A stretch of 64,000 nt of DNA from Hyphococcus sp. (GTDB lineage Bacteria; Pseudomonadota; Alphaproteobacteria; Caulobacterales; Parvularculaceae). The stretch is taken from NCBI GenBank assembly GCA_028284345.1, contig JANQRY010000010.1, positions 434,001-498,000 of the forward strand. Direction: 5' to 3'. Position numbers and translations under genes: made by a program. Below are positions 1-64,000 of this stretch, one piece after another; within the stretch, counting starts at the first letter, position 1, and every line of letters begins with the position of its first letter. The notes under the pieces are model-generated. The model searched no databases. It saw only the letters and a program-made list of their open reading frames with translations, and had not been told where the DNA came from.

Positions 1-180
1 CGACAGATAGGAAAAATCAATCCCTAACTGGTCCATCGTCTTAAGGGCGTCTTGTTCGTTCCAATCGGGAATTTTTGAAATCCCGTCTGGCTTTGAATGA
101 CCAGACTCAACAAGCGCCTGCCTGTAGAACTCCGGCAGAAAATGACAGTGCACGTCAACGCGACGGTTAGGAGTTTGCAT
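1..180 (-). CDS. ACMSD-like amidohydrolase, N-terminal 60 residues (runs off left edge)
   Basis: The first 60 codons of an amidohydrolase-2 (ACMSD-like) metal enzyme; the rest lies left of the window. The start ATG is followed by residues giving VDVHCHFLP, the HxH metal-binding strand at the start of the TIM barrel. By eye it is identical at 38 of 60 positions to the start of the full-length paralogue at 16454-17449, which carries QSH instead of HCH. The family includes decarboxylases and hydrolases of ring-cleavage products. It lies downstream of, and in the same direction as, the TonB receptor at 342-2588, but a terminator separates them, so it probably has its own promoter. Family assignment is firm; substrate unknown. 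Confidence 0.8.
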   Translation of the reverse strand, partial: MQTPNRRVDVHCHFLPEFYRQALVESGHSKPDGISKIPDWNEQDALKTMDQLGIDFSYLS

Positions 181-267
181 AGTTTCTTCGTTTCTTCCGT
201 GTGCAACCTTAACGAAAGCAGATTCCGCAGACCCGCCCGTCGTCAAAACACTGCGCTGCGTGGGTAA

Positions 268-305
268 GGGAAAAAAGCGCGACAGGCCTTTCAGTCTGTC
301 GCGCT
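268..305 (-). terminator. Rho-independent terminator of the first TonB receptor
   Basis: A perfect 10-bp inverted repeat (276-285 with 296-305, 10-nt loop) is followed, on the minus strand, by a run of six T (271-276). It lies 37 nt past the stop codon of the receptor at 342-2588 and upstream of the amidohydrolase start at 180. Confidence 0.85.
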
Positions 306-341
306 CTGTTTCTTGTCATCTTGCTTAGGGTCACACGCGAA

Positions 342-2588
342 CTAGAATTCCTTCGTCAAGCTAAAGCCGAAGGTGCGCGGCGCTCCATATTGGCCGATCG
401 TTGTCGAGCCCGTGAGAGCATTCGCTGTCTGCGTTTCTGAGAGGTATACATCGTCAGTTGCATTCTTGACAAAGAAAACCGCCGACCAACCTGAATCCGG
501 GAGTTCCCAATTCAAGTAGGCGTCCACTTGCGTCCGAGCTTCCTGGAAAAGTTCCGGCACGTTGAACTCTGTGAAATAAATATCGTCAACCCACAGAACG
601 CTGACCGACGGCGTGAAGTCGCCGAACTCGGTCGGGATCGTGTATTGGACGACGCCGTTGATTTGATATTCAGGCGCGTGCGGCAACACATTGCCTGAAA
701 GATCCTGCTCCCCAAGCGCCGGAAATGTGGGGTCGATGCGCGAGAAGTCCTCAAAGGACGCATCGAGATAGCCTGCATTCAAGTCTATCCTCAAATTTTC
801 CACCGGCAGGAACGTGAGTTCCGCCTCCGCGCCCCAGACCGTGGCCGACGCCGCATTGCGCGTCACCAGCGAAGTGCCTTCCACGAGGCTAACTTGAAGC
901 TCCGTATAATCGTAACGGAAGCCCGCAAGATTGGCTCGCATACGGCCGTCCAAAAGCTCCGCTTTGACGCCGATTTCATAGTTTTTCAGCTTCTCCGGCT
1001 CAAACGCTTCTTGCAGACCGCCGATATTGAACCCGCCGGCCTTGAAGCCTTGAGAATACGTGGCGTACGCCAAGACATCATCGGTCGCCTTGTAGCTCAA
1101 CGTAACTTTGGGATCGAAGGAATCTTCGTCTTGCTCCCCCTCAGACGTCAGCGCAAAGAGGAAGGGACGCCCCCGGACAAACGGAGTCGTTAGGTTGATT
1201 TCCGCGGGAGGCAGTTGAAACTCTTCGTCCAGCGTTTTCTTTTCGCTGTTGTATCGCCCGCCAATATCAAGCTGAAGCTGATCCGTAAGATAAATGCTGG
1301 CCTGAGCGAACACGGCCCAAGCGCGGGTTTCAACCTCTCCAAACGCTGCGAAAAATTCATAAAGCGTGTCAGGGTCTTGGCCAAAGTTAAAAAATGGCGG
1401 CGCATAGGGCCCGGTCAGCGACGCGCCGGACCACGGCGCCTCGTTTAGCGCCGAGTTATTTTCGTGGAAATAATATCCGCCCAAAATCAGATCCGCAAAG
1501 TCGCCAAAGCTGTGAGACAAGCGGAGTTCTTCCGTAAACACCGTTGCATCTTCGGTAATGTAGTGGTCGGTCAAAATTAATGAGTAGCCGTCCAGCGTGT
1601 CCTGGTGAAAGTGATAAAAGTCGCGGAAGGTCGAAATAAAGGTTAGCGACGTCGAGTCCGATAAACTCCAGTCCGCCTGCAAGGAAACGCCGTATGTCTC
1701 CATGTCAGTCTTCAGACCGGCGCCGACGAAATCCTGCGGATTGGTATTCGTAAAGCCGCCGAGCAGCTCGCCAAGAAGCGGCGTATTCGGATCGGCGCCG
1801 CCCACTCCGTTGTAGCCGCTCGAAGCATCGTCGATACGCGCGTAGTCCCCAATAACTCGGACAGTAAATGAGTCAGAGAGATCATACTGCAAGTTCGCCC
1901 GGACGTTCTGACTATTCTCGTCCCTGACGTCTTCGCCTGTAAGCAGATTTATCCCATAGCCGTTGCGTTTGACGACGCGGAAGGCGAGCCGCCCCGACAC
2001 GCTGTCGGAAAGCGGGCCGCCGATGGCGCCCTCGCCGCTAAACAGGCCGTAATTGCCGATCGTTCCGGTCAGGTAGCCGTTGAGTTCGTCGCCCGGCGCG
2101 CGCGTCAGGATATTGACGGCGCCGCCAATGGTGTTGCGGCCATAGAGCGTGCCTTGTGGCCCGCGCAGCACCTCGATGCGCTCCACATCGTAAAAGGCGT
2201 TCAGGGAGACCTGGTTCCGGCTTTGGTAGGCGCCATCCAGATAAATGCCGACGCGCGTCTCGCCGCCCGGGGAAATGCTGTTGTAGCCGATGCCGCGGAT
2301 AAAGACCTTCCCGTCCCCGGAATTGCGCGAAAAGGTGAAGTTTGGAATTTGCCCGCTCAGAGCTTCAAGGTTGCTCTTGTTATTGGCGCGCAACGCATCG
2401 CCGCCGATGGCGGAGATCGCGATCGGCGTTTCTTGCACGGTGGATACTTTCCGTTCCGCCGTTACGGTGATCGTATCGAGCCCGCCGGTCTGCGCCGAAA
2501 CGGTCGTCACCACGCATAAAGCAATCGCCGCGGCGGACGACATCAACTTCACAGAATTATGTACACAAACGCATGCTTTTGCGCGCAT
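342..2588 (-). CDS. TonB-dependent outer-membrane receptor
   Basis: Active uptake receptor of the outer membrane, 748 residues. The chosen ATG at 2588 has AGGGAGGGAAG six bases upstream and opens a signal peptide (basic start, hydrophobic core, VSAQ). The open frame extends upstream to 2720, but those extra codons translate through the ribosome binding site, so they are rejected. After the signal come a TonB-box-like DTITVTA, a plug domain with RGPQGTLYGRN and GGAVNI, then a beta-barrel ending in a C-terminal Phe (LTKEF). The overall style matches the sphingomonad/Caulobacterales receptor family. Substrate unknown; proximity to the phenolic-catabolism operon suggests an aromatic compound. It is divergent from a second receptor at 3203. 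Confidence 0.9.
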   Translation of the reverse strand: MRAKACVCVHNSVKLMSSAAAIALCVVTTVSAQTGGLDTITVTAERKVSTVQETPIAISAIGGDALRANNKSNLEALSGQIPNFTFSRNSGDGKVFIRGIGYNSISPGGETRVGIYLDGAYQSRNQVSLNAFYDVERIEVLRGPQGTLYGRNTIGGAVNILTRAPGDELNGYLTGTIGNYGLFSGEGAIGGPLSDSVSGRLAFRVVKRNGYGINLLTGEDVRDENSQNVRANLQYDLSDSFTVRVIGDYARIDDASSGYNGVGGADPNTPLLGELLGGFTNTNPQDFVGAGLKTDMETYGVSLQADWSLSDSTSLTFISTFRDFYHFHQDTLDGYSLILTDHYITEDATVFTEELRLSHSFGDFADLILGGYYFHENNSALNEAPWSGASLTGPYAPPFFNFGQDPDTLYEFFAAFGEVETRAWAVFAQASIYLTDQLQLDIGGRYNSEKKTLDEEFQLPPAEINLTTPFVRGRPFLFALTSEGEQDEDSFDPKVTLSYKATDDVLAYATYSQGFKAGGFNIGGLQEAFEPEKLKNYEIGVKAELLDGRMRANLAGFRYDYTELQVSLVEGTSLVTRNAASATVWGAEAELTFLPVENLRIDLNAGYLDASFEDFSRIDPTFPALGEQDLSGNVLPHAPEYQINGVVQYTIPTEFGDFTPSVSVLWVDDIYFTEFNVPELFQEARTQVDAYLNWELPDSGWSAVFFVKNATDDVYLSETQTANALTGSTTIGQYGAPRTFGFSLTKEF

Positions 2589-3202
2589 CGTCACTTCCCT
2601 CCCTAATGACATTCCGCCGACGTTTTGGCTCGTCAGCACGTGTTTGTTGAGCACGCAACGCAGCGCCGTTTTGCTTGCCGAAGAGGCGCAAACGACTGTC
2701 GCAATACTAGTCTTTTTCAAGTTTTCATTAGTCTCGGGTTAGTTCAAATTTATATACGGCGCGACCACTATCACCAGGATTGATGATGCAGGCCTCAACC
2801 ACAAACCGCCGCCTGAACCGCCGGATCTAAAGCGCGCTAGCGTAAGTTTGGATAAGGATAAAGCTTGCGAAACCGAAACTTTCCCGGCGCATCATGCGAC
2901 GTTCATTGACTTACGCGCGCCGCCGCTCTTTTCCAGACGTGTTGCAGGAAAGCGACGACCACAAACATTCCGTCCACCCTGCAACGCATAATTTTAACTC
3001 CAACCATTTGCGGCTCGCTCACGACGCAACATGATCGAACGACTCGCCGCTTTCGGTGACGCAAAAAAATCCAACTTCTCTTTGCTGCTTGCGCGTTATC
3101 ATTAGTCAACATTTTATATCTGTCTTTCTGTAGGCCCCTTTTTATAAAGCCGAAATTCGCTTGGAAGCTATGCTTCCCAACAATAACCTAGGAGGGGAAA
3201 TG
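2589..3202. other. Divergent intergenic region between two TonB receptors
   Basis: 614 bp carrying the promoters of the two receptors transcribed away from each other. AT-rich stretches occur near 2740-2760 and 3100-3150, but I cannot place -35/-10 boxes with confidence. No coding signal was recognised. The strong ribosome binding sites of both receptors lie at its two ends. Confidence 0.5.
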
Positions 3203-5392
3203 ATGAGCAGAAATCAAAAGCTATTTGGGTGCGCGTCGTGCATTGCGCTGACTTTTGCGGCGCATGCATATGCGCAGGAAACAGACACCGCCGACGAGAC
3301 AGTTTCGACCTCCGGCCTCGACGTAATTGTCGTTTCCGCGGAAAAGCGCGCCGAGAACCTTCAGGATATTCCGATTGCGATTACGGCCGTCTCCCCGAAA
3401 AGGTTGCAAGACGCCGGCATTCGTTCGGTTCAGGATCTCACCACCGTTATCCCGACTGTACAGTTTAACAGTAACTCGATTTCATTCATCCCGCGGATTC
3501 GCGGCGTCGGCGCAACATATTCCGGCACCGGGATCGAAAGCCCCGTCGCCGTGTTCGTTGATGACGTCTATCGTTCCTTTGCGGGCGACATAAATCTGGA
3601 CTTTCACAATGTCGAGCAGGTTGCGGCGCTTACCGGCCCGCAAGGCACCCTGTTTGGCCGCAACGCCACGGGCGGCGTGATCCAGGTGACGACCCGCGGG
3701 CCGGAGTTCGAACCCAGCGGCAGCCTTCAGGTGTCTTACGACAGCTATCAATTCCTGAGAAGCAACGGGTTTATCACCGGCCCGTTGTCTGATTCCATCG
3801 CCGCCAGCCTGTCAGTAAGCTATAACCGCCAGGGTGAGGGTTTCGGCACCAACCTCGCGACCGGCAACGATATCCGCAAGGTCGATGAGGAAATATTCGT
3901 ACACGGTAAAATTCGCGTGCAGGCGGGTGATCGCACGACCATCAACGTGTCCGCCGACTATGACCGCAAGCGCGGCTCGCTCGGATTGAACTTCCGCCGC
4001 GTCGACGGCAGGACCGTCATCAATCAGGGGCCGACAAATGGCGGCCTTTGGGACGCCGATCAATTCCATGACACCCACGCCGACATGAGAAATGGCGGCG
4101 CAACGGTGAAGATCGACCACGATCTGGGCTTTGCAACGCTGAGTAACATTGTGGCCTATCGAAAAAGCCATAGCTTCTATTACATGACGCCAGTGCCGAA
4201 CGGGCAGCCGTTTCTGGATATTCCAGTCGAATCACGGACCCGCCAGATCACCGAGGAAATTCAACTGGTGTCGTCCACCGGCGGCCCGCTGTCTTGGACC
4301 ATCGGCGGATTTTACTTCCACAATAATATTGATTTTGAATTCGAGCAGTTCTTCTACGACGATGGCGTAAGCACATTTGGCTTCTTGTACCAATCATTTC
4401 CGAGCAGCCAGGTGACCGACTCGTTCGCCGGCTATGCGCAAGGCACATATGATATTACGGACACGACCGCGATTACCGCTGGCCTGCGCTACACACACGA
4501 TAAGAGAATTTATAATGGCACCAGCATCTTAAATTTCGCCAGCGGCCTCAACCTTGAGTTTAACACGGTTGACGCGCGTAACACCGCCGGCAAGCTGACA
4601 TGGCGGTTCGCCTTGGAGCAAGAGTTTACGCCCGACATATTGGGGTATGTCTCTTATAACCGGGGCTTTAAAAGCGGCGGTTTCAATACGGCGGGCGGCG
4701 CCGGCATGCCGCCAAACGGCCCGACTTTCGAGCCCGAGCAGATCGACGCTTATGAAGCCGGACTTAAAACCGAACTGCTGGACAACACCGTTCGCTTGAA
4801 CCTGAGCGGCTTTTATTACGACTACGAAAATCTTCAGGTGAACATTTTTACGGGCGGTGCGCCCGCGATTTTTAACGCAGCGTCGGCGAAAAACTATGGC
4901 TTCGGTCTCGATGGAGAGGCTCGGCTTACTTCCGAACTGACGTTCACCGCCAATGTGGAATATCTGCAGGCGGAGTATAAATCCTTCACCAATGCGCCGT
5001 TCCACGCTCCGCTGCCGAGCGGCGGATCGAGTTCGTTCGCCGGCGACGCCAGCGGCAACTCTTTGGGATATTCGCCCGAACTCAAATATACGATCGGGTT
5101 GACTTACGATCTCCTGACGTCTGTGGGACTGGTCAGTTTCAACATAAATGACAGCTATAACAGCGGATTTTTCGTTGAACCGGACGAGGTGTTAAAGCAA
5201 GACGCCTATCACATCACAAACGCCTCGATACGGTGGACATCAGACGATGACAGACTGTCGATTCGTTTGTTTGCGAATAACCTCCTCAACAAAGCTGTCA
5301 TAACGCAGCAAAACAGCGTTCCTTGGGGATATATTCAGGACAACTCAAGCCCGCCACGCATCTTTGGCGGCGCGCTGGAAGTCAACTTCTAA
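3203..5392 (+). CDS. TonB-dependent outer-membrane receptor
   Basis: Outer-membrane uptake receptor of about 729 residues. Two consecutive ATG codons (3200 and 3203) follow AGGAGG; 3203 gives the better spacing (7 nt). A signal peptide ends near AHAYAQ. Then come a TonB-box-like DVIVVSA, a plug domain with GPQGTLFGRNATGG, and a barrel that ends in aromatic EVNF, as expected for outer-membrane insertion. It resembles the receptor at 342-2588 in family style but is clearly a different sequence. A terminator follows directly. Transcription is away from the first receptor and towards the LysR gene at 5788. Substrate not determined. Confidence 0.9.
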   Translation: MSRNQKLFGCASCIALTFAAHAYAQETDTADETVSTSGLDVIVVSAEKRAENLQDIPIAITAVSPKRLQDAGIRSVQDLTTVIPTVQFNSNSISFIPRIRGVGATYSGTGIESPVAVFVDDVYRSFAGDINLDFHNVEQVAALTGPQGTLFGRNATGGVIQVTTRGPEFEPSGSLQVSYDSYQFLRSNGFITGPLSDSIAASLSVSYNRQGEGFGTNLATGNDIRKVDEEIFVHGKIRVQAGDRTTINVSADYDRKRGSLGLNFRRVDGRTVINQGPTNGGLWDADQFHDTHADMRNGGATVKIDHDLGFATLSNIVAYRKSHSFYYMTPVPNGQPFLDIPVESRTRQITEEIQLVSSTGGPLSWTIGGFYFHNNIDFEFEQFFYDDGVSTFGFLYQSFPSSQVTDSFAGYAQGTYDITDTTAITAGLRYTHDKRIYNGTSILNFASGLNLEFNTVDARNTAGKLTWRFALEQEFTPDILGYVSYNRGFKSGGFNTAGGAGMPPNGPTFEPEQIDAYEAGLKTELLDNTVRLNLSGFYYDYENLQVNIFTGGAPAIFNAASAKNYGFGLDGEARLTSELTFTANVEYLQAEYKSFTNAPFHAPLPSGGSSSFAGDASGNSLGYSPELKYTIGLTYDLLTSVGLVSFNINDSYNSGFFVEPDEVLKQDAYHITNASIRWTSDDDRLSIRLFANNLLNKAVITQQNSVPWGYIQDNSSPPRIFGGALEVNF

Positions 5393-5433
5393 GGCTTCTC
5401 GCCGGACTGGCGATAATAAATCGCTCGAAGATG

Positions 5434-5471
5434 AAAAAGCCCGTCTTGTATCGGCAAGACGGGCTTTTTTT
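5434..5471 (+). terminator. Rho-independent terminator of the second TonB receptor
   Basis: AAAAAGCCCGTCTTG (5434-5448) pairs with CAAGACGGGCTTTTT (from 5455), with a 6-nt loop and a T run to 5471. The A run before the stem makes it potentially bidirectional. It lies 41 nt past the receptor stop. Confidence 0.93.
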
Positions 5472-5787
5472 ATACAACACGCGAATTCATGGTCACTACG
5501 GAAAATATTGGAAGCTACGAAAATGACGGCGTCATTTACTTCTGTCATTGCGTTACATGAGGAATGATGTGCAATGGGCGCGGCGACCCGGCATTACTTC
5601 GTCGGCTGCGAGACGTGGCGATGACGTCGCCAATGCGTTGAAGGCGACCGTGACAAATTTCATGACCGCTTACTGATCGTGACCGGCATTGTGATATTGA
5701 TACTGCGGCGTTCTTTATTTAGTGATCTCGAACGGATATCGCAACGGCGGCGCGCAGACAGCGACCGGCCGGTCGAAAGAGGCAGCC
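5472..5787. other. Leader/promoter region of the LysR gene
   Basis: 316 bp between the terminator and the LysR start. It holds CGTGACAAATTT at 5649-5660, a 12-mer also present at 17666-17677 upstream of the minus-strand catabolic operon; such a match could arise by chance. No gene recognised. Confidence 0.35.
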
Positions 5788-6693
5788 ATGAAACTCAGCC
5801 ATTTACAGGTTGTGATCGCCGTTTCCGAGCTCGGCAGCTTGCGCGCCGCGAGCCGCCATCTTGGCATCGCCCAGCCTGCCATCACGCGCTCTATCCGCGA
5901 TGCGGAAACGGAACTTGGCGCTACGCTGTTCGACCGACACTCCAGGGGCGTGCGCATCACGCCAATGGGCGAAGCATTTGTTCGTCGCGCCATATCTGTG
6001 CAGAACGAACTAAGGCGCGCTCAGGAAGAAATCGACCAGTTAAAGGGGCAGTCAAAAGGACAAGTGTCAATCGCTGTTTCAGCGGCGGCGAATATCGCTT
6101 TGTTGCCGAACGCGCTGAACTATTTTCATAAAAGATATCCGAACGCCCTGGTTCGCGTGTCAGGCGGCTTATTTCAATCCGTTGAGCCAGATATCAAAGT
6201 GGGAAAATGCGACTTCTATGTCGGCGTAATCGATAAGGAAATCACGTCTACACGGCTTAACGTCAAAGAATTATTTGACAATGAGCGCGTCATTATTGCG
6301 CGCAAAGGGCACCCATTAGAAAAGTCAAACTCCATATCCGAGCTCAAAAACGCCAGATGGGTGCGTCCTTCGCTTGCCGAACGCTACGACGAGGCTGATT
6401 TTGATTCCTGGTTTGAAAGTCAGGACTTGCCGAAGCCAAAAATCGTCGTGCACAGCCAGTCGACTTTGGCGACAATGCTTGCTGTGGCGAACTCAGATCT
6501 TCTCACAATCCTGCCAAAACAATGGCTCGAATTTCCGATGACGAAAGATTACATCACCGCATTAGCGATCGGCGAGGCGATGAAAGCCGCGCCAATATCA
6601 ATTGTTCAGCGTCGTGACTTTCCGTTAACCCCGCTTGCGGAGCACTTGTATCACCAGTTTTGTCGCGCCGCTGCAAATTACGCTCAAAAATAG
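5788..6693 (+). CDS. LysR-family transcriptional regulator
   Basis: A 301-residue LysR-type regulator: winged helix-turn-helix at residues 1-60 (SELGSLRAASRHLGIAQPAI, then LGATLFDRHSRGV) followed by a LysR substrate-binding domain. The start at 5788 has AAAGAGG upstream and gives the canonical LysR beginning (MKLSHLQVVIAV); the open frame begins earlier at 5722 without such support. The GbpR/PcaQ-like style is common beside aromatic or sugar-acid catabolism genes. It converges with the MFS gene ending at 6709 (15-bp gap), which is the last gene of the phenolic operon, so it is the prime candidate regulator of that operon. The effector would be an aromatic compound or ring-cleavage product; this is inference from position. 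Confidence 0.88.
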   Translation: MKLSHLQVVIAVSELGSLRAASRHLGIAQPAITRSIRDAETELGATLFDRHSRGVRITPMGEAFVRRAISVQNELRRAQEEIDQLKGQSKGQVSIAVSAAANIALLPNALNYFHKRYPNALVRVSGGLFQSVEPDIKVGKCDFYVGVIDKEITSTRLNVKELFDNERVIIARKGHPLEKSNSISELKNARWVRPSLAERYDEADFDSWFESQDLPKPKIVVHSQSTLATMLAVANSDLLTILPKQWLEFPMTKDYITALAIGEAMKAAPISIVQRRDFPLTPLAEHLYHQFCRAAANYAQK

Positions 6694-6708
6694 TGTAGAC
6701 ATGCAGCC

Positions 6709-8049
6709 CTAGGACTTCAGTCGGCTGAGAAGGAACACCGAGCCGGCTGCGATCAACATCGGAATCGCCCCGAACAGGAAAAGCGTCGACACCGGCAACG
6801 CCAACGCCAGGGCGGCGCCGACGACGACAGGACCGATCACTGCGCCCAGTCGACCGGCGGTCAGCGCCCACCCAAGGCCCGTGGCGCGGGATCCAGTATC
6901 GTAACTCGCGCTCGCCATAGCGTTGATGCCGAATTGGCAGCCGATAGCCGTGGAGCCTGCGAGAAATAACGAGACCAACAACAACGGAAGCGAGCCGGTC
7001 ATTTGACCGACAAGCGACACCGTCACCGCGGCGGCCAGGAAGGCCGCCAACATTGTTCGAACGGCGCCGATCCTATCAACGGTAATGGCGATCATCAGGC
7101 CGCCAACAACGCCGCCAGTGTTGAACAGAAGGGACGTGAGGATGGCGCGGTCCAGTGGAAAGCCCGCTGCGCTGAGAACTGACGGCAGCCAACCGACGAT
7201 GGCGTTGATCGCCAAGAGATTGCAGAAAAATATGACCCACAGCAAAAGCGTGACGGGTCTGCGTCCTTCCGAGAAAAGCGGCCGAATAGCGCCGCCCGTT
7301 TTTGCAACCGGCATAACAAATCGGGTGTTGGGCGTGGCGCCGGCGTCGCGCGCGATACCGTTGACGATTTTTGCGAGTTCGCCCGCACGGACGCCTTTTT
7401 GCGCCAGAAAGCGGGGCGATTCCGGAAGAAGGGGTAAAAGCAACGGCGCGATGACGAGCGGCAGAATGCCCCCAAGAACGAATACCGAGCGCCACCCGAA
7501 CGAATTCACAAGACCTGCGGTTGCAATCCCGCCCACGATGGCGCCGATGGGAAGCCCGACAAACATAATGGTCATCATAAGCGCGCGCCGTCGCGCAGGC
7601 GAAAACTCCGCCGTGATGATATTGATATTGGGCATGACCGCGCCCAACCCAAGTCCCGTTAAGAAGCGATATATAAAGAGCTCCGCCGTGCTGCCGGCCA
7701 GAGCCGTCAGCAAACTGAAAACGCCCATTATCACCGTTGACGCAACGATCACCGGCTTGCGGCCGAAACGATCGGCGAGCGGGCTGCCCAAAAACGCACC
7801 GAACATCAGTCCGACAAGCGCGGCTGACAGCAATTGTCCCATGAGCGCTGGCGCAATGGAAAACTTGCCGGTAACGGCCGGGGCGACATACGCCATGCTC
7901 ATCATGTCGAACCCGTCGACCATGGCGAGCATAAAGCAAAGACCCACAACGCGCCATTGCAGCGCGCCAATGGGTTTAGAATCGATCAGCTCGTCAATAT
8001 TGATCGTTTGCGCAGTCGCGTCGTCTGTTTTCGTTTCAGTATATGGCAT
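6709..8049 (-). CDS. MFS aromatic acid:H+ symporter (AAHS-like)
   Basis: A 446-residue, 12-helix major facilitator. The first helix carries the DGFD motif typical of the aromatic acid:H+ symporter group (PcaK/BenK/GalT-like), followed by the loop motif GSPLADRFGRKP. A long loop after helix 6 separates two six-helix halves. The start at 8049 is preceded by GGGAA six bases upstream. It lies 213 nt downstream of the beta-keto acid cleavage gene on the same strand and is probably the distal gene of the phenolic operon, although the gap could hide a separate promoter. Predicted role: inner-membrane import of an aromatic acid or phenolic carboxylate. Exact substrate unknown. Confidence 0.85.
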   Translation of the reverse strand: MPYTETKTDDATAQTINIDELIDSKPIGALQWRVVGLCFMLAMVDGFDMMSMAYVAPAVTGKFSIAPALMGQLLSAALVGLMFGAFLGSPLADRFGRKPVIVASTVIMGVFSLLTALAGSTAELFIYRFLTGLGLGAVMPNINIITAEFSPARRRALMMTIMFVGLPIGAIVGGIATAGLVNSFGWRSVFVLGGILPLVIAPLLLPLLPESPRFLAQKGVRAGELAKIVNGIARDAGATPNTRFVMPVAKTGGAIRPLFSEGRRPVTLLLWVIFFCNLLAINAIVGWLPSVLSAAGFPLDRAILTSLLFNTGGVVGGLMIAITVDRIGAVRTMLAAFLAAAVTVSLVGQMTGSLPLLLVSLFLAGSTAIGCQFGINAMASASYDTGSRATGLGWALTAGRLGAVIGPVVVGAALALALPVSTLFLFGAIPMLIAAGSVFLLSRLKS

Positions 8050-8262
8050 TCGCTATTCCCTATTTTTCGGAAGCCGGCCATGAGACCCGCCCTAATCGCG
8101 CTGAAAAATAGAAGATCGCGATTGACGCCAAGGCGCGGATGGATAAAGCATTGAAGATTTGTATGACGCCGCCAGGTCGGGCCTTCGGTGCCGTCAAACT
8201 GCGCGTTCGTTAGTATGTCAGGATAACTATTTTCTTACGCCCTGCCCGACTCCTTATCTCTT

Positions 8263-9189
8263 CTAAAACGCGACTGTGTCGCCGCCTTTAAGCGCCAACA
8301 TTTCCCTGGCTTCATCAGGGGTTGCGGCTTCATGGCCCATTTCCTCGATGATCCGTTTGATTTTTTTCACTTGTTCGGCGTTGTTCGCCGCGAGCTTGCC
8401 GCGCCCAATAAACAAGCTGTCTTCAAGCCCCACCCGCACATGGCCGCCCATAAGCGCAGCCTGGGTGCAGAACGCCATCTGATGACGCCCTGCGGCGAGA
8501 ACGGACCATTGGAAATTTTCGGCGCCGAATAATCGGTCGGCGGTCTGCTTCATCACCATCAGGTTTTCAAGATCAGGGCCGATGCCGCCGAGAATGCCGA
8601 AAATCATCTGAATAAAGAACGGCGGACGCACAAGACCTTCATTGACAAAATGCGCGAGGTTGTAGAGATGGCCGACGTCGTAGCATTCATGCTCGAATTT
8701 CGTGCCCGCCTCGTTCATGGTCTCGAAGATGGTTCTGATGTCGCGAAACGTGTTCCGGAAGATGTAGTCGTCGGAGTTTTTGACGTAGCCTTCTTCCCAG
8801 TCGTACTTCCATTGCGAAATGCGTTTGGCCGCCGGGAAAAAAGCGAAATTGATCGAGCCCATATTCAGCGAACACACTTCCGGCTTGAATTTGGCGCCGG
8901 CCGCGAGCCGGTCCTTCACGCCCATGGTCGCGCTTCCGCCGGTGGTGATGTTGATGACGGCGTTGGTGCTTTGCTTGATGGTCGGCAGAAACCGTTCATA
9001 GATCGCCGGGTCGCCGGTGGGAGAACCGTCTTGCGGGTTGCGCGCATGCAGATGCAGGATCGCAGCGCCCGCCTCGGCGGCGTCGATAGACTGGCGCGCG
9101 ATGTCTTCCGGCGTGATCGGCAGGGCGTCCGACATGGTCGGCGTATGGGCGGAACCAGTGACGGCGCAGCTGATGATGACCTTGCCCAT
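8263..9189 (-). CDS. Beta-keto acid cleavage enzyme (BKACE, DUF849)
   Basis: A 308-residue TIM-barrel Zn enzyme of the BKACE family (type member Kce, 3-keto-5-aminohexanoate cleavage enzyme), which condenses a beta-keto acid with acetyl-CoA and splits off acetoacetate. The Zn ligands are visible as HLH (H46, H48), with the later VRVGLED strand carrying the expected acidic residue (E256). Length is normal. The start overlaps the stop of the upstream MFS gene in TAATG, indicating translational coupling. In this operon it would act late, on a beta-keto acid produced after ring cleavage. Family assignment is strong; substrate inferred only from neighbours. Confidence 0.9.
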   Translation of the reverse strand: MGKVIISCAVTGSAHTPTMSDALPITPEDIARQSIDAAEAGAAILHLHARNPQDGSPTGDPAIYERFLPTIKQSTNAVINITTGGSATMGVKDRLAAGAKFKPEVCSLNMGSINFAFFPAAKRISQWKYDWEEGYVKNSDDYIFRNTFRDIRTIFETMNEAGTKFEHECYDVGHLYNLAHFVNEGLVRPPFFIQMIFGILGGIGPDLENLMVMKQTADRLFGAENFQWSVLAAGRHQMAFCTQAALMGGHVRVGLEDSLFIGRGKLAANNAEQVKKIKRIIEEMGHEAATPDEAREMLALKGGDTVAF

Positions 9190-10472
9190 TATGCAGCCCC
9201 TTTTTCGATATCAGCTGGCGTTTGGCGACTGGCCCGCGCAGCGCGCGGCGCCGTCTCTTCAAGCATCAATATCGCCAGAAATCCGACGGCCAGACCGGCC
9301 ATCGCCACGTAAAAGACGCTCTCCAAACCGTAGTGTTCGGCCATAAACCCGGCGAAAACCGGCGCCCCGGCGCCGCCAAAAATTTCGCCAAAGCCGATCA
9401 CGAGGCCGGAAGACGTCGCCATCAGATGCGGCGGCACCGATTCCGCGCTCACCGGTCCGACCGTGAGCGTGATCAGGCCGAAATTGAAAAAGTGAGTCAT
9501 GAAAAGGCACCAGAAAAGCAACGACGGCGAAGCATCCACTTGCGTAAACAGAAGAACGAAGATGAGCGCGCCGGCGGCGGAGACCGCCATGGCCGGTTTG
9601 CGGCCGACGCGATCGGACGTCGCCGGCACGACCAGACACCCGGCCGCCGCACCGAACCCGATCGCTGAAAGAATGTAGCCCATATCGGTGATCCCAAGAC
9701 GGAGGTGTTCCGTTAAGTAGCTTGGAAGCAACGCCGTCGTAACGATCAGGCAGGTGAGCCAACACAGCATGCAGACAATCAGGAACTTCGGATTGCGATG
9801 GCTCAGCGCCTCCGACCAATTGGCGACGAGCGCCTTGAAATTCACCGTACTGCGCTCAGACGATACCGGCCTCACGTCACGCAAGACAAAGTACATTGCC
9901 GCGGCCAGTATAAATCCCGGAAAGGCCAGCAGCAAAAAGATCCAGCGCCAATCCATGACCTGAAGAAGCTGCGTAATGACAAGCGGCGTGATCGCAAGGC
10001 CAAGCAACGGCGCCATCATCTGTTGCAGGCCGACATTAAACCCGTGCCGCGTTGGTTTTGACGCCTCGACCGTTGCGCTGATGCTTACGGGCGTATAGGC
10101 CCCGTCCGCAAAACCCATCAGCACACGAACAAGGATCAAACCGCCAAGGCCGGTCGCGAGGCCGCTCGCGCCCACCAGGACGGAAAAAACAATGATCGAG
10201 ACGATAATAACCTTGCGGTGCCCCATACGGTCGGAAAGGTTGCCCATCAACAAAGCGGAGACGCCCCAGGCGAGCGCCAGCGCCCCGGTGATAAGACCGA
10301 GCGCCGTATAACTGAGGTCAAATTCTTCCTTGATCGCCGGGAAAAGCGGCATGATCATGAAGCGTTCTACGCAAACCAATCCGAAACCGAGAGAAAGCAG
10401 CAAGACCGCTTTCCATTCGTATTTCGGATCCCAACTCGATGTTTCGTTTCGTGGCGCAGCGCTTCCCGTCAT
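9189..10472 (-). CDS. MFS transporter in the phenolic operon
   Basis: A 427-residue major facilitator with 12 predicted helices and the loop motif MGNLSDRMGHRK after helix 2. It overlaps the preceding gene (Mo-enzyme small subunit) by ATGA and the following one (BKACE) by TAATG, so it belongs tightly to the operon. It lacks the DGFD signature of the other MFS gene here and looks closer to the organic-anion/hexuronate-type MFS carriers. Likely imports the phenolic substrate or exports an intermediate. Direction and substrate cannot be read from the sequence. Confidence 0.88.
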   Translation of the reverse strand: MTGSAAPRNETSSWDPKYEWKAVLLLSLGFGLVCVERFMIMPLFPAIKEEFDLSYTALGLITGALALAWGVSALLMGNLSDRMGHRKVIIVSIIVFSVLVGASGLATGLGGLILVRVLMGFADGAYTPVSISATVEASKPTRHGFNVGLQQMMAPLLGLAITPLVITQLLQVMDWRWIFLLLAFPGFILAAAMYFVLRDVRPVSSERSTVNFKALVANWSEALSHRNPKFLIVCMLCWLTCLIVTTALLPSYLTEHLRLGITDMGYILSAIGFGAAAGCLVVPATSDRVGRKPAMAVSAAGALIFVLLFTQVDASPSLLFWCLFMTHFFNFGLITLTVGPVSAESVPPHLMATSSGLVIGFGEIFGGAGAPVFAGFMAEHYGLESVFYVAMAGLAVGFLAILMLEETAPRAARASRQTPADIEKGAA

Positions 10473-11338
10473 TGACCGGCGCCGCCTTGAGAACCGGACG
10501 CCAGTTCAATCTCACCGAGAAAAAGGCTCTCGCCAAGGACGGCGCGGACGGACGCCGATTCGCCTCCGACCGCCGTGATTCGCACTTCATACTCGCCGCT
10601 GTCCGGCGCTAGTTTATCGAACTTAAAATCTCCGAAATCGTCAGTCATCTCGCGCGCTACCTCCTCGCCGTTTTGCACCAGGACGACTTCTGCGCCCTCA
10701 CAGCACTCCTTGGCGCTGTCACGCTGATGCGTCACAGAACCGCCAATGAAGCACTTCGAATAACGGTGAAGATTCTTATAGTATACGCGCGGGCGCGTTC
10801 CAAGTTCAGGCTTTAAAACTTCAAGCGCTTCGCCCGCCGCAAGGGCGTTCATTTCATCATCGCTGACATTCACCGCCTTTAATGCGCCGGTCGGACAGGC
10901 TTGCGCACAGCGGGGCTGTTTCCAGCCCTGGTCCAAAAGGTGCGCATCGAAAATCCAGATTTGCGGAACTTGCTCCTCCTCGTTCCACCAGATCGCGCCG
11001 TAAGGACAGGCTTCAACCAACTCCTTGCGGCCCTTGGCTTTGACAGGATCGATGATGACGACGCCGTCATTGCGCTTGTAAACTGATCGGTCGCCGGCCG
11101 CCTTGATGCACGGCGCGTCATCGCAATGGTTGCACATTTTCGGCAGATAGGCCGTGTCCACCATATGCCCGCGACCGCGAACTTTTCGTTCGATGCTGAT
11201 CCATTCATGCCCGTGCAAGGGTTGCGGCGCGGCGTAACCCTCGAACCTGTTGTCTACATGCTCGTCCTTTAGCGCCAGGGTGCAATTGTGGCAGTTTTCA
11301 CAACGCTCTACGTCAACAATCATATTCCACTTCGACAT
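10469..11338 (-). CDS. Hydroxytransferase small subunit: Fe-S protein with C-terminal beta domain
   Basis: A 289-residue partner of the molybdenum subunit, matching the small subunit (BthL) of pyrogallol-phloroglucinol transhydroxylase, including the linker PELGTRPRVYYKNLHRY and a C-terminal Cna-B/carboxypeptidase-like beta domain (about residues 205-289). Cys groups seen: C13/C16/C19, C69/C72/C77, C111, C144/C148. Compared with the Pelobacter protein as I remember it, the fourth Cys of the first group is Leu23 and the later Cys-x2-Cys is W128-I-F-D131, so one of three [4Fe-4S] clusters has lost three ligands. The ATG follows GGAGTAG 9 nt after the large-subunit stop, and the stop overlaps the MFS start (ATGA). 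Cytoplasmic, no Tat signal. Resorcinol hydroxylase small subunit is an alternative reading. Confidence 0.88.
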   Translation of the reverse strand: MSKWNMIVDVERCENCHNCTLALKDEHVDNRFEGYAAPQPLHGHEWISIERKVRGRGHMVDTAYLPKMCNHCDDAPCIKAAGDRSVYKRNDGVVIIDPVKAKGRKELVEACPYGAIWWNEEEQVPQIWIFDAHLLDQGWKQPRCAQACPTGALKAVNVSDDEMNALAAGEALEVLKPELGTRPRVYYKNLHRYSKCFIGGSVTHQRDSAKECCEGAEVVLVQNGEEVAREMTDDFGDFKFDKLAPDSGEYEVRITAVGGESASVRAVLGESLFLGEIELASGSQGGAGQ

Positions 11339-11347
11339 GGCGCTGAT

Positions 11348-14338
11348 CTACTCCGCCGCTGCGCGTGGAGACGCAAAAGCCGAAAGGTCCGTCCACGGTT
11401 CGATTTCAACAAGGCAGGAATTGCACGCCATGCCAGACGTGTTCTTCACCTGATGGCGCTTGGGCGTCAAAAGGTTCAAACAGCCGCCGCGGTCGATGCG
11501 GCCATGAACAGGATGTTCGATCATGTCGAAAACCGCCGCCGACTCATACCCCTTGATCGCCCCCGGCGCCATAAGCGACGTAACATCGGCGGCGCAAAGG
11601 ACGCTGCCGCGGTCGTTAAAAATGCGAATAATCGAATGGTGTTTGATCCCGCGCCTTTCCGCATCGTCGGCGTTCACCTTGACGACCCAATAGTAATACC
11701 CGTCGATCAGAACGCGATGGTCGGCGATGTCGTTGGTCGTGCTGTCTTTGCCGTCGTTGGACGTATGAAAACTGTAGCGCGAATGGGTGGATAACATCAG
11801 CAAAGGATACTTATCGGCAAGCTCCGTTGTCTGCGCCCCTTCCCAGGCAGGCGTGTAACGATTGAGCACCGGGCGTTCCTCATTGTCCGGATCGCCGCGT
11901 TTTAGTGTCTCCGGCAGAAATTCTATTTTGCCAGACTGGGTTTCAAGTCCGTGCAAAAATTTCTCGCTGAATTGCGACGGCAGGGGTATCGGCTCCGGCA
12001 GGTCCTTCGGGCGATCCTCGGCGAACCAGCGATAGGCCACCGGATCGCGACATTCTTCCGGCACGGGGGGAAGCACGAAGTAGCCCTTTTTTGCAAAGTC
12101 CTTCCAGCTTACATAACGCGGCAAATCCGATGAATCGAACGTCCGCCTGCACCACTCCAGTTCATCGCAAGCTTCGGAAAAGACGACGCCAAGATTAAGA
12201 CGCGACAATATCTCGAAAAAGATCTGATAGTCCGACTTCGACTCGCCAAGGGGTTCGATACATTTGTTCTGCAGCATCACGATCCGATGATTCATCTGAT
12301 CGGTGTTATGGTGAATATAGCCCCCGCTATTTCCCCATTCGCTGATGTCCCACCGCTCGAAAGACGTACAGGCCGGCAAGATCACGTCCGCAAATTCCGT
12401 TTCGCCTTCCCGCCAGATGGACTGATTGACGACAAAATCGATCGACTCATGTCGATAGGCGTCGATCATGCGTCCGGAATTGGCGATCGTTCCGAAGGTC
12501 GAAGAGCCGTAACGATAAATCATATGGATCGGCGAATAGCCCGGCGTGGGATAGGTGAACGGCGTAAACTGCGCCTCCATGGATTGGCCGTCCCACATAT
12601 AACCGCTGGCTTCGCCTTCAATAATCGCTTCGGCAAGCTTCAGGCGCGGGATCATTTGCTTGACCGGGTTCATCGACAGAACATGCGGCATGCGCAGATA
12701 GTTGTTGACAGCGCTTGCCGTGTAAACAAGCTCGCCGGAAATGCCCCCGTCAGCGTAGCCCGGAAAATAGAAATTGTGATCGACCGGCGTGCCAAGTTGC
12801 AAGTTGCCAAAGTTGACGCCCGGCTTTCCAAGCCCTTGCATGGCCATCATAAGCACCATGTTGCGCGCCCATTGCGAGCCGTTGGCGCCCCGCGCCGCGC
12901 CGCCTAATCCGGCCCCGAAACCACCGGCGGACAGGTAAGTTTTCTTATTTCCCCATTTGCGCGCGAGCGCGCGGGCGACATGCGCCGGCACGCCGGTTTC
13001 TTCTTCCTGCCATTCCGGCGTCTTCGCGACGCCGTCGCTGACGCCCAGAATGTAATCGCGCCACTCGTCAAAACCGGTGGTGCGCTTTTCGACATAGTCG
13101 GCGTCATAGAGATTTTCGGTAATCCACACATGCATGATCGCTTGGGCGAGCGCGCTGTCCGTCCCCGGTTTGATCGGAACCCAGCGCCCGCCGAAGAGCT
13201 GCGCGGTTGGATTTAAATTCGGATCGATATGGACAAATTCAATGCCAAGCTCTTTGGCCCAGAACCGCCGTTGCGTGCCTTCAAATCCGGCTGCATAGCC
13301 ATAGGTGCTTTCCGGATCGCTCGACCAGAAAACGATCATTTCCGCTTCTTTCAGACAGTCTTCGACGGTCGAACAGAAAGACGGAATGCCCACGCGCAGC
13401 GACGATCCATAGTGGTGCGTGGCGCCCCAGTACCACCCTTCCCATGAATCGGGATTGGGATGAATGCGCGTAAAGCCGATCAGATTGCCGAAACGCAACA
13501 GCGCTGAAAGGTAATAGCCGACGTTGCCCCATTGATGATGAGAGCCGAAGTACAGCGCAATCGCGCCCGGCCCGTATTTGCGCTTTTGTCGTTGAATTTC
13601 ACCCGCCACAATATCAAGCGCTTCGTCCCAGGAGATACGTTCGTATCCGGATTTTCCGCGATTCTGCGGATTGCGCTCGCCATTCGGGTCGAAGTCCACC
13701 CGTTTCATCGGATACAGGATACGGTCTTTGGAATAGAGCGTCGATTTCAAAGACAAGGCGTGTGGATTCGGCACAACGCGGCGTTCCGGCGTGAACTCCT
13801 TCCCGCGCGCGGTCATGGTCCAGCTCGGCGCATCCTTATCGTCAAGCTCGATGGGCGTGATACGGAGAATTTTTCCGTCTTTGACATAAACGAATGTCGG
13901 CCCGCCATTGCCGTTATGCACGAACCGCCGCGATCCGTCCGGCATCGGCGTTCCGTACTCTACGCCAATACGCGTAAGCGCGTTGATCATCCCGTGAAAC
14001 CATTGCACCAGATGATCGGGGCCGACTTGAATAATGGCAAAGTTTTTTGCGGCGTGCACCGCCTCGCCGCGATCGATCGGCGGCGTGAGGAGATGCACAG
14101 CCGTCGCAGCATCCTTGAAAAGAATTCGCACATCGGCGTCCGCGCGAACGCCTTTGCGGCTTTTTATCTTGCCGTTCTTGAATTCGTATGAGCGACCGAT
14201 TTTTTCATCGCGGGTTTGCATCTGGACGACGGCGTCGCGCTCTTTCATCAGCGTGCGCAACTCAGACGACACAACGGCGCCGGCGCGCAACGCCTGCGGA
14301 ATCGTGAACAGCAAAATCTCAAGGGCGACAGCCTTCAC
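11348..14338 (-). CDS. Molybdopterin hydroxytransferase large subunit (transhydroxylase/resorcinol hydroxylase type)
   Basis: A 996-residue DMSO-reductase-family Mo-bis(MGD) protein closely resembling the large subunit of Pelobacter pyrogallol-phloroglucinol transhydroxylase and the related resorcinol and 3,5-dihydroxybenzoate hydroxylases. Family blocks include GSHHQWGNVGY (267-268 His-His), NPDSWEGW (Asp297, Ser298 = proposed Mo ligand), FYFPGYADGG (Tyr528) and FADVILPACTSFERWD. These match the transhydroxylase catalytic His144, Asp174/Ser175 and Tyr404 by recollection. It has no N-terminal [4Fe-4S] Cys motif and no Tat signal, so it is cytoplasmic. Residues 1 to about 130 are an extra domain absent from the 875-residue Pelobacter protein and resembling an SCP2 sterol-carrier fold. 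The start is GTG at 14338, with AAGG ten bases upstream. The small subunit follows 9 nt later. Confidence 0.9.
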   Translation of the reverse strand: MKAVALEILLFTIPQALRAGAVVSSELRTLMKERDAVVQMQTRDEKIGRSYEFKNGKIKSRKGVRADADVRILFKDAATAVHLLTPPIDRGEAVHAAKNFAIIQVGPDHLVQWFHGMINALTRIGVEYGTPMPDGSRRFVHNGNGGPTFVYVKDGKILRITPIELDDKDAPSWTMTARGKEFTPERRVVPNPHALSLKSTLYSKDRILYPMKRVDFDPNGERNPQNRGKSGYERISWDEALDIVAGEIQRQKRKYGPGAIALYFGSHHQWGNVGYYLSALLRFGNLIGFTRIHPNPDSWEGWYWGATHHYGSSLRVGIPSFCSTVEDCLKEAEMIVFWSSDPESTYGYAAGFEGTQRRFWAKELGIEFVHIDPNLNPTAQLFGGRWVPIKPGTDSALAQAIMHVWITENLYDADYVEKRTTGFDEWRDYILGVSDGVAKTPEWQEEETGVPAHVARALARKWGNKKTYLSAGGFGAGLGGAARGANGSQWARNMVLMMAMQGLGKPGVNFGNLQLGTPVDHNFYFPGYADGGISGELVYTASAVNNYLRMPHVLSMNPVKQMIPRLKLAEAIIEGEASGYMWDGQSMEAQFTPFTYPTPGYSPIHMIYRYGSSTFGTIANSGRMIDAYRHESIDFVVNQSIWREGETEFADVILPACTSFERWDISEWGNSGGYIHHNTDQMNHRIVMLQNKCIEPLGESKSDYQIFFEILSRLNLGVVFSEACDELEWCRRTFDSSDLPRYVSWKDFAKKGYFVLPPVPEECRDPVAYRWFAEDRPKDLPEPIPLPSQFSEKFLHGLETQSGKIEFLPETLKRGDPDNEERPVLNRYTPAWEGAQTTELADKYPLLMLSTHSRYSFHTSNDGKDSTTNDIADHRVLIDGYYYWVVKVNADDAERRGIKHHSIIRIFNDRGSVLCAADVTSLMAPGAIKGYESAAVFDMIEHPVHGRIDRGGCLNLLTPKRHQVKNTSGMACNSCLVEIEPWTDLSAFASPRAAAE

Positions 14339-14425
14339 CAGATGATTACCTTATTTTTTGTATATCAAGTGACGAATGAAACTGGTTTGGGCGGGAACCA
14401 CCGCCGCGCCCGCAGAGGCTGCGCG

Positions 14426-15358
14426 TCAGGACATTGTTTCGAAGTTGACCAGCATCTCGTCGGGCAGTTCCGGCGCCCAGTTTGTAAAGGAGTCTTCAAT
14501 TGCGTAGTTCGTCGGCTTCCATGCGTCTGCATCCGGGATGTAGTCCATGTCGCAGTAATATTCGGCCCAGCTTCCCCATGGGTCCTGAACATAATGGAAA
14601 AAATTCGAACCGATCGTGTGGCGGCCAAGTCCCCAATTTTGACTACCGGTTTTTTCGGCGACGCGCTCGCCTGCGATACCAGCCTCATCCGGCGTGTTGA
14701 CCTGAAAGCTCACATGATGGAGACCAACGCCATCCGATTTGGCGAAAGCAAGCACGTGATGATCGGAACCGCCAACGCAGGTCGTGAAGGCGATGACATC
14801 CTGGGCGCGGTCCGCTAGCCGCATGCCGAGAACATCTTCCACGAACTTTACGCTCTCCAGCACGTCCGGCGAGAAAAAAGCCGAATGGCCAAATTGTTTC
14901 GGCTTGACCGGCGGGATTTTGCGCTTCGGCTCCACGCCTGCTTTGCCAACCCTGTTCAAACGGCCAACGGAATTGATTTCAAACGCCCCCTCTTCGGGAG
15001 GAGGCGCTTCGCGTTCCGCGACGACAATATGAAACAACATGCCGTGCGGGTTTCTCACCCAAAGCCCGTTGTCTTCAAACCCGGCCGGGGGCGCAACAAT
15101 GTCAGCTTTTGCATTTTCCGCCCTGCGTCGAACATCTTCAAGTTCACTGGCGTTGAGCGCGCCCATTTCCACGTGAGACAGGCGCTTTTTATTTTTTGTG
15201 GGCGTCAGGACGATGCTGTCATATTCGCGCCCATAGCAGCGCGCATATCCGCGCCCGTCTTCGGCTCGCGTTTCAAGCCCGAACTCCTTGTAAAATTCGA
15301 GTCCCTCGGCGACATCAGGAACTTCAAGGTAGACCGCTTTGAGAAAGCTAACCGCCAT
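14426..15358 (-). CDS. Two-domain extradiol ring-cleavage dioxygenase (VOC/type I)
   Basis: A 310-residue enzyme made of two vicinal-oxygen-chelate domains, the size and layout of catechol 2,3-dioxygenase/BphC-type extradiol dioxygenases. The C-terminal domain carries all expected catalytic features: Fe ligands H158 (FGHSAF), H215 (LHHVSF) and E266 (WAEYY), plus the acid/base His200 or 201 and the conserved Tyr256 before DPWG. It should therefore be active and O2-dependent, opening a ring next to an ortho-diol. The ATG follows AGGGAG. It lies 87 nt upstream of the Mo hydroxytransferase and 44 nt downstream of an FAH-type hydrolase, the usual meta-cleavage partner. The exact phenol is unknown; a trihydroxybenzene is a reasonable guess. 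Confidence 0.9.
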   Translation of the reverse strand: MAVSFLKAVYLEVPDVAEGLEFYKEFGLETRAEDGRGYARCYGREYDSIVLTPTKNKKRLSHVEMGALNASELEDVRRRAENAKADIVAPPAGFEDNGLWVRNPHGMLFHIVVAEREAPPPEEGAFEINSVGRLNRVGKAGVEPKRKIPPVKPKQFGHSAFFSPDVLESVKFVEDVLGMRLADRAQDVIAFTTCVGGSDHHVLAFAKSDGVGLHHVSFQVNTPDEAGIAGERVAEKTGSQNWGLGRHTIGSNFFHYVQDPWGSWAEYYCDMDYIPDADAWKPTNYAIEDSFTNWAPELPDEMLVNFETMS

Positions 15359-15402
15359 TGTTCGTCTCCCTAGCTGGGTTCGTCTTGGTCTCCGCTCACG
15401 CG

Positions 15403-16272
15403 CTACTTGGCGTCTGCAATGATTTTGTTCTCGATGTAGCCAATTTGGTCGACCTCACATCGCACCACGTCGCCAGGCTTCAGAAACACTTTCGGATCCC
15501 GCGCTGCGCCGACGCCTTCCGGCGTTCCCGTTGCGATGACGTCGCCGGGTTCGAGCGTAAACGCAGTCGACAAATATTCGATCATGTCGGCGCATTTATA
15601 GATCATGTCCGCCGTGTTCGAGTTCTGCATTTCCTCGCCGTTCACAAAACACCGCAAGCCAAGCGTTTGCGGGTCCGGAATTTCATCCGCCGTGACGAAC
15701 CAGGGGCCCAGGGGACCGTGCGTGTCGAACGACTTGCCAATCGTAAAGGTCGGCGTATGCCGCTGCCAGTCGCGGACCGACACGTCGTTGCAGACCGTAT
15801 AACCGGCGATGTAAGAGAGGGCGTCGCTGGCTTTGACATGCTTGGCCGGCTTGCCAATCACAAAAGCAAGCTCAACCTCGAAATCAAGCATGTCGGAAAC
15901 GCTTGGCTTCACGATAGGATCGTAAGGTCCGTTGATGCAGGATACCTGCTTGTTGAACCAATATTGATATTTGGGCGGCTCAATGCCGACCTTGATGGCC
16001 TCTTCAAGGTGACGCTGGTAGTTCATGCCGATGGCCAGAAACTTGCCGGGCCGGAGAATCGGAGAGGCGAGACTGACCTCGGAGACGGCCTTTCGAGGCA
16101 GATCTTCTTTCAGCGCGTCGAGCACGCGGCCGCGAGCGTCTTCGCCGCCCGCTATAAACTGCTCCACATTTGCGGGAAAACCGGAGGCCGCGTCAGGCAG
16201 GAGAATGATCTCCTCGCCCTCCACAACGCCAAGCCGAATTCCGTTTGCGGTCGTGTAGTTAGCGAGCTTCAC
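15403..16272 (-). CDS. Fumarylacetoacetate hydrolase-family enzyme
   Basis: A 289-residue FAH-fold protein: short N-terminal domain, then the catalytic domain with GMNYQRHLEEA, the acidic metal-binding block DFEVELAFVIGK, and DVIATGTPEGVG. Family members hydrolyse or hydrate 2-keto-diene acids or decarboxylate oxaloacetate-like products of meta cleavage; I cannot tell which. I chose a GTG start at 16272 because GGGAGG lies four bases upstream and it gives the usual FAH beginning (VKLANY); an ATG at 16353 is in frame but would read through this ribosome binding site. It is co-directional with the extradiol dioxygenase 44 nt downstream, so it most likely processes the ring-opened product. Confidence 0.88.
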   Translation of the reverse strand: MKLANYTTANGIRLGVVEGEEIILLPDAASGFPANVEQFIAGGEDARGRVLDALKEDLPRKAVSEVSLASPILRPGKFLAIGMNYQRHLEEAIKVGIEPPKYQYWFNKQVSCINGPYDPIVKPSVSDMLDFEVELAFVIGKPAKHVKASDALSYIAGYTVCNDVSVRDWQRHTPTFTIGKSFDTHGPLGPWFVTADEIPDPQTLGLRCFVNGEEMQNSNTADMIYKCADMIEYLSTAFTLEPGDVIATGTPEGVGAARDPKVFLKPGDVVRCEVDQIGYIENKIIADAK

Positions 16273-16453
16273 ATTTCCTCCCAGACTATTAATCGCGCTG
16301 GTTTTTTCCAAAAAACGTGGTTTAGGGATGTGGCCAGCGTCGTTATTTGTCAAATATATTTATAAGCGCATTAATATTCATCTTGATGATAAGGATGGCG
16401 GCGCAAGCCGCCGACCAAATTGGCGCCGCGCGGCCAGAGAGGCGACCGGCGCC

Positions 16454-17449
16454 TTAGCTGATTTTCAAGGCCGATTGCTTCGTCGCGCCGTCTGGCGCGG
16501 AGACCAGGCTCTGCCCATTTTCATAAATCGCCCGGCGCAATGTCTCGCTAAATTTGGGCGTATTGTCCAACGAGGCTTTCAGCTCTTTGCAAAGGTCAAT
16601 CGGCGTAAACGGGTAATCGCTTCCATAGAGCAATTTTTTAGGATCGGCGACGTTCATTAAAGGATCGAGCATATCGGGAACACATGCCCCTGCGAGATCA
16701 AAATAAAGATCAGCCAACATCCCGCGAATATTCAACTTGGCTTCCGACGCCGCTTCTGTGAGAAGCGGTAAAGCCATATCGATTCTCGCAGATAACAATG
16801 GCAGCGCAGCGCCAGCATGAGGAACGATGATGCGTAAATTTGGATACCGAATTGGCACGCCTGTTATCAGCATATCCGCCACAGAACGCGCTGTCTCGAA
16901 CATGAATTCGAGAATTGGTCGCGGATAACTCGCGTCCATCCGGGTGCATTGACCGACATTTGGCGATGTCGGATGTATAAATACGACGGCATTACGATCG
17001 TTCAATGCCTCGTAGACAGGCGTTAGCATTGGGTCGCCAAGATAGACGCCATCATGGTTTGTGTACATTACAACGCCGTCGGCGGACAGCCGATCCAAGG
17101 CATATTCCAGCTCAACAATTGACCTCTCAATATGAGGCAAAGGCAGAGACGCAAAATACCCCAACTTGTCTGGATTGTCCGCCTTGAACTGGGCCCCTGC
17201 TTCATTGACGCGGCGGGCCAATTTCGCCGAATAATCTTCGTTGAAGAACGAAACGCCCGGCGAAGAAATGGACAGAAAGGAATAGTCTATTTCCATACGG
17301 TCCATATACTGAAGAACGCTATGCTCGCTCCACTCAGGAATTTTGGAAACGCCGTCCGGCTTGGACTGACCAGCCTCTACAAGCGCATCCCTGTAGAAAT
17401 CAGGAAGGAAATGAGATTGGACGTCAACACAGCGTTTTATAGTTTGCAT
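16454..17449 (-). CDS. ACMSD-like amidohydrolase with altered metal-binding motif
   Basis: A 331-residue amidohydrolase-2 (ACMSD/gamma-resorcylate decarboxylase-like) TIM barrel. Visible motif residues are H13, H159 (VFIHPTSP), H211 (VPHAGAALP) and D278 (LLYGSDYP). The first metal-strand His is replaced: VDVQSHFLP (Q11) instead of the HCH of its paralogue at 1-180. Family decarboxylases may carry Glu there, so Gln is unusual but need not kill activity. The ATG follows GGGATAA. It is the first gene of the minus-strand phenolic operon, 181 nt upstream of the FAH gene. Possible roles: decarboxylating a phenolic acid before the Mo enzyme acts, or hydrolysing a ring-cleavage product. Function unassigned. 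Confidence 0.85.
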   Translation of the reverse strand: MQTIKRCVDVQSHFLPDFYRDALVEAGQSKPDGVSKIPEWSEHSVLQYMDRMEIDYSFLSISSPGVSFFNEDYSAKLARRVNEAGAQFKADNPDKLGYFASLPLPHIERSIVELEYALDRLSADGVVMYTNHDGVYLGDPMLTPVYEALNDRNAVVFIHPTSPNVGQCTRMDASYPRPILEFMFETARSVADMLITGVPIRYPNLRIIVPHAGAALPLLSARIDMALPLLTEAASEAKLNIRGMLADLYFDLAGACVPDMLDPLMNVADPKKLLYGSDYPFTPIDLCKELKASLDNTPKFSETLRRAIYENGQSLVSAPDGATKQSALKIS

Positions 17450-17957
17450 AACTTATCCCATACTTACAATTGAAAGCACGGCTTCCTGCTCGGTTCTAAA
17501 GACGGGGAATTTCTTAGAAAAAGCTCAATTCTGATTTTCTTCTTTCTCTAACAGGAACGGCTTTTCCTTCAAGTTCAAACATGACGCACTCGCGCACGTT
17601 CAACTCACGCCGCACATCTTCAAAGCGCTGCGCTTTGAGCGATAGTTTGCCGTCGCGCTATTGATCGTGACAAATTTATATCCCTATCGGACATTATTTA
17701 CCGCGCGAATGCCGCATGGAGAATATGCGATAAAATTCGCCATGCTCACATACAGCCCGCGCCAAAGCGGCGGGGATTAGAGAGTAGCTTGCGGATGCCG
17801 TCAATCCGCATCAATAGGCCTCGCCCGGCTGGCGTCGCGCAGATTGGTCCAGGCCCTGTCGGCGTTGATAACGCCGCTTTCGAATAATCTGCTCACGGTC
17901 ATTTTTCATTCCCTGATCTCCGGAACCGACAGCGCGCGCATCACGGCCGCGCGCCCG
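17450..17957. other. Region upstream of the phenolic operon
   Basis: 508 bp between the first operon gene (start 17449, minus) and the stop of the SDR at 17958. It should contain the main operon promoter. CGTGACAAATTT at 17666-17677 repeats a 12-mer found before the LysR gene (5649-5660). No convincing open frame or terminator was seen. Confidence 0.4.
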
Positions 17958-18743
17958 TCAGGAGATAACGTCTCTCACAAGCCACCCGCCATCGATCTTG
18001 AATTCACCGCCCGTGACATAGGCGGCTTCGTCAGATACGAGATAGAGAATCATTTGAGCGACATCTTGCGGCGCGCCCCGCCTGCCGAACGGTATGGACG
18101 AAAGCAGCTTGGCCTCCGCTTCCTCCTTCGTGCAGCCGGCCGCCTTTGCCAGATCCGCGATGATATCATCTGTCATTCTTGTTTTTATGGAGCCCGGATG
18201 GACGGAATTGACGCGCACTTTTTTGCCGTCGCGCGATCCGAGGTAAGCGAAACTTTGCGCAAGATGCTGGACGCCGGCCTTACTCGCGCCATAGGGAATA
18301 CTGGTGGCCGTCGACATAAAAGAGACGATCGACGAAAGCAGGACGACCGATCCCGCGCCCTGCTGCAACATGAACGGCATAACGGCCTGGCAACCGAAAA
18401 ACGTTCCCGTCATATTGACGGCGATCACCTGATTCCAGACCTCTGGCGGCGTCTCGAATGCATTTCGGCTATTGTCGCCCTCAATACCGGCGCATTGAAC
18501 CAAGATGTCGATCCGCCCACGATCGTCAAAGACGCGCTCGGCGAGCGCCTGCCAGGCGCTGCGATCCGTCACGTCAAGCGCGTGAAACCGGCCGCCGATT
18601 TCCTGCGCGATCTGTTGGCCCTTCTTTTCATCGAGGTCGGCGAGAATGACGTCAGCGCCCTCGCCAGCAAGCACGCGAGCGCTTTGCGCCCCAATGCCGC
18701 CGCAACCGCCGGTAACGATGGCAATCTTATCCTTCACGCGCAT
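17958..18743 (-). CDS. Short-chain dehydrogenase/reductase (classical SDR)
   Basis: A 261-residue classical SDR, cytoplasmic NAD(P)H-dependent alcohol/ketone oxidoreductase. It shows the cofactor motif TGGCGGIG (residues 11-18), an acidic residue D36 after the second strand favouring NAD(H), the NNAG-equivalent CAGIEG, the serine block VVLLSSIVS and the catalytic Y151-x3-K155. The C-terminal VTGGEFKIDGGW is standard. The start ATG at 18743 gives the normal N-terminus, with a purine-rich GAGGGGGG somewhat far upstream. It reads towards the phenolic operon but lies 508 bp before it, so co-transcription is uncertain. Substrate unknown. Confidence 0.88.
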   Translation of the reverse strand: MRVKDKIAIVTGGCGGIGAQSARVLAGEGADVILADLDEKKGQQIAQEIGGRFHALDVTDRSAWQALAERVFDDRGRIDILVQCAGIEGDNSRNAFETPPEVWNQVIAVNMTGTFFGCQAVMPFMLQQGAGSVVLLSSIVSFMSTATSIPYGASKAGVQHLAQSFAYLGSRDGKKVRVNSVHPGSIKTRMTDDIIADLAKAAGCTKEEAEAKLLSSIPFGRRGAPQDVAQMILYLVSDEAAYVTGGEFKIDGGWLVRDVIS

Positions 18744-18965
18744 GATCTTGCTTTGCCCCCCTCTATAGAGTGCTTACGACCGCACGCATTTTGCCAGCAC
18801 GCGGTTGATGATTAAAGGCACGCCGTTCCATGCCCCGTGCAGCACTTCACGAATAATACTTGGGACAATATGACAACGAACCCGCGCCGCGTCTACAATG
18901 TCGCTTTACGAGGCGACCTCCTTTAGGCGACAAATCAACATCAGCTTCGCCGGCGAGCTCGTGCG

Positions 18966-20003
18966 TCACTTCATACGCGACCGGCGCTGGTCAATCGACT
19001 TCGCAGTTCGGAAACCGACATGCGATGCGCTGAAAGCCCATTCTTGCGGCTGACGGGCGGCGGGGCGATAGCGCCGGCAATAGTTTTCCGCACATAGATA
19101 AGACCCGCCCTTGATAACGGCGGCGGCGTTGCGCTGATGACGGTCTTGCGCGCCCGGCCTCTTCGCCGGCGCGTCCCTAACGGGTGAAAATTCGTTGCTC
19201 GTAAGCTCCCAGACATTGCCGATCATATCATAAAGACCAAGGCCATTTTGCGGGAAACACCCGACAGGCGCGGCACCTATATAACCGTCTGTCTTCTGAT
19301 TGATCACGGGGAAAATTCCCTGCCAGGTATTCGCTTGGGGGTAGTCGGAATCTTCCAGTCCGCCGTCTCCCCAAGTGTCGCGAGACGAATTGTTTCCGCC
19401 GCGCGCCGCCGCCTCCCATTCCGCTTCGCTCGGCAATCGGCGGCCTTTCCACTCTGCATAGGCCAGCGCGTCTTCGAGCGCCACGTGGACGACAGGATAA
19501 TTTTCAAGCCCTTCGATCGTAGAGCCGGGCCCGATTGGGGCTCGCCATGAGGCGCCTTCAACAAACCGCCACCACGTCGCGGGATTTAGGCCTTTGCCGG
19601 CGGCGGGAGAGAAAAATACAGCTGATCCCGGGTGTCTCAACTGTTCGGAAACGTGGTCAAATTCCGGTTCCGGCAGGCCACGCTCGGCGCGTGTGACATA
19701 CCCTGTCTTTTCAACGAATTCAGAAAACTGACGATTGGTAACCTCGGTCGCATCGATATTGAACGCCGCCAGTTGAACTTTATGCACCGGCGCCTCCTCT
19801 GCATAAAAGCGGTCGTCTCCCATGAGATATTCGCCGCCTGGAATATCGACTGTCGCAGTGATTTCGGACGGGACGATACAGCTTGCGACCATACGTTCGT
19901 GGGGCGATGATGCGGTTTCAGATTCGGCGCAGGCTGAGACTATCAGCAAGCTTCCAATAAATAAGACACGCGCAAATTCGAAAAGGCAGGCGCTCGTTGT
20001 CAT
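18966..20003 (-). CDS. Exported formylglycine-generating enzyme (sulfatase-modifying factor)
   Basis: A 345-residue FGE-sulfatase fold protein. FGE oxidises the sulfatase active-site Cys to formylglycine using O2 and Cu. The two redox/copper cysteines of the aerobic enzymes are present as C304 and C309 in GGSYLCAENYCRRYR, and the C-terminal VGFRTA is typical. Unlike ordinary cytosolic bacterial FGEs, it begins with a lipoprotein-like signal (hydrophobic stretch then IVSAC, C25). It follows the sulfatase gene by 179 nt on the same strand, so the pair forms a sulfatase plus maturase unit. The sulfatase is also exported, which implies maturation outside the cytoplasm. The lipobox call is by eye. 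Confidence 0.88.
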   Translation of the reverse strand: MTTSACLFEFARVLFIGSLLIVSACAESETASSPHERMVASCIVPSEITATVDIPGGEYLMGDDRFYAEEAPVHKVQLAAFNIDATEVTNRQFSEFVEKTGYVTRAERGLPEPEFDHVSEQLRHPGSAVFFSPAAGKGLNPATWWRFVEGASWRAPIGPGSTIEGLENYPVVHVALEDALAYAEWKGRRLPSEAEWEAAARGGNNSSRDTWGDGGLEDSDYPQANTWQGIFPVINQKTDGYIGAAPVGCFPQNGLGLYDMIGNVWELTSNEFSPVRDAPAKRPGAQDRHQRNAAAVIKGGSYLCAENYCRRYRPAARQPQEWAFSASHVGFRTAKSIDQRRSRMK

Positions 20004-20182
20004 GACGATTTAGATCTCAGTTTGAAGCCAGAATATATTCGACGTGCTTAACCATGTATGACCGCCGAGCGCGGCGGCGAGAGCACCATCTGTTGGGGCG
20101 GCCGAACAAAAAGCTCAGAGTCAGTTTCGCATCGACAAAAAGAACGGCTCAACCTGTCGACTCTCGCAAAACATGAAGTGGT

Positions 20183-22036
20183 CTAGTCAGCGCCGGCATT
20201 CCTCTGAATTTCCGTTGCATGTCTTTCAAAGCTCTCCTCGCACGCCTCATCGCAAATATGCGGATAAAAGTTGCGTAGCGGTTGCGCCCCGAGGGGGCTC
20301 CGTGCGGACGGTAAAACGCTGTTCATCGCTGCATAATCTTCATACGCCGCGACCAGGCGACTGACGACCTCGGGATGCCCGCTCGCCAGATCGTTTGTCT
20401 CGCCGGGATCAACCGACATATCGAAGAGCTGCCATTCGTCGCCGCCCGACTTTGGCAGGTAGGATATTTTCCAGTCCCCTTCCCGCACCGCGCGACCGCT
20501 GAACAGTTCGGTCGCAAAAGACCGCCGCACTTGCGGCTCCTCGCCACGCAACGCCGGCAGAAGCGACATCCCTTGCGGCGCCAGTTTGCTGTCAAACAAC
20601 ACATCCGCCGCCGGGTCGACGCCGGACAGGTCATACAGGGTCGGCGTAATGTCCGTGACATGCGCTAGCGCATCGATTTGCGCAGGCGACAGGGAAGGGC
20701 CGGCGACCACCAGCGGCGAACGAATGCCGCCCTCGGCGACCGACCCCTTGTGCAGACGCCACGGCGTGTTGGAGACGTTCGCCCATTCGCGACCCATCAC
20801 CGGAAACGACCCCGGTTTTCCAGCGTTTTCGATTGAAACATCCCAATTGGCGTTCAGCCACTCTTTGTTGTTTCCGGGATACATTAACGGCGCGCCGGCG
20901 CTCGCACCGTTATCTGAGAAGAACACGACATAGGTGTTCTCAAGCTCGCCGGCGTCCTCTAGATAGGTCAGTACACGCCCTAGCTGCTGATCCATCAACT
21001 CTACCATGGACGCATAGATTTCCATGGAGCGCGTATCGGTTTCGCGTTGTTCTTCCGACCGGGTCTCCCAGGGCGCGGCGTGCAACGGCAAGGATTCCGG
21101 AAAATTCGGCATTTGCCATAGGGCCGCGTTTTCGGGGAACAGCCCCTTGGCCCTAATGCGTTCGGCGCGCTGTTGTCGGATCGCGGCCGGCCCCAGATCA
21201 TAGGCGCCGTCATAGCGGTCCAGCCATTCATCTGGAACATGCAATGGATCATGCGGCGCCGTGAAGGCGAGATAGGCCAGGAACGGCTCGTCCGTATCCC
21301 AATCATCCAGATAGTCAAGCAGCTTGTCGACATAGCTAATTGAGGAATAAAAATCGTCAGGCAATTCCCCGACTAATGCGCCATCTTCAACATACCGAAG
21401 ATGTCCGTGCTCTACAGGATACAACGTTGTCCGGTCCGCAAAATGACTGCCGCCGCCGGCCAGAAGCGCAAAGGACTTGTCAAATCCGCGATTGTTCGGA
21501 TATTGCGAACGATCAACGGCCAGATGCCATTTCCCCGCCATCATTGTTTGATAGCCCTGCCCTTTGAGGGCTTCGGCCATCGTAACAACACCGTCATGAA
21601 GTTGGCCGGCATAGTTCCGGTTCGTTTGATCAGGCGCGCGAGCTTCAGCCATGGTGCCGAGACCGGCCGCATGATTGTCGACGCCCGTCATCAACATCGC
21701 GCGCGTGGGCGAGCACGTCGGCGCAACATAAAAGTTGGTCATCTGCACGCCGCGCGCGGCGAGCCCGTCAATGTTCGGCGTTCTTATTTCGCCGCCAAAG
21801 GCGCCGACATCGGACCAGCCAAGATCATCGGCGACGACAATCAGAAAATTTGGACGTTTCTTTTCAGCGTTTGACGGGGCGGGATCAGCCGTTTCAACAC
21901 TGGCGCCTTCAGAAGGCGGCGAAGCGGGCGACGTCGCCGCCCCATCACTCTGCGTATTGCTGTCCCCCGCCTGCCCGCAAGCAGCGACAAGAAGTGCAGC
22001 GGCGGCAATAAATCCTGTTCGCATAGATGTTCCCAT
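20183..22036 (-). CDS. Type I sulfatase, exported lipoprotein
   Basis: A 617-residue alkaline-phosphatase-superfamily sulfatase. The active-site signature CSPTR (C108) is the formylglycine site; metal-binding DD (70-71), GKWHLA and FSDNGA are also present. It opens with a lipoprotein signal peptide (AALLVAAC, C20) followed by a low-complexity Ser/Ala/Pro linker (about 21-60), so the enzyme probably sits in the periplasm or on the outer membrane. I chose ATG 22036 (AAGGA ten bases upstream); ATG 22024 with GGGAA five bases upstream is nearly as good. It is followed by its probable maturase (18966-20003). Substrate unknown: arylsulfate or sulfated polysaccharide fragment. Confidence 0.92.
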   Translation of the reverse strand: MGTSMRTGFIAAAALLVAACGQAGDSNTQSDGAATSPASPPSEGASVETADPAPSNAEKKRPNFLIVVADDLGWSDVGAFGGEIRTPNIDGLAARGVQMTNFYVAPTCSPTRAMLMTGVDNHAAGLGTMAEARAPDQTNRNYAGQLHDGVVTMAEALKGQGYQTMMAGKWHLAVDRSQYPNNRGFDKSFALLAGGGSHFADRTTLYPVEHGHLRYVEDGALVGELPDDFYSSISYVDKLLDYLDDWDTDEPFLAYLAFTAPHDPLHVPDEWLDRYDGAYDLGPAAIRQQRAERIRAKGLFPENAALWQMPNFPESLPLHAAPWETRSEEQRETDTRSMEIYASMVELMDQQLGRVLTYLEDAGELENTYVVFFSDNGASAGAPLMYPGNNKEWLNANWDVSIENAGKPGSFPVMGREWANVSNTPWRLHKGSVAEGGIRSPLVVAGPSLSPAQIDALAHVTDITPTLYDLSGVDPAADVLFDSKLAPQGMSLLPALRGEEPQVRRSFATELFSGRAVREGDWKISYLPKSGGDEWQLFDMSVDPGETNDLASGHPEVVSRLVAAYEDYAAMNSVLPSARSPLGAQPLRNFYPHICDEACEESFERHATEIQRNAGAD

Positions 22037-22489
22037 TGTCAAAATATCCTTATGCACAATGCACTGAAAAGACTACGCCACGCCCAAAGAGACGGGCTAA
22101 GCTCGCCGACCTCACCCGCTAATCACGCAGCACACGGACAGCTTAGGTGCCGGGCAAAAAGTGGTAACCGGTTTTTGCTCATAAAACAGCGCTCATTTTC
22201 GACGCTCAGGCGCAATATGTCGATTCTGATTTTTGTATTTTTCGCTAGCCGACATCTCTTCAATGTCTTATCAGTACTTCATGGAAACCTGACAGCCCAG
22301 CGTGCGCGGAGGATTTACAAAGGCGAACGCGGCGCCGAGCGGCCTTGGAAACCCCTTGATCGAAAGTGTCCAGCCCCCGCTGTATAGGCCATTTTCTCAT
22401 ATAGGGACCGGCGAACGCGCGCCGCGTGCTTGACGCCGCCGGGCCTGATTAATGCGCTGTACGGATAGTCGCCGGAAAGGACCAGTCTT
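22037..22489. other. Divergent intergenic region, sulfatase / SMP-30
   Basis: 453 bp between two divergently transcribed genes; both promoters must lie here. AT-rich stretches near 22190-22270 are possible promoter sites. No gene, repeat or clear operator was recognised. Confidence 0.4.
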
Positions 22490-23530
22490 ATGACGTTGAT
22501 AAAACATGGAAAGGGCCCCAACCCGCTTAAAGGATTCAGCATCGATCGTAGCTCTATACGCTATATTGGCGAAGAATTGCAGCGCCCGGAATGCATTCTG
22601 GCTGAGAGCAACGGCGTTTTGTGGGCGGCGGACGCGCGCGGCGGCGTCATGAAAATTAATCCCGATGGCGCGCAGGAACTCATTGTTCAAAAAGCTGACG
22701 AGCATTTCGATCTCACAGGCGATGCCGCAGAAAGCCTTCTGAGCGGCACATTGCCAAACGGGCTCGCCTTCGCCTCAAACGGCGACATACTGATTTCGAA
22801 TTTCGGTACGGACCGCCTGGAGCTTATGACCCGGAAAGGGGAGACACGGGTCCTCCTGGAGGAAATGGATGGAAACCCGCTCGGAAAAGTCAACTTTGTT
22901 CTGCGTGACAGCAAAGACCGCATATGGATTACGATCTCGACGATGGTAAATCCATGGAGCGACGCGATCTGCTCATCGCTTGCCGACGGATACATCATTC
23001 TGCTCGAAAATGGCGAACCCCGAATCGTTGCCGACGGATTTCAGTTTACGAATGAAATCCGATTGGACGCCAATGAAGAATGGCTTTACGTCGCCGAAAC
23101 GACGGGAAAGCGCGTTACGCGGTTGCGCGTGCAGGAGGATGGCTCCCTCACCGACCGTCAGACCTTTGGCCCGGACAATTTAGGGGCGGGCGTCATTGAC
23201 GGCATCGCGTTCGATTCCTATGGCAACCTTTGGGCGACGATGATCTTTTCGGATCGATTAATTGCGATTACGCCCGATGGAGAACTGCTCGAACTCATGG
23301 ATGACGGCGACCCGGAGGCGACAGCAAGTTTTGAAAAGGCGTTTGCAACTGGAAGGCCTGTTCCGTTCGACATCACGATGAAATGCGGCGGATCAGTATG
23401 CAACTGGCTTGCGAGCGTGACATTCGGCGGCACGGATTTGCGAACCGTTTACCTAGGCAGTTTGCGCAGCACCGCCATTCCATATTTCGAAAGTCCGGTC
23501 GCCGGACTGCCAATGGTGCATTGGCAATAG
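22490..23530 (+). CDS. SMP-30/gluconolactonase-like protein
   Basis: A 346-residue six-bladed beta-propeller of the SMP-30/gluconolactonase/LRE-like family, which hydrolyses sugar or other lactones using one divalent metal. Visible landmarks are RPECILAESNGVLWAADARGG (E34 in the metal-ligand position), FTNEIRLD and the DGIAFDSYGNLWA blade. There is no signal peptide. AAAGGA sits nine bases before the ATG. It is divergent from the sulfatase and is followed 334 bp later by a LysR gene on the same strand. A role in sugar-acid or aromatic lactone turnover is possible; the substrate cannot be stated. Confidence 0.85.
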   Translation: MTLIKHGKGPNPLKGFSIDRSSIRYIGEELQRPECILAESNGVLWAADARGGVMKINPDGAQELIVQKADEHFDLTGDAAESLLSGTLPNGLAFASNGDILISNFGTDRLELMTRKGETRVLLEEMDGNPLGKVNFVLRDSKDRIWITISTMVNPWSDAICSSLADGYIILLENGEPRIVADGFQFTNEIRLDANEEWLYVAETTGKRVTRLRVQEDGSLTDRQTFGPDNLGAGVIDGIAFDSYGNLWATMIFSDRLIAITPDGELLELMDDGDPEATASFEKAFATGRPVPFDITMKCGGSVCNWLASVTFGGTDLRTVYLGSLRSTAIPYFESPVAGLPMVHWQ

Positions 23531-23864
23531 ACCTGTATTGAGACGCGATACGGTCATGACGACCGCCGACCTGCCGCGCATTGCGGCCGTCAAGCGGGAG
23601 CGCGCCCATCCTCGGCAGGCGTCACAGAGACCGGCGGTCATGAAACGCCCTGTTCCGCCGCATCGGCTGAAAGCGCAATCGGCGGGGCGCCAACGCCATG
23701 ACAATGATCACACGCCTCGCAATTCGCCAGGCGAAATCTTCTCGGTTTGTAAAATCAATGATACGAACCCGGCATGATTTCTATAGCTTCTCCACCATTA
23801 TAGCTATTGACAAAGTGATAAAAGTGAAAAAGAATATTCTTGGTGTGAATAGGATGCCGGATCT
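23531..23864. other. Upstream region of the LysR gene at 23865
   Basis: 334 bp. A GC-rich first part shows no gene. The AT-rich last 60 bp contain TTGACA (23807-23812) and GAATATTC (23832-23839), which could be a -35 box and an overlapping LysR site; the -10 spacing is not ideal, so this is tentative. Confidence 0.35.
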
Positions 23865-24872
23865 ATGGTCAATCTGCGGACCTTCGATCTCAACCTGCTC
23901 CGGGTGTTTGAAGCGATCTTTCATAGCCGCAGCGTCTCCGCAGCAGCTGAAAAACTGAATATGTCTCAGCCTGCGGTTAGCAATGCGCTTAACCGGCTTC
24001 GCCGAGACTTCGACGACCCTTTGTTCGTGCGCACCAATCGCGGCATGGAGCCGACGCCGAGAGCCGAACAGATTGCCTCCTACGTCAATAACGGACTGAC
24101 CTCTATCCGTTCAGGCCTCGCCTCGGGGGCGACATTCGATCCGGCGGTCTCCGAACGTCGTTTTACGCTGTTGATGACAGATGTCGGCGAATTAACGCAT
24201 TTGCCCTTAACCCTTGCGACACTGAGCAAGGCCGCGCCGAATATCGATATCAGCGTTATGGAATATGGCTTGCAAAGTTATGCGGATCTTCTTGAAAGCG
24301 GCGCCGTCGATCTGGCCGTAGGAAGAATTCAACTTGGCGATAATTTCAGCCGTGAATTTATTCACACCAGCCCATTCGTCGTTCTACTCAGTAAGCAGAA
24401 CGATCTTTTATCTTTCGACAAGCACGGCGCGCCGTTCATCACCATGAAGGATTATTTACGGGCGCCGCATATCCTGGTGGAACCACGCGGCGCGTCCGGC
24501 GACCCCATTCGTAAAGCGCTCGGCGCCAACGCCGCCCGCCGACGCTGCGCTCTTTCGATACCCCATGCGACCGTGCTTCCTAATCTTATCGGCGGAACAC
24601 AATTGATCGCGACAATCCCCAAGGTTTGCGCATCCAATCTGCTTACAGCCGATCTATGCGCCGTTGATCCGCCTTTTTCGATCGAGCCCAATCTCGTTTA
24701 TCAGTGGTGGCACAAGCGCAATACGGAAGATCAGGGCCATCGATGGCTCCGGAGCCTCATAGCGGCGGCAGGCTCTCAAGCGCAGAGCGATCCGAAACGC
24801 AGAAACGCCGCGCACATCGATCAGCCGACCAAGAAAACCAGAAAACGGCAAAAAGCGGCAGCCGCCCATTAA
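23865..24872 (+). CDS. LysR-family transcriptional regulator
   Basis: A 335-residue LysR regulator of the NodD/LeuO-like branch: the start LRTFDLNLLRVFEAI and the helix-turn-helix AAAEKLNMSQPAVSNALNRLR (about 23-45) with DPLFVRTNRGMEPT are characteristic. A substrate-binding domain follows. The last 30 residues are a lysine/arginine-rich tail (KKTRKRQK) not usual for the family. The start at 23865 gives the canonical N-terminus. It converges with an MFS gene (24921-26132, minus) and may control that gene or the adjacent lactonase. Effector unknown. Confidence 0.88.
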   Translation: MVNLRTFDLNLLRVFEAIFHSRSVSAAAEKLNMSQPAVSNALNRLRRDFDDPLFVRTNRGMEPTPRAEQIASYVNNGLTSIRSGLASGATFDPAVSERRFTLLMTDVGELTHLPLTLATLSKAAPNIDISVMEYGLQSYADLLESGAVDLAVGRIQLGDNFSREFIHTSPFVVLLSKQNDLLSFDKHGAPFITMKDYLRAPHILVEPRGASGDPIRKALGANAARRRCALSIPHATVLPNLIGGTQLIATIPKVCASNLLTADLCAVDPPFSIEPNLVYQWWHKRNTEDQGHRWLRSLIAAAGSQAQSDPKRRNAAHIDQPTKKTRKRQKAAAAH

Positions 24873-24920
24873 GACTTGGCGCAAAATCAATAAAAGAACC
24901 ATGCGCGCTCAAAATGCGGT

Positions 24921-26132
24921 TTAACGGTGCGCCCGCTTTTCCCCCCGCGGCTCCATTGTCAGCAATAGCGCAACGGAAATCCCCATCGCCGCTCCGATCA
25001 ACGCCGTGCTTTGCCAACCGAAACGCACATAGGTCCAGACGCCGATGATTGAACCAACAGCGCCGGCGAAATATACAATGGTCATATAGAGCGCATTGAC
25101 CCTGCCACGCACCTCGTCAGACACGTTGAGCACGACAATCCGACTGAACGTCTGTGACGCCTGAATGGCGCCGTCGATCAAAACAGCAAAAAGAGCAAGG
25201 AGTGCAATGAGTTTCGCGTCCGCCGTCCAGATTGAACCGAGAAAAGCGGCTGCAAGCACGATGCTCGAAATCATCGTGCCCTTCCATGTATACCCGTGAT
25301 CAGCCAACCACCCGGCGATCGGCGCCGCGATTACGCCGCCAGCGCCGACAAGCGCGAATACGCCGATCAAAGCGAGGGAAAGGCCGAACCGCTCGGCAAG
25401 CATAATCGGAATGGCGGCCCAGAACATCATGAAAGCGGCGAACAAGATAGCCTGGTATAAAGTGCGGCGCTGCACCTCCCGTTCAGACGCAAACAGAACA
25501 AACATGGAGCGCAGCGCCTTGCCATAGGGCATGGTTGCCTGCGGTTTGCTGCGCGGCAGGCGCAGGACGAGGACAATCCCGAGGATTGCGATCGCAGCAA
25601 AGGAAAACCAAAAAATCGCCCGCCAGCCGAAAGCGGCGGAAACAAATAGCGCAAATGGCCGCGCCAGCATAACAGCGGCAAGGACGCCAGCCATAACGGC
25701 GCCAATAATCCGGCCGCGCTGACGGCTCGCCGTTATGCGCGCAAGAAACGGAAGCAGGATTTGCGCAGCGCTTGCAAATACGCCGGTGAAAGCCGCCCCC
25801 GCCAGAAAAACAATCGTTGATTGCGCCGACGCCAGCGTCACGAGGCCGACCAGCACAAGCAATCCACAGCACAAGACCAGTTTGCGGTTTTCAACAAAAT
25901 CGGCCAGCGGAACGAGAAAAAAAAGCCCCGCGCCATAACCAAACTGAATCGCGCTGACAACGCTGCCCGCCAGCCCCTGCTCAAGGCCGAGATCTGCGGC
26001 GATATCTTTTACCAGGGGCTGAGCGTAGTATAAATTCGCTATCAATATCGCCGCACACAGACCGATGATGGGCGGGATCCACGGATCATGGCTGGCGTTG
26101 TCCGTCTTTTCCTTCTGATCTCCGTTCATCAT
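24921..26132 (-). CDS. MFS transporter
   Basis: A 403-residue, 12-helix major facilitator with the helix 1 signature LIANLYYAQPLV typical of the YgaY/YnfM-like drug and metabolite group, PLADFVENRKLV in the first loop, and a cytoplasmic N-terminal tail of about 20 charged residues. Two adjacent ATGs (26132, 26129) follow GAGGA; either may be used. The gene lies downstream of the NAD-dependent epimerase-like gene (113 nt gap, same strand) and could be co-transcribed with it. Probably exports a metabolite or drug; substrate unknown. Confidence 0.85.
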   Translation of the reverse strand: MMNGDQKEKTDNASHDPWIPPIIGLCAAILIANLYYAQPLVKDIAADLGLEQGLAGSVVSAIQFGYGAGLFFLVPLADFVENRKLVLCCGLLVLVGLVTLASAQSTIVFLAGAAFTGVFASAAQILLPFLARITASRQRGRIIGAVMAGVLAAVMLARPFALFVSAAFGWRAIFWFSFAAIAILGIVLVLRLPRSKPQATMPYGKALRSMFVLFASEREVQRRTLYQAILFAAFMMFWAAIPIMLAERFGLSLALIGVFALVGAGGVIAAPIAGWLADHGYTWKGTMISSIVLAAAFLGSIWTADAKLIALLALFAVLIDGAIQASQTFSRIVVLNVSDEVRGRVNALYMTIVYFAGAVGSIIGVWTYVRFGWQSTALIGAAMGISVALLLTMEPRGEKRAHR

Positions 26133-26246
26133 TCCTCATCCCGATCAATATCACGCCCGATCGTTCTGGCGGAGATCTGCTTTTACGTCTGATTCAAAAT
26201 ACGAAGCAGGCGCAGCGATGACATTACAATTGCGCCGCCCATCGCC

Positions 26247-27140
26247 TCAGGAGAAATATCCGCATTGCCGCATGTCGGCCAACAAGCCATTTTCCCGCGG
26301 CTCCCATCCGACAAGATCGCGCGTGATAGCGCTCGATGTTGGATTGTCAACGGTCACGAAATGCGCCAGATGGCCGAAATGCGCGTCAGCTTCCGCAATT
26401 GCGATGCTTTTCACAGGAAGGTCGAGACCGTCGCCGATCGCCTGCGCAATATCGCGCATCGGAATCCCTTCTTCCGCAACCGCATGCAGTTTTGATCCGC
26501 CAGACGCTTTTTCAAGCGCAAGACAGTAAAGCCGCGCCGCATCCAACCGATGCACCGCGGCCCATCTGTTGGCGCCGTCGCCCACATAGGCGGAAACGCC
26601 TTTCTCCCTTGCGATAGCGATAAGCCACGGCACAAAAGCGGAATCCCCCGGACCATGCACAGAACACGGCAGGCGCACGACGCTGGAGCGCACGTCGCGC
26701 TTTGCCGCGTTAATCACCGCCCTTTCCGATGCGCCTCGCGCGGAAAGCGCGCCTTCATCCAACGGATCGTCCTTTTCCGTCACCAATTGGCCGAGCTTTG
26801 ACAATGTCGTCACGGACGTCGCGACCACCGGTTTGCCAGTCCCCTCAACAGCACCAAGCATTGCCGCAATAGCGCGACGATCAATGCCCGCATTATTCAC
26901 ATATTGCGAAAATTCGTGAATGAACGCGGTGTGAATGACGCCGTCGCATTCCCGCGCGGCAGCCGCAAGGGTTTCCGGCTCTGAAAGCTCGCCGCGATGA
27001 ACGTCAAGCCCTCTCGTCTTTAGAGCTTCGACCGCTTTGTCGCTGCGCGCCAACCCAAGCACGTTGTGTCCGGAGGACAGGAGCTGCTCGGCAACCGCGG
27101 ATCCAATAAAACCTGTAGCGCCGGTCAGAAATATGCGCAT
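26247..27140 (-). CDS. Extended/atypical SDR (NAD-dependent epimerase-like)
   Basis: A 297-residue Rossmann protein: GATGFIG at residues 7-13 binds NAD(P), followed by ARSDKA and an HGPGD block of extended or atypical SDRs. The usual catalytic Tyr-x3-Lys is not seen; the matching region reads SARGASERAV, as in several atypical SDR subfamilies annotated as 3-beta-hydroxysteroid dehydrogenase-like. It may therefore be a reductase using another residue, or a nucleotide-binding regulator. The start ATG follows TTGGAGGATGAC, a strong site. It is divergent from the DUF1330 gene at 27318. Confidence 0.85.
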   Translation of the reverse strand: MRIFLTGATGFIGSAVAEQLLSSGHNVLGLARSDKAVEALKTRGLDVHRGELSEPETLAAAARECDGVIHTAFIHEFSQYVNNAGIDRRAIAAMLGAVEGTGKPVVATSVTTLSKLGQLVTEKDDPLDEGALSARGASERAVINAAKRDVRSSVVRLPCSVHGPGDSAFVPWLIAIAREKGVSAYVGDGANRWAAVHRLDAARLYCLALEKASGGSKLHAVAEEGIPMRDIAQAIGDGLDLPVKSIAIAEADAHFGHLAHFVTVDNPTSSAITRDLVGWEPRENGLLADMRQCGYFS

Positions 27141-27317
27141 AAGTCATCCTCCAATTGATCTGTGCAAGCCTACATCATTGCTGGGCGCGGATTGCGTATT
27201 TGGTATTGAATTTCTTTCTCCATAACATCACTCCACTGAATAATATGTCGTTGCGCGTATGATTTGATATTGCCGCCGTCCGTAATTTAGGAAGAACTGA
27301 AGAAAAGGGAGAGGAAA

Positions 27318-27614
27318 ATGCCAGCCTATTCGATTGTCGATATCGCCCTGAATTCACCAGAAGACGCCGAACCTTTTGAGAAATATGTGGAGGCGGCGAC
27401 AAAACTCCTGAAAAAAATTGGCGTCAAAACCCTTGTTGTCGACCCGGAGCCCGTCATCATCGAAGGCGATTGGAAGCCCCGCACCGTCGTTGTCCACGAA
27501 TTCCCGGATATGGCGACCCTGCAAGAGTTCTACAGTTCTGAAGAGTATGCACCGCTGCGCGCGAAACGGCTCCGGCTCAGCAATGCGAAGGTCATCGCCG
27601 TGAATGGCGTTTGA
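27318..27614 (+). CDS. DUF1330 family protein
   Basis: A 98-residue protein of the dimeric alpha/beta-barrel (ferredoxin-like) superfamily, DUF1330. Typical features are an N-terminal strand (AYSIVDIAL), FEKYVEAAT helix, VVHEFPDMATLQEFYSSEEYAPLR in the second half and a final strand. GGGAGAGG is five bases before the ATG. Function of the family is unknown; members often sit near oxidoreductases. It converges with the aldo/keto reductase gene (49-bp gap). Confidence 0.85.
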   Translation: MPAYSIVDIALNSPEDAEPFEKYVEAATKLLKKIGVKTLVVDPEPVIIEGDWKPRTVVVHEFPDMATLQEFYSSEEYAPLRAKRLRLSNAKVIAVNGV

Positions 27615-27663
27615 TTTAACGCCGCATCATATTGGCTCAGACTCCTCTCTCCTGAAGCTTAAA

Positions 27664-28692
27664 TCAGGACTGGCGTTTTTCATCCAGCATCGGAAACAGA
27701 TGATGATGCCACAACGGATAGATTGGTTGACGCGCGCTGACCGTTTCGAGGCGCGACATCTGATCTTCAGAAAGCTTCACTTCTAAAGCGCCGATATTTT
27801 CCACCAATTGCGCCTCGTTTCTGGCGCCGATAATCACGTTCGCGACTGTGGGGCGTTGAAGCAGCCAGTTGATCGCGATCTGTGAAATACTGTTCCCATT
27901 TTCCTTCGCGATCCCATCCAACACATCAACGATGGCGAAAAGGCTGTTCTCGTCGAATGGCGGCGATTTATCGGCCTGGCTATGCACCCGGGCGTCCGCA
28001 GGCGCCGGTCGGTCGCGGCGGACCTTGCCGGTCAGCATGCCCCAACTGAGCGGGCTCCAGACAATAGCGCCGACGCCCTCGTCTTCGCCGAGCGGCGCCA
28101 GTTCCCACTCATAGTCGCGATTAAGGAGAGAGTAGTGAACCTGATGCGCGATATAGCGCGGCCAACCATGCCGCTCGCTGACCGCCAGGGATTTCATGAG
28201 CCGCCAGGCTGAGAAATTCGACACGCCGAGATACCGGATCTTTCCCGCCTGAACCAGCGCGCCAAGGGTCGAAAGCGTTTCTTCCACCGGCGTGTTGTTG
28301 TCCTGCGTATGAAGCTGGAATAGATCGATGTGGTCAACGCCAAGACGTTTTAACGATCCGTCCACCGCTTCGATGAGGTGCTGGCGGGAAGACCCGTAAT
28401 CGTTTGGACCGTCGCCGGACGGCAATGTCGCCTTGGTTGAGATCAGCACGCGATTGCGCCGGCCTTTAATCGCCGCGCCCAAAATCTCCTCGGCCAAGCC
28501 GCCGGAATAGACATCGGCGGTGTCAAACAAGCTCACGCCATGATCAAGGCAAATATCGACAATACGTTCGGCGCCGGCCGCATCGGAATTGCCCCAAGCG
28601 GCGAAAAACTCGCCCTTGCCGCCGAACGTTCCCGTACCGAAGCTCAAAGCCGGCACGCGCAAGCCGGAATTTCCCAGACGACGAAAGATCAT
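27664..28692 (-). CDS. Aldo/keto reductase
   Basis: A 342-residue (alpha/beta)8 NADPH-dependent oxidoreductase of the general-stress/YajO-like AKR group. The catalytic tetrad is visible as D57, Y62, K88 and H128 (LFDTADVYSGG, STKA, LFQLHTQD). The start ATG follows GAAGGGCG. It is the last gene of the minus-strand oxidation operon that begins with the P450 at 34197, 80 nt after the FAD oxidase. It could reduce an aldehyde or ketone made by the upstream enzymes. Cytoplasmic. Confidence 0.9.
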   Translation of the reverse strand: MIFRRLGNSGLRVPALSFGTGTFGGKGEFFAAWGNSDAAGAERIVDICLDHGVSLFDTADVYSGGLAEEILGAAIKGRRNRVLISTKATLPSGDGPNDYGSSRQHLIEAVDGSLKRLGVDHIDLFQLHTQDNNTPVEETLSTLGALVQAGKIRYLGVSNFSAWRLMKSLAVSERHGWPRYIAHQVHYSLLNRDYEWELAPLGEDEGVGAIVWSPLSWGMLTGKVRRDRPAPADARVHSQADKSPPFDENSLFAIVDVLDGIAKENGNSISQIAINWLLQRPTVANVIIGARNEAQLVENIGALEVKLSEDQMSRLETVSARQPIYPLWHHHLFPMLDEKRQS

Positions 28693-28772
28693 GCTGTCAC
28701 GCCCTTCAAAAGATTGTCACCCTCAAGCACGCGCCCTCAGAGCACAAGCGTGGAGTAGCGAAAAATGCAAAA

Positions 28773-30119
28773 TCACGACGCGTCCCCATAACTGAAAAAT
28801 CGCTGATCGGGATCATATTTTTTGCGCAGCATCTCGAGTTTTTCGAAGTTCTCGCGCGCCATGAACGGCGCCGAACGCCGCGCCAGGTTTTCATCGGCGA
28901 GCTGAACGCCAATGCTGTTCTCTTCCATGGCGCGCGCATTCTCAGTGGCCCAGTTTTTATGTTTTTCAGCGTCTTTTTTGTCCTGCTGGCCGCCATAGAG
29001 GGCAAAATAGGTCTGGCTTTCAAGGGAGAAAGCCATGTCCGGGCGCGCGGAAGAAATTGGATTCCAGTTCATCCAGAGCGTATGGGCGGGCGGCGGGGGT
29101 TGCGTGTCGACCATATGCTGGATTTTCGGGAGCAAGGAATCGACCGGTCCGTTCTTCAACCACATATTGTCAGTCGCCCAGCGCGTATTCGGCCAGAAGA
29201 TGACTTTCTCCGCTGCTTTCATGATCCTGTTCAACGACAGCGGAATAATCGGAAGCGTGAAGCTCGCTTTCTTCTTGACCGGGCTTTTATCGATAAAGGA
29301 GACAAGCTCGCGCGCTTCGCGGCGGCTGTCGGCTAGGATCGGCGTCACAACTTCGATGCCATGGGAAAAAATGCCGAGCGCTTTCCGGTTGAAGACCATT
29401 TGAAACTCAACCTTGGGCGATACTTCCGGCCCGACGCTGTTAGCCCAGCGCACGACATCCTCCATGTGTCGGATGCGAAAGACCTGCATCTTCATGCCGG
29501 TAAATTTCGGACGCGAATGAAGTTTAAGGTGGAAAGCGACGACAACGCCGAAAAAGCCAGGGCCCGATCCGCGCGCCGCCCAGTAGATATCGGCGTTTTC
29601 CGTCTCATCCGCATGCACGAGCGACCCGTCGGCGAGCACCACGTCGACGGCGGAGACGCTTTCACAAGCAACACCGACCATGCGGCTGTTCCAGCCAAAG
29701 CCGCCCTGGAGAAGAAAGCCGCCCATGCCAACAGTGTAGGCGTGGGCGACAGGGAAAAATAAATTCTGCTTCGCAAGGGCGGCGTCGAAATCGCCGGACA
29801 AGCAACCAGGGCCGACGATAGCGGTCCTCGCGCCTGCGTCGATTTCAATGCGGTTGAGACGCGATAAATCCAGCAACAGGCCGCCATCGCGAATATGGTT
29901 TTGCGACCAGCTATGCCCGCCAGAGCAAATGCTGATTTTCAACCCGTCGCGGGCGGCGCGCTGCACCGCCGAGACGACATCCGACACATCATTCGCCTGG
30001 ACGACGATATCCGGTCTGTACGGAGGATCTTCGGCGCTGAAACTCGTGCCGAGAACCGCTTCATCGAAACCCCAATCACCCCGCGAGATGATCGCGCCTT
30101 CGCCATTATTGAGTCTCAT
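28773..30119 (-). CDS. FAD-linked oxidase, berberine-bridge-enzyme-like
   Basis: A 448-residue PCMH-type FAD-binding oxidoreductase with a C-terminal berberine/BBE segment. H69 in CSGGHSW is the expected 8-alpha-histidyl FAD attachment. The second (cysteinyl) link of bicovalent BBE-like oxidases is not apparent, because the PVAHAYTVGMGGF loop has no Cys. No signal peptide is present. GAGGGG precedes the ATG. Family members oxidise sugars, alcohols or phenolics with O2. It is 32 nt downstream of the aldehyde dehydrogenase in the same operon. Confidence 0.88.
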   Translation of the reverse strand: MRLNNGEGAIISRGDWGFDEAVLGTSFSAEDPPYRPDIVVQANDVSDVVSAVQRAARDGLKISICSGGHSWSQNHIRDGGLLLDLSRLNRIEIDAGARTAIVGPGCLSGDFDAALAKQNLFFPVAHAYTVGMGGFLLQGGFGWNSRMVGVACESVSAVDVVLADGSLVHADETENADIYWAARGSGPGFFGVVVAFHLKLHSRPKFTGMKMQVFRIRHMEDVVRWANSVGPEVSPKVEFQMVFNRKALGIFSHGIEVVTPILADSRREARELVSFIDKSPVKKKASFTLPIIPLSLNRIMKAAEKVIFWPNTRWATDNMWLKNGPVDSLLPKIQHMVDTQPPPPAHTLWMNWNPISSARPDMAFSLESQTYFALYGGQQDKKDAEKHKNWATENARAMEENSIGVQLADENLARRSAPFMARENFEKLEMLRKKYDPDQRFFSYGDAS

Positions 30120-30151
30120 AGCCGCCCCTCGCCGCCCTTTCAGACAAAGAA

Positions 30152-31690
30152 TTAGCTGTCCGCGTTCGGCGCCGGCGCGCGCACGGCGTATTTCGAGTTT
30201 GGCTCTTCAAGGTTGATCACAACCGCTTTTGATTGGGTGTAGTGCTTCAGCGTCTCAAGCGTGCCTTCGCGGCCGAACCCGCTTTGCTTATAGCCGCCGA
30301 GCGGCATGCCCGGTTTGAAGTTGTAATAGCGATTGATCCAGATCATGCCGGTCTCAAGCCCGCGCGCCAGGCGGTGCGCCTGATTGAGGTTGGTCGTCCA
30401 GATGCCACCGGCGAGGCCGTAAATGCTGTCATTGGCGATCGAGAGCAGCTCGTCCTCATCTTTCCAGCGGATGACCGAATTGACGGGACCGAAGATCTCT
30501 TCCTGTGCGATACGCATATCCGTGCGCACATCGGTAAAGATGGTCGGCTCAATGAAATAGCCGTCCTGCAAGCCTTCAATTTGGGCCGGTTTGCCGCCCA
30601 CATGAATGCGCGCGCCCTCTTCGGGCCCAAGCTCAAGATAGCTGCGAACCTTGTCGAACTGGGTTTTCGACGCCATGGCGCCAAGTTGCGTGTCGAGATC
30701 CAACGGATCGCCCTGACGCACCTGCGCCAATTGTCGCTCGAAGGCTTCCAGAAACTGGTCTTCCACTTTTTCGTGAACAAGAGATCGCGTCCCGGCGGAA
30801 CAGACTTCGCCTTTGTTGAAGGCCGTCGTAATCACCGCCGACTGCGCCGCGGCTTCGATGTCCGCGCTCTCGCAAACGATATTCGCCGATTTGCCGCCAA
30901 GCTCCATCGTTTGCGGAATGATGTTCTGCGCCGCATAGCCGATGATTTTCTGCGCCGTCGGGCGCGATCCGGTAAACGCGACTTTGCGCACGGCCGGATG
31001 CGTAATCAACGGCTCGCCCACATCCTGGCCATAGCCGGTAATGACGTTGATGACGCCGGGCGGCACAATGTCGGCAATATCAGCGATAAACTCCATCACC
31101 GAAAGACAGGCCACTTCCGCAGGCTTCAGCACAATCGTGCAGCCGGCGGCGAGCGCCGGCGCAATTTTGAAGGCCGCCATCAGCAAAGGCACGTTCCACG
31201 GAATGATTTGCGCGACAACGCCGAGCGGCTCGCGATGAACGATCATGGTCGCATCGGCGAAATCGGCGACCTCGCCATGGATATGAAACGCGGCGCCGGC
31301 GAAATATTCAAAATGCCCGATGGCGCCCGGCACGTCGTGCGTATAGGCGTCCGTGATCGGTTTGCCGTTGTTCAACGACTCCATCATGGCGTAGTCGAAC
31401 TGCCGGTCCCGCAATTTCTGCGCAATCGCGCGCAGCAATGCTTGGCGCTGCGCCGGCATCGATTGCGACCATTTCGGAAAGGCCGCCGCCGCCGCTTCGG
31501 CCGCGCGCGTCGCGTCAGCGGCGTTGCCCGCCTGAACATGGCCCAACACCTGTCGCGTTGACGGATTTTCCAGCGCAATCGTTTTGCCGCTCGAGCTCTC
31601 AACCCATTCGCCGCCGATGAACTGGCCGTATGTCTTCGGCTCGCTTATCTTCGTTGCGGTTTCACGCACAAGTTCCGGTGTCAGTTCCAT
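30152..31690 (-). CDS. Aldehyde dehydrogenase
   Basis: A 512-residue NAD(P)-dependent aldehyde dehydrogenase. The catalytic Cys297 (GEVCSAGTR), general-base Glu263 (MELGGKSAN), PWNVPLL and the FTGSRPT cofactor loop (about 239-245) are intact. GAGGAG lies seven bases before the ATG. It is in a minus-strand operon with an upstream P450 and Fe-alcohol dehydrogenase, so an alcohol-aldehyde-acid oxidation series is the natural reading. It resembles betaine/phenylacetaldehyde-type dehydrogenases in length; substrate not determined. Confidence 0.93.
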   Translation of the reverse strand: MELTPELVRETATKISEPKTYGQFIGGEWVESSSGKTIALENPSTRQVLGHVQAGNAADATRAAEAAAAAFPKWSQSMPAQRQALLRAIAQKLRDRQFDYAMMESLNNGKPITDAYTHDVPGAIGHFEYFAGAAFHIHGEVADFADATMIVHREPLGVVAQIIPWNVPLLMAAFKIAPALAAGCTIVLKPAEVACLSVMEFIADIADIVPPGVINVITGYGQDVGEPLITHPAVRKVAFTGSRPTAQKIIGYAAQNIIPQTMELGGKSANIVCESADIEAAAQSAVITTAFNKGEVCSAGTRSLVHEKVEDQFLEAFERQLAQVRQGDPLDLDTQLGAMASKTQFDKVRSYLELGPEEGARIHVGGKPAQIEGLQDGYFIEPTIFTDVRTDMRIAQEEIFGPVNSVIRWKDEDELLSIANDSIYGLAGGIWTTNLNQAHRLARGLETGMIWINRYYNFKPGMPLGGYKQSGFGREGTLETLKHYTQSKAVVINLEEPNSKYAVRAPAPNADS

Positions 31691-31833
31691 GTGTCTACTC
31701 CTCGTTCAGTCTTGAAATTCCAAAAACCATTTTATTCGGGTCGCGATGGGTTAGAGGTCGTTATATTCGAATTGATGTTGCAAAACGCCTGCATAACGGA
31801 TTGCAATGCAACTGCGTGTCGTACAACTATCAT

Positions 31834-32973
31834 TCACGCCGCTTTCTGGTTAAGCGAAGTTGACAACATGGCCGCATATTCATCTGTGCTTGGATGATAA
31901 AAAGCGGAAAGATTGCAGAAGCTCTCATGCGACGCCGCGGCGACAGAAGTAAGATCGCTCACCTCGTAGCCGAGTTCGCCTAGCGTTGCCGGCAAGCCAA
32001 GCTCGCGCATCAAATCCGCGATCGCCCCGCCGAGCGACGCCGACGGCGGCAGGTCCATCGCTTCGCGAAGCGCCGCGCCGCGCGCCGGCTGAAGCGCCGC
32101 CATATCGTCCAACGCCGCCACGAGGCCGATGCCGCTCAATATGCCGTGCTGGAACCCCTGATCGCTGCATGTGAGGGCGACGGCGTGCGCGGGACCGCAG
32201 CCCAGACACATCGCAAGGCCGCCCGCATAGGCTGAAATCATCATTTCGCCGCGCGCCTCAATATCGTTTCCGTCGGCAACGGCGCGGCGGATTGCGGCCA
32301 TGCCCCGTTTCAAACCGTCAAGCGCAATCGCTTTCAGCAGCGGCGCATCGTTCTTTGACAGAAACGTTTCAATGCAATGCGACATGGCGTCAATGCCGGT
32401 CGCCGCCGTTAAATGCGGCGGCAGGCTGACCGTGAGTTCAGGATCAAGAATGGCTAGTCGCGGCACAAGAAATTGAGACATCACGCCCACGGACTCACTT
32501 TCGGAATCCGGGTGAATGCCTGCATGCATATCCGCTTCGCTGCCCGTGCCGGCGGTTGTCGGGATCGCGATAACCGGCGCCGCCCCTTCAATGGTCGCGT
32601 CCGGGTTTGTCGCGTAATCCGCGATAGAGCCGGGGTTGGCGACAAGCAAGGCGATACATTTCGCCGTGTCGATCACCGAACCGCCGCCAAGTCCGATAAC
32701 GGCGTCGCATGTCTCGGTCGCGTAAAGCGCGGCGCCGTCGTCGGCGTCTGAAAATATCGGATTTTCCGTCACATCATCGAAAATGACCGGGGAAACAGCG
32801 TCGCCGAGTGCGTCAATGACTTTTGCAACGAGCCCGGCCTTCGCGACGCCTTGATCAGAAACCAAAAGCGGTCGTCGCACGCCAAGCACCGCCAACTCTT
32901 CCGGCAGGGCGTCGATCGCATTCCGCGCGAACAGCGTGCGCGGTAAAAGAAAGTCAGCCAGCATTTTTATCAT
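31834..32973 (-). CDS. Iron-containing alcohol dehydrogenase / maleylacetate reductase family
   Basis: A 379-residue group III dehydrogenase: NAD-binding GLGGGSVIDTAK (94-105), PTTAGTGSEA (139-148), and metal ligands D195, H199, H263 and H276. The GPAHAVAL/GFQHG arrangement is present but the loop between the last two histidines is shortened relative to the usual form. Family members are alcohol dehydrogenases, 4-hydroxybutyrate dehydrogenases or maleylacetate reductases. GGAGG lies very close to ATG 32973; ATG 32964 is an alternative. It starts 27 nt after the P450 stop. In this operon an alcohol dehydrogenase role is more likely than maleylacetate reduction. Confidence 0.88.
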   Translation of the reverse strand: MIKMLADFLLPRTLFARNAIDALPEELAVLGVRRPLLVSDQGVAKAGLVAKVIDALGDAVSPVIFDDVTENPIFSDADDGAALYATETCDAVIGLGGGSVIDTAKCIALLVANPGSIADYATNPDATIEGAAPVIAIPTTAGTGSEADMHAGIHPDSESESVGVMSQFLVPRLAILDPELTVSLPPHLTAATGIDAMSHCIETFLSKNDAPLLKAIALDGLKRGMAAIRRAVADGNDIEARGEMMISAYAGGLAMCLGCGPAHAVALTCSDQGFQHGILSGIGLVAALDDMAALQPARGAALREAMDLPPSASLGGAIADLMRELGLPATLGELGYEVSDLTSVAAASHESFCNLSAFYHPSTDEYAAMLSTSLNQKAA

Positions 32974-33000
32974 TCACCTCCACGCTGCCGCGTCCCGCGT

Positions 33001-34197
33001 TCACGCTTCTTCGACCCGCACGATAAGTTTCGAAAGACCGCGCAGCGTATTGTGAAGCTCGCGCCCTTCTTCAACGATGTGGATACGCTTCACCCGCTGA
33101 ACAAGAATGTTGAGCACCGTTGAGATTTCAAGCTTGCCGAGATGGCGCCCGGCGCACACATGCGTGCCATAACCGAAAGCGATATGGTCGCCGGACTTAC
33201 GCGTAATGTCGTACTTTTCCGGATCCTCGTATCGCCGTTCGTCGCGATTGGCGCTGGCGTAAAGAATGAGGGCCCGGTCGCCTTTGTACAGCGTGACGCC
33301 CTCAAGATCATGATCGCGCGTTATATACCGCGTAAACCCGCGGATCGGCGATTCCAACCGCATCGCTTCATCGATCGCGGCATTGATCAAACTCGGATCG
33401 ACGCGCAACCGATCCCACTGTTCCGGATTACGCCCCATGAGCCACAAGGCGCTGCTTAAGCCGTTAATGGTCGTATCAAGCGCCGGCCCGAGATAATCCA
33501 TCAGCATGGCCCGCGCCTCGCCATGAGTTATGTCGCCCTCATCCGCCGCTTCGAACAGCGCCGCCCCCCAGCCATCCGGGTCGAGCTCCTCGCGTTTGAT
33601 ATTCTGTAAATAGCCGAACGCCTCTTTCGTGATCTCCAGTCCGGATAGCGTGCGCTCGTAACCGTCTGGTCCCATGCCGTTAAACAGCCCGGCGGCCCAG
33701 TACAGCATCTTGTTCTTGCCCTCTTCACTCAAGCCAACCAGCTCGGTGACGACCGTGAGAGGAAGATAATGAGCGAGTTCGGAAACCGCATCGAACTCGC
33801 GCTTTTTCAGCAATTCATCGACACGCGCCTCGGCTAGCGCGTTAAGACGTTCTTTTAGCGTGTTAAGCGCAGCGGGCATAAGCGGGCGCAAAAATACTTT
33901 ACGAAGGCGCAAATGCTCCGGATCGTCGGTGGTGAGCATGATGCCCTTTGCGGCGTTATTAGCCGCGTCATTTACGGCGATGCCTTCTGTTGATGTAAAC
34001 GTTTCCCCGTCCAATAACGCACTGCGCGCCGCGCTATGGCGCGCAACCGCCCAAAGGCCATGCCTGGCGAGCCAGACGGCCGGCCCGAGGTCGCGCAACT
34101 GCTGATAACAAGGATAAGGATCAGACAGAACATCGTCCGACCACAGATCGAAATCTGTAGAAGGAGATCGTGTTTCTGAAACAGCAGGCGCAATCAT
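33001..34197 (-). CDS. Cytochrome P450 (class I, soluble)
   Basis: A 398-residue soluble bacterial P450. The haem loop FGYGTHVCAGRHLGKLE supplies axial Cys348; the I-helix is GPALDTT (canonical AG-x-DT variant with Pro), and the K-helix E-x2-R is seen in EAMR. It needs an electron-transfer partner; a candidate 2Fe-2S ferredoxin lies at 50302-50619, not in this operon. It is first in a five-gene minus-strand series (P450, Fe-ADH, ALDH, FAD oxidase, AKR). Probable role: initial hydroxylation of a terpenoid, alkyl or aromatic substrate, followed by stepwise oxidation. Substrate not readable from the sequence. Confidence 0.93.
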   Translation of the reverse strand: MIAPAVSETRSPSTDFDLWSDDVLSDPYPCYQQLRDLGPAVWLARHGLWAVARHSAARSALLDGETFTSTEGIAVNDAANNAAKGIMLTTDDPEHLRLRKVFLRPLMPAALNTLKERLNALAEARVDELLKKREFDAVSELAHYLPLTVVTELVGLSEEGKNKMLYWAAGLFNGMGPDGYERTLSGLEITKEAFGYLQNIKREELDPDGWGAALFEAADEGDITHGEARAMLMDYLGPALDTTINGLSSALWLMGRNPEQWDRLRVDPSLINAAIDEAMRLESPIRGFTRYITRDHDLEGVTLYKGDRALILYASANRDERRYEDPEKYDITRKSGDHIAFGYGTHVCAGRHLGKLEISTVLNILVQRVKRIHIVEEGRELHNTLRGLSKLIVRVEEA

Positions 34198-34955
34198 TGT
34201 TGCTTCTTCATCCGTTCTTTATGTTTGCGGACGTCACCGCGCCCGATCCATTGTGCCCGAACTGCACAACGCAGCCTCTCCTGACATTTACGCGCCAATG
34301 GCTTTGACGCCGCATAATGTGTGTGTATGGATCGCTGCGCCGTGTTATCTTTGCCGCCGCCATGCGAAGTTAGAGGGTTGAAGGCAAGCAGCCCCATCTC
34401 ATGACGCGACGACGGAGACCGACAAGCATCGTGCAAATAGCGCGCAAAACATTCCCGAAATTCACCGTCCTCTCCTAACGATCCTTGGGCGCTCTTTGCG
34501 ACGCCCTTGCAATATGCAATACATCAACGATGGGCATGGACCTCACGCTCAGCGAGCATCAGCGGTCGGCTGGCAGTCGCCTGTTATGATCGCGACCGCC
34601 TCCCCCCATTGCAAATCAATATACTAGGGGGATAATATTTACATTTATGATAGCGCGGCGAGGCCCCGCCGCGGCCCTACGCCTTGTCCAGGCGGCCCCT
34701 TGAAACCGCCGGCCCAATTGATGCTGGTGATAGTCAGCGAAAGCCGCAAGCGCCACATGTATCACGGTCCATAGACGGGAATGGAGATGAGGTGGAAATC
34801 CGGCCCGGAAGAGCCGTCCTCACATGACCCTTAGCGACATCCCACCCGTAGAGTATGCTTTGCAAGCAAGGCGCTGTCGCGCCAGAATAGGAGCGGACCA
34901 GCGGCCGGACCTTAACGTCGATCATGCTCCTAGGCCCATGCGCTTCACGTAGCCA
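34198..34955. other. Intergenic region with probable P450 promoter and transposase-like relic
   Basis: 758 bp between the P450 start (minus) and GspK start (plus). The P450 operon promoter should lie in the first part; an AT-rich stretch occurs near 34615-34650. The last 160 bp carry a degenerate reading frame resembling the end of an IS3/IS481 transposase (listed separately). Nothing else was recognised. Confidence 0.45.
34791..34952 (+). pseudogene. Possible transposase C-terminal relic (IS3/IS481 type)
   Basis: A stop-bounded 53-codon frame (stop at 34788-34790, next stop 34950-34952) contains RPHMTLSDIPPVEYALQA, which fits the RPH-x2-L-x4-P-x-EY ending of DDE transposases of the IS3/IS481 kind. 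No start codon, upstream domain or terminal repeat was found, so at most it is a decayed fragment. The match is short and could be chance. Confidence 0.3.
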
Positions 34956-35840
34956 ATGAACTCAAACACAGACAGCAAGGTCTTGGGTCAACGCGGCGCG
35001 GCGCTTATCATGGTTTTGTGGGCGGCGATGTTCGTCTCCGTGGCGCTCGCTATAGCGATTGCATCGGCGCGGATTGAAGCGCGCATTGAGCGGGCGCGGC
35101 TTGAAGGCGTGCAACGGGACCTCGCGCTCGGGAACGCGCTCGACTACGCCGCCATGCGTATTGCTTCTGAAAATCGGCCCGTCGATGACAGCGTCCGGTC
35201 GATCAGCTTCGCCAGCAACGGGTATAATGTTTCCATCGAGACCGCGCGGGAGGCTGGCAAGCTCGACATCAATCTTGCGAGCGAGGCGATGCTGGAGGCG
35301 TTTTTTGCGTTTCAGGGGCTCGACCAGCAGGAAGCCGCACGCCTGGCGGCGCGGGTCGCCGACTGGCGGGATGCGGACGACCTTCCCCGACCGAACGGGG
35401 CGGAACGGCTCGACTACGCCCGAGCGCGGAACGGCGAGCGGATCGGCAACCGACCGTTTTACGCCATAGAGGAATTGTCGCTGGTGCTGGACATGCCGGA
35501 AGAGATTGTCCGATGCGCCGCGCCGGCCATGACGATCTTCGGCGACGGCGACCTTCCGGACCCGGATCTGCTGCAGGAAGTGTATGGCCGCGATTTCGGC
35601 GCGCGCGTGACGACGTCGACAACGACCCTCGGCACGGCCTCGCGCGCCGCCGCCGCCGGAAGACGCTATGCGATCACCGCCATCGCAATAAAAACGAACG
35701 GCGCGTCTACGCGCCCGGTCGAGCGCACCGGCGTCTTCCGCGTTACCGGCGCAGGGGCGACGCCCTATGAATGGATTGCGCAGTTTGATGGATTTGCAAC
35801 GAAGAATGTTCTTGCCTGTCGCAATTTCCCCGACAACTGA
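34956..35840 (+). CDS. gspK: Type II secretion minor pseudopilin GspK-like
   Basis: A 294-residue GspK-like protein: short basic leader, prepilin-type hydrophobic helix (QRGAALIMVLWAAMFVSVAL, about 12-31), then a long alpha-helix and the GspK alpha-domain with LDINLASEAML and VADWRDADD (the acidic stretch that binds Ca in GspK). GspK caps the type II pseudopilus tip. Other Gsp genes are absent within the window on either side, and no good ribosome binding site precedes the ATG at 34956, which starts four bases after the stop of a possible transposase relic. It may be an orphan copy moved here. It converges with the gene at 35892. Confidence 0.82.
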   Translation: MNSNTDSKVLGQRGAALIMVLWAAMFVSVALAIAIASARIEARIERARLEGVQRDLALGNALDYAAMRIASENRPVDDSVRSISFASNGYNVSIETAREAGKLDINLASEAMLEAFFAFQGLDQQEAARLAARVADWRDADDLPRPNGAERLDYARARNGERIGNRPFYAIEELSLVLDMPEEIVRCAAPAMTIFGDGDLPDPDLLQEVYGRDFGARVTTSTTTLGTASRAAAAGRRYAITAIAIKTNGASTRPVERTGVFRVTGAGATPYEWIAQFDGFATKNVLACRNFPDN

Positions 35841-35891
35841 ATTATCGCTAAAGAAATCCGATTCCACCCTACGCTTGCTTTTCTCGCTGCC

Positions 35892-36362
35892 TTACTTTTT
35901 TTTCAGGGCATTTAATTTTATATACATTGGCTTTCTGTGTGGTGCACAAAGCAACCCTTTCGAACCTATAGGCGTCTCTAACCCGGCAGCGTTCCAACAG
36001 TCCGAATTGTATGAAAAAACACCGTCAAAACTGAATATTGAACCTTCATGCTCCAAAATTTGAACCCGTAGGCCACGATTGTTGTCTTCTAAGACCCCGA
36101 GTAGCATTCTACCGTCATCCCATGCATATTCTTTTTCGAAGGGAATAAATCCAAATGAATTAGCCCCAGTACGAAGCAATCTTCCTTCCGAGCATATATT
36201 TTTCCCGGAGTAACTCTCCGGTAGATTATACAGACTGGTGATATTTACAAATTCACATTCTGAATCGATATTATTATCAAAAATACTAAATCTAGTATCA
36301 TCCGCACACGAAACACTTAGGGCGGAAAAAAAGAAAGTGAAAAGTAAGATAGTATTCTTCAT
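35892..36362 (-). CDS. Small exported protein after the Rhs gene (candidate immunity protein)
   Basis: A 156-residue protein of unknown family. It has an N-terminal signal peptide (MKNTILLFTFFFSALSVSC), possibly lipidated at the Cys, although the lipobox is weak. The mature part has five further Cys and no motif I recognise. The DNA is visibly more AT-rich than its surroundings. It begins 46 nt after the Rhs gene stop on the same strand, which is the usual location of an Rhs immunity gene. The signal peptide would place it in the periplasm, consistent with protection against an extracytoplasmic toxin. Immunity function is inferred only from position. Confidence 0.65.
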   Translation of the reverse strand: MKNTILLFTFFFSALSVSCADDTRFSIFDNNIDSECEFVNITSLYNLPESYSGKNICSEGRLLRTGANSFGFIPFEKEYAWDDGRMLLGVLEDNNRGLRVQILEHEGSIFSFDGVFSYNSDCWNAAGLETPIGSKGLLCAPHRKPMYIKLNALKKK

Positions 36363-36408
36363 AACTTAAGGTCGCCTGTAACTATACCCATATTTTTTGC
36401 AACAGCGA

Positions 36409-39400
36409 TCACGGCTGTTCTATGGCAACATTCCCAGATGGCCCTCGGACTAAGACAGCCGCGCCGTCTGTTGGATCGCCTGGTAGTTTTAGACCATAAA
36501 GAGTTTCCATATCGCAACCTCGAGGGCAACTCGAAGGCCTATTATTTAGCCTATTGTTCCGCCGTGCGCTATGCCGAAGGATACCAGTTTCTGGTATTTT
36601 CGGGTGCGTATGTGCTGTAGCAAGTAGGACGTCCTCACCAGATGTAAATTTTATAGAAAATTCGAATTCGGAATCACCGATCGCCGTACCGGCATCCGAG
36701 CCATACATATAGGTAATTTCTTTCGTACTCCTGTTATATAGTGCGTATGCACCGTTTTCTGGTACGCCTTCACTTACATCTTGTGTTTCTAACCACTCGC
36801 TTAGCTCTTTGATTGCAATTTCTCGAGCTGCTTCAATCTCGTCATTTGTCGCAAGTTTTTCCACCGCATCATTGAACAAATATGTAAATGCACCTGTCAC
36901 GGCGCCGTCTGCGAACTTACCGCCGCCAAGAACGGATCCTGCGCCGCCGACGGCCGCGTGAAACGCCGCTCCTTTCCACAAACTACCCTGTGGCCCCAAC
37001 GGCGCGGCTGCTGACGAGAAACCGGCGGCAAGGAAACCGGATTTGAAGCTTCCGCCGCGCACTTCGGCAAAAGCGCCGCCGACGACGCCATGAGCAATGG
37101 CCTTGCCAAAATAGCCTGGTTTGCCAAACGCCACATTCGCCTTTGCGAATATTCCGTGGCCGACGCCGAATGTCGCGAAGCTTTGTCCAAAACCGGTCAA
37201 AAACGATTTTGGTTTTCCCGTGAGAACCACATTGGAAACGCCGCCGCTGATTCCCGCTGTAACAGCGCCTGTTAGGAATTGCGAACCAAACAACGGCCCT
37301 GAATATATGATTGGCAAAAGTTCAAATTGAAGCGTTAGCGCTATTGCAATCGCCAACAGTGGCTTGAATATCTTCTTAAAGAACCGACCGAGTTTCTTGA
37401 AGAACCCATATCCGTTCATGTCTGTGTAAGACAGTGGATTGTTGTGGACGTAGGAATATCGGTTGAGGTCCTGACTATTCGTGACATCGTGGATCATCGG
37501 ATCCGCCGACATGAACCGGCCGAGGGCCGGGTCGTAGACGCGGCCGTTCATGTTGACGATGCCGATATCGTCGATCATTTCGTGGCCGGTAAAGCCTCTT
37601 GTGGTGAGCGACGTGAGCGAACCAGTGGGGTCGTCGGCGCCGTTGGGGTATCGCCGCTTGCCCCAGGCGTCGTAGGCGAGGCGTTCGACCACGCCACCCG
37701 CTTCGTTGGTGATGACGGCGACAGAGCCCAGGTGATCCTTCACGAAGTAGCGCAACTCATCGGCGGAGGCGGACTTGGTAAAATGCACGCCGACCATTTC
37801 GCCGCCGACGAAGAGATATTCGTTCCACTGGGTCTCGCTCGTGCCCACATGTTTTTCAAAATGCGCGCCCAGCCGGTCGCCGTAGTAATAGGTGTCGCCT
37901 GCGGGTCCCGACTGTTTGATGCGCTGGCGTTCGGGGCCGTATTCCCACGACATCGACGTCGCCCCTTGCGTCACCGAGGCGATCTTGTTGAAGTCGGTCC
38001 AGGCGATGGTTCGCCCGCCCCCGGACGTCATGTTGCCGTTGTTGTCGTAATAGTAGGTTGACGCCCCGGCGCTGATCACCGCATGGGGCCGCGCCGTTCC
38101 CGCCGCCGCGTAGGTGTAGCTGCCCACGTCGGATTTCGAGGTGATGTTGCCGAGATCGTCATAGGTCAGGGATTTCGACGAGCCCCCGGCGATGGAATAG
38201 GTCTTTAGCCGGTTGAGGACGTCATAGGTGAAGTTTTCAGCGACGCCCTGGTTGGAATCGATGCGGTAGGTGAGATTGCCGATCGTGTCGAACGTATAGG
38301 CGTAGTCGGCGACGGAGCCCGACGTTCCGGCCTCAATGTCGGCAATGAAGCCTCTGTTGGCGTTAAACGTGCGGTTGGTGACGACGCCGTTGCCGGCGGT
38401 CGCCTGGGTCCAGCGCAGTTCGGCGTCGACGGTGTTCGCCGTCCACAGGGTGGAGCCGCCATACTCCTTGAGCTGCGATGCATAACCGAGAGACGTGTAG
38501 ACATATTGCGTTGAGAAGCCGGACGGAAACGTCACGCGATTGATGCGGCTGTTGGCGTCATAGGTTGTCGTGACGGTTTCGGTGACGCCGTCGATTTTGA
38601 CCGCCTCCGACGAGGGGCGGCCCAGACTGTCGTAGGCCTGGGTTCTGAGATAGCCGTTGGTGGAACTCGCCGTATGCAGCTTGCCGACGCCCTTGGTCGC
38701 CGTGTCGTAAACCCATGTGGATGTCTCGCCGTCTTCATTGCGCGTCAGCGGGCGGCCGAGCTTGTCATAGGTCGTCGTAATGGTCTGGTTCTTGGCGTCG
38801 GTCTGGCTGATCAGTTCGCCAAGGACATTGTACTCATATTCCCATTCGCCAAGGTCCGGGTCGACAGACGCGATTTTGCGCCCGACCGTGTCATAGATCA
38901 TGACGCCGATATTGCCGGCGGAGTCCGTTATCGACGTGCGGTTGCCAAAGGCGCCGTAGGTGAAAGACGTCGTTTTGCTGTTGGCGTCGGTGACAGACAC
39001 GATCTCGCCGCGGGCGTTTTTGAGGGTCGTTTCTGTCTGGTTCTTGTCGTTTGTGACCGACGTCGTGAGGCCGTTATAGGCGAAGGTCGACTGGCTCGAG
39101 TCCGGGAGTGTGATCGACGTTTGTCTTCCGAGGGCGTCATAGGCAAACGTCGTCCAGGCCGGGGTTCCGCCGGAGAGGAAATAGGGTCGGCTCTGCTTCG
39201 ACATCCGGCCGAGGGCGTCGTACTCAGAGGCCTGACGAATGGTCTGGCCCGCAAAGCCTTGGGTGTCAGTCGCGATCACCCGGCCATGGGTGTCGTGATA
39301 GGTTTTAACCCAGGGACCGTTCTGAACGTTGCTTGAGTTTTTCGGCGTCACCGTGGTTACATAAGCGCCGTGGCTCGGGCACGACGCCGACCCGCCGGCG

Positions 39401-40002
39401 ACGCCTGAGCAATATGCATAGGCGTAGGCGGTTTTGTTGCCGTCAGGGCGCGTTTCCAGGGTGGGACGGCCGAAGCTGTCATAGGTCCAGGTCGTCGTCA
39501 GGCCGTTCGGCCCGGTCTGGCTGGTCGGATTGCCGAACTTCGGATCAGTGACGACGGATTGCGAATGGCTGAGCGCGTTGGCTGTGGTCAGCGCAAATCT
39601 GCCATTCGTTTCGAATGTCGACGTTGTCGTGCGGGAAGAGACCCCGGCGCCGCTCGTGGTCGCAGTCAGCGTATTGCCAAATGCGTCATGGGTGTAGGTC
39701 GTCGTAACCGCAAAATTTGCATCGTCGGGCTCAACAGTTTCTGTCAGCAGCAGTCCCGACGCACTGTCATAGGTAAACGAAGACTTCCGAACGCCGGTCG
39801 CTGCAAATGCGTCGGGAATGGAAAGCAGGAGCCATATTGCCAGGAAGAGAATGAATGTAAGGGCCGCGCGCGCGCGTTTTGAGCCGAGCTGTTGGCTGAC
39901 AATTAACATGCCTAAAGCGCGCCGGGGCTCGAAGCGCCGTCTGCCAGGACGTTTCAAGGCAGGTTCATGCTTTTCCATCGCATTGCGCCCAGCTTCACTC
40001 AT
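36409..40002 (-). CDS. Rhs-repeat protein with JAMM/DUF4329-like C-terminal domain
   Basis: A 1197-residue exported Rhs/YD-repeat protein. Residues 45-68 form a signal or signal-anchor segment after a basic start; YD repeats (such as YDSFGRPTLETRPDG) run from about 75 to 850; the Rhs core ends with DPALGRFMSADPMI and NRYSYVHNNPLSYTDMNGYG. After this boundary come a hydrophobic Gly/Ala-rich region and a variable tail with AHTHPKIPE and CDMETLYG, like the H-x-H...S...D layout of JAMM metallopeptidases or DUF4329. AGGGAG precedes ATG 40002. It is downstream of an SpvB/FG-GAP gene and a small exported protein; a putative immunity gene follows. Likely a polymorphic toxin shell. Confidence 0.88.
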   Translation of the reverse strand: MSEAGRNAMEKHEPALKRPGRRRFEPRRALGMLIVSQQLGSKRARAALTFILFLAIWLLLSIPDAFAATGVRKSSFTYDSASGLLLTETVEPDDANFAVTTTYTHDAFGNTLTATTSGAGVSSRTTTSTFETNGRFALTTANALSHSQSVVTDPKFGNPTSQTGPNGLTTTWTYDSFGRPTLETRPDGNKTAYAYAYCSGVAGGSASCPSHGAYVTTVTPKNSSNVQNGPWVKTYHDTHGRVIATDTQGFAGQTIRQASEYDALGRMSKQSRPYFLSGGTPAWTTFAYDALGRQTSITLPDSSQSTFAYNGLTTSVTNDKNQTETTLKNARGEIVSVTDANSKTTSFTYGAFGNRTSITDSAGNIGVMIYDTVGRKIASVDPDLGEWEYEYNVLGELISQTDAKNQTITTTYDKLGRPLTRNEDGETSTWVYDTATKGVGKLHTASSTNGYLRTQAYDSLGRPSSEAVKIDGVTETVTTTYDANSRINRVTFPSGFSTQYVYTSLGYASQLKEYGGSTLWTANTVDAELRWTQATAGNGVVTNRTFNANRGFIADIEAGTSGSVADYAYTFDTIGNLTYRIDSNQGVAENFTYDVLNRLKTYSIAGGSSKSLTYDDLGNITSKSDVGSYTYAAAGTARPHAVISAGASTYYYDNNGNMTSGGGRTIAWTDFNKIASVTQGATSMSWEYGPERQRIKQSGPAGDTYYYGDRLGAHFEKHVGTSETQWNEYLFVGGEMVGVHFTKSASADELRYFVKDHLGSVAVITNEAGGVVERLAYDAWGKRRYPNGADDPTGSLTSLTTRGFTGHEMIDDIGIVNMNGRVYDPALGRFMSADPMIHDVTNSQDLNRYSYVHNNPLSYTDMNGYGFFKKLGRFFKKIFKPLLAIAIALTLQFELLPIIYSGPLFGSQFLTGAVTAGISGGVSNVVLTGKPKSFLTGFGQSFATFGVGHGIFAKANVAFGKPGYFGKAIAHGVVGGAFAEVRGGSFKSGFLAAGFSSAAAPLGPQGSLWKGAAFHAAVGGAGSVLGGGKFADGAVTGAFTYLFNDAVEKLATNDEIEAAREIAIKELSEWLETQDVSEGVPENGAYALYNRSTKEITYMYGSDAGTAIGDSEFEFSIKFTSGEDVLLATAHTHPKIPETGILRHSARRNNRLNNRPSSCPRGCDMETLYGLKLPGDPTDGAAVLVRGPSGNVAIEQP

Positions 40003-40101
40003 TATGCTTGCTCCCTAAACGCGCCTCGGCTCGCAAAGCGACGGCGGCGGGTCTGTCTGACTGATGAAAAGCGGACGCAACAAACTGAAAACGGCGACGG
40101 T

Positions 40102-40557
40102 TTACTTGCCGTTGTCTGGTTTTGGTCTTTTGACGGCGATGATTCCCGGCGCGGTTTCCAGCGCCTTGTCGCTTGGCGCCGGCTTTGGTCGTTCCGCCGA
40201 CGTAAACGGCTTGATACGGATTACCTGCTTGCCGCGGCCAGTCAGAGCGTAGGCGTCGCTCCAAACTCTATCGTTCTTAATCAGGGCGCCGCTCCGCGTG
40301 TCAAAAATATAGCTGCGGCATCCTTTAATGTTGCAAATGCGCGATTCGACAAAGAAGTCCGCAGACACGGTTCCGTTTTCACTGACGACCTCTTCACCAA
40401 CGGCGTGCTGAACGGCGGCGGCGCGCACAGGAACTGTCGCTGGATCTGCGCCGCCTCGTTCTGGCGCCGGCGACTGTGCAAAGGCCGATGAAGCGCCAGC
40501 GACCGCAACGAAGAAGCCAACCCAAACTTGACGACAAAAAACGTTCTCTAAGGTCAC
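40102..40557 (-). CDS. Exported protein between SpvB-like and Rhs genes, unknown function
   Basis: A 151-residue secreted protein of no family I recognise. The signal peptide is clear (VWVGFFVAVAGASSAFAQ). The mature part is Pro/Ala-rich with a central globular segment containing CNIKGC and YIFDTRSGALI, then a basic Pro/Lys tail. The start is GTG at 40557 with AAGGGAAG upstream. It is sandwiched in the same direction between the 962-residue SpvB-like gene (19-bp gap) and the Rhs gene (99-bp gap), so it is probably part of the same unit, perhaps a chaperone, linker or small effector. That role is inferred from position only. Confidence 0.7.
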   Translation of the reverse strand: MTLENVFCRQVWVGFFVAVAGASSAFAQSPAPERGGADPATVPVRAAAVQHAVGEEVVSENGTVSADFFVESRICNIKGCRSYIFDTRSGALIKNDRVWSDAYALTGRGKQVIRIKPFTSAERPKPAPSDKALETAPGIIAVKRPKPDNGK

Positions 40558-40576
40558 AACGAACTTCCCTTATTAA

Positions 40577-43465
40577 CTAATGAACCGGAATGATCGTGAA
40601 TCCATTCAGCGGCACGACGATGATAGACCCCGGAGATGGGTTTGCCGGATCGCAATAGACTTGACATTCGCCAGTCGGAAGCGGCGTGACGTCGGGCGTG
40701 GTTGAACTCACCGTGGCGTTCAGCAGCCGCCCCAAAAACCAATTGGCGGTATCATTTGAATATGTGTTCGTCGTTGTACGCACCGCTCCATCCGGCGTTG
40801 AAACCGACACCGTCAAGGCGTTACCGTACGAATCGTATGTGTAATTCGTCGTCACGGTTGGAAATGCGGCCCCGTTGAGGTCATTCGACGCCTCAACGGA
40901 CTGGCTTATATACGGAAACCGCCGCGTGCCCCCCAGATTCGTCGCCGCGTAGGTAATGTCCCGATCATTGAGCATGCTCCCGGACAACGTCTTTTTGTCT
41001 TCAGAAACGAAGCCGATAAACGGATAGTCCTGCCGGAATGTCAGCGTCTGCTTGATGTTGGTCTGAAGATCAGTGACCGTCTGTTTCCGGAAACCAAGAA
41101 ACCCTCGTCCGTCGACATTAATTTTGGCGCCGACATAGGAATATGTTGAGCTGTAATCGCCGCCAACGCCATCGTCTGCGTCAACGCGGCTCGTCACGTA
41201 GAATGGCGCCTCGATATCAATGACAGGATAATTTGCGGTCGACTCCTTTGTATAGACGACGTCGTCGGTAATCGGCGCATAAGTAATATCTGTCGTCGAC
41301 CCGAGACCTGTCGTTACCGTCGTCAAGTTCTCAGGCGGCTCAGCGCTGTCCTTTCGCCACCAGCGGTTGGTGCCGTTCGCTGCGTTCCGGAACATCGGCA
41401 TATCAAAACCACGCCCGTTCCAGTCGCCAAAGGCGACCGCTCCGACTCCGACCGATCCGCTCAATAAACTTGTTGAAATTGGATTGGACGTATAAGTGAA
41501 TTGAAGCGCGCCGCTCGAACTAAATGACGTCGTGAACCAACGATTAGAACCGCTACTCGGCCAATGAAACATCGCATCTGACAAGCCGTCAGCGTTCCAA
41601 TCGCCAATATTGAGAACGAAGGCCCCTGCAATCGTTGATGGCGTAATTGGGTCAGATATCGTTGTAAATCCCAACGCCCCATCATTGATGTACCAGTTGT
41701 TTACGCCGTTTAGTGAACTATACCTTAGAGCATCGGTAACTCCATCCCCGTTCCAATCTCCAAAATAATTTGGACCAAGACCACCACCAACAATTGCGCT
41801 GCTCGTGACCGAAAAATTCAAGGCGCCGTCATTTACAAACCATACATTCTCGTCTCCAATAATTTGGAAAAATACTAAATCAATAATTCCATCCCCATTC
41901 CAATCTCCAAACGCCAAATCCCCCGGAAAAATCCCGACTCCTGGGTAATATGCAGCCATTAACTCTGTTGTAGGAATTGGGTTATTGGTTTGTGAAAAAG
42001 AGAGGGCGCCATCATTTATAAACCAACGATTTTCACCAGTCGCATATCTATTCCACCACATGAAATCGGTAATTGAGTCGCCATTCCAATCTCCAAACTG
42101 GAGCCCACCCCAAATGTCAATTGGTATCTGAGACGCAGAAACAGCATTCGTTGTTTGTGTAAAACCGAGCGCGCCATCATTTGTGAACCACTTGTTGGTT
42201 CCATCAGATGGATTCCACCACATAATATCAAGAATAGCGTCCCCATCCCAATCGCCGAGATATAAAGACGAAGTCACGCCGGCAATCTGACTGGCTGTGA
42301 TTTTGTTGGTATACGTTGTGAAACTGAGCGATCCGTTATTAACGAACCATTTGTTGGTTCCATTTGAGGGATTCCACGTCATCGCGTCCGTGACCCCATC
42401 GCCATTCCAGTCACCGACATAAAGCACATACGAGCTGCCCATGTCGCTGGTGGAGACCGGATTTGTTGACAGGGTCGGGAACGTCAGACTCGCTGTCGTC
42501 ATTGAAAAACTCGTCGCCGGCAGGCAGGTTGTTCCGCTCCCGTCACACAACTTGATTGAGGTTATTTTGCTGCGCCCCGTTGAAGAACCGGTTCCGTAAA
42601 CCAGCTGATACTGCTTCACGATGGTCGACGCGCCCTGATATGTCTTTATTTTTTTAAGGCGCACCGTATTTTTTACGATCGAACCGGCAATGTATAAGGG
42701 TACGACATCCGGGCGCGCTTCGTATTCAAATCGAACGGAATTGTAAGGACTAATGCTTGCGCCGGCATTTCCGGTGTAGTCGATTCGGTCGGGATAGGCC
42801 TGGCCGTTCGTTGTATCATTTACATATGAGATCGTGAGATAATTGCCCTTGGTGTCGGAAATTTTATTCGCCGCCCAGGAGCGCGCCGTCGATGTTCCTT
42901 GAGCGAGAATCCGAGAGTCGGTCGTATTGCCGAATTCCATGATCTGGCCGCTTTTCGTCCACGCTTTGAAATAGGCAGGCCCATTGCCGGCGGCCCCGTA
43001 GGCGACGACCTTTGTGTAGCCCTCGATCTCAGTGCGGTATTCCGAATTCGCGGCGCCATAATTGCCGGAAATTACGATGAGGCGCTGCCCGTCCATGCAG
43101 AACCGGTCACTCGCCGTAAAGTCGACGCGGCCCTTGACGCCGTCCTGCGCGACGGTTTGCGGACACCGACCAATGGACGGCAGACCTCCAAGGTTCCAGC
43201 CGACGCCAAGCAACCCGTTCCCGGCGTCGCTATTGTAATCTAACGTCAATGCCGGCGACATGCCGGCCGTGCCTGGCGGCGCCTCAATCGGCACAGTGTA
43301 GAGCGCCGCGCCAGTCGGGCTCACGTCAAACTGTCCCGGCAACATCATCGGTTGCGCAGAAGCCGAAATAATAACAAATGGCCACAACGTGATCAAAAAT
43401 ATAGCTAGCCGCAATATCCGATGCATGCGCATTTCTGATCTTGGAAAATTTCCCAAAAAAAGCAT
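40577..43465 (-). CDS. SpvB/FG-GAP repeat exported protein
   Basis: A 962-residue exported protein. After a signal peptide ending near ISASAQ, an SpvB-type N-terminal domain is plain (VSPTGAALYTVPIEAPPGTA, then YNSDAGNGLLGVGWNL). From about residue 345 to 700 there are seven FG-GAP/VCBS-like repeats carrying GDWNGDG Ca-binding loops. The C-terminal part holds YD-like segments but no full Rhs core. In the familiar toxin-complex architecture SpvB, FG-GAP and Rhs parts belong to large proteins; here the Rhs part is a separate gene downstream. AAGG lies nine bases before ATG 43465; ATG 43432 is an alternative. The repeat-encoding DNA is AT-richer than the flanks. Confidence 0.85.
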   Translation of the reverse strand: MLFLGNFPRSEMRMHRILRLAIFLITLWPFVIISASAQPMMLPGQFDVSPTGAALYTVPIEAPPGTAGMSPALTLDYNSDAGNGLLGVGWNLGGLPSIGRCPQTVAQDGVKGRVDFTASDRFCMDGQRLIVISGNYGAANSEYRTEIEGYTKVVAYGAAGNGPAYFKAWTKSGQIMEFGNTTDSRILAQGTSTARSWAANKISDTKGNYLTISYVNDTTNGQAYPDRIDYTGNAGASISPYNSVRFEYEARPDVVPLYIAGSIVKNTVRLKKIKTYQGASTIVKQYQLVYGTGSSTGRSKITSIKLCDGSGTTCLPATSFSMTTASLTFPTLSTNPVSTSDMGSSYVLYVGDWNGDGVTDAMTWNPSNGTNKWFVNNGSLSFTTYTNKITASQIAGVTSSLYLGDWDGDAILDIMWWNPSDGTNKWFTNDGALGFTQTTNAVSASQIPIDIWGGLQFGDWNGDSITDFMWWNRYATGENRWFINDGALSFSQTNNPIPTTELMAAYYPGVGIFPGDLAFGDWNGDGIIDLVFFQIIGDENVWFVNDGALNFSVTSSAIVGGGLGPNYFGDWNGDGVTDALRYSSLNGVNNWYINDGALGFTTISDPITPSTIAGAFVLNIGDWNADGLSDAMFHWPSSGSNRWFTTSFSSSGALQFTYTSNPISTSLLSGSVGVGAVAFGDWNGRGFDMPMFRNAANGTNRWWRKDSAEPPENLTTVTTGLGSTTDITYAPITDDVVYTKESTANYPVIDIEAPFYVTSRVDADDGVGGDYSSTYSYVGAKINVDGRGFLGFRKQTVTDLQTNIKQTLTFRQDYPFIGFVSEDKKTLSGSMLNDRDITYAATNLGGTRRFPYISQSVEASNDLNGAAFPTVTTNYTYDSYGNALTVSVSTPDGAVRTTTNTYSNDTANWFLGRLLNATVSSTTPDVTPLPTGECQVYCDPANPSPGSIIVVPLNGFTIIPVH
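41340..42440 (-). repeat. Seven tandem FG-GAP/VCBS repeat units within the SpvB-like gene
   Basis: Seven protein-level repeats of about 50 residues, each opening with GDWNGDG or a close variant (GDWDGDA, GDWNADG, GDWNGRG) and usually ending with WF-x-NDGALxF. The final unit (GDWNGRG) is the most degenerate. Repeats fold as Ca-binding beta-propeller blades. Confidence 0.85.
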
Positions 43466-43851
43466 TCTATCTTACCTTCTTCTGCACTGACATGCGCTTG
43501 TAATCATTTTTCGGGCGCCCATGCGAAAGCAAACTCGGCCACGTCATATTCGTATCGAATAACAGAGGTGCAATCTTGTGTGACTTTAATGAGGCGTCCA
43601 AGCAGCTCATATTCGCACCGCTCTTAGGCGCAAAGCATCGGATACCTCGACGTTCGCAAGAAGCACAAGCACCATGGCGCAGAAGCAATGCGAAAGAACG
43701 TCCGCCCCTTGAGTCCTATTTATTGCGGTCCACATCTGACTTAAGCTTTGCATCGGTTCAGTTGCTTTCACCCTCTCCCCGCAACAAATCGACCGGTCAC
43801 CGCCTACTTGCATACGCGTCGCTAGCATTTTGTTGTATGAGCACTCCCGCC
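43466..43851. other. Non-coding gap upstream of the SpvB-like gene
   Basis: 386 bp between two minus-strand genes. Short open frames on both strands lack ribosome sites and protein-like composition. It probably holds the promoter of the SpvB-Rhs unit; none could be placed. Confidence 0.4.
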
Positions 43852-44193
43852 TTACGGCCTTGGCTCGACGTACTGAACGGAACAAGGGTTTGACCCGGTA
43901 TTGATTCTAATGAATACAGGCGTGTTGGTGTGTTTTGCAGTTAGCAACACCGATGCGATTAAATCTCGCCCCGGATTCGTATTGTAAACGGTAGCTGTAT
44001 TGTTGCCGCCTAGCGTACAACCTAGCTCAGTTGGCGCGGGCGAAGAGAAATAAATTGAAAGGTTCCCCCCCGCCGTAAACAAAACACGTTCAGGAACTTC
44101 CGTACAGCCATACTGGTTACAATTCGGATTATCTGCATGGGCATATCCACAATGCATTAACGCAACGAACAAGACTGACAGAAACTTTTTCAT
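43852..44193 (-). CDS. Small exported protein, paralogous to 44439-44792
   Basis: A 113-residue protein with a signal peptide (MKKFLSVLFVALMHCGYAHA) and a short beta-rich mature part. Pattern: VLFTAGGNLSIYF, a Cys, then LIASVLLTAKHTNTPVFIRI and PCSVQYV. The second small gene upstream repeats the same order (strand, Cys, helix with the ..TA..AN, strand xIRF, NCSA), so I judge them relatives. Similar small secreted proteins of unknown function occur in many proteobacteria. GAGAGG precedes the ATG. It lies near, and in the same direction as, the SpvB-Rhs genes; a functional link is not proven. Confidence 0.72.
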   Translation of the reverse strand: MKKFLSVLFVALMHCGYAHADNPNCNQYGCTEVPERVLFTAGGNLSIYFSSPAPTELGCTLGGNNTATVYNTNPGRDLIASVLLTAKHTNTPVFIRINTGSNPCSVQYVEPRP

Positions 44194-44438
44194 GGCATAG
44201 CCTCTCGCCTAGTTTATATAAGATACAGATCCACTTCCGTTGCCGTCGCCCAGGAACTATCCGCGCAGCACCGTTGCAAAAATCAGAAGGTTTGGCGAAG
44301 CGAATTTCCGGGTTCCCTGTTTACGCCCTAGCCTCAATTGAGTAAGCGAACCAAAATCTGGGCAGGCCGATTGACGCATATGCCGCCTCCCTTTTATTTT
44401 TGCACCAAGCTAAATAGCGAATGGCTTCCCGCCAACTT

Positions 44439-44792
44439 TCATTCATTGGTGAACCAGAATCCCAACCAGTCTTCGGTAGTCCCAACAGCCGAACAATTGG
44501 TGTTGTCGTCTGTAAACCGTATTGTTATTTTTCGGTTCGCTGAAATAGCCGTCATCCAAATTGACACCATTCGAGCGATTTCTTCCGGCCCGCTAGGCGG
44601 ACTCGCGCCGTATTTGATGCACCCGCCCTCAAAACAGCCCCAAGGGTTTGGCGCAGCGCCTCGCAGAAGCCACACCTTCGTCGGCGTCACCGAACACTCC
44701 TTAAACGCCCACGCGCCCGATGTTGCAGCAAATGCCGCTTGCATAGCCACAGAAAACGCCAGAACCCTACAAATTGATCGCATTTTTTTCAT
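44439..44792 (-). CDS. Small exported protein, paralogous to 43852-44193
   Basis: A 117-residue protein with a signal peptide (cleavage near AFAATSGAWA) and a mature part with four Cys. Order of elements: VTPTKVWLL, WGCFEGGC, EEIARMVSIWMTAISANRKITIRF, NCSA. It parallels the gene 245 bp downstream, suggesting tandem duplication followed by strong divergence. GAGAGATC precedes the ATG. Function unknown; two disulfide bonds are plausible in the periplasm. Confidence 0.7.
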   Translation of the reverse strand: MKKMRSICRVLAFSVAMQAAFAATSGAWAFKECSVTPTKVWLLRGAAPNPWGCFEGGCIKYGASPPSGPEEIARMVSIWMTAISANRKITIRFTDDNTNCSAVGTTEDWLGFWFTNE

Positions 44793-45884
44793 ATATGATC
44801 TCTCGGATTATCTGGACTTTGCCATACACAGCGACGATCCTGAGCACCCCGCACCTTGCAACCACACGAATCGCCTACCGCAGACAGCACGCAAACTCCG
44901 CCCAGCGGGCATGCAAATGCGTCCGCACTTAATCGCAATACCGGCGGGCGAATACTCTTTTGTTTTCGTGAAGCTGATTTACTGACGCGAACTATTCACT
45001 GTTAGCAGAAGTATTAGTATCTGTCGGCGCTTGAATAGTCAACAAGCACTTGCGACATTTCAAATAAAATTTATAATGAACACGACCCCGGCTCCAAACG
45101 GAAGTGTTCGTATACAGATTAATGAAAGGTAGCTCCAAGCGTGCGCGGTACGGCTGACGAGAATCAGACAAATATCTACGTCATCACCGGAATAAATCAA
45201 AACCCAGCAAACCGCTCAATTATCGATTTCTTTGTTTTCCCGCAGGAGGCAGATGAGAATGACGCTTGCGACGGCAATGTCTGAGGCAATTTCATTTCCG
45301 GCGTAGTTATTGACGAAGCCATGCTGTTGTGAGCTGATCGTGTGTTGCAGGATGTTCTTTATCCCCTTGTTAACAGCACGCTAGGCAATGAAGCTCTTTG
45401 CAAAACTCTTTTGGCAAAGGTTGTCGCCTGCAAAAACGATCTACATTTGAAGAGTTTTATACGATTATTATTGGCTCATTTTTCTTCACCGCTAACGTTT
45501 AGCTGCTTACGTTCGTATTTACGATCACGGTATTCCAGAGTCATTCGAAGCCCACTTGCAGCGTCGCGAGACTTAGCGCGTAATCGCTATTCTGTTGTTT
45601 GCGCAGCGGAAGCGCTCACGCGATGATGGCGCCACATGTCGGAATTAACGTTTACATACGAACGACCCGTTGCGCGGGTCGGCAACCAGCGCACTGGGAA
45701 AACCGCGGCGGCCCAATTCAGCAAGCGATAAGTGCGCGAAAAATCCTAGCGCAACGTCAGCCTCGCCGGGGACCGCTCACTCGCAGCGCCTCAGGCCACA
45801 TGCTGCGCTATCGGCGCCTCATCACGACCACGCGCTGCGGGTAACCCTGGCGGGCGCCGAGAAGCGCGTGGTCGTCGAGACTCC
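44793..45884. other. 1.1-kb region without a recognisable gene
   Basis: Several short open frames exist on the plus strand (45342-45626, 45599-45844) but they have no good ribosome binding sites, overlap one another and show no familiar domain. The first half is AT-rich. The last 60 bp hold a 12-bp inverted repeat downstream of the TonB receptor. It marks the border between the Rhs island and the receptor block. Confidence 0.45.
45825..45874 (-). terminator. Inverted repeat after the third TonB receptor
   Basis: CGACCACGCGCT (45825-45836) pairs perfectly with AGCGCGTGGTCG (45863-45874) around a 26-nt GC-rich loop, 10 nt past the receptor stop. There is no T run, so it is either an atypical terminator or an mRNA 3'-stabilising hairpin. 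Confidence 0.5.
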
Positions 45885-48302
45885 TTAGAAGTCTATTGCA
45901 GCTCGAACACCCCATACGCGAGGGTCGTCGGGGCTTGCGGTCAAGTAGCTCAACAAGGGCGTGGTGAACATGAGCGTCGGCGACCGATCATCTTCGATGT
46001 TCTGGACAAACCCTGTCAAAGACCATCCCGCTTCCGGATGCTCCAACGTGATTTGCGCATTGCTGCGCCAAACCGGCGAAAGCAGCGTCTGGGGGGAGTA
46101 TCCAAACGAAATATACCGGCTGGACCTGTATTGTGTATCCGCCGCCACAACGAGGTCAAGGGCGCCCAACGCAAATCGGTGCTGAGCCGCGATATTCACC
46201 GTCCAGCGAGGCGACGAATAGGCCGGAAAGCCGGCGCAATTGACATCAATGAGAAGCGGGTCCGAGCTCGGCGATATGGGGCAACCCGTCACCGGCGGCG
46301 GTCTGAAGGAGGGGGCCTGAAAGACGAACTCTTTAACCTCCGTATCCAGGAATTGGATATTTGTCGATATGAGCGTGTCAGGCGTGACGGCCGCCTGCGC
46401 TTCCAGCTCGAAACCCCGGATGTCTGTGGACCCGATGTTCCGAATTTGCGGCCCGGGATTGCCGTTGGCGTCAACGCCTGTGAAGCTGACCTGCTGATCG
46501 TCGTACTTCCAATAGAAGCCCTCGAGGTTGATCAACAGGTTATTGTTCAAGAACCGATTCTTGGTCCCGATCGTATAGGCGATGAGCGTTTCCGGATCGA
46601 AGGTCTCAAACCCGATTGCGCCTGAGAAGCCGCCCGCGCGAAAACCTGTCTCAGCGCTGGCGTAGATCAAAGAATCGGGCCCTGCGTCCCATTCAACCGC
46701 CGCTCGCCAGGTGAACTGCTCTTCGGTGTTATCGAGATCGGTAATGACGTTTACGCGCTGAATGATCGCGCCGCCGCCGACCGGCAAGACCGAAGGCGGT
46801 TGAGTCGCTGGCGGCACGGCAAAGGGAAAATCATCGAAGTCAAACACTTGCGGGAATTGCGGCGCGCCGGGGCACATCGGAGGACCCATCGCCGGCATGT
46901 CCGTGCAAATGATGAGAAGATCGTTCACATCCCGGAAGAACGACTGGTCTTCATAAGTATATCGAACGCCGCCTGTGATCCGAAACGTGTCCGACACATG
47001 CGCGGTGACCCTTCCGAAGGGAGCAAGCGACGTTTTCTCAAGCCGGTTATCCGGTTGCGCAAAAGCGGCGCTAACGCTGATAAACGAACTGGAGTTGACG
47101 TTCTCGTTAAAAACATAGGCGCCGATAAGGTAATCGAACATTCCGATCCGTTCGCCGGCGAAACGCGCCTCAAGGCTGAGCTGCTCGATCTCGTCGTCGA
47201 GGCCGAATTGAAAGCCGCTCACAGAAGACAGGAGATCAAATTTGGACAATCGCCAAGCCGGGACAATCGTCAGCGTTCCCGCATCGAAAGCGACATTGAG
47301 TTCGGCGTTCACGCCGTAATATTCATTGTCGTTAAAATCAAAGAGATCGAGGGGGGCGACGGTTCGACCGGAGATAGGATTGAAATTGGTCTCCCGGAAG
47401 GCTTGCGCCGCGGCGCTATAAAGGCCGTCATCAACGTCGAGACCGGAAGGTATGAACAAATATCCCCCTGGTCCGGTGAACTGATAGCGCCCCACATAAG
47501 AGGCGCCCTGACCGGCGCCGCCCTGATGCGTGAAGTCTGCGGCGACTCTCAGATCGATGTTCTCCGCGAGTTCCACGTAATACTGCCCGCGGATAGAGAA
47601 GGTGTCCTCGTCGCTCGTTCCATCGGAGAGATAGCCGTCTCGCTCCCGCCATTCGGTCGCGACTCTGAACGCGCTGTTGTCGGTGAGCGGCACATTGAGC
47701 GAACCGCCAAGGCGAACCCGGTCAAACCTGCCGTATTCGGCGTTGATGTTGCCGGAGAATTCACCAAGCTTGGGTCGCGCCGGAATAACGTTTACCGCCC
47801 CGCCGGTCGCATTACGACCATAAAGCGTGCCTTGCGGCCCCTTGAGCACCTCGACCCTTTCGAGATCGAAGAACCCAACGCCGACACCGCCGTGCGCGAC
47901 GTAAACGCCGTCATAGTTGAGGGCGACCGCCGGCTCCCCGAGGCTCGTAGCCGTGAAGTTGCCCACGCCGCGCAGAAAGAACGAGGGGAACGCGCCCGTT
48001 AGTTGCACGTCCAGGCCCGGCACGAGCCGATCCAGAGAGCTGACGTCCGTAATGCCGGCGGAGGTGAGGGCGTCGGGATCCACCACATTGATCGCAAGCG
48101 CGGTGCTCTGCGCCGTCTGTTCGACCCGTTGCGCCGTAACGACGATGTATCCGACGCCGCCCTGTTGAGAAGCATCCGCCGCCGACTGCGTGTCGGCGGT
48201 GTTTCCGGATGCTTCCTCCTGACCCGTCTCCTGAGCATTGACGGCGCCGGCGAAACCCAGCGCTACCGCCATAGCAAGATAGCTGACAAAAGATGTTTTC
48301 AT
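45885..48302 (-). CDS. TonB-dependent outer-membrane receptor
   Basis: An 805-residue outer-membrane receptor. Signal peptide ends near GAVNAQ; a Gln/Ser/Ala-rich spacer leads to the TonB-box-like YIVVTAQR, then the plug (GPQGTLYGRNATGGAVNVI) and a barrel finishing in AAIDF. GGGGAGGAAG lies four bases before the ATG at 48302. It is downstream of the Rieske oxygenase gene on the same strand (312-bp gap) and may deliver its aromatic or steroid-like substrate. An inverted repeat follows the stop. Substrate unknown. Confidence 0.92.
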   Translation of the reverse strand: MKTSFVSYLAMAVALGFAGAVNAQETGQEEASGNTADTQSAADASQQGGVGYIVVTAQRVEQTAQSTALAINVVDPDALTSAGITDVSSLDRLVPGLDVQLTGAFPSFFLRGVGNFTATSLGEPAVALNYDGVYVAHGGVGVGFFDLERVEVLKGPQGTLYGRNATGGAVNVIPARPKLGEFSGNINAEYGRFDRVRLGGSLNVPLTDNSAFRVATEWRERDGYLSDGTSDEDTFSIRGQYYVELAENIDLRVAADFTHQGGAGQGASYVGRYQFTGPGGYLFIPSGLDVDDGLYSAAAQAFRETNFNPISGRTVAPLDLFDFNDNEYYGVNAELNVAFDAGTLTIVPAWRLSKFDLLSSVSGFQFGLDDEIEQLSLEARFAGERIGMFDYLIGAYVFNENVNSSSFISVSAAFAQPDNRLEKTSLAPFGRVTAHVSDTFRITGGVRYTYEDQSFFRDVNDLLIICTDMPAMGPPMCPGAPQFPQVFDFDDFPFAVPPATQPPSVLPVGGGAIIQRVNVITDLDNTEEQFTWRAAVEWDAGPDSLIYASAETGFRAGGFSGAIGFETFDPETLIAYTIGTKNRFLNNNLLINLEGFYWKYDDQQVSFTGVDANGNPGPQIRNIGSTDIRGFELEAQAAVTPDTLISTNIQFLDTEVKEFVFQAPSFRPPPVTGCPISPSSDPLLIDVNCAGFPAYSSPRWTVNIAAQHRFALGALDLVVAADTQYRSSRYISFGYSPQTLLSPVWRSNAQITLEHPEAGWSLTGFVQNIEDDRSPTLMFTTPLLSYLTASPDDPRVWGVRAAIDF

Positions 48303-48614
48303 TGTCTTCCTCCCCTAGTACAGCGCATCCGCTTTTTTGTTGAACAAGGCGGATTGCGGCAAAAACCGTTGTTTTGATTTGCACCGTGCGATGATGGTGG
48401 CGCGAATGCAATTCTGATTTGAGCGCATTTCGCCTGTTGGAATGGGGCGATTGCGGATGATCTGACAGGCGCGCGCAGGTTCAGCGCGGCAACTTATGCG
48501 GCGCCTTCTGCGGAAACATCGAAGCGGCCTTAAGTTTCGGGGGCGGTCACCCGTTTTGTTAACGCTCCGCCCCCTAACCAAACGGCCGCCTGCGCCTACC
48601 AGGAGGCGACCGGC
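48303..48614. other. Gap between Rieske oxygenase and TonB receptor genes
   Basis: 312 bp with no gene. It may carry a receptor promoter. No clear -35/-10 pair, operator or terminator hairpin with T run was found. Confidence 0.35.
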
Positions 48615-49739
48615 TCATCCGTCTTGAGGCGACTCTTTGTCTTTGAGTTTGCGCAAAATCTGACGCATGCGAATGCCAAACCTGTCTCCCGGGATGCCGA
48701 ATTCGACCTCTCCCGGCCGGCGGTCCTGGACGATATAATCGTTGATAAGCCCCAGGGCCTCGACATCCTCTTCAAAAACCACATCACGGCTAAAATCCCG
48801 GAACTTGTCCATACCGCCAATTGGATCAAAGCTCAGACAAAATTCCGTAAACTGATGAGTCTCGTGTAATGTTTTTGGCGTGATGGCGTGGTTCATAAGC
48901 ACGTATATCGGATAAGCATCGTCATGCTTCCCATCCGGCAACCGCCTTATCTCTTTGCCGATATGCATGGAGGGCCCTATCTGAACCGCCGTTCCCTCCA
49001 AGTCCACGATCTCGTCATGGTCTCGCCCGGCGAGCTTGCCGAACAAACCAGTTTTGCCGCCACCGACTTTCTTGATCCAGCCTACGCCGTTTTCGCCGGC
49101 GTCCAGCGACTTCAACGGAACGTCCGCATCTTCGGTAGTCAACACATGCTTGCCATGGAGGAAATAGAAGTGCGTCAGGTCGAGAAAATTTTCGATGAGC
49201 AGCATGTAATTGCAAGGGTTGAACTTATAACCCTGACGAGAGCGCCACTCGATGCCCTCCTCCTTTTCGAAATATGGAATCGTCGTCTCGTCAGCCTCCT
49301 CGGGGTCGCCAAAATAAGCCCAAACCCATGGCCCTTTTTCAACCGAAGGGTACTTGCGGACGCCGAAACCCGGCTTGTTCTTTAGCGTAGGGGCCCAAAC
49401 GCAAGCGCCAGTCCCATCGTATTTAAACCCATGATATCCGCACTGAATCGTGTCATCGACCAAGGCGCCCCTGGAGAGCGGGTAGCGGCGGTGAGGGCAG
49501 CGATCATCAAGGACAACCACATCGCCAGCCGTGTCGCGATAGACGACCAATGGTTCTTCGAGCGCCGTAACCGGGGTCAACGCCCGACCAATATCGGCGC
49601 TCTCCGCAACAACATACCAGGCGTTTCGGATGAGCGGCGCGTGCGCATCGGCGAGCGGACGATCATCGATCGAACGTTCAGCAATGCGGAGCGTGTTGCG
49701 TTTGCCGTGCGGCTTTAGGTCCTGTGCTGTATCGTTCAT
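48615..49739 (-). CDS. Rieske non-haem iron oxygenase (VanA/PobA-like oxygenase component)
   Basis: A 374-residue ring-hydroxylating or O-demethylating oxygenase subunit. The Rieske 2Fe-2S site is C81-x-H83 (DRCPHRRYPL) and C100-x2-H103 (QCGYHGFKY); the mononuclear iron site is in ENFLDLTHFYFLHG (D187, H190, H195). Style and length match single-component-type oxygenases such as vanillate demethylase oxygenase VanA. The ATG at 49739 has AGGAAGGACG upstream; the open frame reaches 49880 but without support. Electrons probably come from the divergently encoded ferredoxin at 50302; no reductase gene is adjacent. A TonB receptor lies downstream. Probable substrate: methoxylated or hydroxylated aromatic; not provable here. 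Confidence 0.92.
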   Translation of the reverse strand: MNDTAQDLKPHGKRNTLRIAERSIDDRPLADAHAPLIRNAWYVVAESADIGRALTPVTALEEPLVVYRDTAGDVVVLDDRCPHRRYPLSRGALVDDTIQCGYHGFKYDGTGACVWAPTLKNKPGFGVRKYPSVEKGPWVWAYFGDPEEADETTIPYFEKEEGIEWRSRQGYKFNPCNYMLLIENFLDLTHFYFLHGKHVLTTEDADVPLKSLDAGENGVGWIKKVGGGKTGLFGKLAGRDHDEIVDLEGTAVQIGPSMHIGKEIRRLPDGKHDDAYPIYVLMNHAITPKTLHETHQFTEFCLSFDPIGGMDKFRDFSRDVVFEEDVEALGLINDYIVQDRRPGEVEFGIPGDRFGIRMRQILRKLKDKESPQDG

Positions 49740-50182
49740 CTCTCGTCCTTCCTCCGCAACGCCAACTTTGCGCTGGCTGGTTAACGGGGCGCTTTGTCGC
49801 CGGCCCCTTTTGATCAGAATAATATGAAGGCTGCTCAGATCACACACTCGACGCAACGACACAGAAAACCGATTTCGCATAGCGGAATCGGTGAAAGCGT
49901 ATCGACCGCGGACACGGGATCGGGAGACAGATCCCTTTAGTTTTGCATTGCCGGCTTTTCGGCCGAGGCTGCTGGCGGCGCCGCGATCCTTTCCCGGTTG
50001 GAAACTGGTCCCAGACGACGCACTTTATAATATCGCGATTTGTCGCGAACGGACATCAAGCGGGAAGAGATTTTGCAGAGCGAAACGCCGTGAGCATTGA
50101 TTTGCGCACGCGTTCAAAACTGGGGCTATCTTTAGCGCCGTTCCATATGGAGGATCGGGAGAAAGCCAAATGAGCGTGCGCC
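49740..50182. other. Divergent intergenic region, Rieske oxygenase / ferredoxin leader
   Basis: 443 bp holding the promoters for the oxygenase (minus) and for the relic-ferredoxin transcript (plus). A seven-codon frame (50170-50193) preceded by GGGAGAAAG overlaps the relic start; whether it is translated is unknown. No other feature recognised. Confidence 0.4.
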
Positions 50183-50302
50183 ATGAAAACTAGAGCGGCG
50201 ATAGCCTTTGAAACCAAGCGATCACTCGAGATCGTCGAGATCAACAACGCTTTCGATCTGATGCGCGCGGGCGAGCGCATCGGCGGCGTGGTCGTCTACT
50301 GA
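50183..50302 (+). pseudogene. Relic of a zinc-dependent alcohol dehydrogenase with in-frame internal deletion
   Basis: A 39-codon open frame joins the first 20 or so residues of a medium-chain zinc alcohol dehydrogenase (MKTRAAIAFE..LEIVEI) directly to its last 19 (NNAFDLMRAGERIGGVVVY). About 330 codons are missing between, including all zinc ligands and the Rossmann fold, so it cannot be an enzyme. The junction is in frame, and the natural stop is kept. TGA overlaps the ATG of the ferredoxin gene (TGATG), so the relic now acts as a coupled leader ORF. The likely ancestor is an ADH-ferredoxin operon of the kind found with P450s. Recognition of the two ends is by eye. Confidence 0.75.
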
Positions 50303-50619
50303 TGGGCAGCATTCACGTCACCCTTCGTTCGGGCGAGGAGCGCACGATCGAGGCGAGCCCGCAAGTCAGCGTCATGGAAGCGATCCGGGACAGCGGCATA
50401 GACGACATTCTCGCCCTGTGCGGTGGATGCTGTTCATGCGCAACATGCCACGTTCACGTTGCCGAAGAGTGGGCGTCCAAGCTTGGCGACATGAGCGAAG
50501 ACGAGGATGGCCTGCTCGAAGGATCAGACCACCGTGATCAGCGATCGCGCCTTTCCTGCCAAATTCCGTTTACTGAAGATCTGGACGGGTTGCGCCTGAC
50601 AATCGCGCAGGAAGACTGA
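50302..50619 (+). CDS. 2Fe-2S ferredoxin (adrenodoxin/putidaredoxin type)
   Basis: A 105-residue soluble electron carrier. Cluster ligands follow the C-x5-C-x2-C...C pattern: C40, C46, C49 and C86 (LCGGCCSCATCH, LSCQI). Two extra Cys (43, 44) lie in the loop. The acidic helix after the loop (GDMSEDEDG) is typical for docking to P450 or reductase. Its start overlaps the stop of the ADH relic (TGATG), so it depends on translational coupling or on a site inside the relic. Partners could be the divergent Rieske oxygenase or the P450 at 33001-34197. Confidence 0.9.
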   Translation: MGSIHVTLRSGEERTIEASPQVSVMEAIRDSGIDDILALCGGCCSCATCHVHVAEEWASKLGDMSEDEDGLLEGSDHRDQRSRLSCQIPFTEDLDGLRLTIAQED

Positions 50620-50882
50620 TCGTCCGCGATACAAAGCTCGACGCAACAAGGATTGGACCATTCGATTTCTTTGGCTAAATTGACCCCGGCAACTAACTGA
50701 AATCGCGCCGGGCTCAATGGGAAGTCGTGTCTGGCTCTCGAACCTGCCGAGTTCCCACTTATTCCTTCATGTTGCGATCCGGCGCGCCATTCTAGCGGCA
50801 CCTGACGCGCGGACCTTGTCCTCATGGTTGATCCCTGTTCCGCCATCACAAGAAACTCTTGGCGCGTCGCTGTGATCATCGT

Positions 50883-51554
50883 CTACAGGACCTTCTTCAT
50901 CTCCTCGTATTCTCCTCGTGTCCGCAAGGTAATCGTCAAAGGCGCGCCGGAGCGGTTTCGCCAGAACCAGCCATGGCTGCCGTCAAAAGCGGCGGTCAGC
51001 GTCCCCTCCTGACGCGCGAGCGATCCTTTTTCATAGTTGTAGTAATCCAGGCCCGGCCGGTCGGCATGCGTGTCGTAATTCGCTTTGGCGCCGTCGGTGA
51101 ACCATTCGAAGGTCGCCGTCTCGCCCTCTTTCATGACAAGCTTGTATTCAGCGGCGGCGTCCGCCGCGAGCGTGAAACTGACTTCGTCTCGCCAGACGAG
51201 CGCGGCGGGTTCGGCAGGCGCCGAGGCGTTCGTTTCTGCGGCCGAGGTTTCGTCGCTTGCTGCGGCCTCAACTGACGTCGCCTGGACGACAGCGTCCGTT
51301 GCATGTTCCGAAACGATGATTTCCGCCGGCGCGGCTCCATCCGCCGCCGCTTCCTCGGCAAGCTGCATTTTGATGCGTCCCATTTCGGTGAGACCGAAGA
51401 GAGAGCCGACGCGCGTCGGATCGACGCCGTATTCGGCGGGCAGAACTACAGTCACCAGAATAGCGAACGCCGTCACTGCGGCGATCGCCGTAGACTTTAG
51501 TAATCTTGCCGTGGACGGCAAATCCGACGGGTCGGGTTTGTTGGCGTTATACAT
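50883..51554 (-). CDS. Membrane-anchored protein paired with HupE
   Basis: A 223-residue protein with one N-terminal transmembrane helix (about residues 23-42), a long Ala/Glu/Ser-rich low-complexity linker (65-115) and a beta-rich C-terminal domain with FEWFTDGAKANYDTHAD and GSHGWFWRNRS. Such 'transmembrane anchor' proteins are regularly found next to HupE/UreJ genes. It starts 13 nt after the HupE stop, same strand, so the two form an operon. Function is unknown; a periplasmic partner or metal-handling role is possible. Confidence 0.78.
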   Translation of the reverse strand: MYNANKPDPSDLPSTARLLKSTAIAAVTAFAILVTVVLPAEYGVDPTRVGSLFGLTEMGRIKMQLAEEAAADGAAPAEIIVSEHATDAVVQATSVEAAASDETSAAETNASAPAEPAALVWRDEVSFTLAADAAAEYKLVMKEGETATFEWFTDGAKANYDTHADRPGLDYYNYEKGSLARQEGTLTAAFDGSHGWFWRNRSGAPLTITLRTRGEYEEMKKVL

Positions 51555-51567
51555 CTATTGTCTCCAA

Positions 51568-52296
51568 TCAAACGAGAAAGAATCCGGCGAGCTGGTAGCC
51601 GGTGAGAATGAAACCAAGGCTCATGAGAACGACATTCGCCGTATAGGCGTGGCGCCAGAAACTCCGCGTGCGTCGCCAGTAACCCATGGCGACGAGAATG
51701 GCCCCGAGCGCGAGCAACTGTCCAAGTTCAACGCCAATGTTGAAAGAAATCAGGTTAAGAATGAGGCCGTCTGGCGCAAGTTGGAAATCCTGAAGTTTTG
51801 TCGCCAGGCCGAAACCGTGAAAAAGGCCGAAGATCAGCGTCGCGGCCTTCGTGTTTGGCTGGAATCCGAACCAGCGCTGGTAGGCGCCGAGATTGTCGAG
51901 CGCCTTATAAACAACCGAAAGTCCGATAATTGCGTCGATCAAATAAGGGCTGACCGAGATGTTGGCGAGAACGCCAAACAAAAGCGTCACCGAATGGCCG
52001 ACGGCGAACATCGTCACATAAATGCCGATGTCTTTCATCTTATAGAGAAAGAAAATGACGCCGAACAAAAACAGGAGATGATCGTAGCCGGTCACCATGT
52101 GCTTGGCGCCAAGATAGACGAAGGGCGCAAAAAGAAACCCGGTCGTTTCCTGAATATAGCCCTTATCTCCATCCGCGACGCCATGCGCTGAAGCTGTCGA
52201 CATCAGAGACGTCAGCGCCAGGCAGGCCGCAAGAGCAATCAAGAGCGAGAACAACCGAGCGAGCGCTCCGCGAGGTTGGTGTCGTACCGACGTCAT
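51568..52296 (-). CDS. HupE/UreJ-family membrane protein
   Basis: A 242-residue multi-helix membrane protein of the HupE/UreJ group (the UreJ_2-like branch), associated with nickel or other metal import. Residues around HMVTGYDHLLFL, FAVGHSVTL and GLFHGFGLA supply conserved His/Asp within helices, as in the family. An N-terminal signal-like helix is followed by a short periplasmic segment starting near HGVADGD. GGAG lies six bases before the ATG at 52296. No hydrogenase or urease gene is nearby, so the true substrate is open. Co-transcribed with the anchor protein downstream. Confidence 0.85.
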   Translation of the reverse strand: MTSVRHQPRGALARLFSLLIALAACLALTSLMSTASAHGVADGDKGYIQETTGFLFAPFVYLGAKHMVTGYDHLLFLFGVIFFLYKMKDIGIYVTMFAVGHSVTLLFGVLANISVSPYLIDAIIGLSVVYKALDNLGAYQRWFGFQPNTKAATLIFGLFHGFGLATKLQDFQLAPDGLILNLISFNIGVELGQLLALGAILVAMGYWRRTRSFWRHAYTANVVLMSLGFILTGYQLAGFFLV

Positions 52297-52516
52297 TCAT
52301 TTCTCCGTAAGCGTATTGAATTGTTGAGCTGTCGCGCCACGCCAGCCCGCATTCTAGTGTCATATATACCGACAGCAAACTCCGCCAAACGCATCAATCA
52401 GCCTATATAAAGAATGATTATAGAGTCGTGCTCAAAACTCAATTGTTCTTATCGGCGTAGATTTTACAATTCCTCCCACATGAAAAATATTGAAGAGTCG
52501 CATCACCGATATCGAG

Positions 52517-52538
52517 TATAGTTTGTACACTTACTATA
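52517..52538 (+). promoter_or_regulatory. Inverted-repeat candidate operator before the porin gene
   Basis: TATAGT-N10-ACTATA, with TGTACA in the spacer, sits 38 nt upstream of the porin ATG. The site is AT-rich and positioned like a promoter-overlapping operator. No regulator gene is adjacent, so this is tentative. Confidence 0.35.
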
Positions 52539-52576
52539 TTGCGTGGCGACCATCATAAAAAAGGCATAAGGGGGAA

Positions 52577-53752
52577 ATGCAATTCACTCGCATTCAGAAA
52601 ATGCGCGCCCGATTGCTCACCGCCAGCATTCTCACGGGATTCTCCACTAGCGTATACGCCGAAGACTCAAATGCGCACGCGCTAGCTTATGACCTCACAT
52701 ACGCTGTGGAAGTCTACTCGAATGTCAAAGGCGGCCTGAAGCGAGATTCCGCGTTGCTTGGCCAGATCGATATGGGCGCTGAACTGGACGGCGCAGCGAT
52801 CGGCCTTTCCGGGCTGACCTTTGGAACGCGGGCGCATGTAAATCACGGGCCCTCTGCTTCAGAAAGCTTCATCGGCGACGCCCAGGGAGCGACAAATCTC
52901 GAAGCAGACTCCGGATTTTGGCTTGTGGAAGCGTGGGCTGATTTTGCCGTGGCCGACAGCCTTCGCGTTAGAGCGGGCATTCTTGACCTGAATAGCGAAT
53001 TTGAAGTTCACGAATGGGACAGCATTTTTATAAACGCCTCCCACGAAGTCGGTTATGACTTTTCACAGTCCGGGGCGTTCGGTCCTTCCTTAACACCGCT
53101 TACGACATTGGGCGGCATGGTGCTCATTGACATAGCGCCAGTTAATTTTCGAATCGGCGTTTTTGACAACCCTGCTTTGGACGAAACTGAAGATCCCGGC
53201 AGGTTTCTTCGCAAGCCCGGAACAGGCGATCTCCTCACCATCGCCGAAGCAGACATTTCTGTCAGAGAAAATATGCGCCTGCAGGCCGGCGCCTGGCTCT
53301 ACACCAAACCGATTGATCGGTTGTTGGACGAAGGGCTGGAGGAAACGGATGCGGCTCGCGGCGCCTATGTGATGATTGAATCGCAATTCGCTGAATTTCA
53401 TGACAACAAATCTCTAGACGGCTGGCTCCGTGTCGGCTTGGCCAATGATCAAGTGTATGAAGCCGACACGACGTTAAGCGGCGCGCTCCAATATGGCGAC
53501 GAAAACGCCCGTCTGGGCGTTGCCTTTGCACATGCTCGCCTCGGAGCGCCTGCGCGTGATCTCGCCTGCGATGCAGCAGCATGCCTGGAAACGGGGGAAA
53601 CCAGCGTAGAGGTTTCATACGCCCGACGAATTTCGGAACATCTGACGGTGCGGCCAAACGTGCAGTATATCGTCAACCCGGGATGGGACCCCAGCCTTTC
53701 GAACGCTCTATTGTTGGGCCTTCGGCTGGAGGCATCAATCGCTCACGAATAA
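52577..53752 (+). CDS. OprB-like carbohydrate-selective porin
   Basis: A 391-residue outer-membrane beta-barrel of the OprB family. Signal peptide ends near TSVYAED; the mature part shows LTYAVEVYSNVKGG at its start, ADFAVADSLRVRAGILDLNSEFEV and FINASHEVGYDFSQSG, a strand pattern typical of OprB. AAGGGGGAA precedes the ATG. The protein probably allows diffusion of sugars or small hydrophilic compounds. It is divergent from the HupE operon, and a hairpin follows the stop. It ends in a non-aromatic residue (AHE), slightly unusual for a barrel. Confidence 0.83.
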   Translation: MQFTRIQKMRARLLTASILTGFSTSVYAEDSNAHALAYDLTYAVEVYSNVKGGLKRDSALLGQIDMGAELDGAAIGLSGLTFGTRAHVNHGPSASESFIGDAQGATNLEADSGFWLVEAWADFAVADSLRVRAGILDLNSEFEVHEWDSIFINASHEVGYDFSQSGAFGPSLTPLTTLGGMVLIDIAPVNFRIGVFDNPALDETEDPGRFLRKPGTGDLLTIAEADISVRENMRLQAGAWLYTKPIDRLLDEGLEETDAARGAYVMIESQFAEFHDNKSLDGWLRVGLANDQVYEADTTLSGALQYGDENARLGVAFAHARLGAPARDLACDAAACLETGETSVEVSYARRISEHLTVRPNVQYIVNPGWDPSLSNALLLGLRLEASIAHE

Positions 53753-53759
53753 GATCTAC

Positions 53760-53820
53760 TTTTTTTGTTCGCTTACGACAAAAAAAGAACGCCGGCTGAG
53801 CGTTAACTCAGCCGGCGTTC
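53760..53820. terminator. Bidirectional terminator between porin and fourth TonB receptor
   Basis: A perfect 14-bp inverted repeat (53787-53800 with 53807-53820) is followed on the minus strand by seven T, terminating the receptor at 53866-56490. Next to it, a T7/A7-rich hairpin (53760-53787) could end the porin transcript on the plus strand. Confidence 0.88.
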
Positions 53821-53865
53821 ACACTGTCTCATATGAATAAGACAGAGGGAGGGCATGCAGTAATC

Positions 53866-56490
53866 CTAGAAATCAAGCACCGCGCGGATATATACGAACC
53901 GGCCATTGACGCCGTATGGCGAAATATAAGCATATGGGAATATGCCGCGCGCATCCGAGCCAATAGCCCCGGCAAGAGTGCTTTCAACAGTGGTCGTCAG
54001 CTGTTCTTCCGGATAGTTATCGAAGAGATTGCTCGCCCCCACTGCAAGCGTCAGCTCATCACTCACATCATAAAACAGTTCGAGGTCAGTGACGATATCT
54101 GCTGCAAAATGCTGAACGATATCCACATTCGGCGACCCGTCGCGCGGCAGTAGCGTAACGCTATAGTCGCGTCCCGAGAGCAATGCAGCCACTTGTGTCG
54201 GCGATTGATTGCTGCGCCCCAGCTGTGAAACCTCGCCATAGCGCGTATTGGTCAGGCTAAAGCCCCAGCGATCGGTTCGCCAAAGGAGATTTAACGTCAA
54301 TTTGTCGCTTGGCGTTGCATCCTGGAGACGAACCTGTGACGTCAGGTCGAAGAGTCCAGCGGTAATGCCAAGCGCAGCAAGCTCGTCAGGCGTTCCGGCA
54401 ATGCGGTCAAACTCCGTACTCGTGAAGTTGCCTGCAAAAGTCGCCGTAAGCATGCCAGGGCCGACGTCTTGCGAATAACGAATGGTTACGTCCAGACCTT
54501 CTGTCGTTGTATCGACCGCATTGGTTTCATATGAAACGCCGCGAATTCCTCCAAATCCATTCATTTCGAGGAGCGTCGTCAACGCAGCGCTGGAAAACTG
54601 CGAAGACAGCACGATCCTATCTTCCAGCTTAATCCTGTAGTAATCGACAGACGCAGTAACGCCCGCCCAATCCAAAACTGCGCCAACCGACATGTTCTCG
54701 GCTTTTTCAGGCTCCAAAGGCGAAGCGCCAATCAGCGGCGCGAGCGGATCGTTCACAGAAACGATACGCGTTTGAACCGGAGAACCGGTCGCAAAACTCG
54801 TGTTGACCCGCTGAAAGAAAGATTGAGGCAGCGCCGGCGCACGGAATGCAGTGCCGAAGGAACCGCGAAGCGCCAGCTCATCGATGATTTCGAGCCGGCC
54901 GGCAATACGATAATCCGTCGTGCTGCCGAAGTCCGAAAAATCTTCATAACGAACAGCCGCAGATATCAGCACTCTGTCGAACCATTCCTTTTCCAATTCG
55001 CCATAGACAGCAAAACTATCGCGCGACTCATCAAGTTCCTCCGCCGGGCTCGTGCCGCCGGATGGCTGTGCGCCGGCAGGCGCGACGTTTCCGGCATTCG
55101 GGCCATCCAAAATTGGAACGCCGCCAAAGCCATAGGAGAGCGGATCGCCAGCCCGAATCTCAAAGTTTTCACGTCTATATTCGACGCCGAAAGCAAAGTT
55201 CAGCGGCGAGGTGTCGCCAAGCGGGATTTCGCGGCTGAAATCAAGATTGGTCGTCCACTGATAAAGCCTTGTGCCGCCGCGATCAAAAACGGTCGGGCTG
55301 TCAACGCCAAAGGAAACATTGTTGGAATTAGAATATCCGAGATCCGTGAGGCTTCCCCCATAAACGGTGGAGAGATCCCAATTGAAACCCAACAAATCCT
55401 CTCCGCGAACGCCAAATGCGCCGGAGAAGTTGCGCAAATCAACATCCTGGAAAGGAACAAACCCATCCGGATGGATCGCTCTTACCGTGTTATTCTGGCC
55501 TGCACGCCGGAAGAAGTTCGGGTTGCGGCCATCAAGATCGCTATATCCGCCGAATGCATAGGCGACCACATCAGGGGAAATCGGCAGCTCAGCATTCACA
55601 AAGAGGCTGTAATTCGTATATTCGGGCTGGCCAAATATCCAAACATCGCGATCAAACGTCGCTTCGCGCGGGTCTAGGACGCCGTTTGACGGCGTAAGCC
55701 CAACGCCCGATCCGAAGTTGTTTGAAATGGCCGTCGCGCCGCCATCGCCGAAATACTGCTGTCTTGTGTCAGGACGCGCGCGATCAGTTCTTTCCTGATT
55801 CTGAAACTGTCCTGTGAAACGAATGAACCCGCCATCATCGCCGATGGGAAAGCCATATCCGAGACCGACAAGCGTGGTCCATCCATCGCCTTCGGTCGTC
55901 AACCCGGATTTAGCGGTGGCGGTGCCGCCAAGTTCATCGCTAAGGATAATGTTAACGACGCCGGCAATAGCATCTGAGCCATATTGCGCCGATGCGCCGT
56001 CGCGCAGGACTTCGACCCTTTTAAGCGCCGTGCTCGGAATTGAGTTGAAATCATAAGCGATGTCGCCGCGACCGATCTGGTTGCCGGTGTTTAAATCGCT
56101 AGAAATATGACGTCGCTTGCCATTCACCAGGACCAGGACCTGACCAGGCGACAGCCCTCTCAACGTGGGCGAAGCCAGGAAGTCCGCGACGCCCGCGGTA
56201 ACCGGACGGGCCGTATTAAAGCTCGGAACGACGACCTTCAACATGTTTTGAAGTTCTGTCGCCCCGCTATTCGTTAATTCATCCGCTGATAACGAATCGA
56301 TCGGCGTTGGCGAGTCAGTCGCCAATCGTCCGCCGAAGCGAGAACCAGTAACAACGATTGTGTCCTCAGATGTGACGACACCGTCTTCACTGTCTTGCGC
56401 CTGCGCCACAAACGGCGTCGAGGCGATCGCCAGCGCAAGCGTGGAAATCGAGCACCGGGATAGCGCCTTTTTGCGAATAATCTCAATCAT
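53866..56490 (-). CDS. TonB-dependent outer-membrane receptor (long, CirA-like)
   Basis: An 874-residue receptor. GAGGGG lies eight bases before ATG 56490; ATG 56514 is upstream of that site and less likely. A signal peptide (ISTLALAIASTPFVAQAQ) is followed by the TonB box DTIVVTGSR, a plug with LRGLSPGQVLVLVNGKRRH, DGASAQYGSDAIAGVVNI and a long barrel ending in RAVLDF. This style is common in Xanthomonadales/Sphingomonadales receptors for peptides or oligosaccharides. It is divergent from a LysR gene across a clear operator, and an ABC exporter plus amino-acid genes lie beyond. A strong terminator follows. Substrate unknown; an amino-acid or opine-type compound is suggested by context only. 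Confidence 0.92.
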   Translation of the reverse strand: MIEIIRKKALSRCSISTLALAIASTPFVAQAQDSEDGVVTSEDTIVVTGSRFGGRLATDSPTPIDSLSADELTNSGATELQNMLKVVVPSFNTARPVTAGVADFLASPTLRGLSPGQVLVLVNGKRRHISSDLNTGNQIGRGDIAYDFNSIPSTALKRVEVLRDGASAQYGSDAIAGVVNIILSDELGGTATAKSGLTTEGDGWTTLVGLGYGFPIGDDGGFIRFTGQFQNQERTDRARPDTRQQYFGDGGATAISNNFGSGVGLTPSNGVLDPREATFDRDVWIFGQPEYTNYSLFVNAELPISPDVVAYAFGGYSDLDGRNPNFFRRAGQNNTVRAIHPDGFVPFQDVDLRNFSGAFGVRGEDLLGFNWDLSTVYGGSLTDLGYSNSNNVSFGVDSPTVFDRGGTRLYQWTTNLDFSREIPLGDTSPLNFAFGVEYRRENFEIRAGDPLSYGFGGVPILDGPNAGNVAPAGAQPSGGTSPAEELDESRDSFAVYGELEKEWFDRVLISAAVRYEDFSDFGSTTDYRIAGRLEIIDELALRGSFGTAFRAPALPQSFFQRVNTSFATGSPVQTRIVSVNDPLAPLIGASPLEPEKAENMSVGAVLDWAGVTASVDYYRIKLEDRIVLSSQFSSAALTTLLEMNGFGGIRGVSYETNAVDTTTEGLDVTIRYSQDVGPGMLTATFAGNFTSTEFDRIAGTPDELAALGITAGLFDLTSQVRLQDATPSDKLTLNLLWRTDRWGFSLTNTRYGEVSQLGRSNQSPTQVAALLSGRDYSVTLLPRDGSPNVDIVQHFAADIVTDLELFYDVSDELTLAVGASNLFDNYPEEQLTTTVESTLAGAIGSDARGIFPYAYISPYGVNGRFVYIRAVLDF

Positions 56491-56633
56491 GATGGGACCC
56501 CTCAGTAAACGCATTTTTTTCCGTCATTCGATCATGCGAAATTGTGAAACTCATGGTGAGTTTACGATGACTGATCACCGGTAATGATCGAGCCTCTTGG
56601 CATAGAAAAACAATTGACGATGAGGCACTATTC

Positions 56634-56650
56634 TATAAGATAATCTTATA
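56634..56650 (+). promoter_or_regulatory. LysR-type operator (ATAA-N7-TTAT)
   Basis: A 17-bp palindrome with 8-bp arms (TATAAGAT-A-ATCTTATA) lies 17 bases before the LysR start codon and upstream of the divergent TonB receptor. It contains ATAA-N7-TTAT, the form described for OccR/NocR-type binding sites, and fits T-N11-A. The adjacent regulator is OccR/NocR-like. Confidence 0.7.
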
Positions 56651-56667
56651 CTCTTGGAGGCTGGCAA

Positions 56668-57561
56668 TTGAACTTCAGACAGCTTGAGATCTTTCGCGCC
56701 GTCATGATCAGCGGGTCCGCCTCGCGCGCGTCGGAACTACTCAATATCACCCAGCCGGCGGTGAGCCGCGCGGTCGCCGATCTGGAATATCGCGTCGGTT
56801 TCAGCTTGTTTGACCGCGTGAAAGGACGCCTGATCCCGACTCCGGAAGGTCAGCTATTTTTTGAAGATGTAAATCGAAGCTTCACCGGTCTTGACAGTTT
56901 GCGGGCGTCGGCGGCGCGGATCCGCGATTTCGGGTCGGGCAGCATCCGCATTGCCAGCCTTGCAGCTTTGGGCTCAACGCTGGTCCCCCGCGCGATCCGG
57001 AGGTTTCGCGTCAATTACCCGCATATCGCGATAACGTTGCAAATTCTGAGCTCTTCCGGCGTCAGAAATCTCGTCGCCAGTAAACAGTTCGATATCGGCC
57101 TCGCCGCTGACGAAGTCGATTTATCCGGTGTTGATCATAGTGTTTTTGCGAACTTCAGGGCCGTATGCGCAATACCGCCGGATCATCCGTTGGCCGAGAA
57201 AAAGACCATCAGACCGAAAGACCTTCACAAGATGGCGTTTATAGCGCTCTCGCCGGAAGACCGCGCCCGCGCGCGGATGACGGAAGTTTTTGAAAAGGCC
57301 GACATACGCCCTTCCATTGTTGTTGAGACGCCAAACTCCGCCACGGTGTGTTCGCTTGCCCTGGAGCGCGTCGGCGTCGGACTGGTCAATCCGGCGGCGT
57401 CGGATGGTTACGAAGAGCGCGGCGTGATCTTCAGGCCGTTTGAACCGGCCGTGCATTTTAAAGCTTATATTCTCTTTAGGCCTGATACCCAACGAGCGAA
57501 GCTCGCACGAGAATTCACCAACGCGCTCAAAGATGCGTTACGCGCAGGGCCGGGAAAATAA
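56668..57561 (+). CDS. LysR regulator, NocR/OccR-like
   Basis: A 297-residue LysR regulator. The N-terminus (MNFRQLEIFRAVMISGSASRASELLNITQPAVSRAVADLE) has the wording of opine-catabolism regulators NocR and OccR. The LysR effector domain follows. It starts at a TTG codon with GGAGG seven bases upstream. It is transcribed away from the TonB receptor at 53866-56490, with a palindromic operator between them, so autoregulation and control of the receptor are expected. It converges with the ABC permease ending at 57569 (7-bp gap). The effector may be an amino-acid derivative. Confidence 0.9.
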   Translation: MNFRQLEIFRAVMISGSASRASELLNITQPAVSRAVADLEYRVGFSLFDRVKGRLIPTPEGQLFFEDVNRSFTGLDSLRASAARIRDFGSGSIRIASLAALGSTLVPRAIRRFRVNYPHIAITLQILSSSGVRNLVASKQFDIGLAADEVDLSGVDHSVFANFRAVCAIPPDHPLAEKKTIRPKDLHKMAFIALSPEDRARARMTEVFEKADIRPSIVVETPNSATVCSLALERVGVGLVNPAASDGYEERGVIFRPFEPAVHFKAYILFRPDTQRAKLAREFTNALKDALRAGPGK

Positions 57562-57568
57562 GCGCGCT

Positions 57569-59008
57569 TTATCGCTTCGCCGGGGAATAACGTCTTAGCT
57601 GCGTAAAGCCGAACCAGATGACCGCGGCGGCGAATAAAAACAATGCGACCACATTCCCGAAAATCCTGCCGGCCACAACGCCGTCGGATTCTGGTTCATA
57701 TGTAAATCTGGGAATATTGACCACTTCGGCCCTGGAGAGCTTTCTGTTTTCCATGACAGGCTGGAAAAAGTAGTTTCGCCACTCTTCGTGATACTGAGCC
57801 ACCTGCTCGTTAAAATCATTAAAATTTGCAGCGCTGTGATTAGCAAGTTCGCTTATTGCGATTTGGGTAATTGCTGCGGGGCTTAAATATTTCAGGTTTT
57901 CCGCAAAATTTTGTTGCTGTTTCTTTCGTGATTCAAATTTTTCAAAGATCGGAGACGCGATCGCCTCGGCCTGCTTTTCCAATGGCAGCACTTTCAGATA
58001 AAAATCGTTCACGCTCGCCTCAAGCGCCGCTTCTTCGCTTTTGCGCAGCAAGTCCGCCCTGTAGGCTCGTTCAAAACCGCTTTCTTTGGCCGCCTGCTCA
58101 TCGCCGAGACGCATCGCCTGGACCATCTCGATCCGGGAGGGGAGCGGATAAAAGGATTTCGCTGCGAGATTCAGGACGGCAGGCGCAATCAGCACCAAGA
58201 AAATCCAGCTTGCCATCATAACTAGCGCGTTCGTCGCCGACTTCTGTCCCATGGCGTTTACGGCTGTCGCAACGCCGAACCAAAATAACCCGTAAAGCAC
58301 GAGAATTACGGCAAGCGCGCCAACCCGCCACAAGCTTGAAGGCGCCAACATATCAGGATTACTGATTAGAAGACCGATAATCGAGATGCCCACGGCCAGC
58401 CCGATGACAAGACCGCCCCGCAAGAGAATTTTCGCCAAGACAAATTTGTGGACGGGTACTGGCTGAGACAAGAGGAGAACTTGTGTTCCGCTTTCTCGCT
58501 CCGCCGACAGCATATTGTAACTGAGCGCGATGATGAGCAGTGGAAAGAGATAAATAAGCACAAAACTTAAATCAAACGCGCCAGCGGCGAGATTTTCCGG
58601 ATTTTCAATTTCATCGACATTCTGTTGCTTAAACATCGGCCGCCATTGCACCTTCAGATATGAAGGCGCGACATCGCTCTGTCCTATGGCGATGGCTGCA
58701 GTCGGCAGCGGCGGTTTCGTCGCGAATTCGTAACCTTTATAGCGCGCCAATGGCCCCGCTACGCGCGGATCTTCTGAAAAGCTATGCTCTTCACCGGCGA
58801 TAATTTTGTCAATTTTGTCGAGCTTCTTTTCAAAGCCTTCATTGGCCAGGGCCTTGGCTTCGGCAACATTTTCCTGAAGAAATGATTTCCATGCCGTACC
58901 ATTGGCGACGCCATAGGCCAAGAAGACGGCGTAAATAGGCAGTGCGATATAGGTCGCCCATTCGCGTGCGAGGAGCGTCCACTCATTGGTCATTATTTTT
59001 GCGATCAT
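57569..59008 (-). CDS. ABC-2 type permease, DUF3526-like (second)
   Basis: A 479-residue integral membrane subunit: N-terminal helix, a large extracytoplasmic domain (about residues 35-150), a cluster of five helices (150-290), a second extracytoplasmic part (300-430) and a C-terminal helix. LSAERESGTQVLLLSQPV is the usual ABC-2 coupling segment. Its size and topology match the permease downstream of the DUF3526 family. It is third in a minus-strand set: ATPase (61320), permease (60513), permease (59008). Substrate unknown; such sets often neighbour TonB receptors and may export a peptide or lipid. Confidence 0.82.
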   Translation of the reverse strand: MIAKIMTNEWTLLAREWATYIALPIYAVFLAYGVANGTAWKSFLQENVAEAKALANEGFEKKLDKIDKIIAGEEHSFSEDPRVAGPLARYKGYEFATKPPLPTAAIAIGQSDVAPSYLKVQWRPMFKQQNVDEIENPENLAAGAFDLSFVLIYLFPLLIIALSYNMLSAERESGTQVLLLSQPVPVHKFVLAKILLRGGLVIGLAVGISIIGLLISNPDMLAPSSLWRVGALAVILVLYGLFWFGVATAVNAMGQKSATNALVMMASWIFLVLIAPAVLNLAAKSFYPLPSRIEMVQAMRLGDEQAAKESGFERAYRADLLRKSEEAALEASVNDFYLKVLPLEKQAEAIASPIFEKFESRKKQQQNFAENLKYLSPAAITQIAISELANHSAANFNDFNEQVAQYHEEWRNYFFQPVMENRKLSRAEVVNIPRFTYEPESDGVVAGRIFGNVVALFLFAAAVIWFGFTQLRRYSPAKR

Positions 59009-59061
59009 CTTCCGCCGCCTCTTAAGTGTAATAACCGATAATCTTGCTCGACTGGATTACA

Positions 59062-60513
59062 TTACAATTGGGAATCCACACGCTTTGCGGACATGTAAAG
59101 AAGCCCAAAACCGCCTGTCAGCCACAGGAATAGAACAAAAATTGAGAACATATTCCGCCCAAGGATTGTCTGTATGCCCGGTGGATCAAAATCAAATGGG
59201 GGCACCTTCTCCCAAAGAGATTTGTTAGCCCGATAACCCCATTCCGCCGAATATTGCGTCATGCCGGTTGCATTTTGCTTGATGTCTTCATTTAAGATCG
59301 TGACCATGTTCCGACGGTAGGATTCACCGGCTTTGGAGAAGTCATTCGCATAGTGCACATCGGTTCCGGAAAGCGCGCTTGAAAGCGTTTTCACAGCGAC
59401 AAAGGGAGAGAACAGCCCGAAAAACTGACGCACGCGATTTTGCTTTTCGAATGTTCTCCTTATCCCGCCAAAAGTTTCATCAAAAACTTTAAAGCCAAGT
59501 TCCTCATCCGCCTGAAAAGCAAGACCGACAAAGCTGAAAGGAAGATCGTCGACATCATCGACGCCATATTCCTCAAGCACCTTCTTTTTAAAGGCAATGT
59601 GGTTGGGATGATTGGGCTCATGGGCGCGCGGGCCGGCCTCTCTACCCTTCTGAATTGTGTCGGCCAGTTCAAACGCCGACGGGGTATCGTACATCAGCTT
59701 GCTGACATCCGCACTCATGCGCGGAATAAGCAATCCGGCCACAATCCAGAAGCCGATCAGCGCCGTCAACGCCGCCGCCGAAGAGCGGGCGCGGATGGAG
59801 ACAGACAAGGCGAGCGCCGCCAAACTAGCGAAGAAGACGAGGTAAACAAGGACAATGACAGCCAACTTAGCGGGAAAATCGACCATGGTGTGAGGGTCGC
59901 CATCGCCTTGTATAAAAAGCGCCGCCAAAACCGCGCTAACGAAGATACAGGGTATCAGCACCACGCCCAGAGCAAGCCCGGCCCCCGCGGCCTTGCCCCA
60001 TACGAGTTTCATTTTCGGCACGCCCATGCTCATCAATTGGCGCAGCGTGCCGTCTTCGCGCTCGCCTGCGATCATCCCGAAACATAGGAGAAAAATGAGC
60101 AGTGGCGTCAGCAGCTGCAGCACCATGGCGCCGGATAAGTCCCCGAACCTCTGTAGCGCCGTCGCGTCAGTCGCGGGTTTGTAACTCGCCTGGTTTTCCC
60201 GATGCGCTTCAAGATATTGAAGCGTGCCGGTATAATCATTGAAGCCGGGATCAAAGAACGCCAGCGGCGTTGCCGGTTTGAAAGCGTAGACGCCGTAATG
60301 CCCGGCGGAATGCGGCCCTTTGTCCCCCTGATTTAGCCACAGTTCGCGATCTTCCTGCTCGGCGACCTGGCGCAGGGCGCGATCTTCGGAATAGCGCTGC
60401 GCACCGACCCCGATAGCCGTAATAAAAAGGACGAATACAACAACCCCGGTCCAGACAAAACGACCGTCTCTAATGGTTTCCAGTAGTTCTTTTTGAGCGA
60501 TCCGCCAAATCAT
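59062..60513 (-). CDS. ABC-2 type permease, DUF3526-like (first)
   Basis: A 483-residue membrane protein parallel in layout to the next gene: helix near the N-terminus (about 21-40), extracytoplasmic domain, six-helix core with AGEREDGTLRQLMSMGVPKMKLVWGK as coupling segment, second large periplasmic part, final helix. The two permeases look like paralogues and probably form a heterodimer with two ATPase copies. It starts 12 nt after the ATPase stop and ends 53 nt before the second permease start, so the three genes form an operon. Confidence 0.83.
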   Translation of the reverse strand: MIWRIAQKELLETIRDGRFVWTGVVVFVLFITAIGVGAQRYSEDRALRQVAEQEDRELWLNQGDKGPHSAGHYGVYAFKPATPLAFFDPGFNDYTGTLQYLEAHRENQASYKPATDATALQRFGDLSGAMVLQLLTPLLIFLLCFGMIAGEREDGTLRQLMSMGVPKMKLVWGKAAGAGLALGVVLIPCIFVSAVLAALFIQGDGDPHTMVDFPAKLAVIVLVYLVFFASLAALALSVSIRARSSAAALTALIGFWIVAGLLIPRMSADVSKLMYDTPSAFELADTIQKGREAGPRAHEPNHPNHIAFKKKVLEEYGVDDVDDLPFSFVGLAFQADEELGFKVFDETFGGIRRTFEKQNRVRQFFGLFSPFVAVKTLSSALSGTDVHYANDFSKAGESYRRNMVTILNEDIKQNATGMTQYSAEWGYRANKSLWEKVPPFDFDPPGIQTILGRNMFSIFVLFLWLTGGFGLLYMSAKRVDSQL

Positions 60514-60525
60514 TGTCGCCCCCGC

Positions 60526-61320
60526 TCAGTCGTGCATATGTTCAAGATAGAGGCGCTCCAGGTCGGCGTGCCCGATATCTTCTGTAAAGAGATCATCGAC
60601 AAGCTCGCCATGGCGCATAATGCCAACGCGGGTGCCGGTCTCTTTGGCTCGGAACAGGTCGTGCGTCGCCATCAGGATTGAAACGCCTTCCTGGCTTAGT
60701 TTTAAAAGCAACTCCGAAAATTCGTTTGAGGCCTTAGGGTCGAGGCCCGATGTCGGCTCGTCCAAAAGGAGAACCTTTGCCTGTTTTGCGAGGGCAATTG
60801 CGATCCCGACTTTCTGCCTCATGCCCTTTGAGTACCCGCCAACGCGGCGATCAGGAGCATCTTTGGGCAATCCTGCTTCATTCAGAAAGGAGCGAAGGTC
60901 AGCGTCCGTGTAGTGATCATGCCCAGCAAGGCCGCTGAAATACCGCAGATTTTCAAGCCCAGTGAGGTTGCGATAAAGCATGACGATTTCAGGAATATAG
61001 GCGAGAAACTTTTTTGTTTCCGTTGAATGCTCCTGGACGTCAAACCCGTTGATAAAAGCCTGACCTGAAGTCGGTTTGATGAAATCCAAAAACAGGTTGA
61101 TGGTTGTGCTTTTTCCAGCGCCGTTTGCGCCGAGAAGACAGTAAATTTCACCGGGCGCGATCTGAAGATCCAATCCTTTCAACGCCAAATGACCGTCGTA
61201 GTCTTTGCGTAGCGAAACGGCCTTGATCAAAGCCTCCTTGGTCGCTGCCGCCGTTCGCCCCGCACCCTTTTCATCAGGCCGCGGTTGGCGAATATTCGAA
61301 ATTGTCTGGTATTCGGTCAT
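60526..61320 (-). CDS. ABC transporter ATPase
   Basis: A 264-residue ABC-2-type nucleotide-binding subunit: Walker A GANGAGKST (64-72), signature YSKGMRQK (163-170), Walker B VLLLDEPTSGLDP (183-195) and a switch His in MATHD. The first 30 residues are an N-terminal extension before the ATPase core. It is the first gene of the minus-strand exporter operon. It is divergent from the cystathionine beta-lyase-like gene. Likely powers export of an unknown substrate. Confidence 0.9.
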   Translation of the reverse strand: MTEYQTISNIRQPRPDEKGAGRTAAATKEALIKAVSLRKDYDGHLALKGLDLQIAPGEIYCLLGANGAGKSTTINLFLDFIKPTSGQAFINGFDVQEHSTETKKFLAYIPEIVMLYRNLTGLENLRYFSGLAGHDHYTDADLRSFLNEAGLPKDAPDRRVGGYSKGMRQKVGIAIALAKQAKVLLLDEPTSGLDPKASNEFSELLLKLSQEGVSILMATHDLFRAKETGTRVGIMRHGELVDDLFTEDIGHADLERLYLEHMHD

Positions 61321-61659
61321 AGTGCACCCCGGTTTGGCCTGTTATTGAAAAACAACGCGTTGAACTGGGTTATGTCGGCAAACAAACGCCGCGATTTTCG
61401 CCAGTCTTTGCTACCAAATCTACAATTACAATATCAATATATGCACTAGTCTATGCGTAAATATTATGGGTGTTTACGATTGCGCCTGCGCACTTTTCAG
61501 GCGAAACCCCGACCACGCCTGATGCAGGACAGCCGAGCCAGCCCATAACAAACAGGCATAGATTTGTGTGATCAACTCAATTGTCTTTAAACGCCGCCCC
61601 GGACATGCTCACCTAAATTCAACAAAAATGATATGCCAAAATCCAATCAGAGGTTTAAA
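61321..61659. other. Divergent intergenic region, ABC exporter / PLP lyase
   Basis: 339 bp. An AT-rich stretch at 61415-61470 could hold the promoters for one or both transcripts. No gene or hairpin recognised. Confidence 0.4.
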
Positions 61660-62853
61660 ATGAAAGATCTCTCACGGGTCGTCCATCGACCCAGCGTATC
61701 ACATGAGGGCTTCTCCAGTCTCGCCGTGCCGACGTACCGGGCGTCCACCATTGTTTTTGAAAATGCGGAAGAATACGCGAACCGCAAAACCAGGGGCCCG
61801 GACGGATACACTTACGGCTTACACGGAACGCCTACGACCAAAACCCTGGAAGCGCAGCTTACCGCCCTTGAAGGCGGCGAACGGACAGTCATTGTACCCT
61901 CGGGACAGGCCGGGATCACAATCGTCTTTCTCACGGTGCTGCGCCCTGGAGACAAGGTTCTTATTCCAGATACGGCGTACCCGCCGGTCAAAGGTTTTTG
62001 CGTAAACTACCTCGAGCCGCGCGGCATACATCACGAAGTCTATGATCCGATGATCGGCGGTGAAATCGATGCGTTGATCGACGAAACCGTTAAACTCGTC
62101 TGGATGGAATCGCCCGGCTCCACGACAATGGAGTTTCAAGACATTCCCGCCATCGTTGCCGCCGCGAAAGCCAAAGGCGTTCTGACCGGCTGCGACAACA
62201 CGTGGGCGACGCCGCTTCTTTTCAAACCGATTGCGCATGGCGTTGATTTTTCCATGGAGGCGTTGACCAAATATGTGGGCGGCCATTCCGACATTCTTCT
62301 CGGCTCCATCACCGTCAACGAGGTGAAACACCATCGCGCGCTGAAAGATACGACGCGGATGATTGGAATCGGCGTCTCGCCTGACGAATGTGCGCTCGCA
62401 CTACGCGGCATCGAAACCATGGGCGTGCGGATAAAGCATATGGGCGAGGTTTCCACCGATTTCGCCCGGCGCATCAGAGAGTTCCCCGGCGTCAGAAAAG
62501 TGCTCCATCCAACGCTTCCGGACTGTCCGGGTCATGAATACTGGGAGCGCGATTTCGCCGGCGCAAACGGCGTGTTCACCGTTGTCGCCGACCCCATCGA
62601 CGAACATGTATTGGGCGACGCGCTTTCATCCATGAAGATTTTTTCGATTGGAGCGTCCTGGGGCGGCACGCATAGCCTGATCGTTCCGATGTCCATTAGC
62701 CGAGAGTGTTCGGCCACGCCGGGCGGCGAGGACGGCGTATTGTTGCGTATCAGCGTCGGCCTCGAAGACAAGGATGAGCTCTGGGAAGACCTCGACACGC
62801 TCTTTAAAACCCTGGCGGCCAAGCGAGGCGCTGGTTTGGCCGCGGCGCAGTAA
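61660..62853 (+). CDS. metC: Cystathionine beta-lyase-like PLP enzyme
   Basis: A 397-residue Cys/Met-metabolism PLP enzyme. PLP-Lys204 is in TKYVGGHSD, D179 (CDNTWATP) stacks the cofactor, and PSGQAGI and SWGGTHSL (Arg/substrate region) are preserved. The substrate-contacting YTYGLHGTPT is the MetC-type version rather than the CGS type. ATG 61660 has AGAGG upstream; the frame opens at 61633 without it. It is followed 18 bp later by an amino-acid-binding lipoprotein, so an amino-acid thioether, or a related beta-substituted amino acid, may be its substrate. Reaction: beta-elimination giving pyruvate, ammonia and a thiol. Cystathionine as substrate is not certain. Confidence 0.88.
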   Translation: MKDLSRVVHRPSVSHEGFSSLAVPTYRASTIVFENAEEYANRKTRGPDGYTYGLHGTPTTKTLEAQLTALEGGERTVIVPSGQAGITIVFLTVLRPGDKVLIPDTAYPPVKGFCVNYLEPRGIHHEVYDPMIGGEIDALIDETVKLVWMESPGSTTMEFQDIPAIVAAAKAKGVLTGCDNTWATPLLFKPIAHGVDFSMEALTKYVGGHSDILLGSITVNEVKHHRALKDTTRMIGIGVSPDECALALRGIETMGVRIKHMGEVSTDFARRIREFPGVRKVLHPTLPDCPGHEYWERDFAGANGVFTVVADPIDEHVLGDALSSMKIFSIGASWGGTHSLIVPMSISRECSATPGGEDGVLLRISVGLEDKDELWEDLDTLFKTLAAKRGAGLAAAQ

Positions 62854-62871
62854 CATCGCTTTGGACCAGCT

Positions 62872-63954
62872 ATGAAACGCAACATTTTTCATATTTCGAA
62901 TTTCAGGGGCCTTGCGCTTGGCGCGGCTGCTGTTTTCATGAGCGCCTGCAGCGGCGCCGACCGCGACGAACCCGAAACGACGGCGGCGCCCGCCGCAGAC
63001 AGGGGATCTACACTCGCCGCAGTACAACAGCGCGGTCATATTCGCTGTGGCGCAAGTCAAGGCACTGTCGGTTTCGGCTCGCCCGACGTCAACGGCTATT
63101 GGCGCGGGATCGATGTCGATACATGCCGCGCCGTCGCCGCCGCTGTTCTCGGCGACCGCGACAAAGCGCGTTTCATCCCGCTGACAGGCCAGCAGCGTCT
63201 CACCGCTTTACAAACCGGTGAAATCGACCTGCTGCCGCGAACGACCACCTGGACGCTCTTGCGCGACGCCAACGGCGTCAATTTTACGACGCCGAATTTT
63301 TACGACTATACCGGTTTCATGCTGCGCAGGGACAAAAACGTCACCGAGCTGAAGGACATGAAAGGCGCGTCCATCTGCATACAGACCGGGTCAATGCCGG
63401 AAGTCATTTTCGCCGATATCTCGCACAAATATGAACTTGAAATGCGGCCTGTGATTTTCGACAGCGTCCAGGCGACGCGGCAGGCGTTCTTTTCCGGGCG
63501 TTGCGATGCGCTGATCACCGACGCATCGGCGCTGGCTTCCGTACGCGCGACGCTGGCGAAGAACCCCGACGATTTCATCATCATTCCCGCTAACGAAGAG
63601 ATAACCCCCCTCACCCCGGCGGTTCGTCACGGCGACGACCAGTGGTTCGATATTGTGCGCTTCTCGATCTTCGCCATGCTGATGGGCGAACAGCTTGGAA
63701 TCTCGCAGGAAAATGTCGACGAGATGCTCAAGTCAAAAGATCCGACCGTCCAGCGGTTCCTCGGACAGGAGGCGGGCAACGGAAAAGCGCTCGGCCTCAA
63801 TGAAGACTGGGCCTACAATATCATCAAACAAGTCGGCAATTACAGTGAAGTCTATGACCGCAATGTCGGCGTGGACAGTCCGCTGCAAATTGAACGCGGC
63901 CTAAACCGCTTGTATCGCGACGGCGGGCTCATGACGCCAGCGCCGTTTTATTGA
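62872..63954 (+). CDS. aapJ: Amino-acid ABC transporter substrate-binding lipoprotein, AapJ-like
   Basis: A 360-residue extracytoplasmic solute-binding protein of the general L-amino acid (AapJ/BztA) type: RGHIRCGASQGTVGFG, GIDVDTCRAVAAAVLGD, LLPRTTTWTLLRD and TGFMLRRDK are family wording. A lipoprotein signal (AAAVFMSAC) is present instead of the usual cleaved signal peptide, then an Ala/Thr/Pro spacer. It starts 18 nt after the PLP lyase, and the next gene begins 1 bp after its stop, as in aapJQMP operons. It probably imports the amino acid processed by the neighbouring lyase; that coupling is inference. Confidence 0.88.
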   Translation: MKRNIFHISNFRGLALGAAAVFMSACSGADRDEPETTAAPAADRGSTLAAVQQRGHIRCGASQGTVGFGSPDVNGYWRGIDVDTCRAVAAAVLGDRDKARFIPLTGQQRLTALQTGEIDLLPRTTTWTLLRDANGVNFTTPNFYDYTGFMLRRDKNVTELKDMKGASICIQTGSMPEVIFADISHKYELEMRPVIFDSVQATRQAFFSGRCDALITDASALASVRATLAKNPDDFIIIPANEEITPLTPAVRHGDDQWFDIVRFSIFAMLMGEQLGISQENVDEMLKSKDPTVQRFLGQEAGNGKALGLNEDWAYNIIKQVGNYSEVYDRNVGVDSPLQIERGLNRLYRDGGLMTPAPFY

Positions 63955-63955
63955 T

Positions 63956-64000
63956 ATGACCAATGACGCGCCGCCCAAGCCGGTAAAGCCGCCAGTGAAT
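63956..64000 (+). CDS. Start of the next gene, probably an amino-acid ABC permease (runs off right edge)
   Basis: Fifteen codons from an ATG one base after the AapJ stop: MTNDAPPKPVKPPVN. The hydrophilic Pro-rich opening is compatible with the N-terminal tail of an AapQ-type permease, which usually follows aapJ, but the fragment is too short to identify. Call rests on position. Confidence 0.5.
   Translation, partial: MTNDAPPKPVKPPVN

Follow-up and report, generated by a model that had tools for sequence, protein, structure and literature searches.

Molybdenum (Mo) hydroxylases of the resorcinol and transhydroxylase type feed pathways that go on anaerobically, so what does such an enzyme do beside an oxygen-dependent ring-cleavage gene? 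This is the question raised by a 64,000-nt stretch of contig JANQRY010000010.1 from Hyphococcus sp. (the window). A first-pass annotation had read the locus as an operon in which the Mo enzyme adds or moves a hydroxyl on a resorcinol- or pyrogallol-type ring that an extradiol dioxygenase then opens, and had assumed an O2-using host. The genome does carry two COX1-family oxidase genes.

Organization of the operon

Eight ORFs, all intact and all on the minus strand, make up the run. From the upstream end it encodes an ACMSD-like amidohydrolase-2 protein (331 aa, 16454..17449, PF04909); an FAH-family C-C hydrolase of the acylpyruvase type (PF01557, 241 bits), which spans 15403..16272 from a GTG or extends to 16353 from the listed TTG; a VOC-superfamily extradiol dioxygenase (310 aa, 14426..15358, PF00903); the Mo hydroxylase/hydroxytransferase large subunit (996 aa, GTG start, 11348..14338; PF21423, PF00384, and PF01568); the small (Fe-S) subunit (289 aa, 10469..11338); an MFS transporter (427 aa, 9189..10472, PF07690); a BKACE (308 aa, 8263..9189); and an AAHS-type MFS transporter (446 aa, 6709..8049). 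The close packing described earlier from the large subunit to the BKACE is borne out by a 9-nt gap between the two Mo subunits and overlaps of 4 nt (small subunit/MFS) and 1 nt (MFS/BKACE); 87 nt separate the VOC gene from the large subunit and 213 nt the BKACE from the AAHS gene. Gene names agree with Pfam and NCBIfam profile matches, with limits for two proteins. The supposed aromatic-acid symporter stands as an AAHS-type carrier, although its TIGR00895 score of 353 bits does not reach the cut-off of 418.6. The amidohydrolase matches PF04909 and no NCBIfam family.

A plus-strand LysR regulator (5722..6693, PF00126/PF03466) converges on the operon. Upstream, on the minus strand, is an SDR family dehydrogenase (17958..18743, PF13561), whose membership is uncertain across a 508-nt gap. 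The promoter scan gave 8 sites versus 8.4 expected from shuffles, and there were 25 terminator-like sites versus 18.9 in shuffles. Neither an electron acceptor nor a membrane partner for the Mo enzyme was found among the operon genes, and both a CoA ligase and FadL are absent from the window operon. Beyond the SDR gene lies an FGE/sulfatase pair (18966..22057); no sulfatase match was found in relatives, and FGE matches were weak (28–31%) in relatives L068, L070, and L072.

Catalytic residues of the accessory enzymes

The VOC protein aligns to homoprotocatechuate 2,3-dioxygenase and retains H158, H214/H215, and E266, which we take to be the 2-His-1-Glu iron site, together with H200/H201, H247, and Y256, presumably the second sphere, so its description as a catalytically complete extradiol dioxygenase holds. 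The FAH and BKACE signatures are likewise complete. In the FAH protein (316-aa numbering of P0002) we located E159/E161 and D190, taken here as the acidic metal residues, and H115-x-x-E118, presumably the His-x-x-Glu lid dyad; the GTG at 16272 is the likelier start because GGAGG lies just 5′ of it.

The BKACE scores 359 bits against the Pfam BKACE profile and 525.5 against NF053538, above the cut-off of 430. That profile is named 3,5-dioxohexanoate:acetyl-CoA acetone transferase, a label for the family rather than evidence of the substrate here. The cut-off is also passed by the BKACE of locus L026 and by that of a flavin-monooxygenase locus (L102), while L067 (401) and L069 (379, called short), both in a phloroglucinol context, and L059 (178) fall below it, and the family scores did not narrow the substrate. 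A homologue (45%) of the 427-aa MFS protein adjoins the Mo genes in L059.

The amidohydrolase has Gln11-Ser-His13 where the HxH metal motif is expected, a motif that is intact in 2f6k and in three aligned homologues. With Gln rather than His as first metal ligand, its enzymatic role is less certain. Matches to the protein include gamma-resorcylate decarboxylases.

The Mo enzyme and its SCP2-like domain

The assignment of the Mo enzyme to the transhydroxylase family was upheld by its Pfam domains and by its top solved-structure match, the Pelobacter transhydroxylase large subunit TthL (4v4c_A, 943 bits over residues 138–983). An SCP2-fold region (residues 1 to about 135) is followed by an AhtL-like domain 1, a molybdopterin oxidoreductase domain, and a dinucleotide-binding domain. 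In the alignment the window protein keeps TthL His144, Tyr152, Asp174, Ser175, Trp176, Tyr404, and Tyr560, whereas Arg153 and Cys557, which we take to line the substrate pocket, are replaced by Tyr and Ser, respectively. In PMC10100899, Ser is tabulated as the Mo ligand for RhL and PgtL, which are treated as one family.

The N-terminal region (13934..14338) gave no match to the PF02036 profile in the window sequence, and the profile matched weakly in 10 of 45 large-subunit members (best E 0.0022). AlphaFold2 modeled residues 1–150 with a mean pLDDT of 86.1 and a pTM of 0.74, and Foldseek returned 26 matches at an E of no more than 0.001; these are SCP2 proteins, UbiJ-SCP2, and alkylsulfatases/YjcS, with E values of 7e-6 to 8.5e-4 and query TM-scores of 0.37–0.54. 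On this model, the N-terminus of the large subunit adopts an SCP2 fold, a feature newly noted here and found also in anaerobic-type relatives.

The small subunit (best solved match 4v4c_B, 250 bits) keeps 9 of the 12 candidate ligand cysteines of TthS, which we assume holds three [4Fe-4S] clusters on twelve Cys. The three that are lost, Cys23, Cys126, and Cys129, are each retained in none of 55 crown small subunits (among the best 80 of 592 relatives; 81 small subunits were clustered, versus 84 large ones), and by their sequences the crown enzymes have probably lost one Fe-S cluster.

The gene neighborhood in other genomes

We compared 84 large-subunit genes, comprising the best 80 of 592 confirmed relatives, a second gene from L066, the G000 and G015 loci, and the window. 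The crown clade of 56, which includes the window and a second locus of the same genome, was picked out on the tree once the labels had been seen, and the following contrast is therefore a description rather than a blind test: among these best 80 of 592 relatives, a VOC gene is no more than about 7.5 kb from the large subunit (start-to-start or end-to-end) in 45 of 56 crown loci versus 0 of 28 outside, VOC and FAH are both near in 43 of 56 versus 0 of 28, and the nearest VOC shares the strand of the large subunit in 44 of 45 VOC-bearing loci. The first of these contrasts speaks against a chance neighborhood. The pairing of a Mo enzyme with an oxygenolytic cleavage gene, the core of the first-pass reading, thus recurs, and it does so in at least 18 named genera; a neighborhood confined to this genome, which the first-pass annotation had listed among the results that would count against it, was not what we saw.

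In the 11 of 56 crown rows without a nearby VOC (best 80 of 592 relatives), the misses are explained in part by a partial VOC at a contig edge (L004) and by short contigs (L009 and L022), since incomplete contigs were scored as misses; VOC is truly absent near the Mo gene in the Janthinobacterium, Sedimenticola, and Rugamonas rows. Salipiger abyssi pPABY2 has the VOC+FAH pair near its Mo genes on the opposite strand. A same-genus relative (G015, L085) has the Mo gene but neither VOC nor FAH, and it falls outside the crown, as do L081 and L082, which lie beside a second FdhF-like Mo gene. The feature under study was present in 2 of 60 close genomes, its own genome counted, and in 1 of 398 genomes of the phylum sample, that one being its own.

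ORFs in relatives came from codon-scored calling, and neighbor families are blast/Louvain clusters, several built from VOC pieces, each annotated from one representative protein. The same calling applied to the window shortens the 427-aa MFS to 389 aa, reduces the amidohydrolase to a 67-aa fragment, and misses the LysR gene, which means that some genes are underrepresented in the cluster tables; window gene parts were taken from the ORF list. In the tree, built by a quick method without bootstrap, with two long-branched outgroup rows and with RhL and DbhL not among its rows, the window large subunit clusters with SCP2-bearing enzymes, apart from TthL.

Last-step genes among the 43 VOC+FAH loci (within about 7.5 kb; best 80 of 592 relatives) were an acyl-CoA synthetase in 27, a BKACE in 6, neither in 10, and both in none, which is as expected if the two act on the same 3-oxo acid. 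Burkholderiaceae supply 18 and Rhizobiaceae 7 of these 43 rows (best 80 of 592 relatives), so the exclusion does not amount to many independent events. The representative synthetase scored 917 bits against PRK07529, and OmpW, FadL/TodX, and MlaD representatives were found at synthetase-type loci, of which Ensifer canadensis pT173c and B. stagnalis plas2 are annotated examples. From their gene content, those clusters that combine a ligase with FadL or OmpW seem to be devoted to the degradation of alkylresorcinols.

A proposed route for 5-substituted resorcinols

We consider it probable that the operon serves the catabolism of 5-substituted resorcinols in an O2-respiring bacterium by Mo hydroxylation, extradiol cleavage, FAH, and BKACE; the substrate, the regiochemistry, the electron acceptor, and every reaction are what we infer from the genes. 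The aromatic compound would be imported by the AAHS and MFS carriers, and the resorcinol might be reached from the corresponding 2,4-dihydroxy-6-substituted benzoic acid, whose ring carboxylate the amidohydrolase may strip. The SCP2-fused, resorcinol-hydroxylase-type Mo enzyme would then add an oxygen from water to give a 2,3,5-trihydroxy(alkyl)benzene, which the VOC dioxygenase would cleave with O2 adjacent to the side chain to form a 2,4,6-trioxo acid. Hydrolysis of this acylpyruvate by the FAH protein would yield pyruvate and a 3-oxo acid (R-CO-CH2-COOH), and the BKACE would convert the latter with acetyl-CoA to acetoacetate and R-CO-CoA. An acyl-CoA synthetase would take over this last step in many relatives from the Burkholderia group, the Rhizobium group, and Pseudomonas. 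A side chain on the resorcinol is favored by these relatives, which carry the synthetase instead of a BKACE, along with FadL- or OmpW-type proteins that point to lipophilic alkylresorcinols.

How does this compare with other readings? In redox-neutral transhydroxylation of the pyrogallol/phloroglucinol type, the dioxygenase would cleave a tri- or tetrahydroxybenzene without a side chain. The nearest solved relative is such a transhydroxylase, and the loss of one Fe-S ligand set could suit an enzyme without an electron exit. Yet Arg153 and Cys557 are replaced (Cys557 is retained in four crown rows, L007, L008, L009, and L025, among the best 80 of 592 relatives), TthL and a second Moorella copy form their own branch, whose join is uncertain because both are long-branched, and tri- and tetrahydroxy rings of this kind would give no 3-oxo acid requiring a BKACE or a long-chain-type acyl-CoA synthetase. 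We therefore set pure transhydroxylation aside as improbable; with the pocket changed and three of the small subunit's twelve candidate Fe-S cysteines lost, the pyrogallol half of the earlier proposal becomes less likely, while the resorcinol half stands with a side chain added. Unsubstituted resorcinol or gamma-resorcylate, converted to hydroxyhydroquinone and on to pyruvate and malonate semialdehyde by the dioxygenase and FAH, would accord with the decarboxylase matches of the amidohydrolase and with an aldehyde-dehydrogenase cluster gene near the Mo genes in L019, L021, L028, and L064 (family read from L064). That gene is best like HpaE yet reaches 351 of 638 bits, far under the cut-off, and the window BKACE and the relatives' synthetase and lipid-type outer-membrane proteins are left unexplained, which makes this route unlikely too.

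An O2-independent phloroglucinol pathway (reductase, cyclohydrolase, dehydrogenase, and triacetate lyase) would cast the SDR as reductase and the BKACE, which fits the 3,5-dioxohexanoate (triacetate) family, as lyase, leaving VOC and FAH as bystanders. These two genes, however, are flanked by the amidohydrolase gene on one side and the Mo genes on the other. The window operon has no member of the 3HCDH or 112-aa gene clusters that accompany the Mo genes in L066, L067, L069, and L075; its large subunit has Tyr at position 153, where those four loci (and also L029, L073, L077, L083, and L085) have Trp; and the genome encodes the COX1-family oxidases. We set this pathway aside as very improbable. 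Two pathways might instead lie side by side, VOC and FAH degrading another catechol and the Mo enzyme acting on a phenol to detoxify or modify it, and VOC+FAH pairs without a nearby listed Mo gene do occur on plasmids pA81 and pOT1-1. The VOC contrast and shared strand given above for the best 80 of 592 relatives argue against this, as does a second locus of the same genome, which keeps the Mo+VOC pair (with LysR and AAHS genes, the window LysR having a 60% homologue there), and we regard two separate pathways as improbable.

Under the proposed resorcinol route, we tentatively suggest a broader history, somewhat less likely than not: a widespread aerobic pathway may exist that degrades polyketide resorcinols and phenolic lipids (5-alkylresorcinols and their 6-alkyl-2,4-dihydroxybenzoates). 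It would have captured an ancestrally anaerobic Mo hydroxylase once; this enzyme would have lost an Fe-S cluster and would use its SCP2 domain to present the substrate. The side chain would leave as a 3-oxo acid, to be split by BKACE or else ligated to CoA for beta-oxidation.

Comparison with known systems

Both subunits are homologous to Pelobacter acidigallici TthL/TthS (4v4c) over the full catalytic length and share the Ser Mo ligand (D174-S175-W176) and most active-site residues; the window enzyme differs in its extra SCP2 domain, Tyr and Ser in place of Arg153 and Cys557, the three missing candidate Fe-S cysteines, and an O2-dependent genetic context. With RhLS and the 3,5-dihydroxybenzoate hydroxylase DbhLS (Azoarcus, Thauera) it would share the family and the expected hydroxylation of a resorcinol with water, although those pathways go on anaerobically.

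Aerobic orcinol degradation uses a flavin hydroxylase, an extradiol oxygenase, and a hydrolase, with ring hydroxyls from O2-dependent enzymes. In the lower 2,4-DNT pathway (PMC10602510), trihydroxytoluene oxygenase DntD and isomerase/hydrolase DntG lead to pyruvate and propionyl-CoA. The proposed route would resemble the orcinol and DntD/DntG/DntE routes in its trihydroxy ring, ring-opening oxygenase, and hydrolysis to pyruvate, and would differ in taking a hydroxyl from a Mo enzyme rather than from O2-dependent enzymes. The anaerobic phloroglucinol cluster (PGR, DPGC, TfD, and TAL; PMC10470551) has a lyase of the BKACE family that acts toward the end on a 3-oxo acid and acetyl-CoA, whereas its ring opening is reductive. 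The proposed route would be a new variation on known chemistry. The first-pass annotation knew of no such described pathway, and a full-text literature search, judged from titles and abstract starts, found neither a description of this gene set as a pathway nor a bacterial gene set for alkylresorcinol breakdown.

If the proposal is correct, water-based Mo hydroxylation of phenols is not limited to anaerobic pathways: genera common in soil, the rhizosphere, and water would use it as the entry step to oxygenolytic ring cleavage, and these clusters offer candidate genes for the breakdown of alkylresorcinols, phenolic lipids of cereals and bacteria. Two questions become testable: how the Mo enzyme functions with part of its Fe-S chain gone, and why an aerobe would shun a flavin monooxygenase at this step. 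In line with the proposal, a third locus of the same genome carries flavin-monooxygenase-type genes with VOC, BKACE (64%), LysR, and AAHS genes and no Mo genes.

A putative Mo hydroxylase within a probable extradiol-cleavage operon

The Mo hydroxylase of the window belongs to a recurrent O2-linked gene set, while its relatives sit in anaerobic-type contexts. The first-pass annotation described one minus-strand run, at about 6709–17449, that joins a Mo hydroxytransferase to aerobic extradiol cleavage, and this gene run is real. The order on the minus strand is SDR, an ACMSD-like amidohydrolase (16454–17449), the C-C hydrolase (FAH), the extradiol dioxygenase (VOC), the Mo large subunit, the Fe-S small subunit, an MFS protein, a member of the beta-keto acid cleavage family (BKACE), and an AAHS-type MFS protein. 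The names are backed by both Pfam and NCBIfam with two exceptions: the AAHS-type protein scores under the NCBIfam cut-off for that label, and no NCBIfam family matched the amidohydrolase, whose HxH motif has Gln11 as the first metal ligand where three aligned homologues have His. Between the large subunit and BKACE, neighboring genes overlap or are separated by 9 nt. For the FAH gene, a GTG at 16272 preceded by GGAGG is the probable start, rather than the listed TTG.

A LysR gene on the opposite strand has its end 15 nt from the AAHS-type MFS gene, and TonB-dependent receptors (342–2720 and 3161–5392) lie on one flank of the operon. On the other flank, upstream of SDR, is a minus-strand pair of FGE-like and sulfatase genes (18966–22057; Pfam FGE-sulfatase and Sulfatase). 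Aryl sulfate release by this pair could feed the pathway; no sulfatase homologue was matched among the relatives' loci compared.

Among solved structures, the large subunit scores highest against the Pelobacter transhydroxylase large subunit, TthL (4v4c_A, 943 bits), with DMSO reductases next at about 219 bits, and the small subunit matches its Pelobacter counterpart, TthS (4v4c_B), with 250 bits. The earlier assignment to the transhydroxylase family holds for both subunits.

Recurrence of the gene set

A genome scan confirmed at least 592 relatives, and the best 80 were kept. Together with a second gene at one of these loci (L066, Moorella), two loci from the window's own genome and a same-genus relative, and the window itself, these gave 84 large-subunit genes, which were placed with TthL in an 85-row tree (quick IQ-TREE, SH-aLRT). 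The window falls in a 56-row clade, here called the crown, with a support of 99. VOC lies within about 7.5 kb of the Mo gene in 45 of 56 crown rows versus 0 of 28 outside, a comparison that covers 84 genes, the best of at least 592, and in which the crown limits were set after the VOC and FAH labels were known. Both VOC and FAH are in this range in 43 of the 56 crown rows, so the neighborhood is present in other genomes; outside the crown, FAH without VOC occurs in 2 of 28 rows. Counting all rows with the gene at any position in the locus, the VOC copy closest to the Mo gene lies on its strand in 44 of 45, and the closest FAH copy does so in 41 of 45. The rows with VOC and FAH span at least 18 named genera and 9 named families, most commonly Burkholderiaceae (18) and Rhizobiaceae (7). 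No VOC is in range in 11 crown rows, one of which (L004) has a partial VOC at a contig edge.

The arrangement can be seen directly on annotated plasmids. Ensifer canadensis pT173c carries the large and small subunits, TetR, an acyl-CoA synthetase, two VOC genes, FAH, and an outer-membrane transport protein; Burkholderia stagnalis plas2 has VOC, FAH, an acyl-CoA synthetase, OmpW, and the large and small subunits; Paraburkholderia PGU19 has VOC, FAH, OmpW, and both Mo genes; and in Salipiger abyssi, a VOC and FAH pair is on the opposite strand, about 5 kb away. In three Rhizobium and Ensifer loci (L010, L015, and L088:15707–16815), VOC is split between two adjoining genes, about 144 and 225 aa long. 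Pseudomonas-type loci L018 (16050–17042), L017, and L023 have a MoaA-like Mo-cofactor biosynthesis gene near the Mo hydroxylase, with the family read from L018.

Four rows outside the crown (L066, L067, L069, and L075) have a phloroglucinol-type context with BKACE, SDR, and 3HCDH; the non-crown rows also include some beside a second Mo gene (e.g., L081 and L082) and the same-genus locus L085. In PMC10100899, the family relatives RhL and PgtL are tabulated under anaerobic respiration and fermentation, respectively, and an anaerobic phloroglucinol cluster is described in PMC10470551. On the simplest reading of the tree, the enzyme moved once from an anaerobic-type into an O2-type context, which is provisional because the root is set by two long-branched outgroup rows.

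Overall, the observation is confirmed, and it extends further than the first-pass annotation stated. A full-text literature search, with most subscription papers and all preprints outside its scope, returned no description of the gene set by title or abstract start, so a published description may still exist; the matches for pyrogallol hydroxytransferase included a Chloroflexi paper, PMC3971608.

Changes in the Mo enzyme

The alignment of the 84 large-subunit genes with TthL was used to compare the active-site residues of TthL. The window retains His144, Tyr152, Asp174, Ser175, Trp176, Tyr404, and Tyr560 (TthL numbering). Arg153 is Tyr in the window and Trp in the phloroglucinol-context rows (L067, L069, L075, and the first L066 copy) as well as in L029, L073, L077, L083, and L085; Arg is found there in TthL only and Lys in the second L066 copy only. 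At position 557, the window has Ser in place of Cys, but Cys persists in four crown rows (L007, L008, L009, and L025), and the substitution is therefore not shared by the crown as a whole.

The small subunits add a feature beyond the first-pass annotation, the loss of Fe-S ligands. Twelve TthS cysteines able to ligate clusters were compared across 55 crown and 26 non-crown small subunits. None of the 55 crown proteins has Cys23, Cys126, or Cys129, whereas the other cysteines are conserved in 54–55 of 55 except Cys145 (50 of 55). Presumably, by the usual ferredoxin pairing, Cys23, 126, 129, and 145 ligate one cluster, and given the loss of the first three, this cluster is probably missing from the crown enzymes. 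Of the 26 non-crown proteins, 6 (L066, L067, L069, L075, L077, and L083) retain Cys126 and Cys129 and 14 retain Cys23, so the loss partly predates the crown.

About 135 residues stand ahead of the first catalytic domain of the large subunit. An AlphaFold2 model of residues 1–150, made from 45 sequences, has a mean pLDDT of 86.1, and its 26 Foldseek matches at E up to 0.001 comprise SCP2 proteins, UbiJ-SCP2, and alkylsulfatases or the related YjcS, with moderate query TM-scores of 0.37 to 0.54. Pfam SCP2 was detected in 10 of the 45 members (best E 0.0022) and gave no match on the window's own large subunit. SCP2 domains bind lipophilic ligands, and the modeled domain hints at a lipophilic substrate; it is a hint rather than proof because aerobic-type and anaerobic-type relatives share it and TthL lacks it in the alignment.

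Proposed chemistry and the end of the pathway

In the route that we infer, VOC would cleave a 5-substituted 2,3,5-trihydroxybenzene beside its side chain, and hydrolysis of the cleaved ring would yield pyruvate and R-CO-CH2-COOH. The isomerase/hydrolase DntG of the 2,4-DNT lower pathway is FAH-like. The ends of VOC and FAH loci bear on the second product: within about 7.5 kb, 27 of the 43 rows have an acyl-CoA synthetase, 6 have BKACE (the window, L016, L026, L054, L059, and L060), 10 have neither, and 0 have both. A 3-oxo acid is the only product that we can suggest as acceptable to both CoA ligase and BKACE. PMC10602510 offers a precedent in DntD and DntG, with a trihydroxy ring, an oxygenase, and an isomerase/hydrolase leading toward pyruvate, and PMC12746152 reports a different extradiol route whose end products are pyruvate and acetoacetate.

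A synthetase occurs anywhere in the locus in 31 rows, the nearest being on the Mo-gene strand in 25 of 31, and a representative synthetase scores 917 bits against PRK07529. Neighbor families were read from one representative per gene cluster; those from synthetase-type loci include OmpW (L055), a FadL/TodX-type porin (L020), and a PqiB-like MlaD protein under the cut-off (L036). DUF1302, DUF1329, BNR, and MMPL proteins (representatives in L007, L019, L049, and L059) are mainly in loci without a synthetase, some with VOC and FAH and some (L007 and L025) without. The window operon has no CoA ligase and no FadL, so a long alkyl chain is less likely here than a short side chain or an orsellinate-type acid. 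The family label of the window BKACE names 3,5-dioxohexanoate and would be compatible with an acetonyl side chain; we do not rely on this label. Loci L021 (16507–17400), L019, L028, and L064 have, beside Mo, VOC, and FAH, an acetoacetate-decarboxylase-family gene and an aldehyde dehydrogenase (families read from L021 and L064, respectively), and the last step may differ in these loci.

Related loci in the Hyphococcus genome

The genome of the window has two COX1-family oxidase genes and a second Mo and VOC locus (G000:C5:832000–851900). Its identities to the window are 76% for the large subunit, 66% for the small subunit, 48% for VOC, 60% for LysR, and 29% for the AAHS protein; it also has two TonB receptors, and FAH (51%) is 12 kb on. 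A third aromatic locus (G000:C5:104000–123900) has BKACE (64%), VOC (27%), an AAHS protein (32%), LysR, two FAD_binding_3 (flavin-monooxygenase-type) proteins, and cyclase-family and esterase-like genes, with the Mo gene absent. Judged by gene content, this locus looks like the conventional, O2-dependent form of a comparable pathway.
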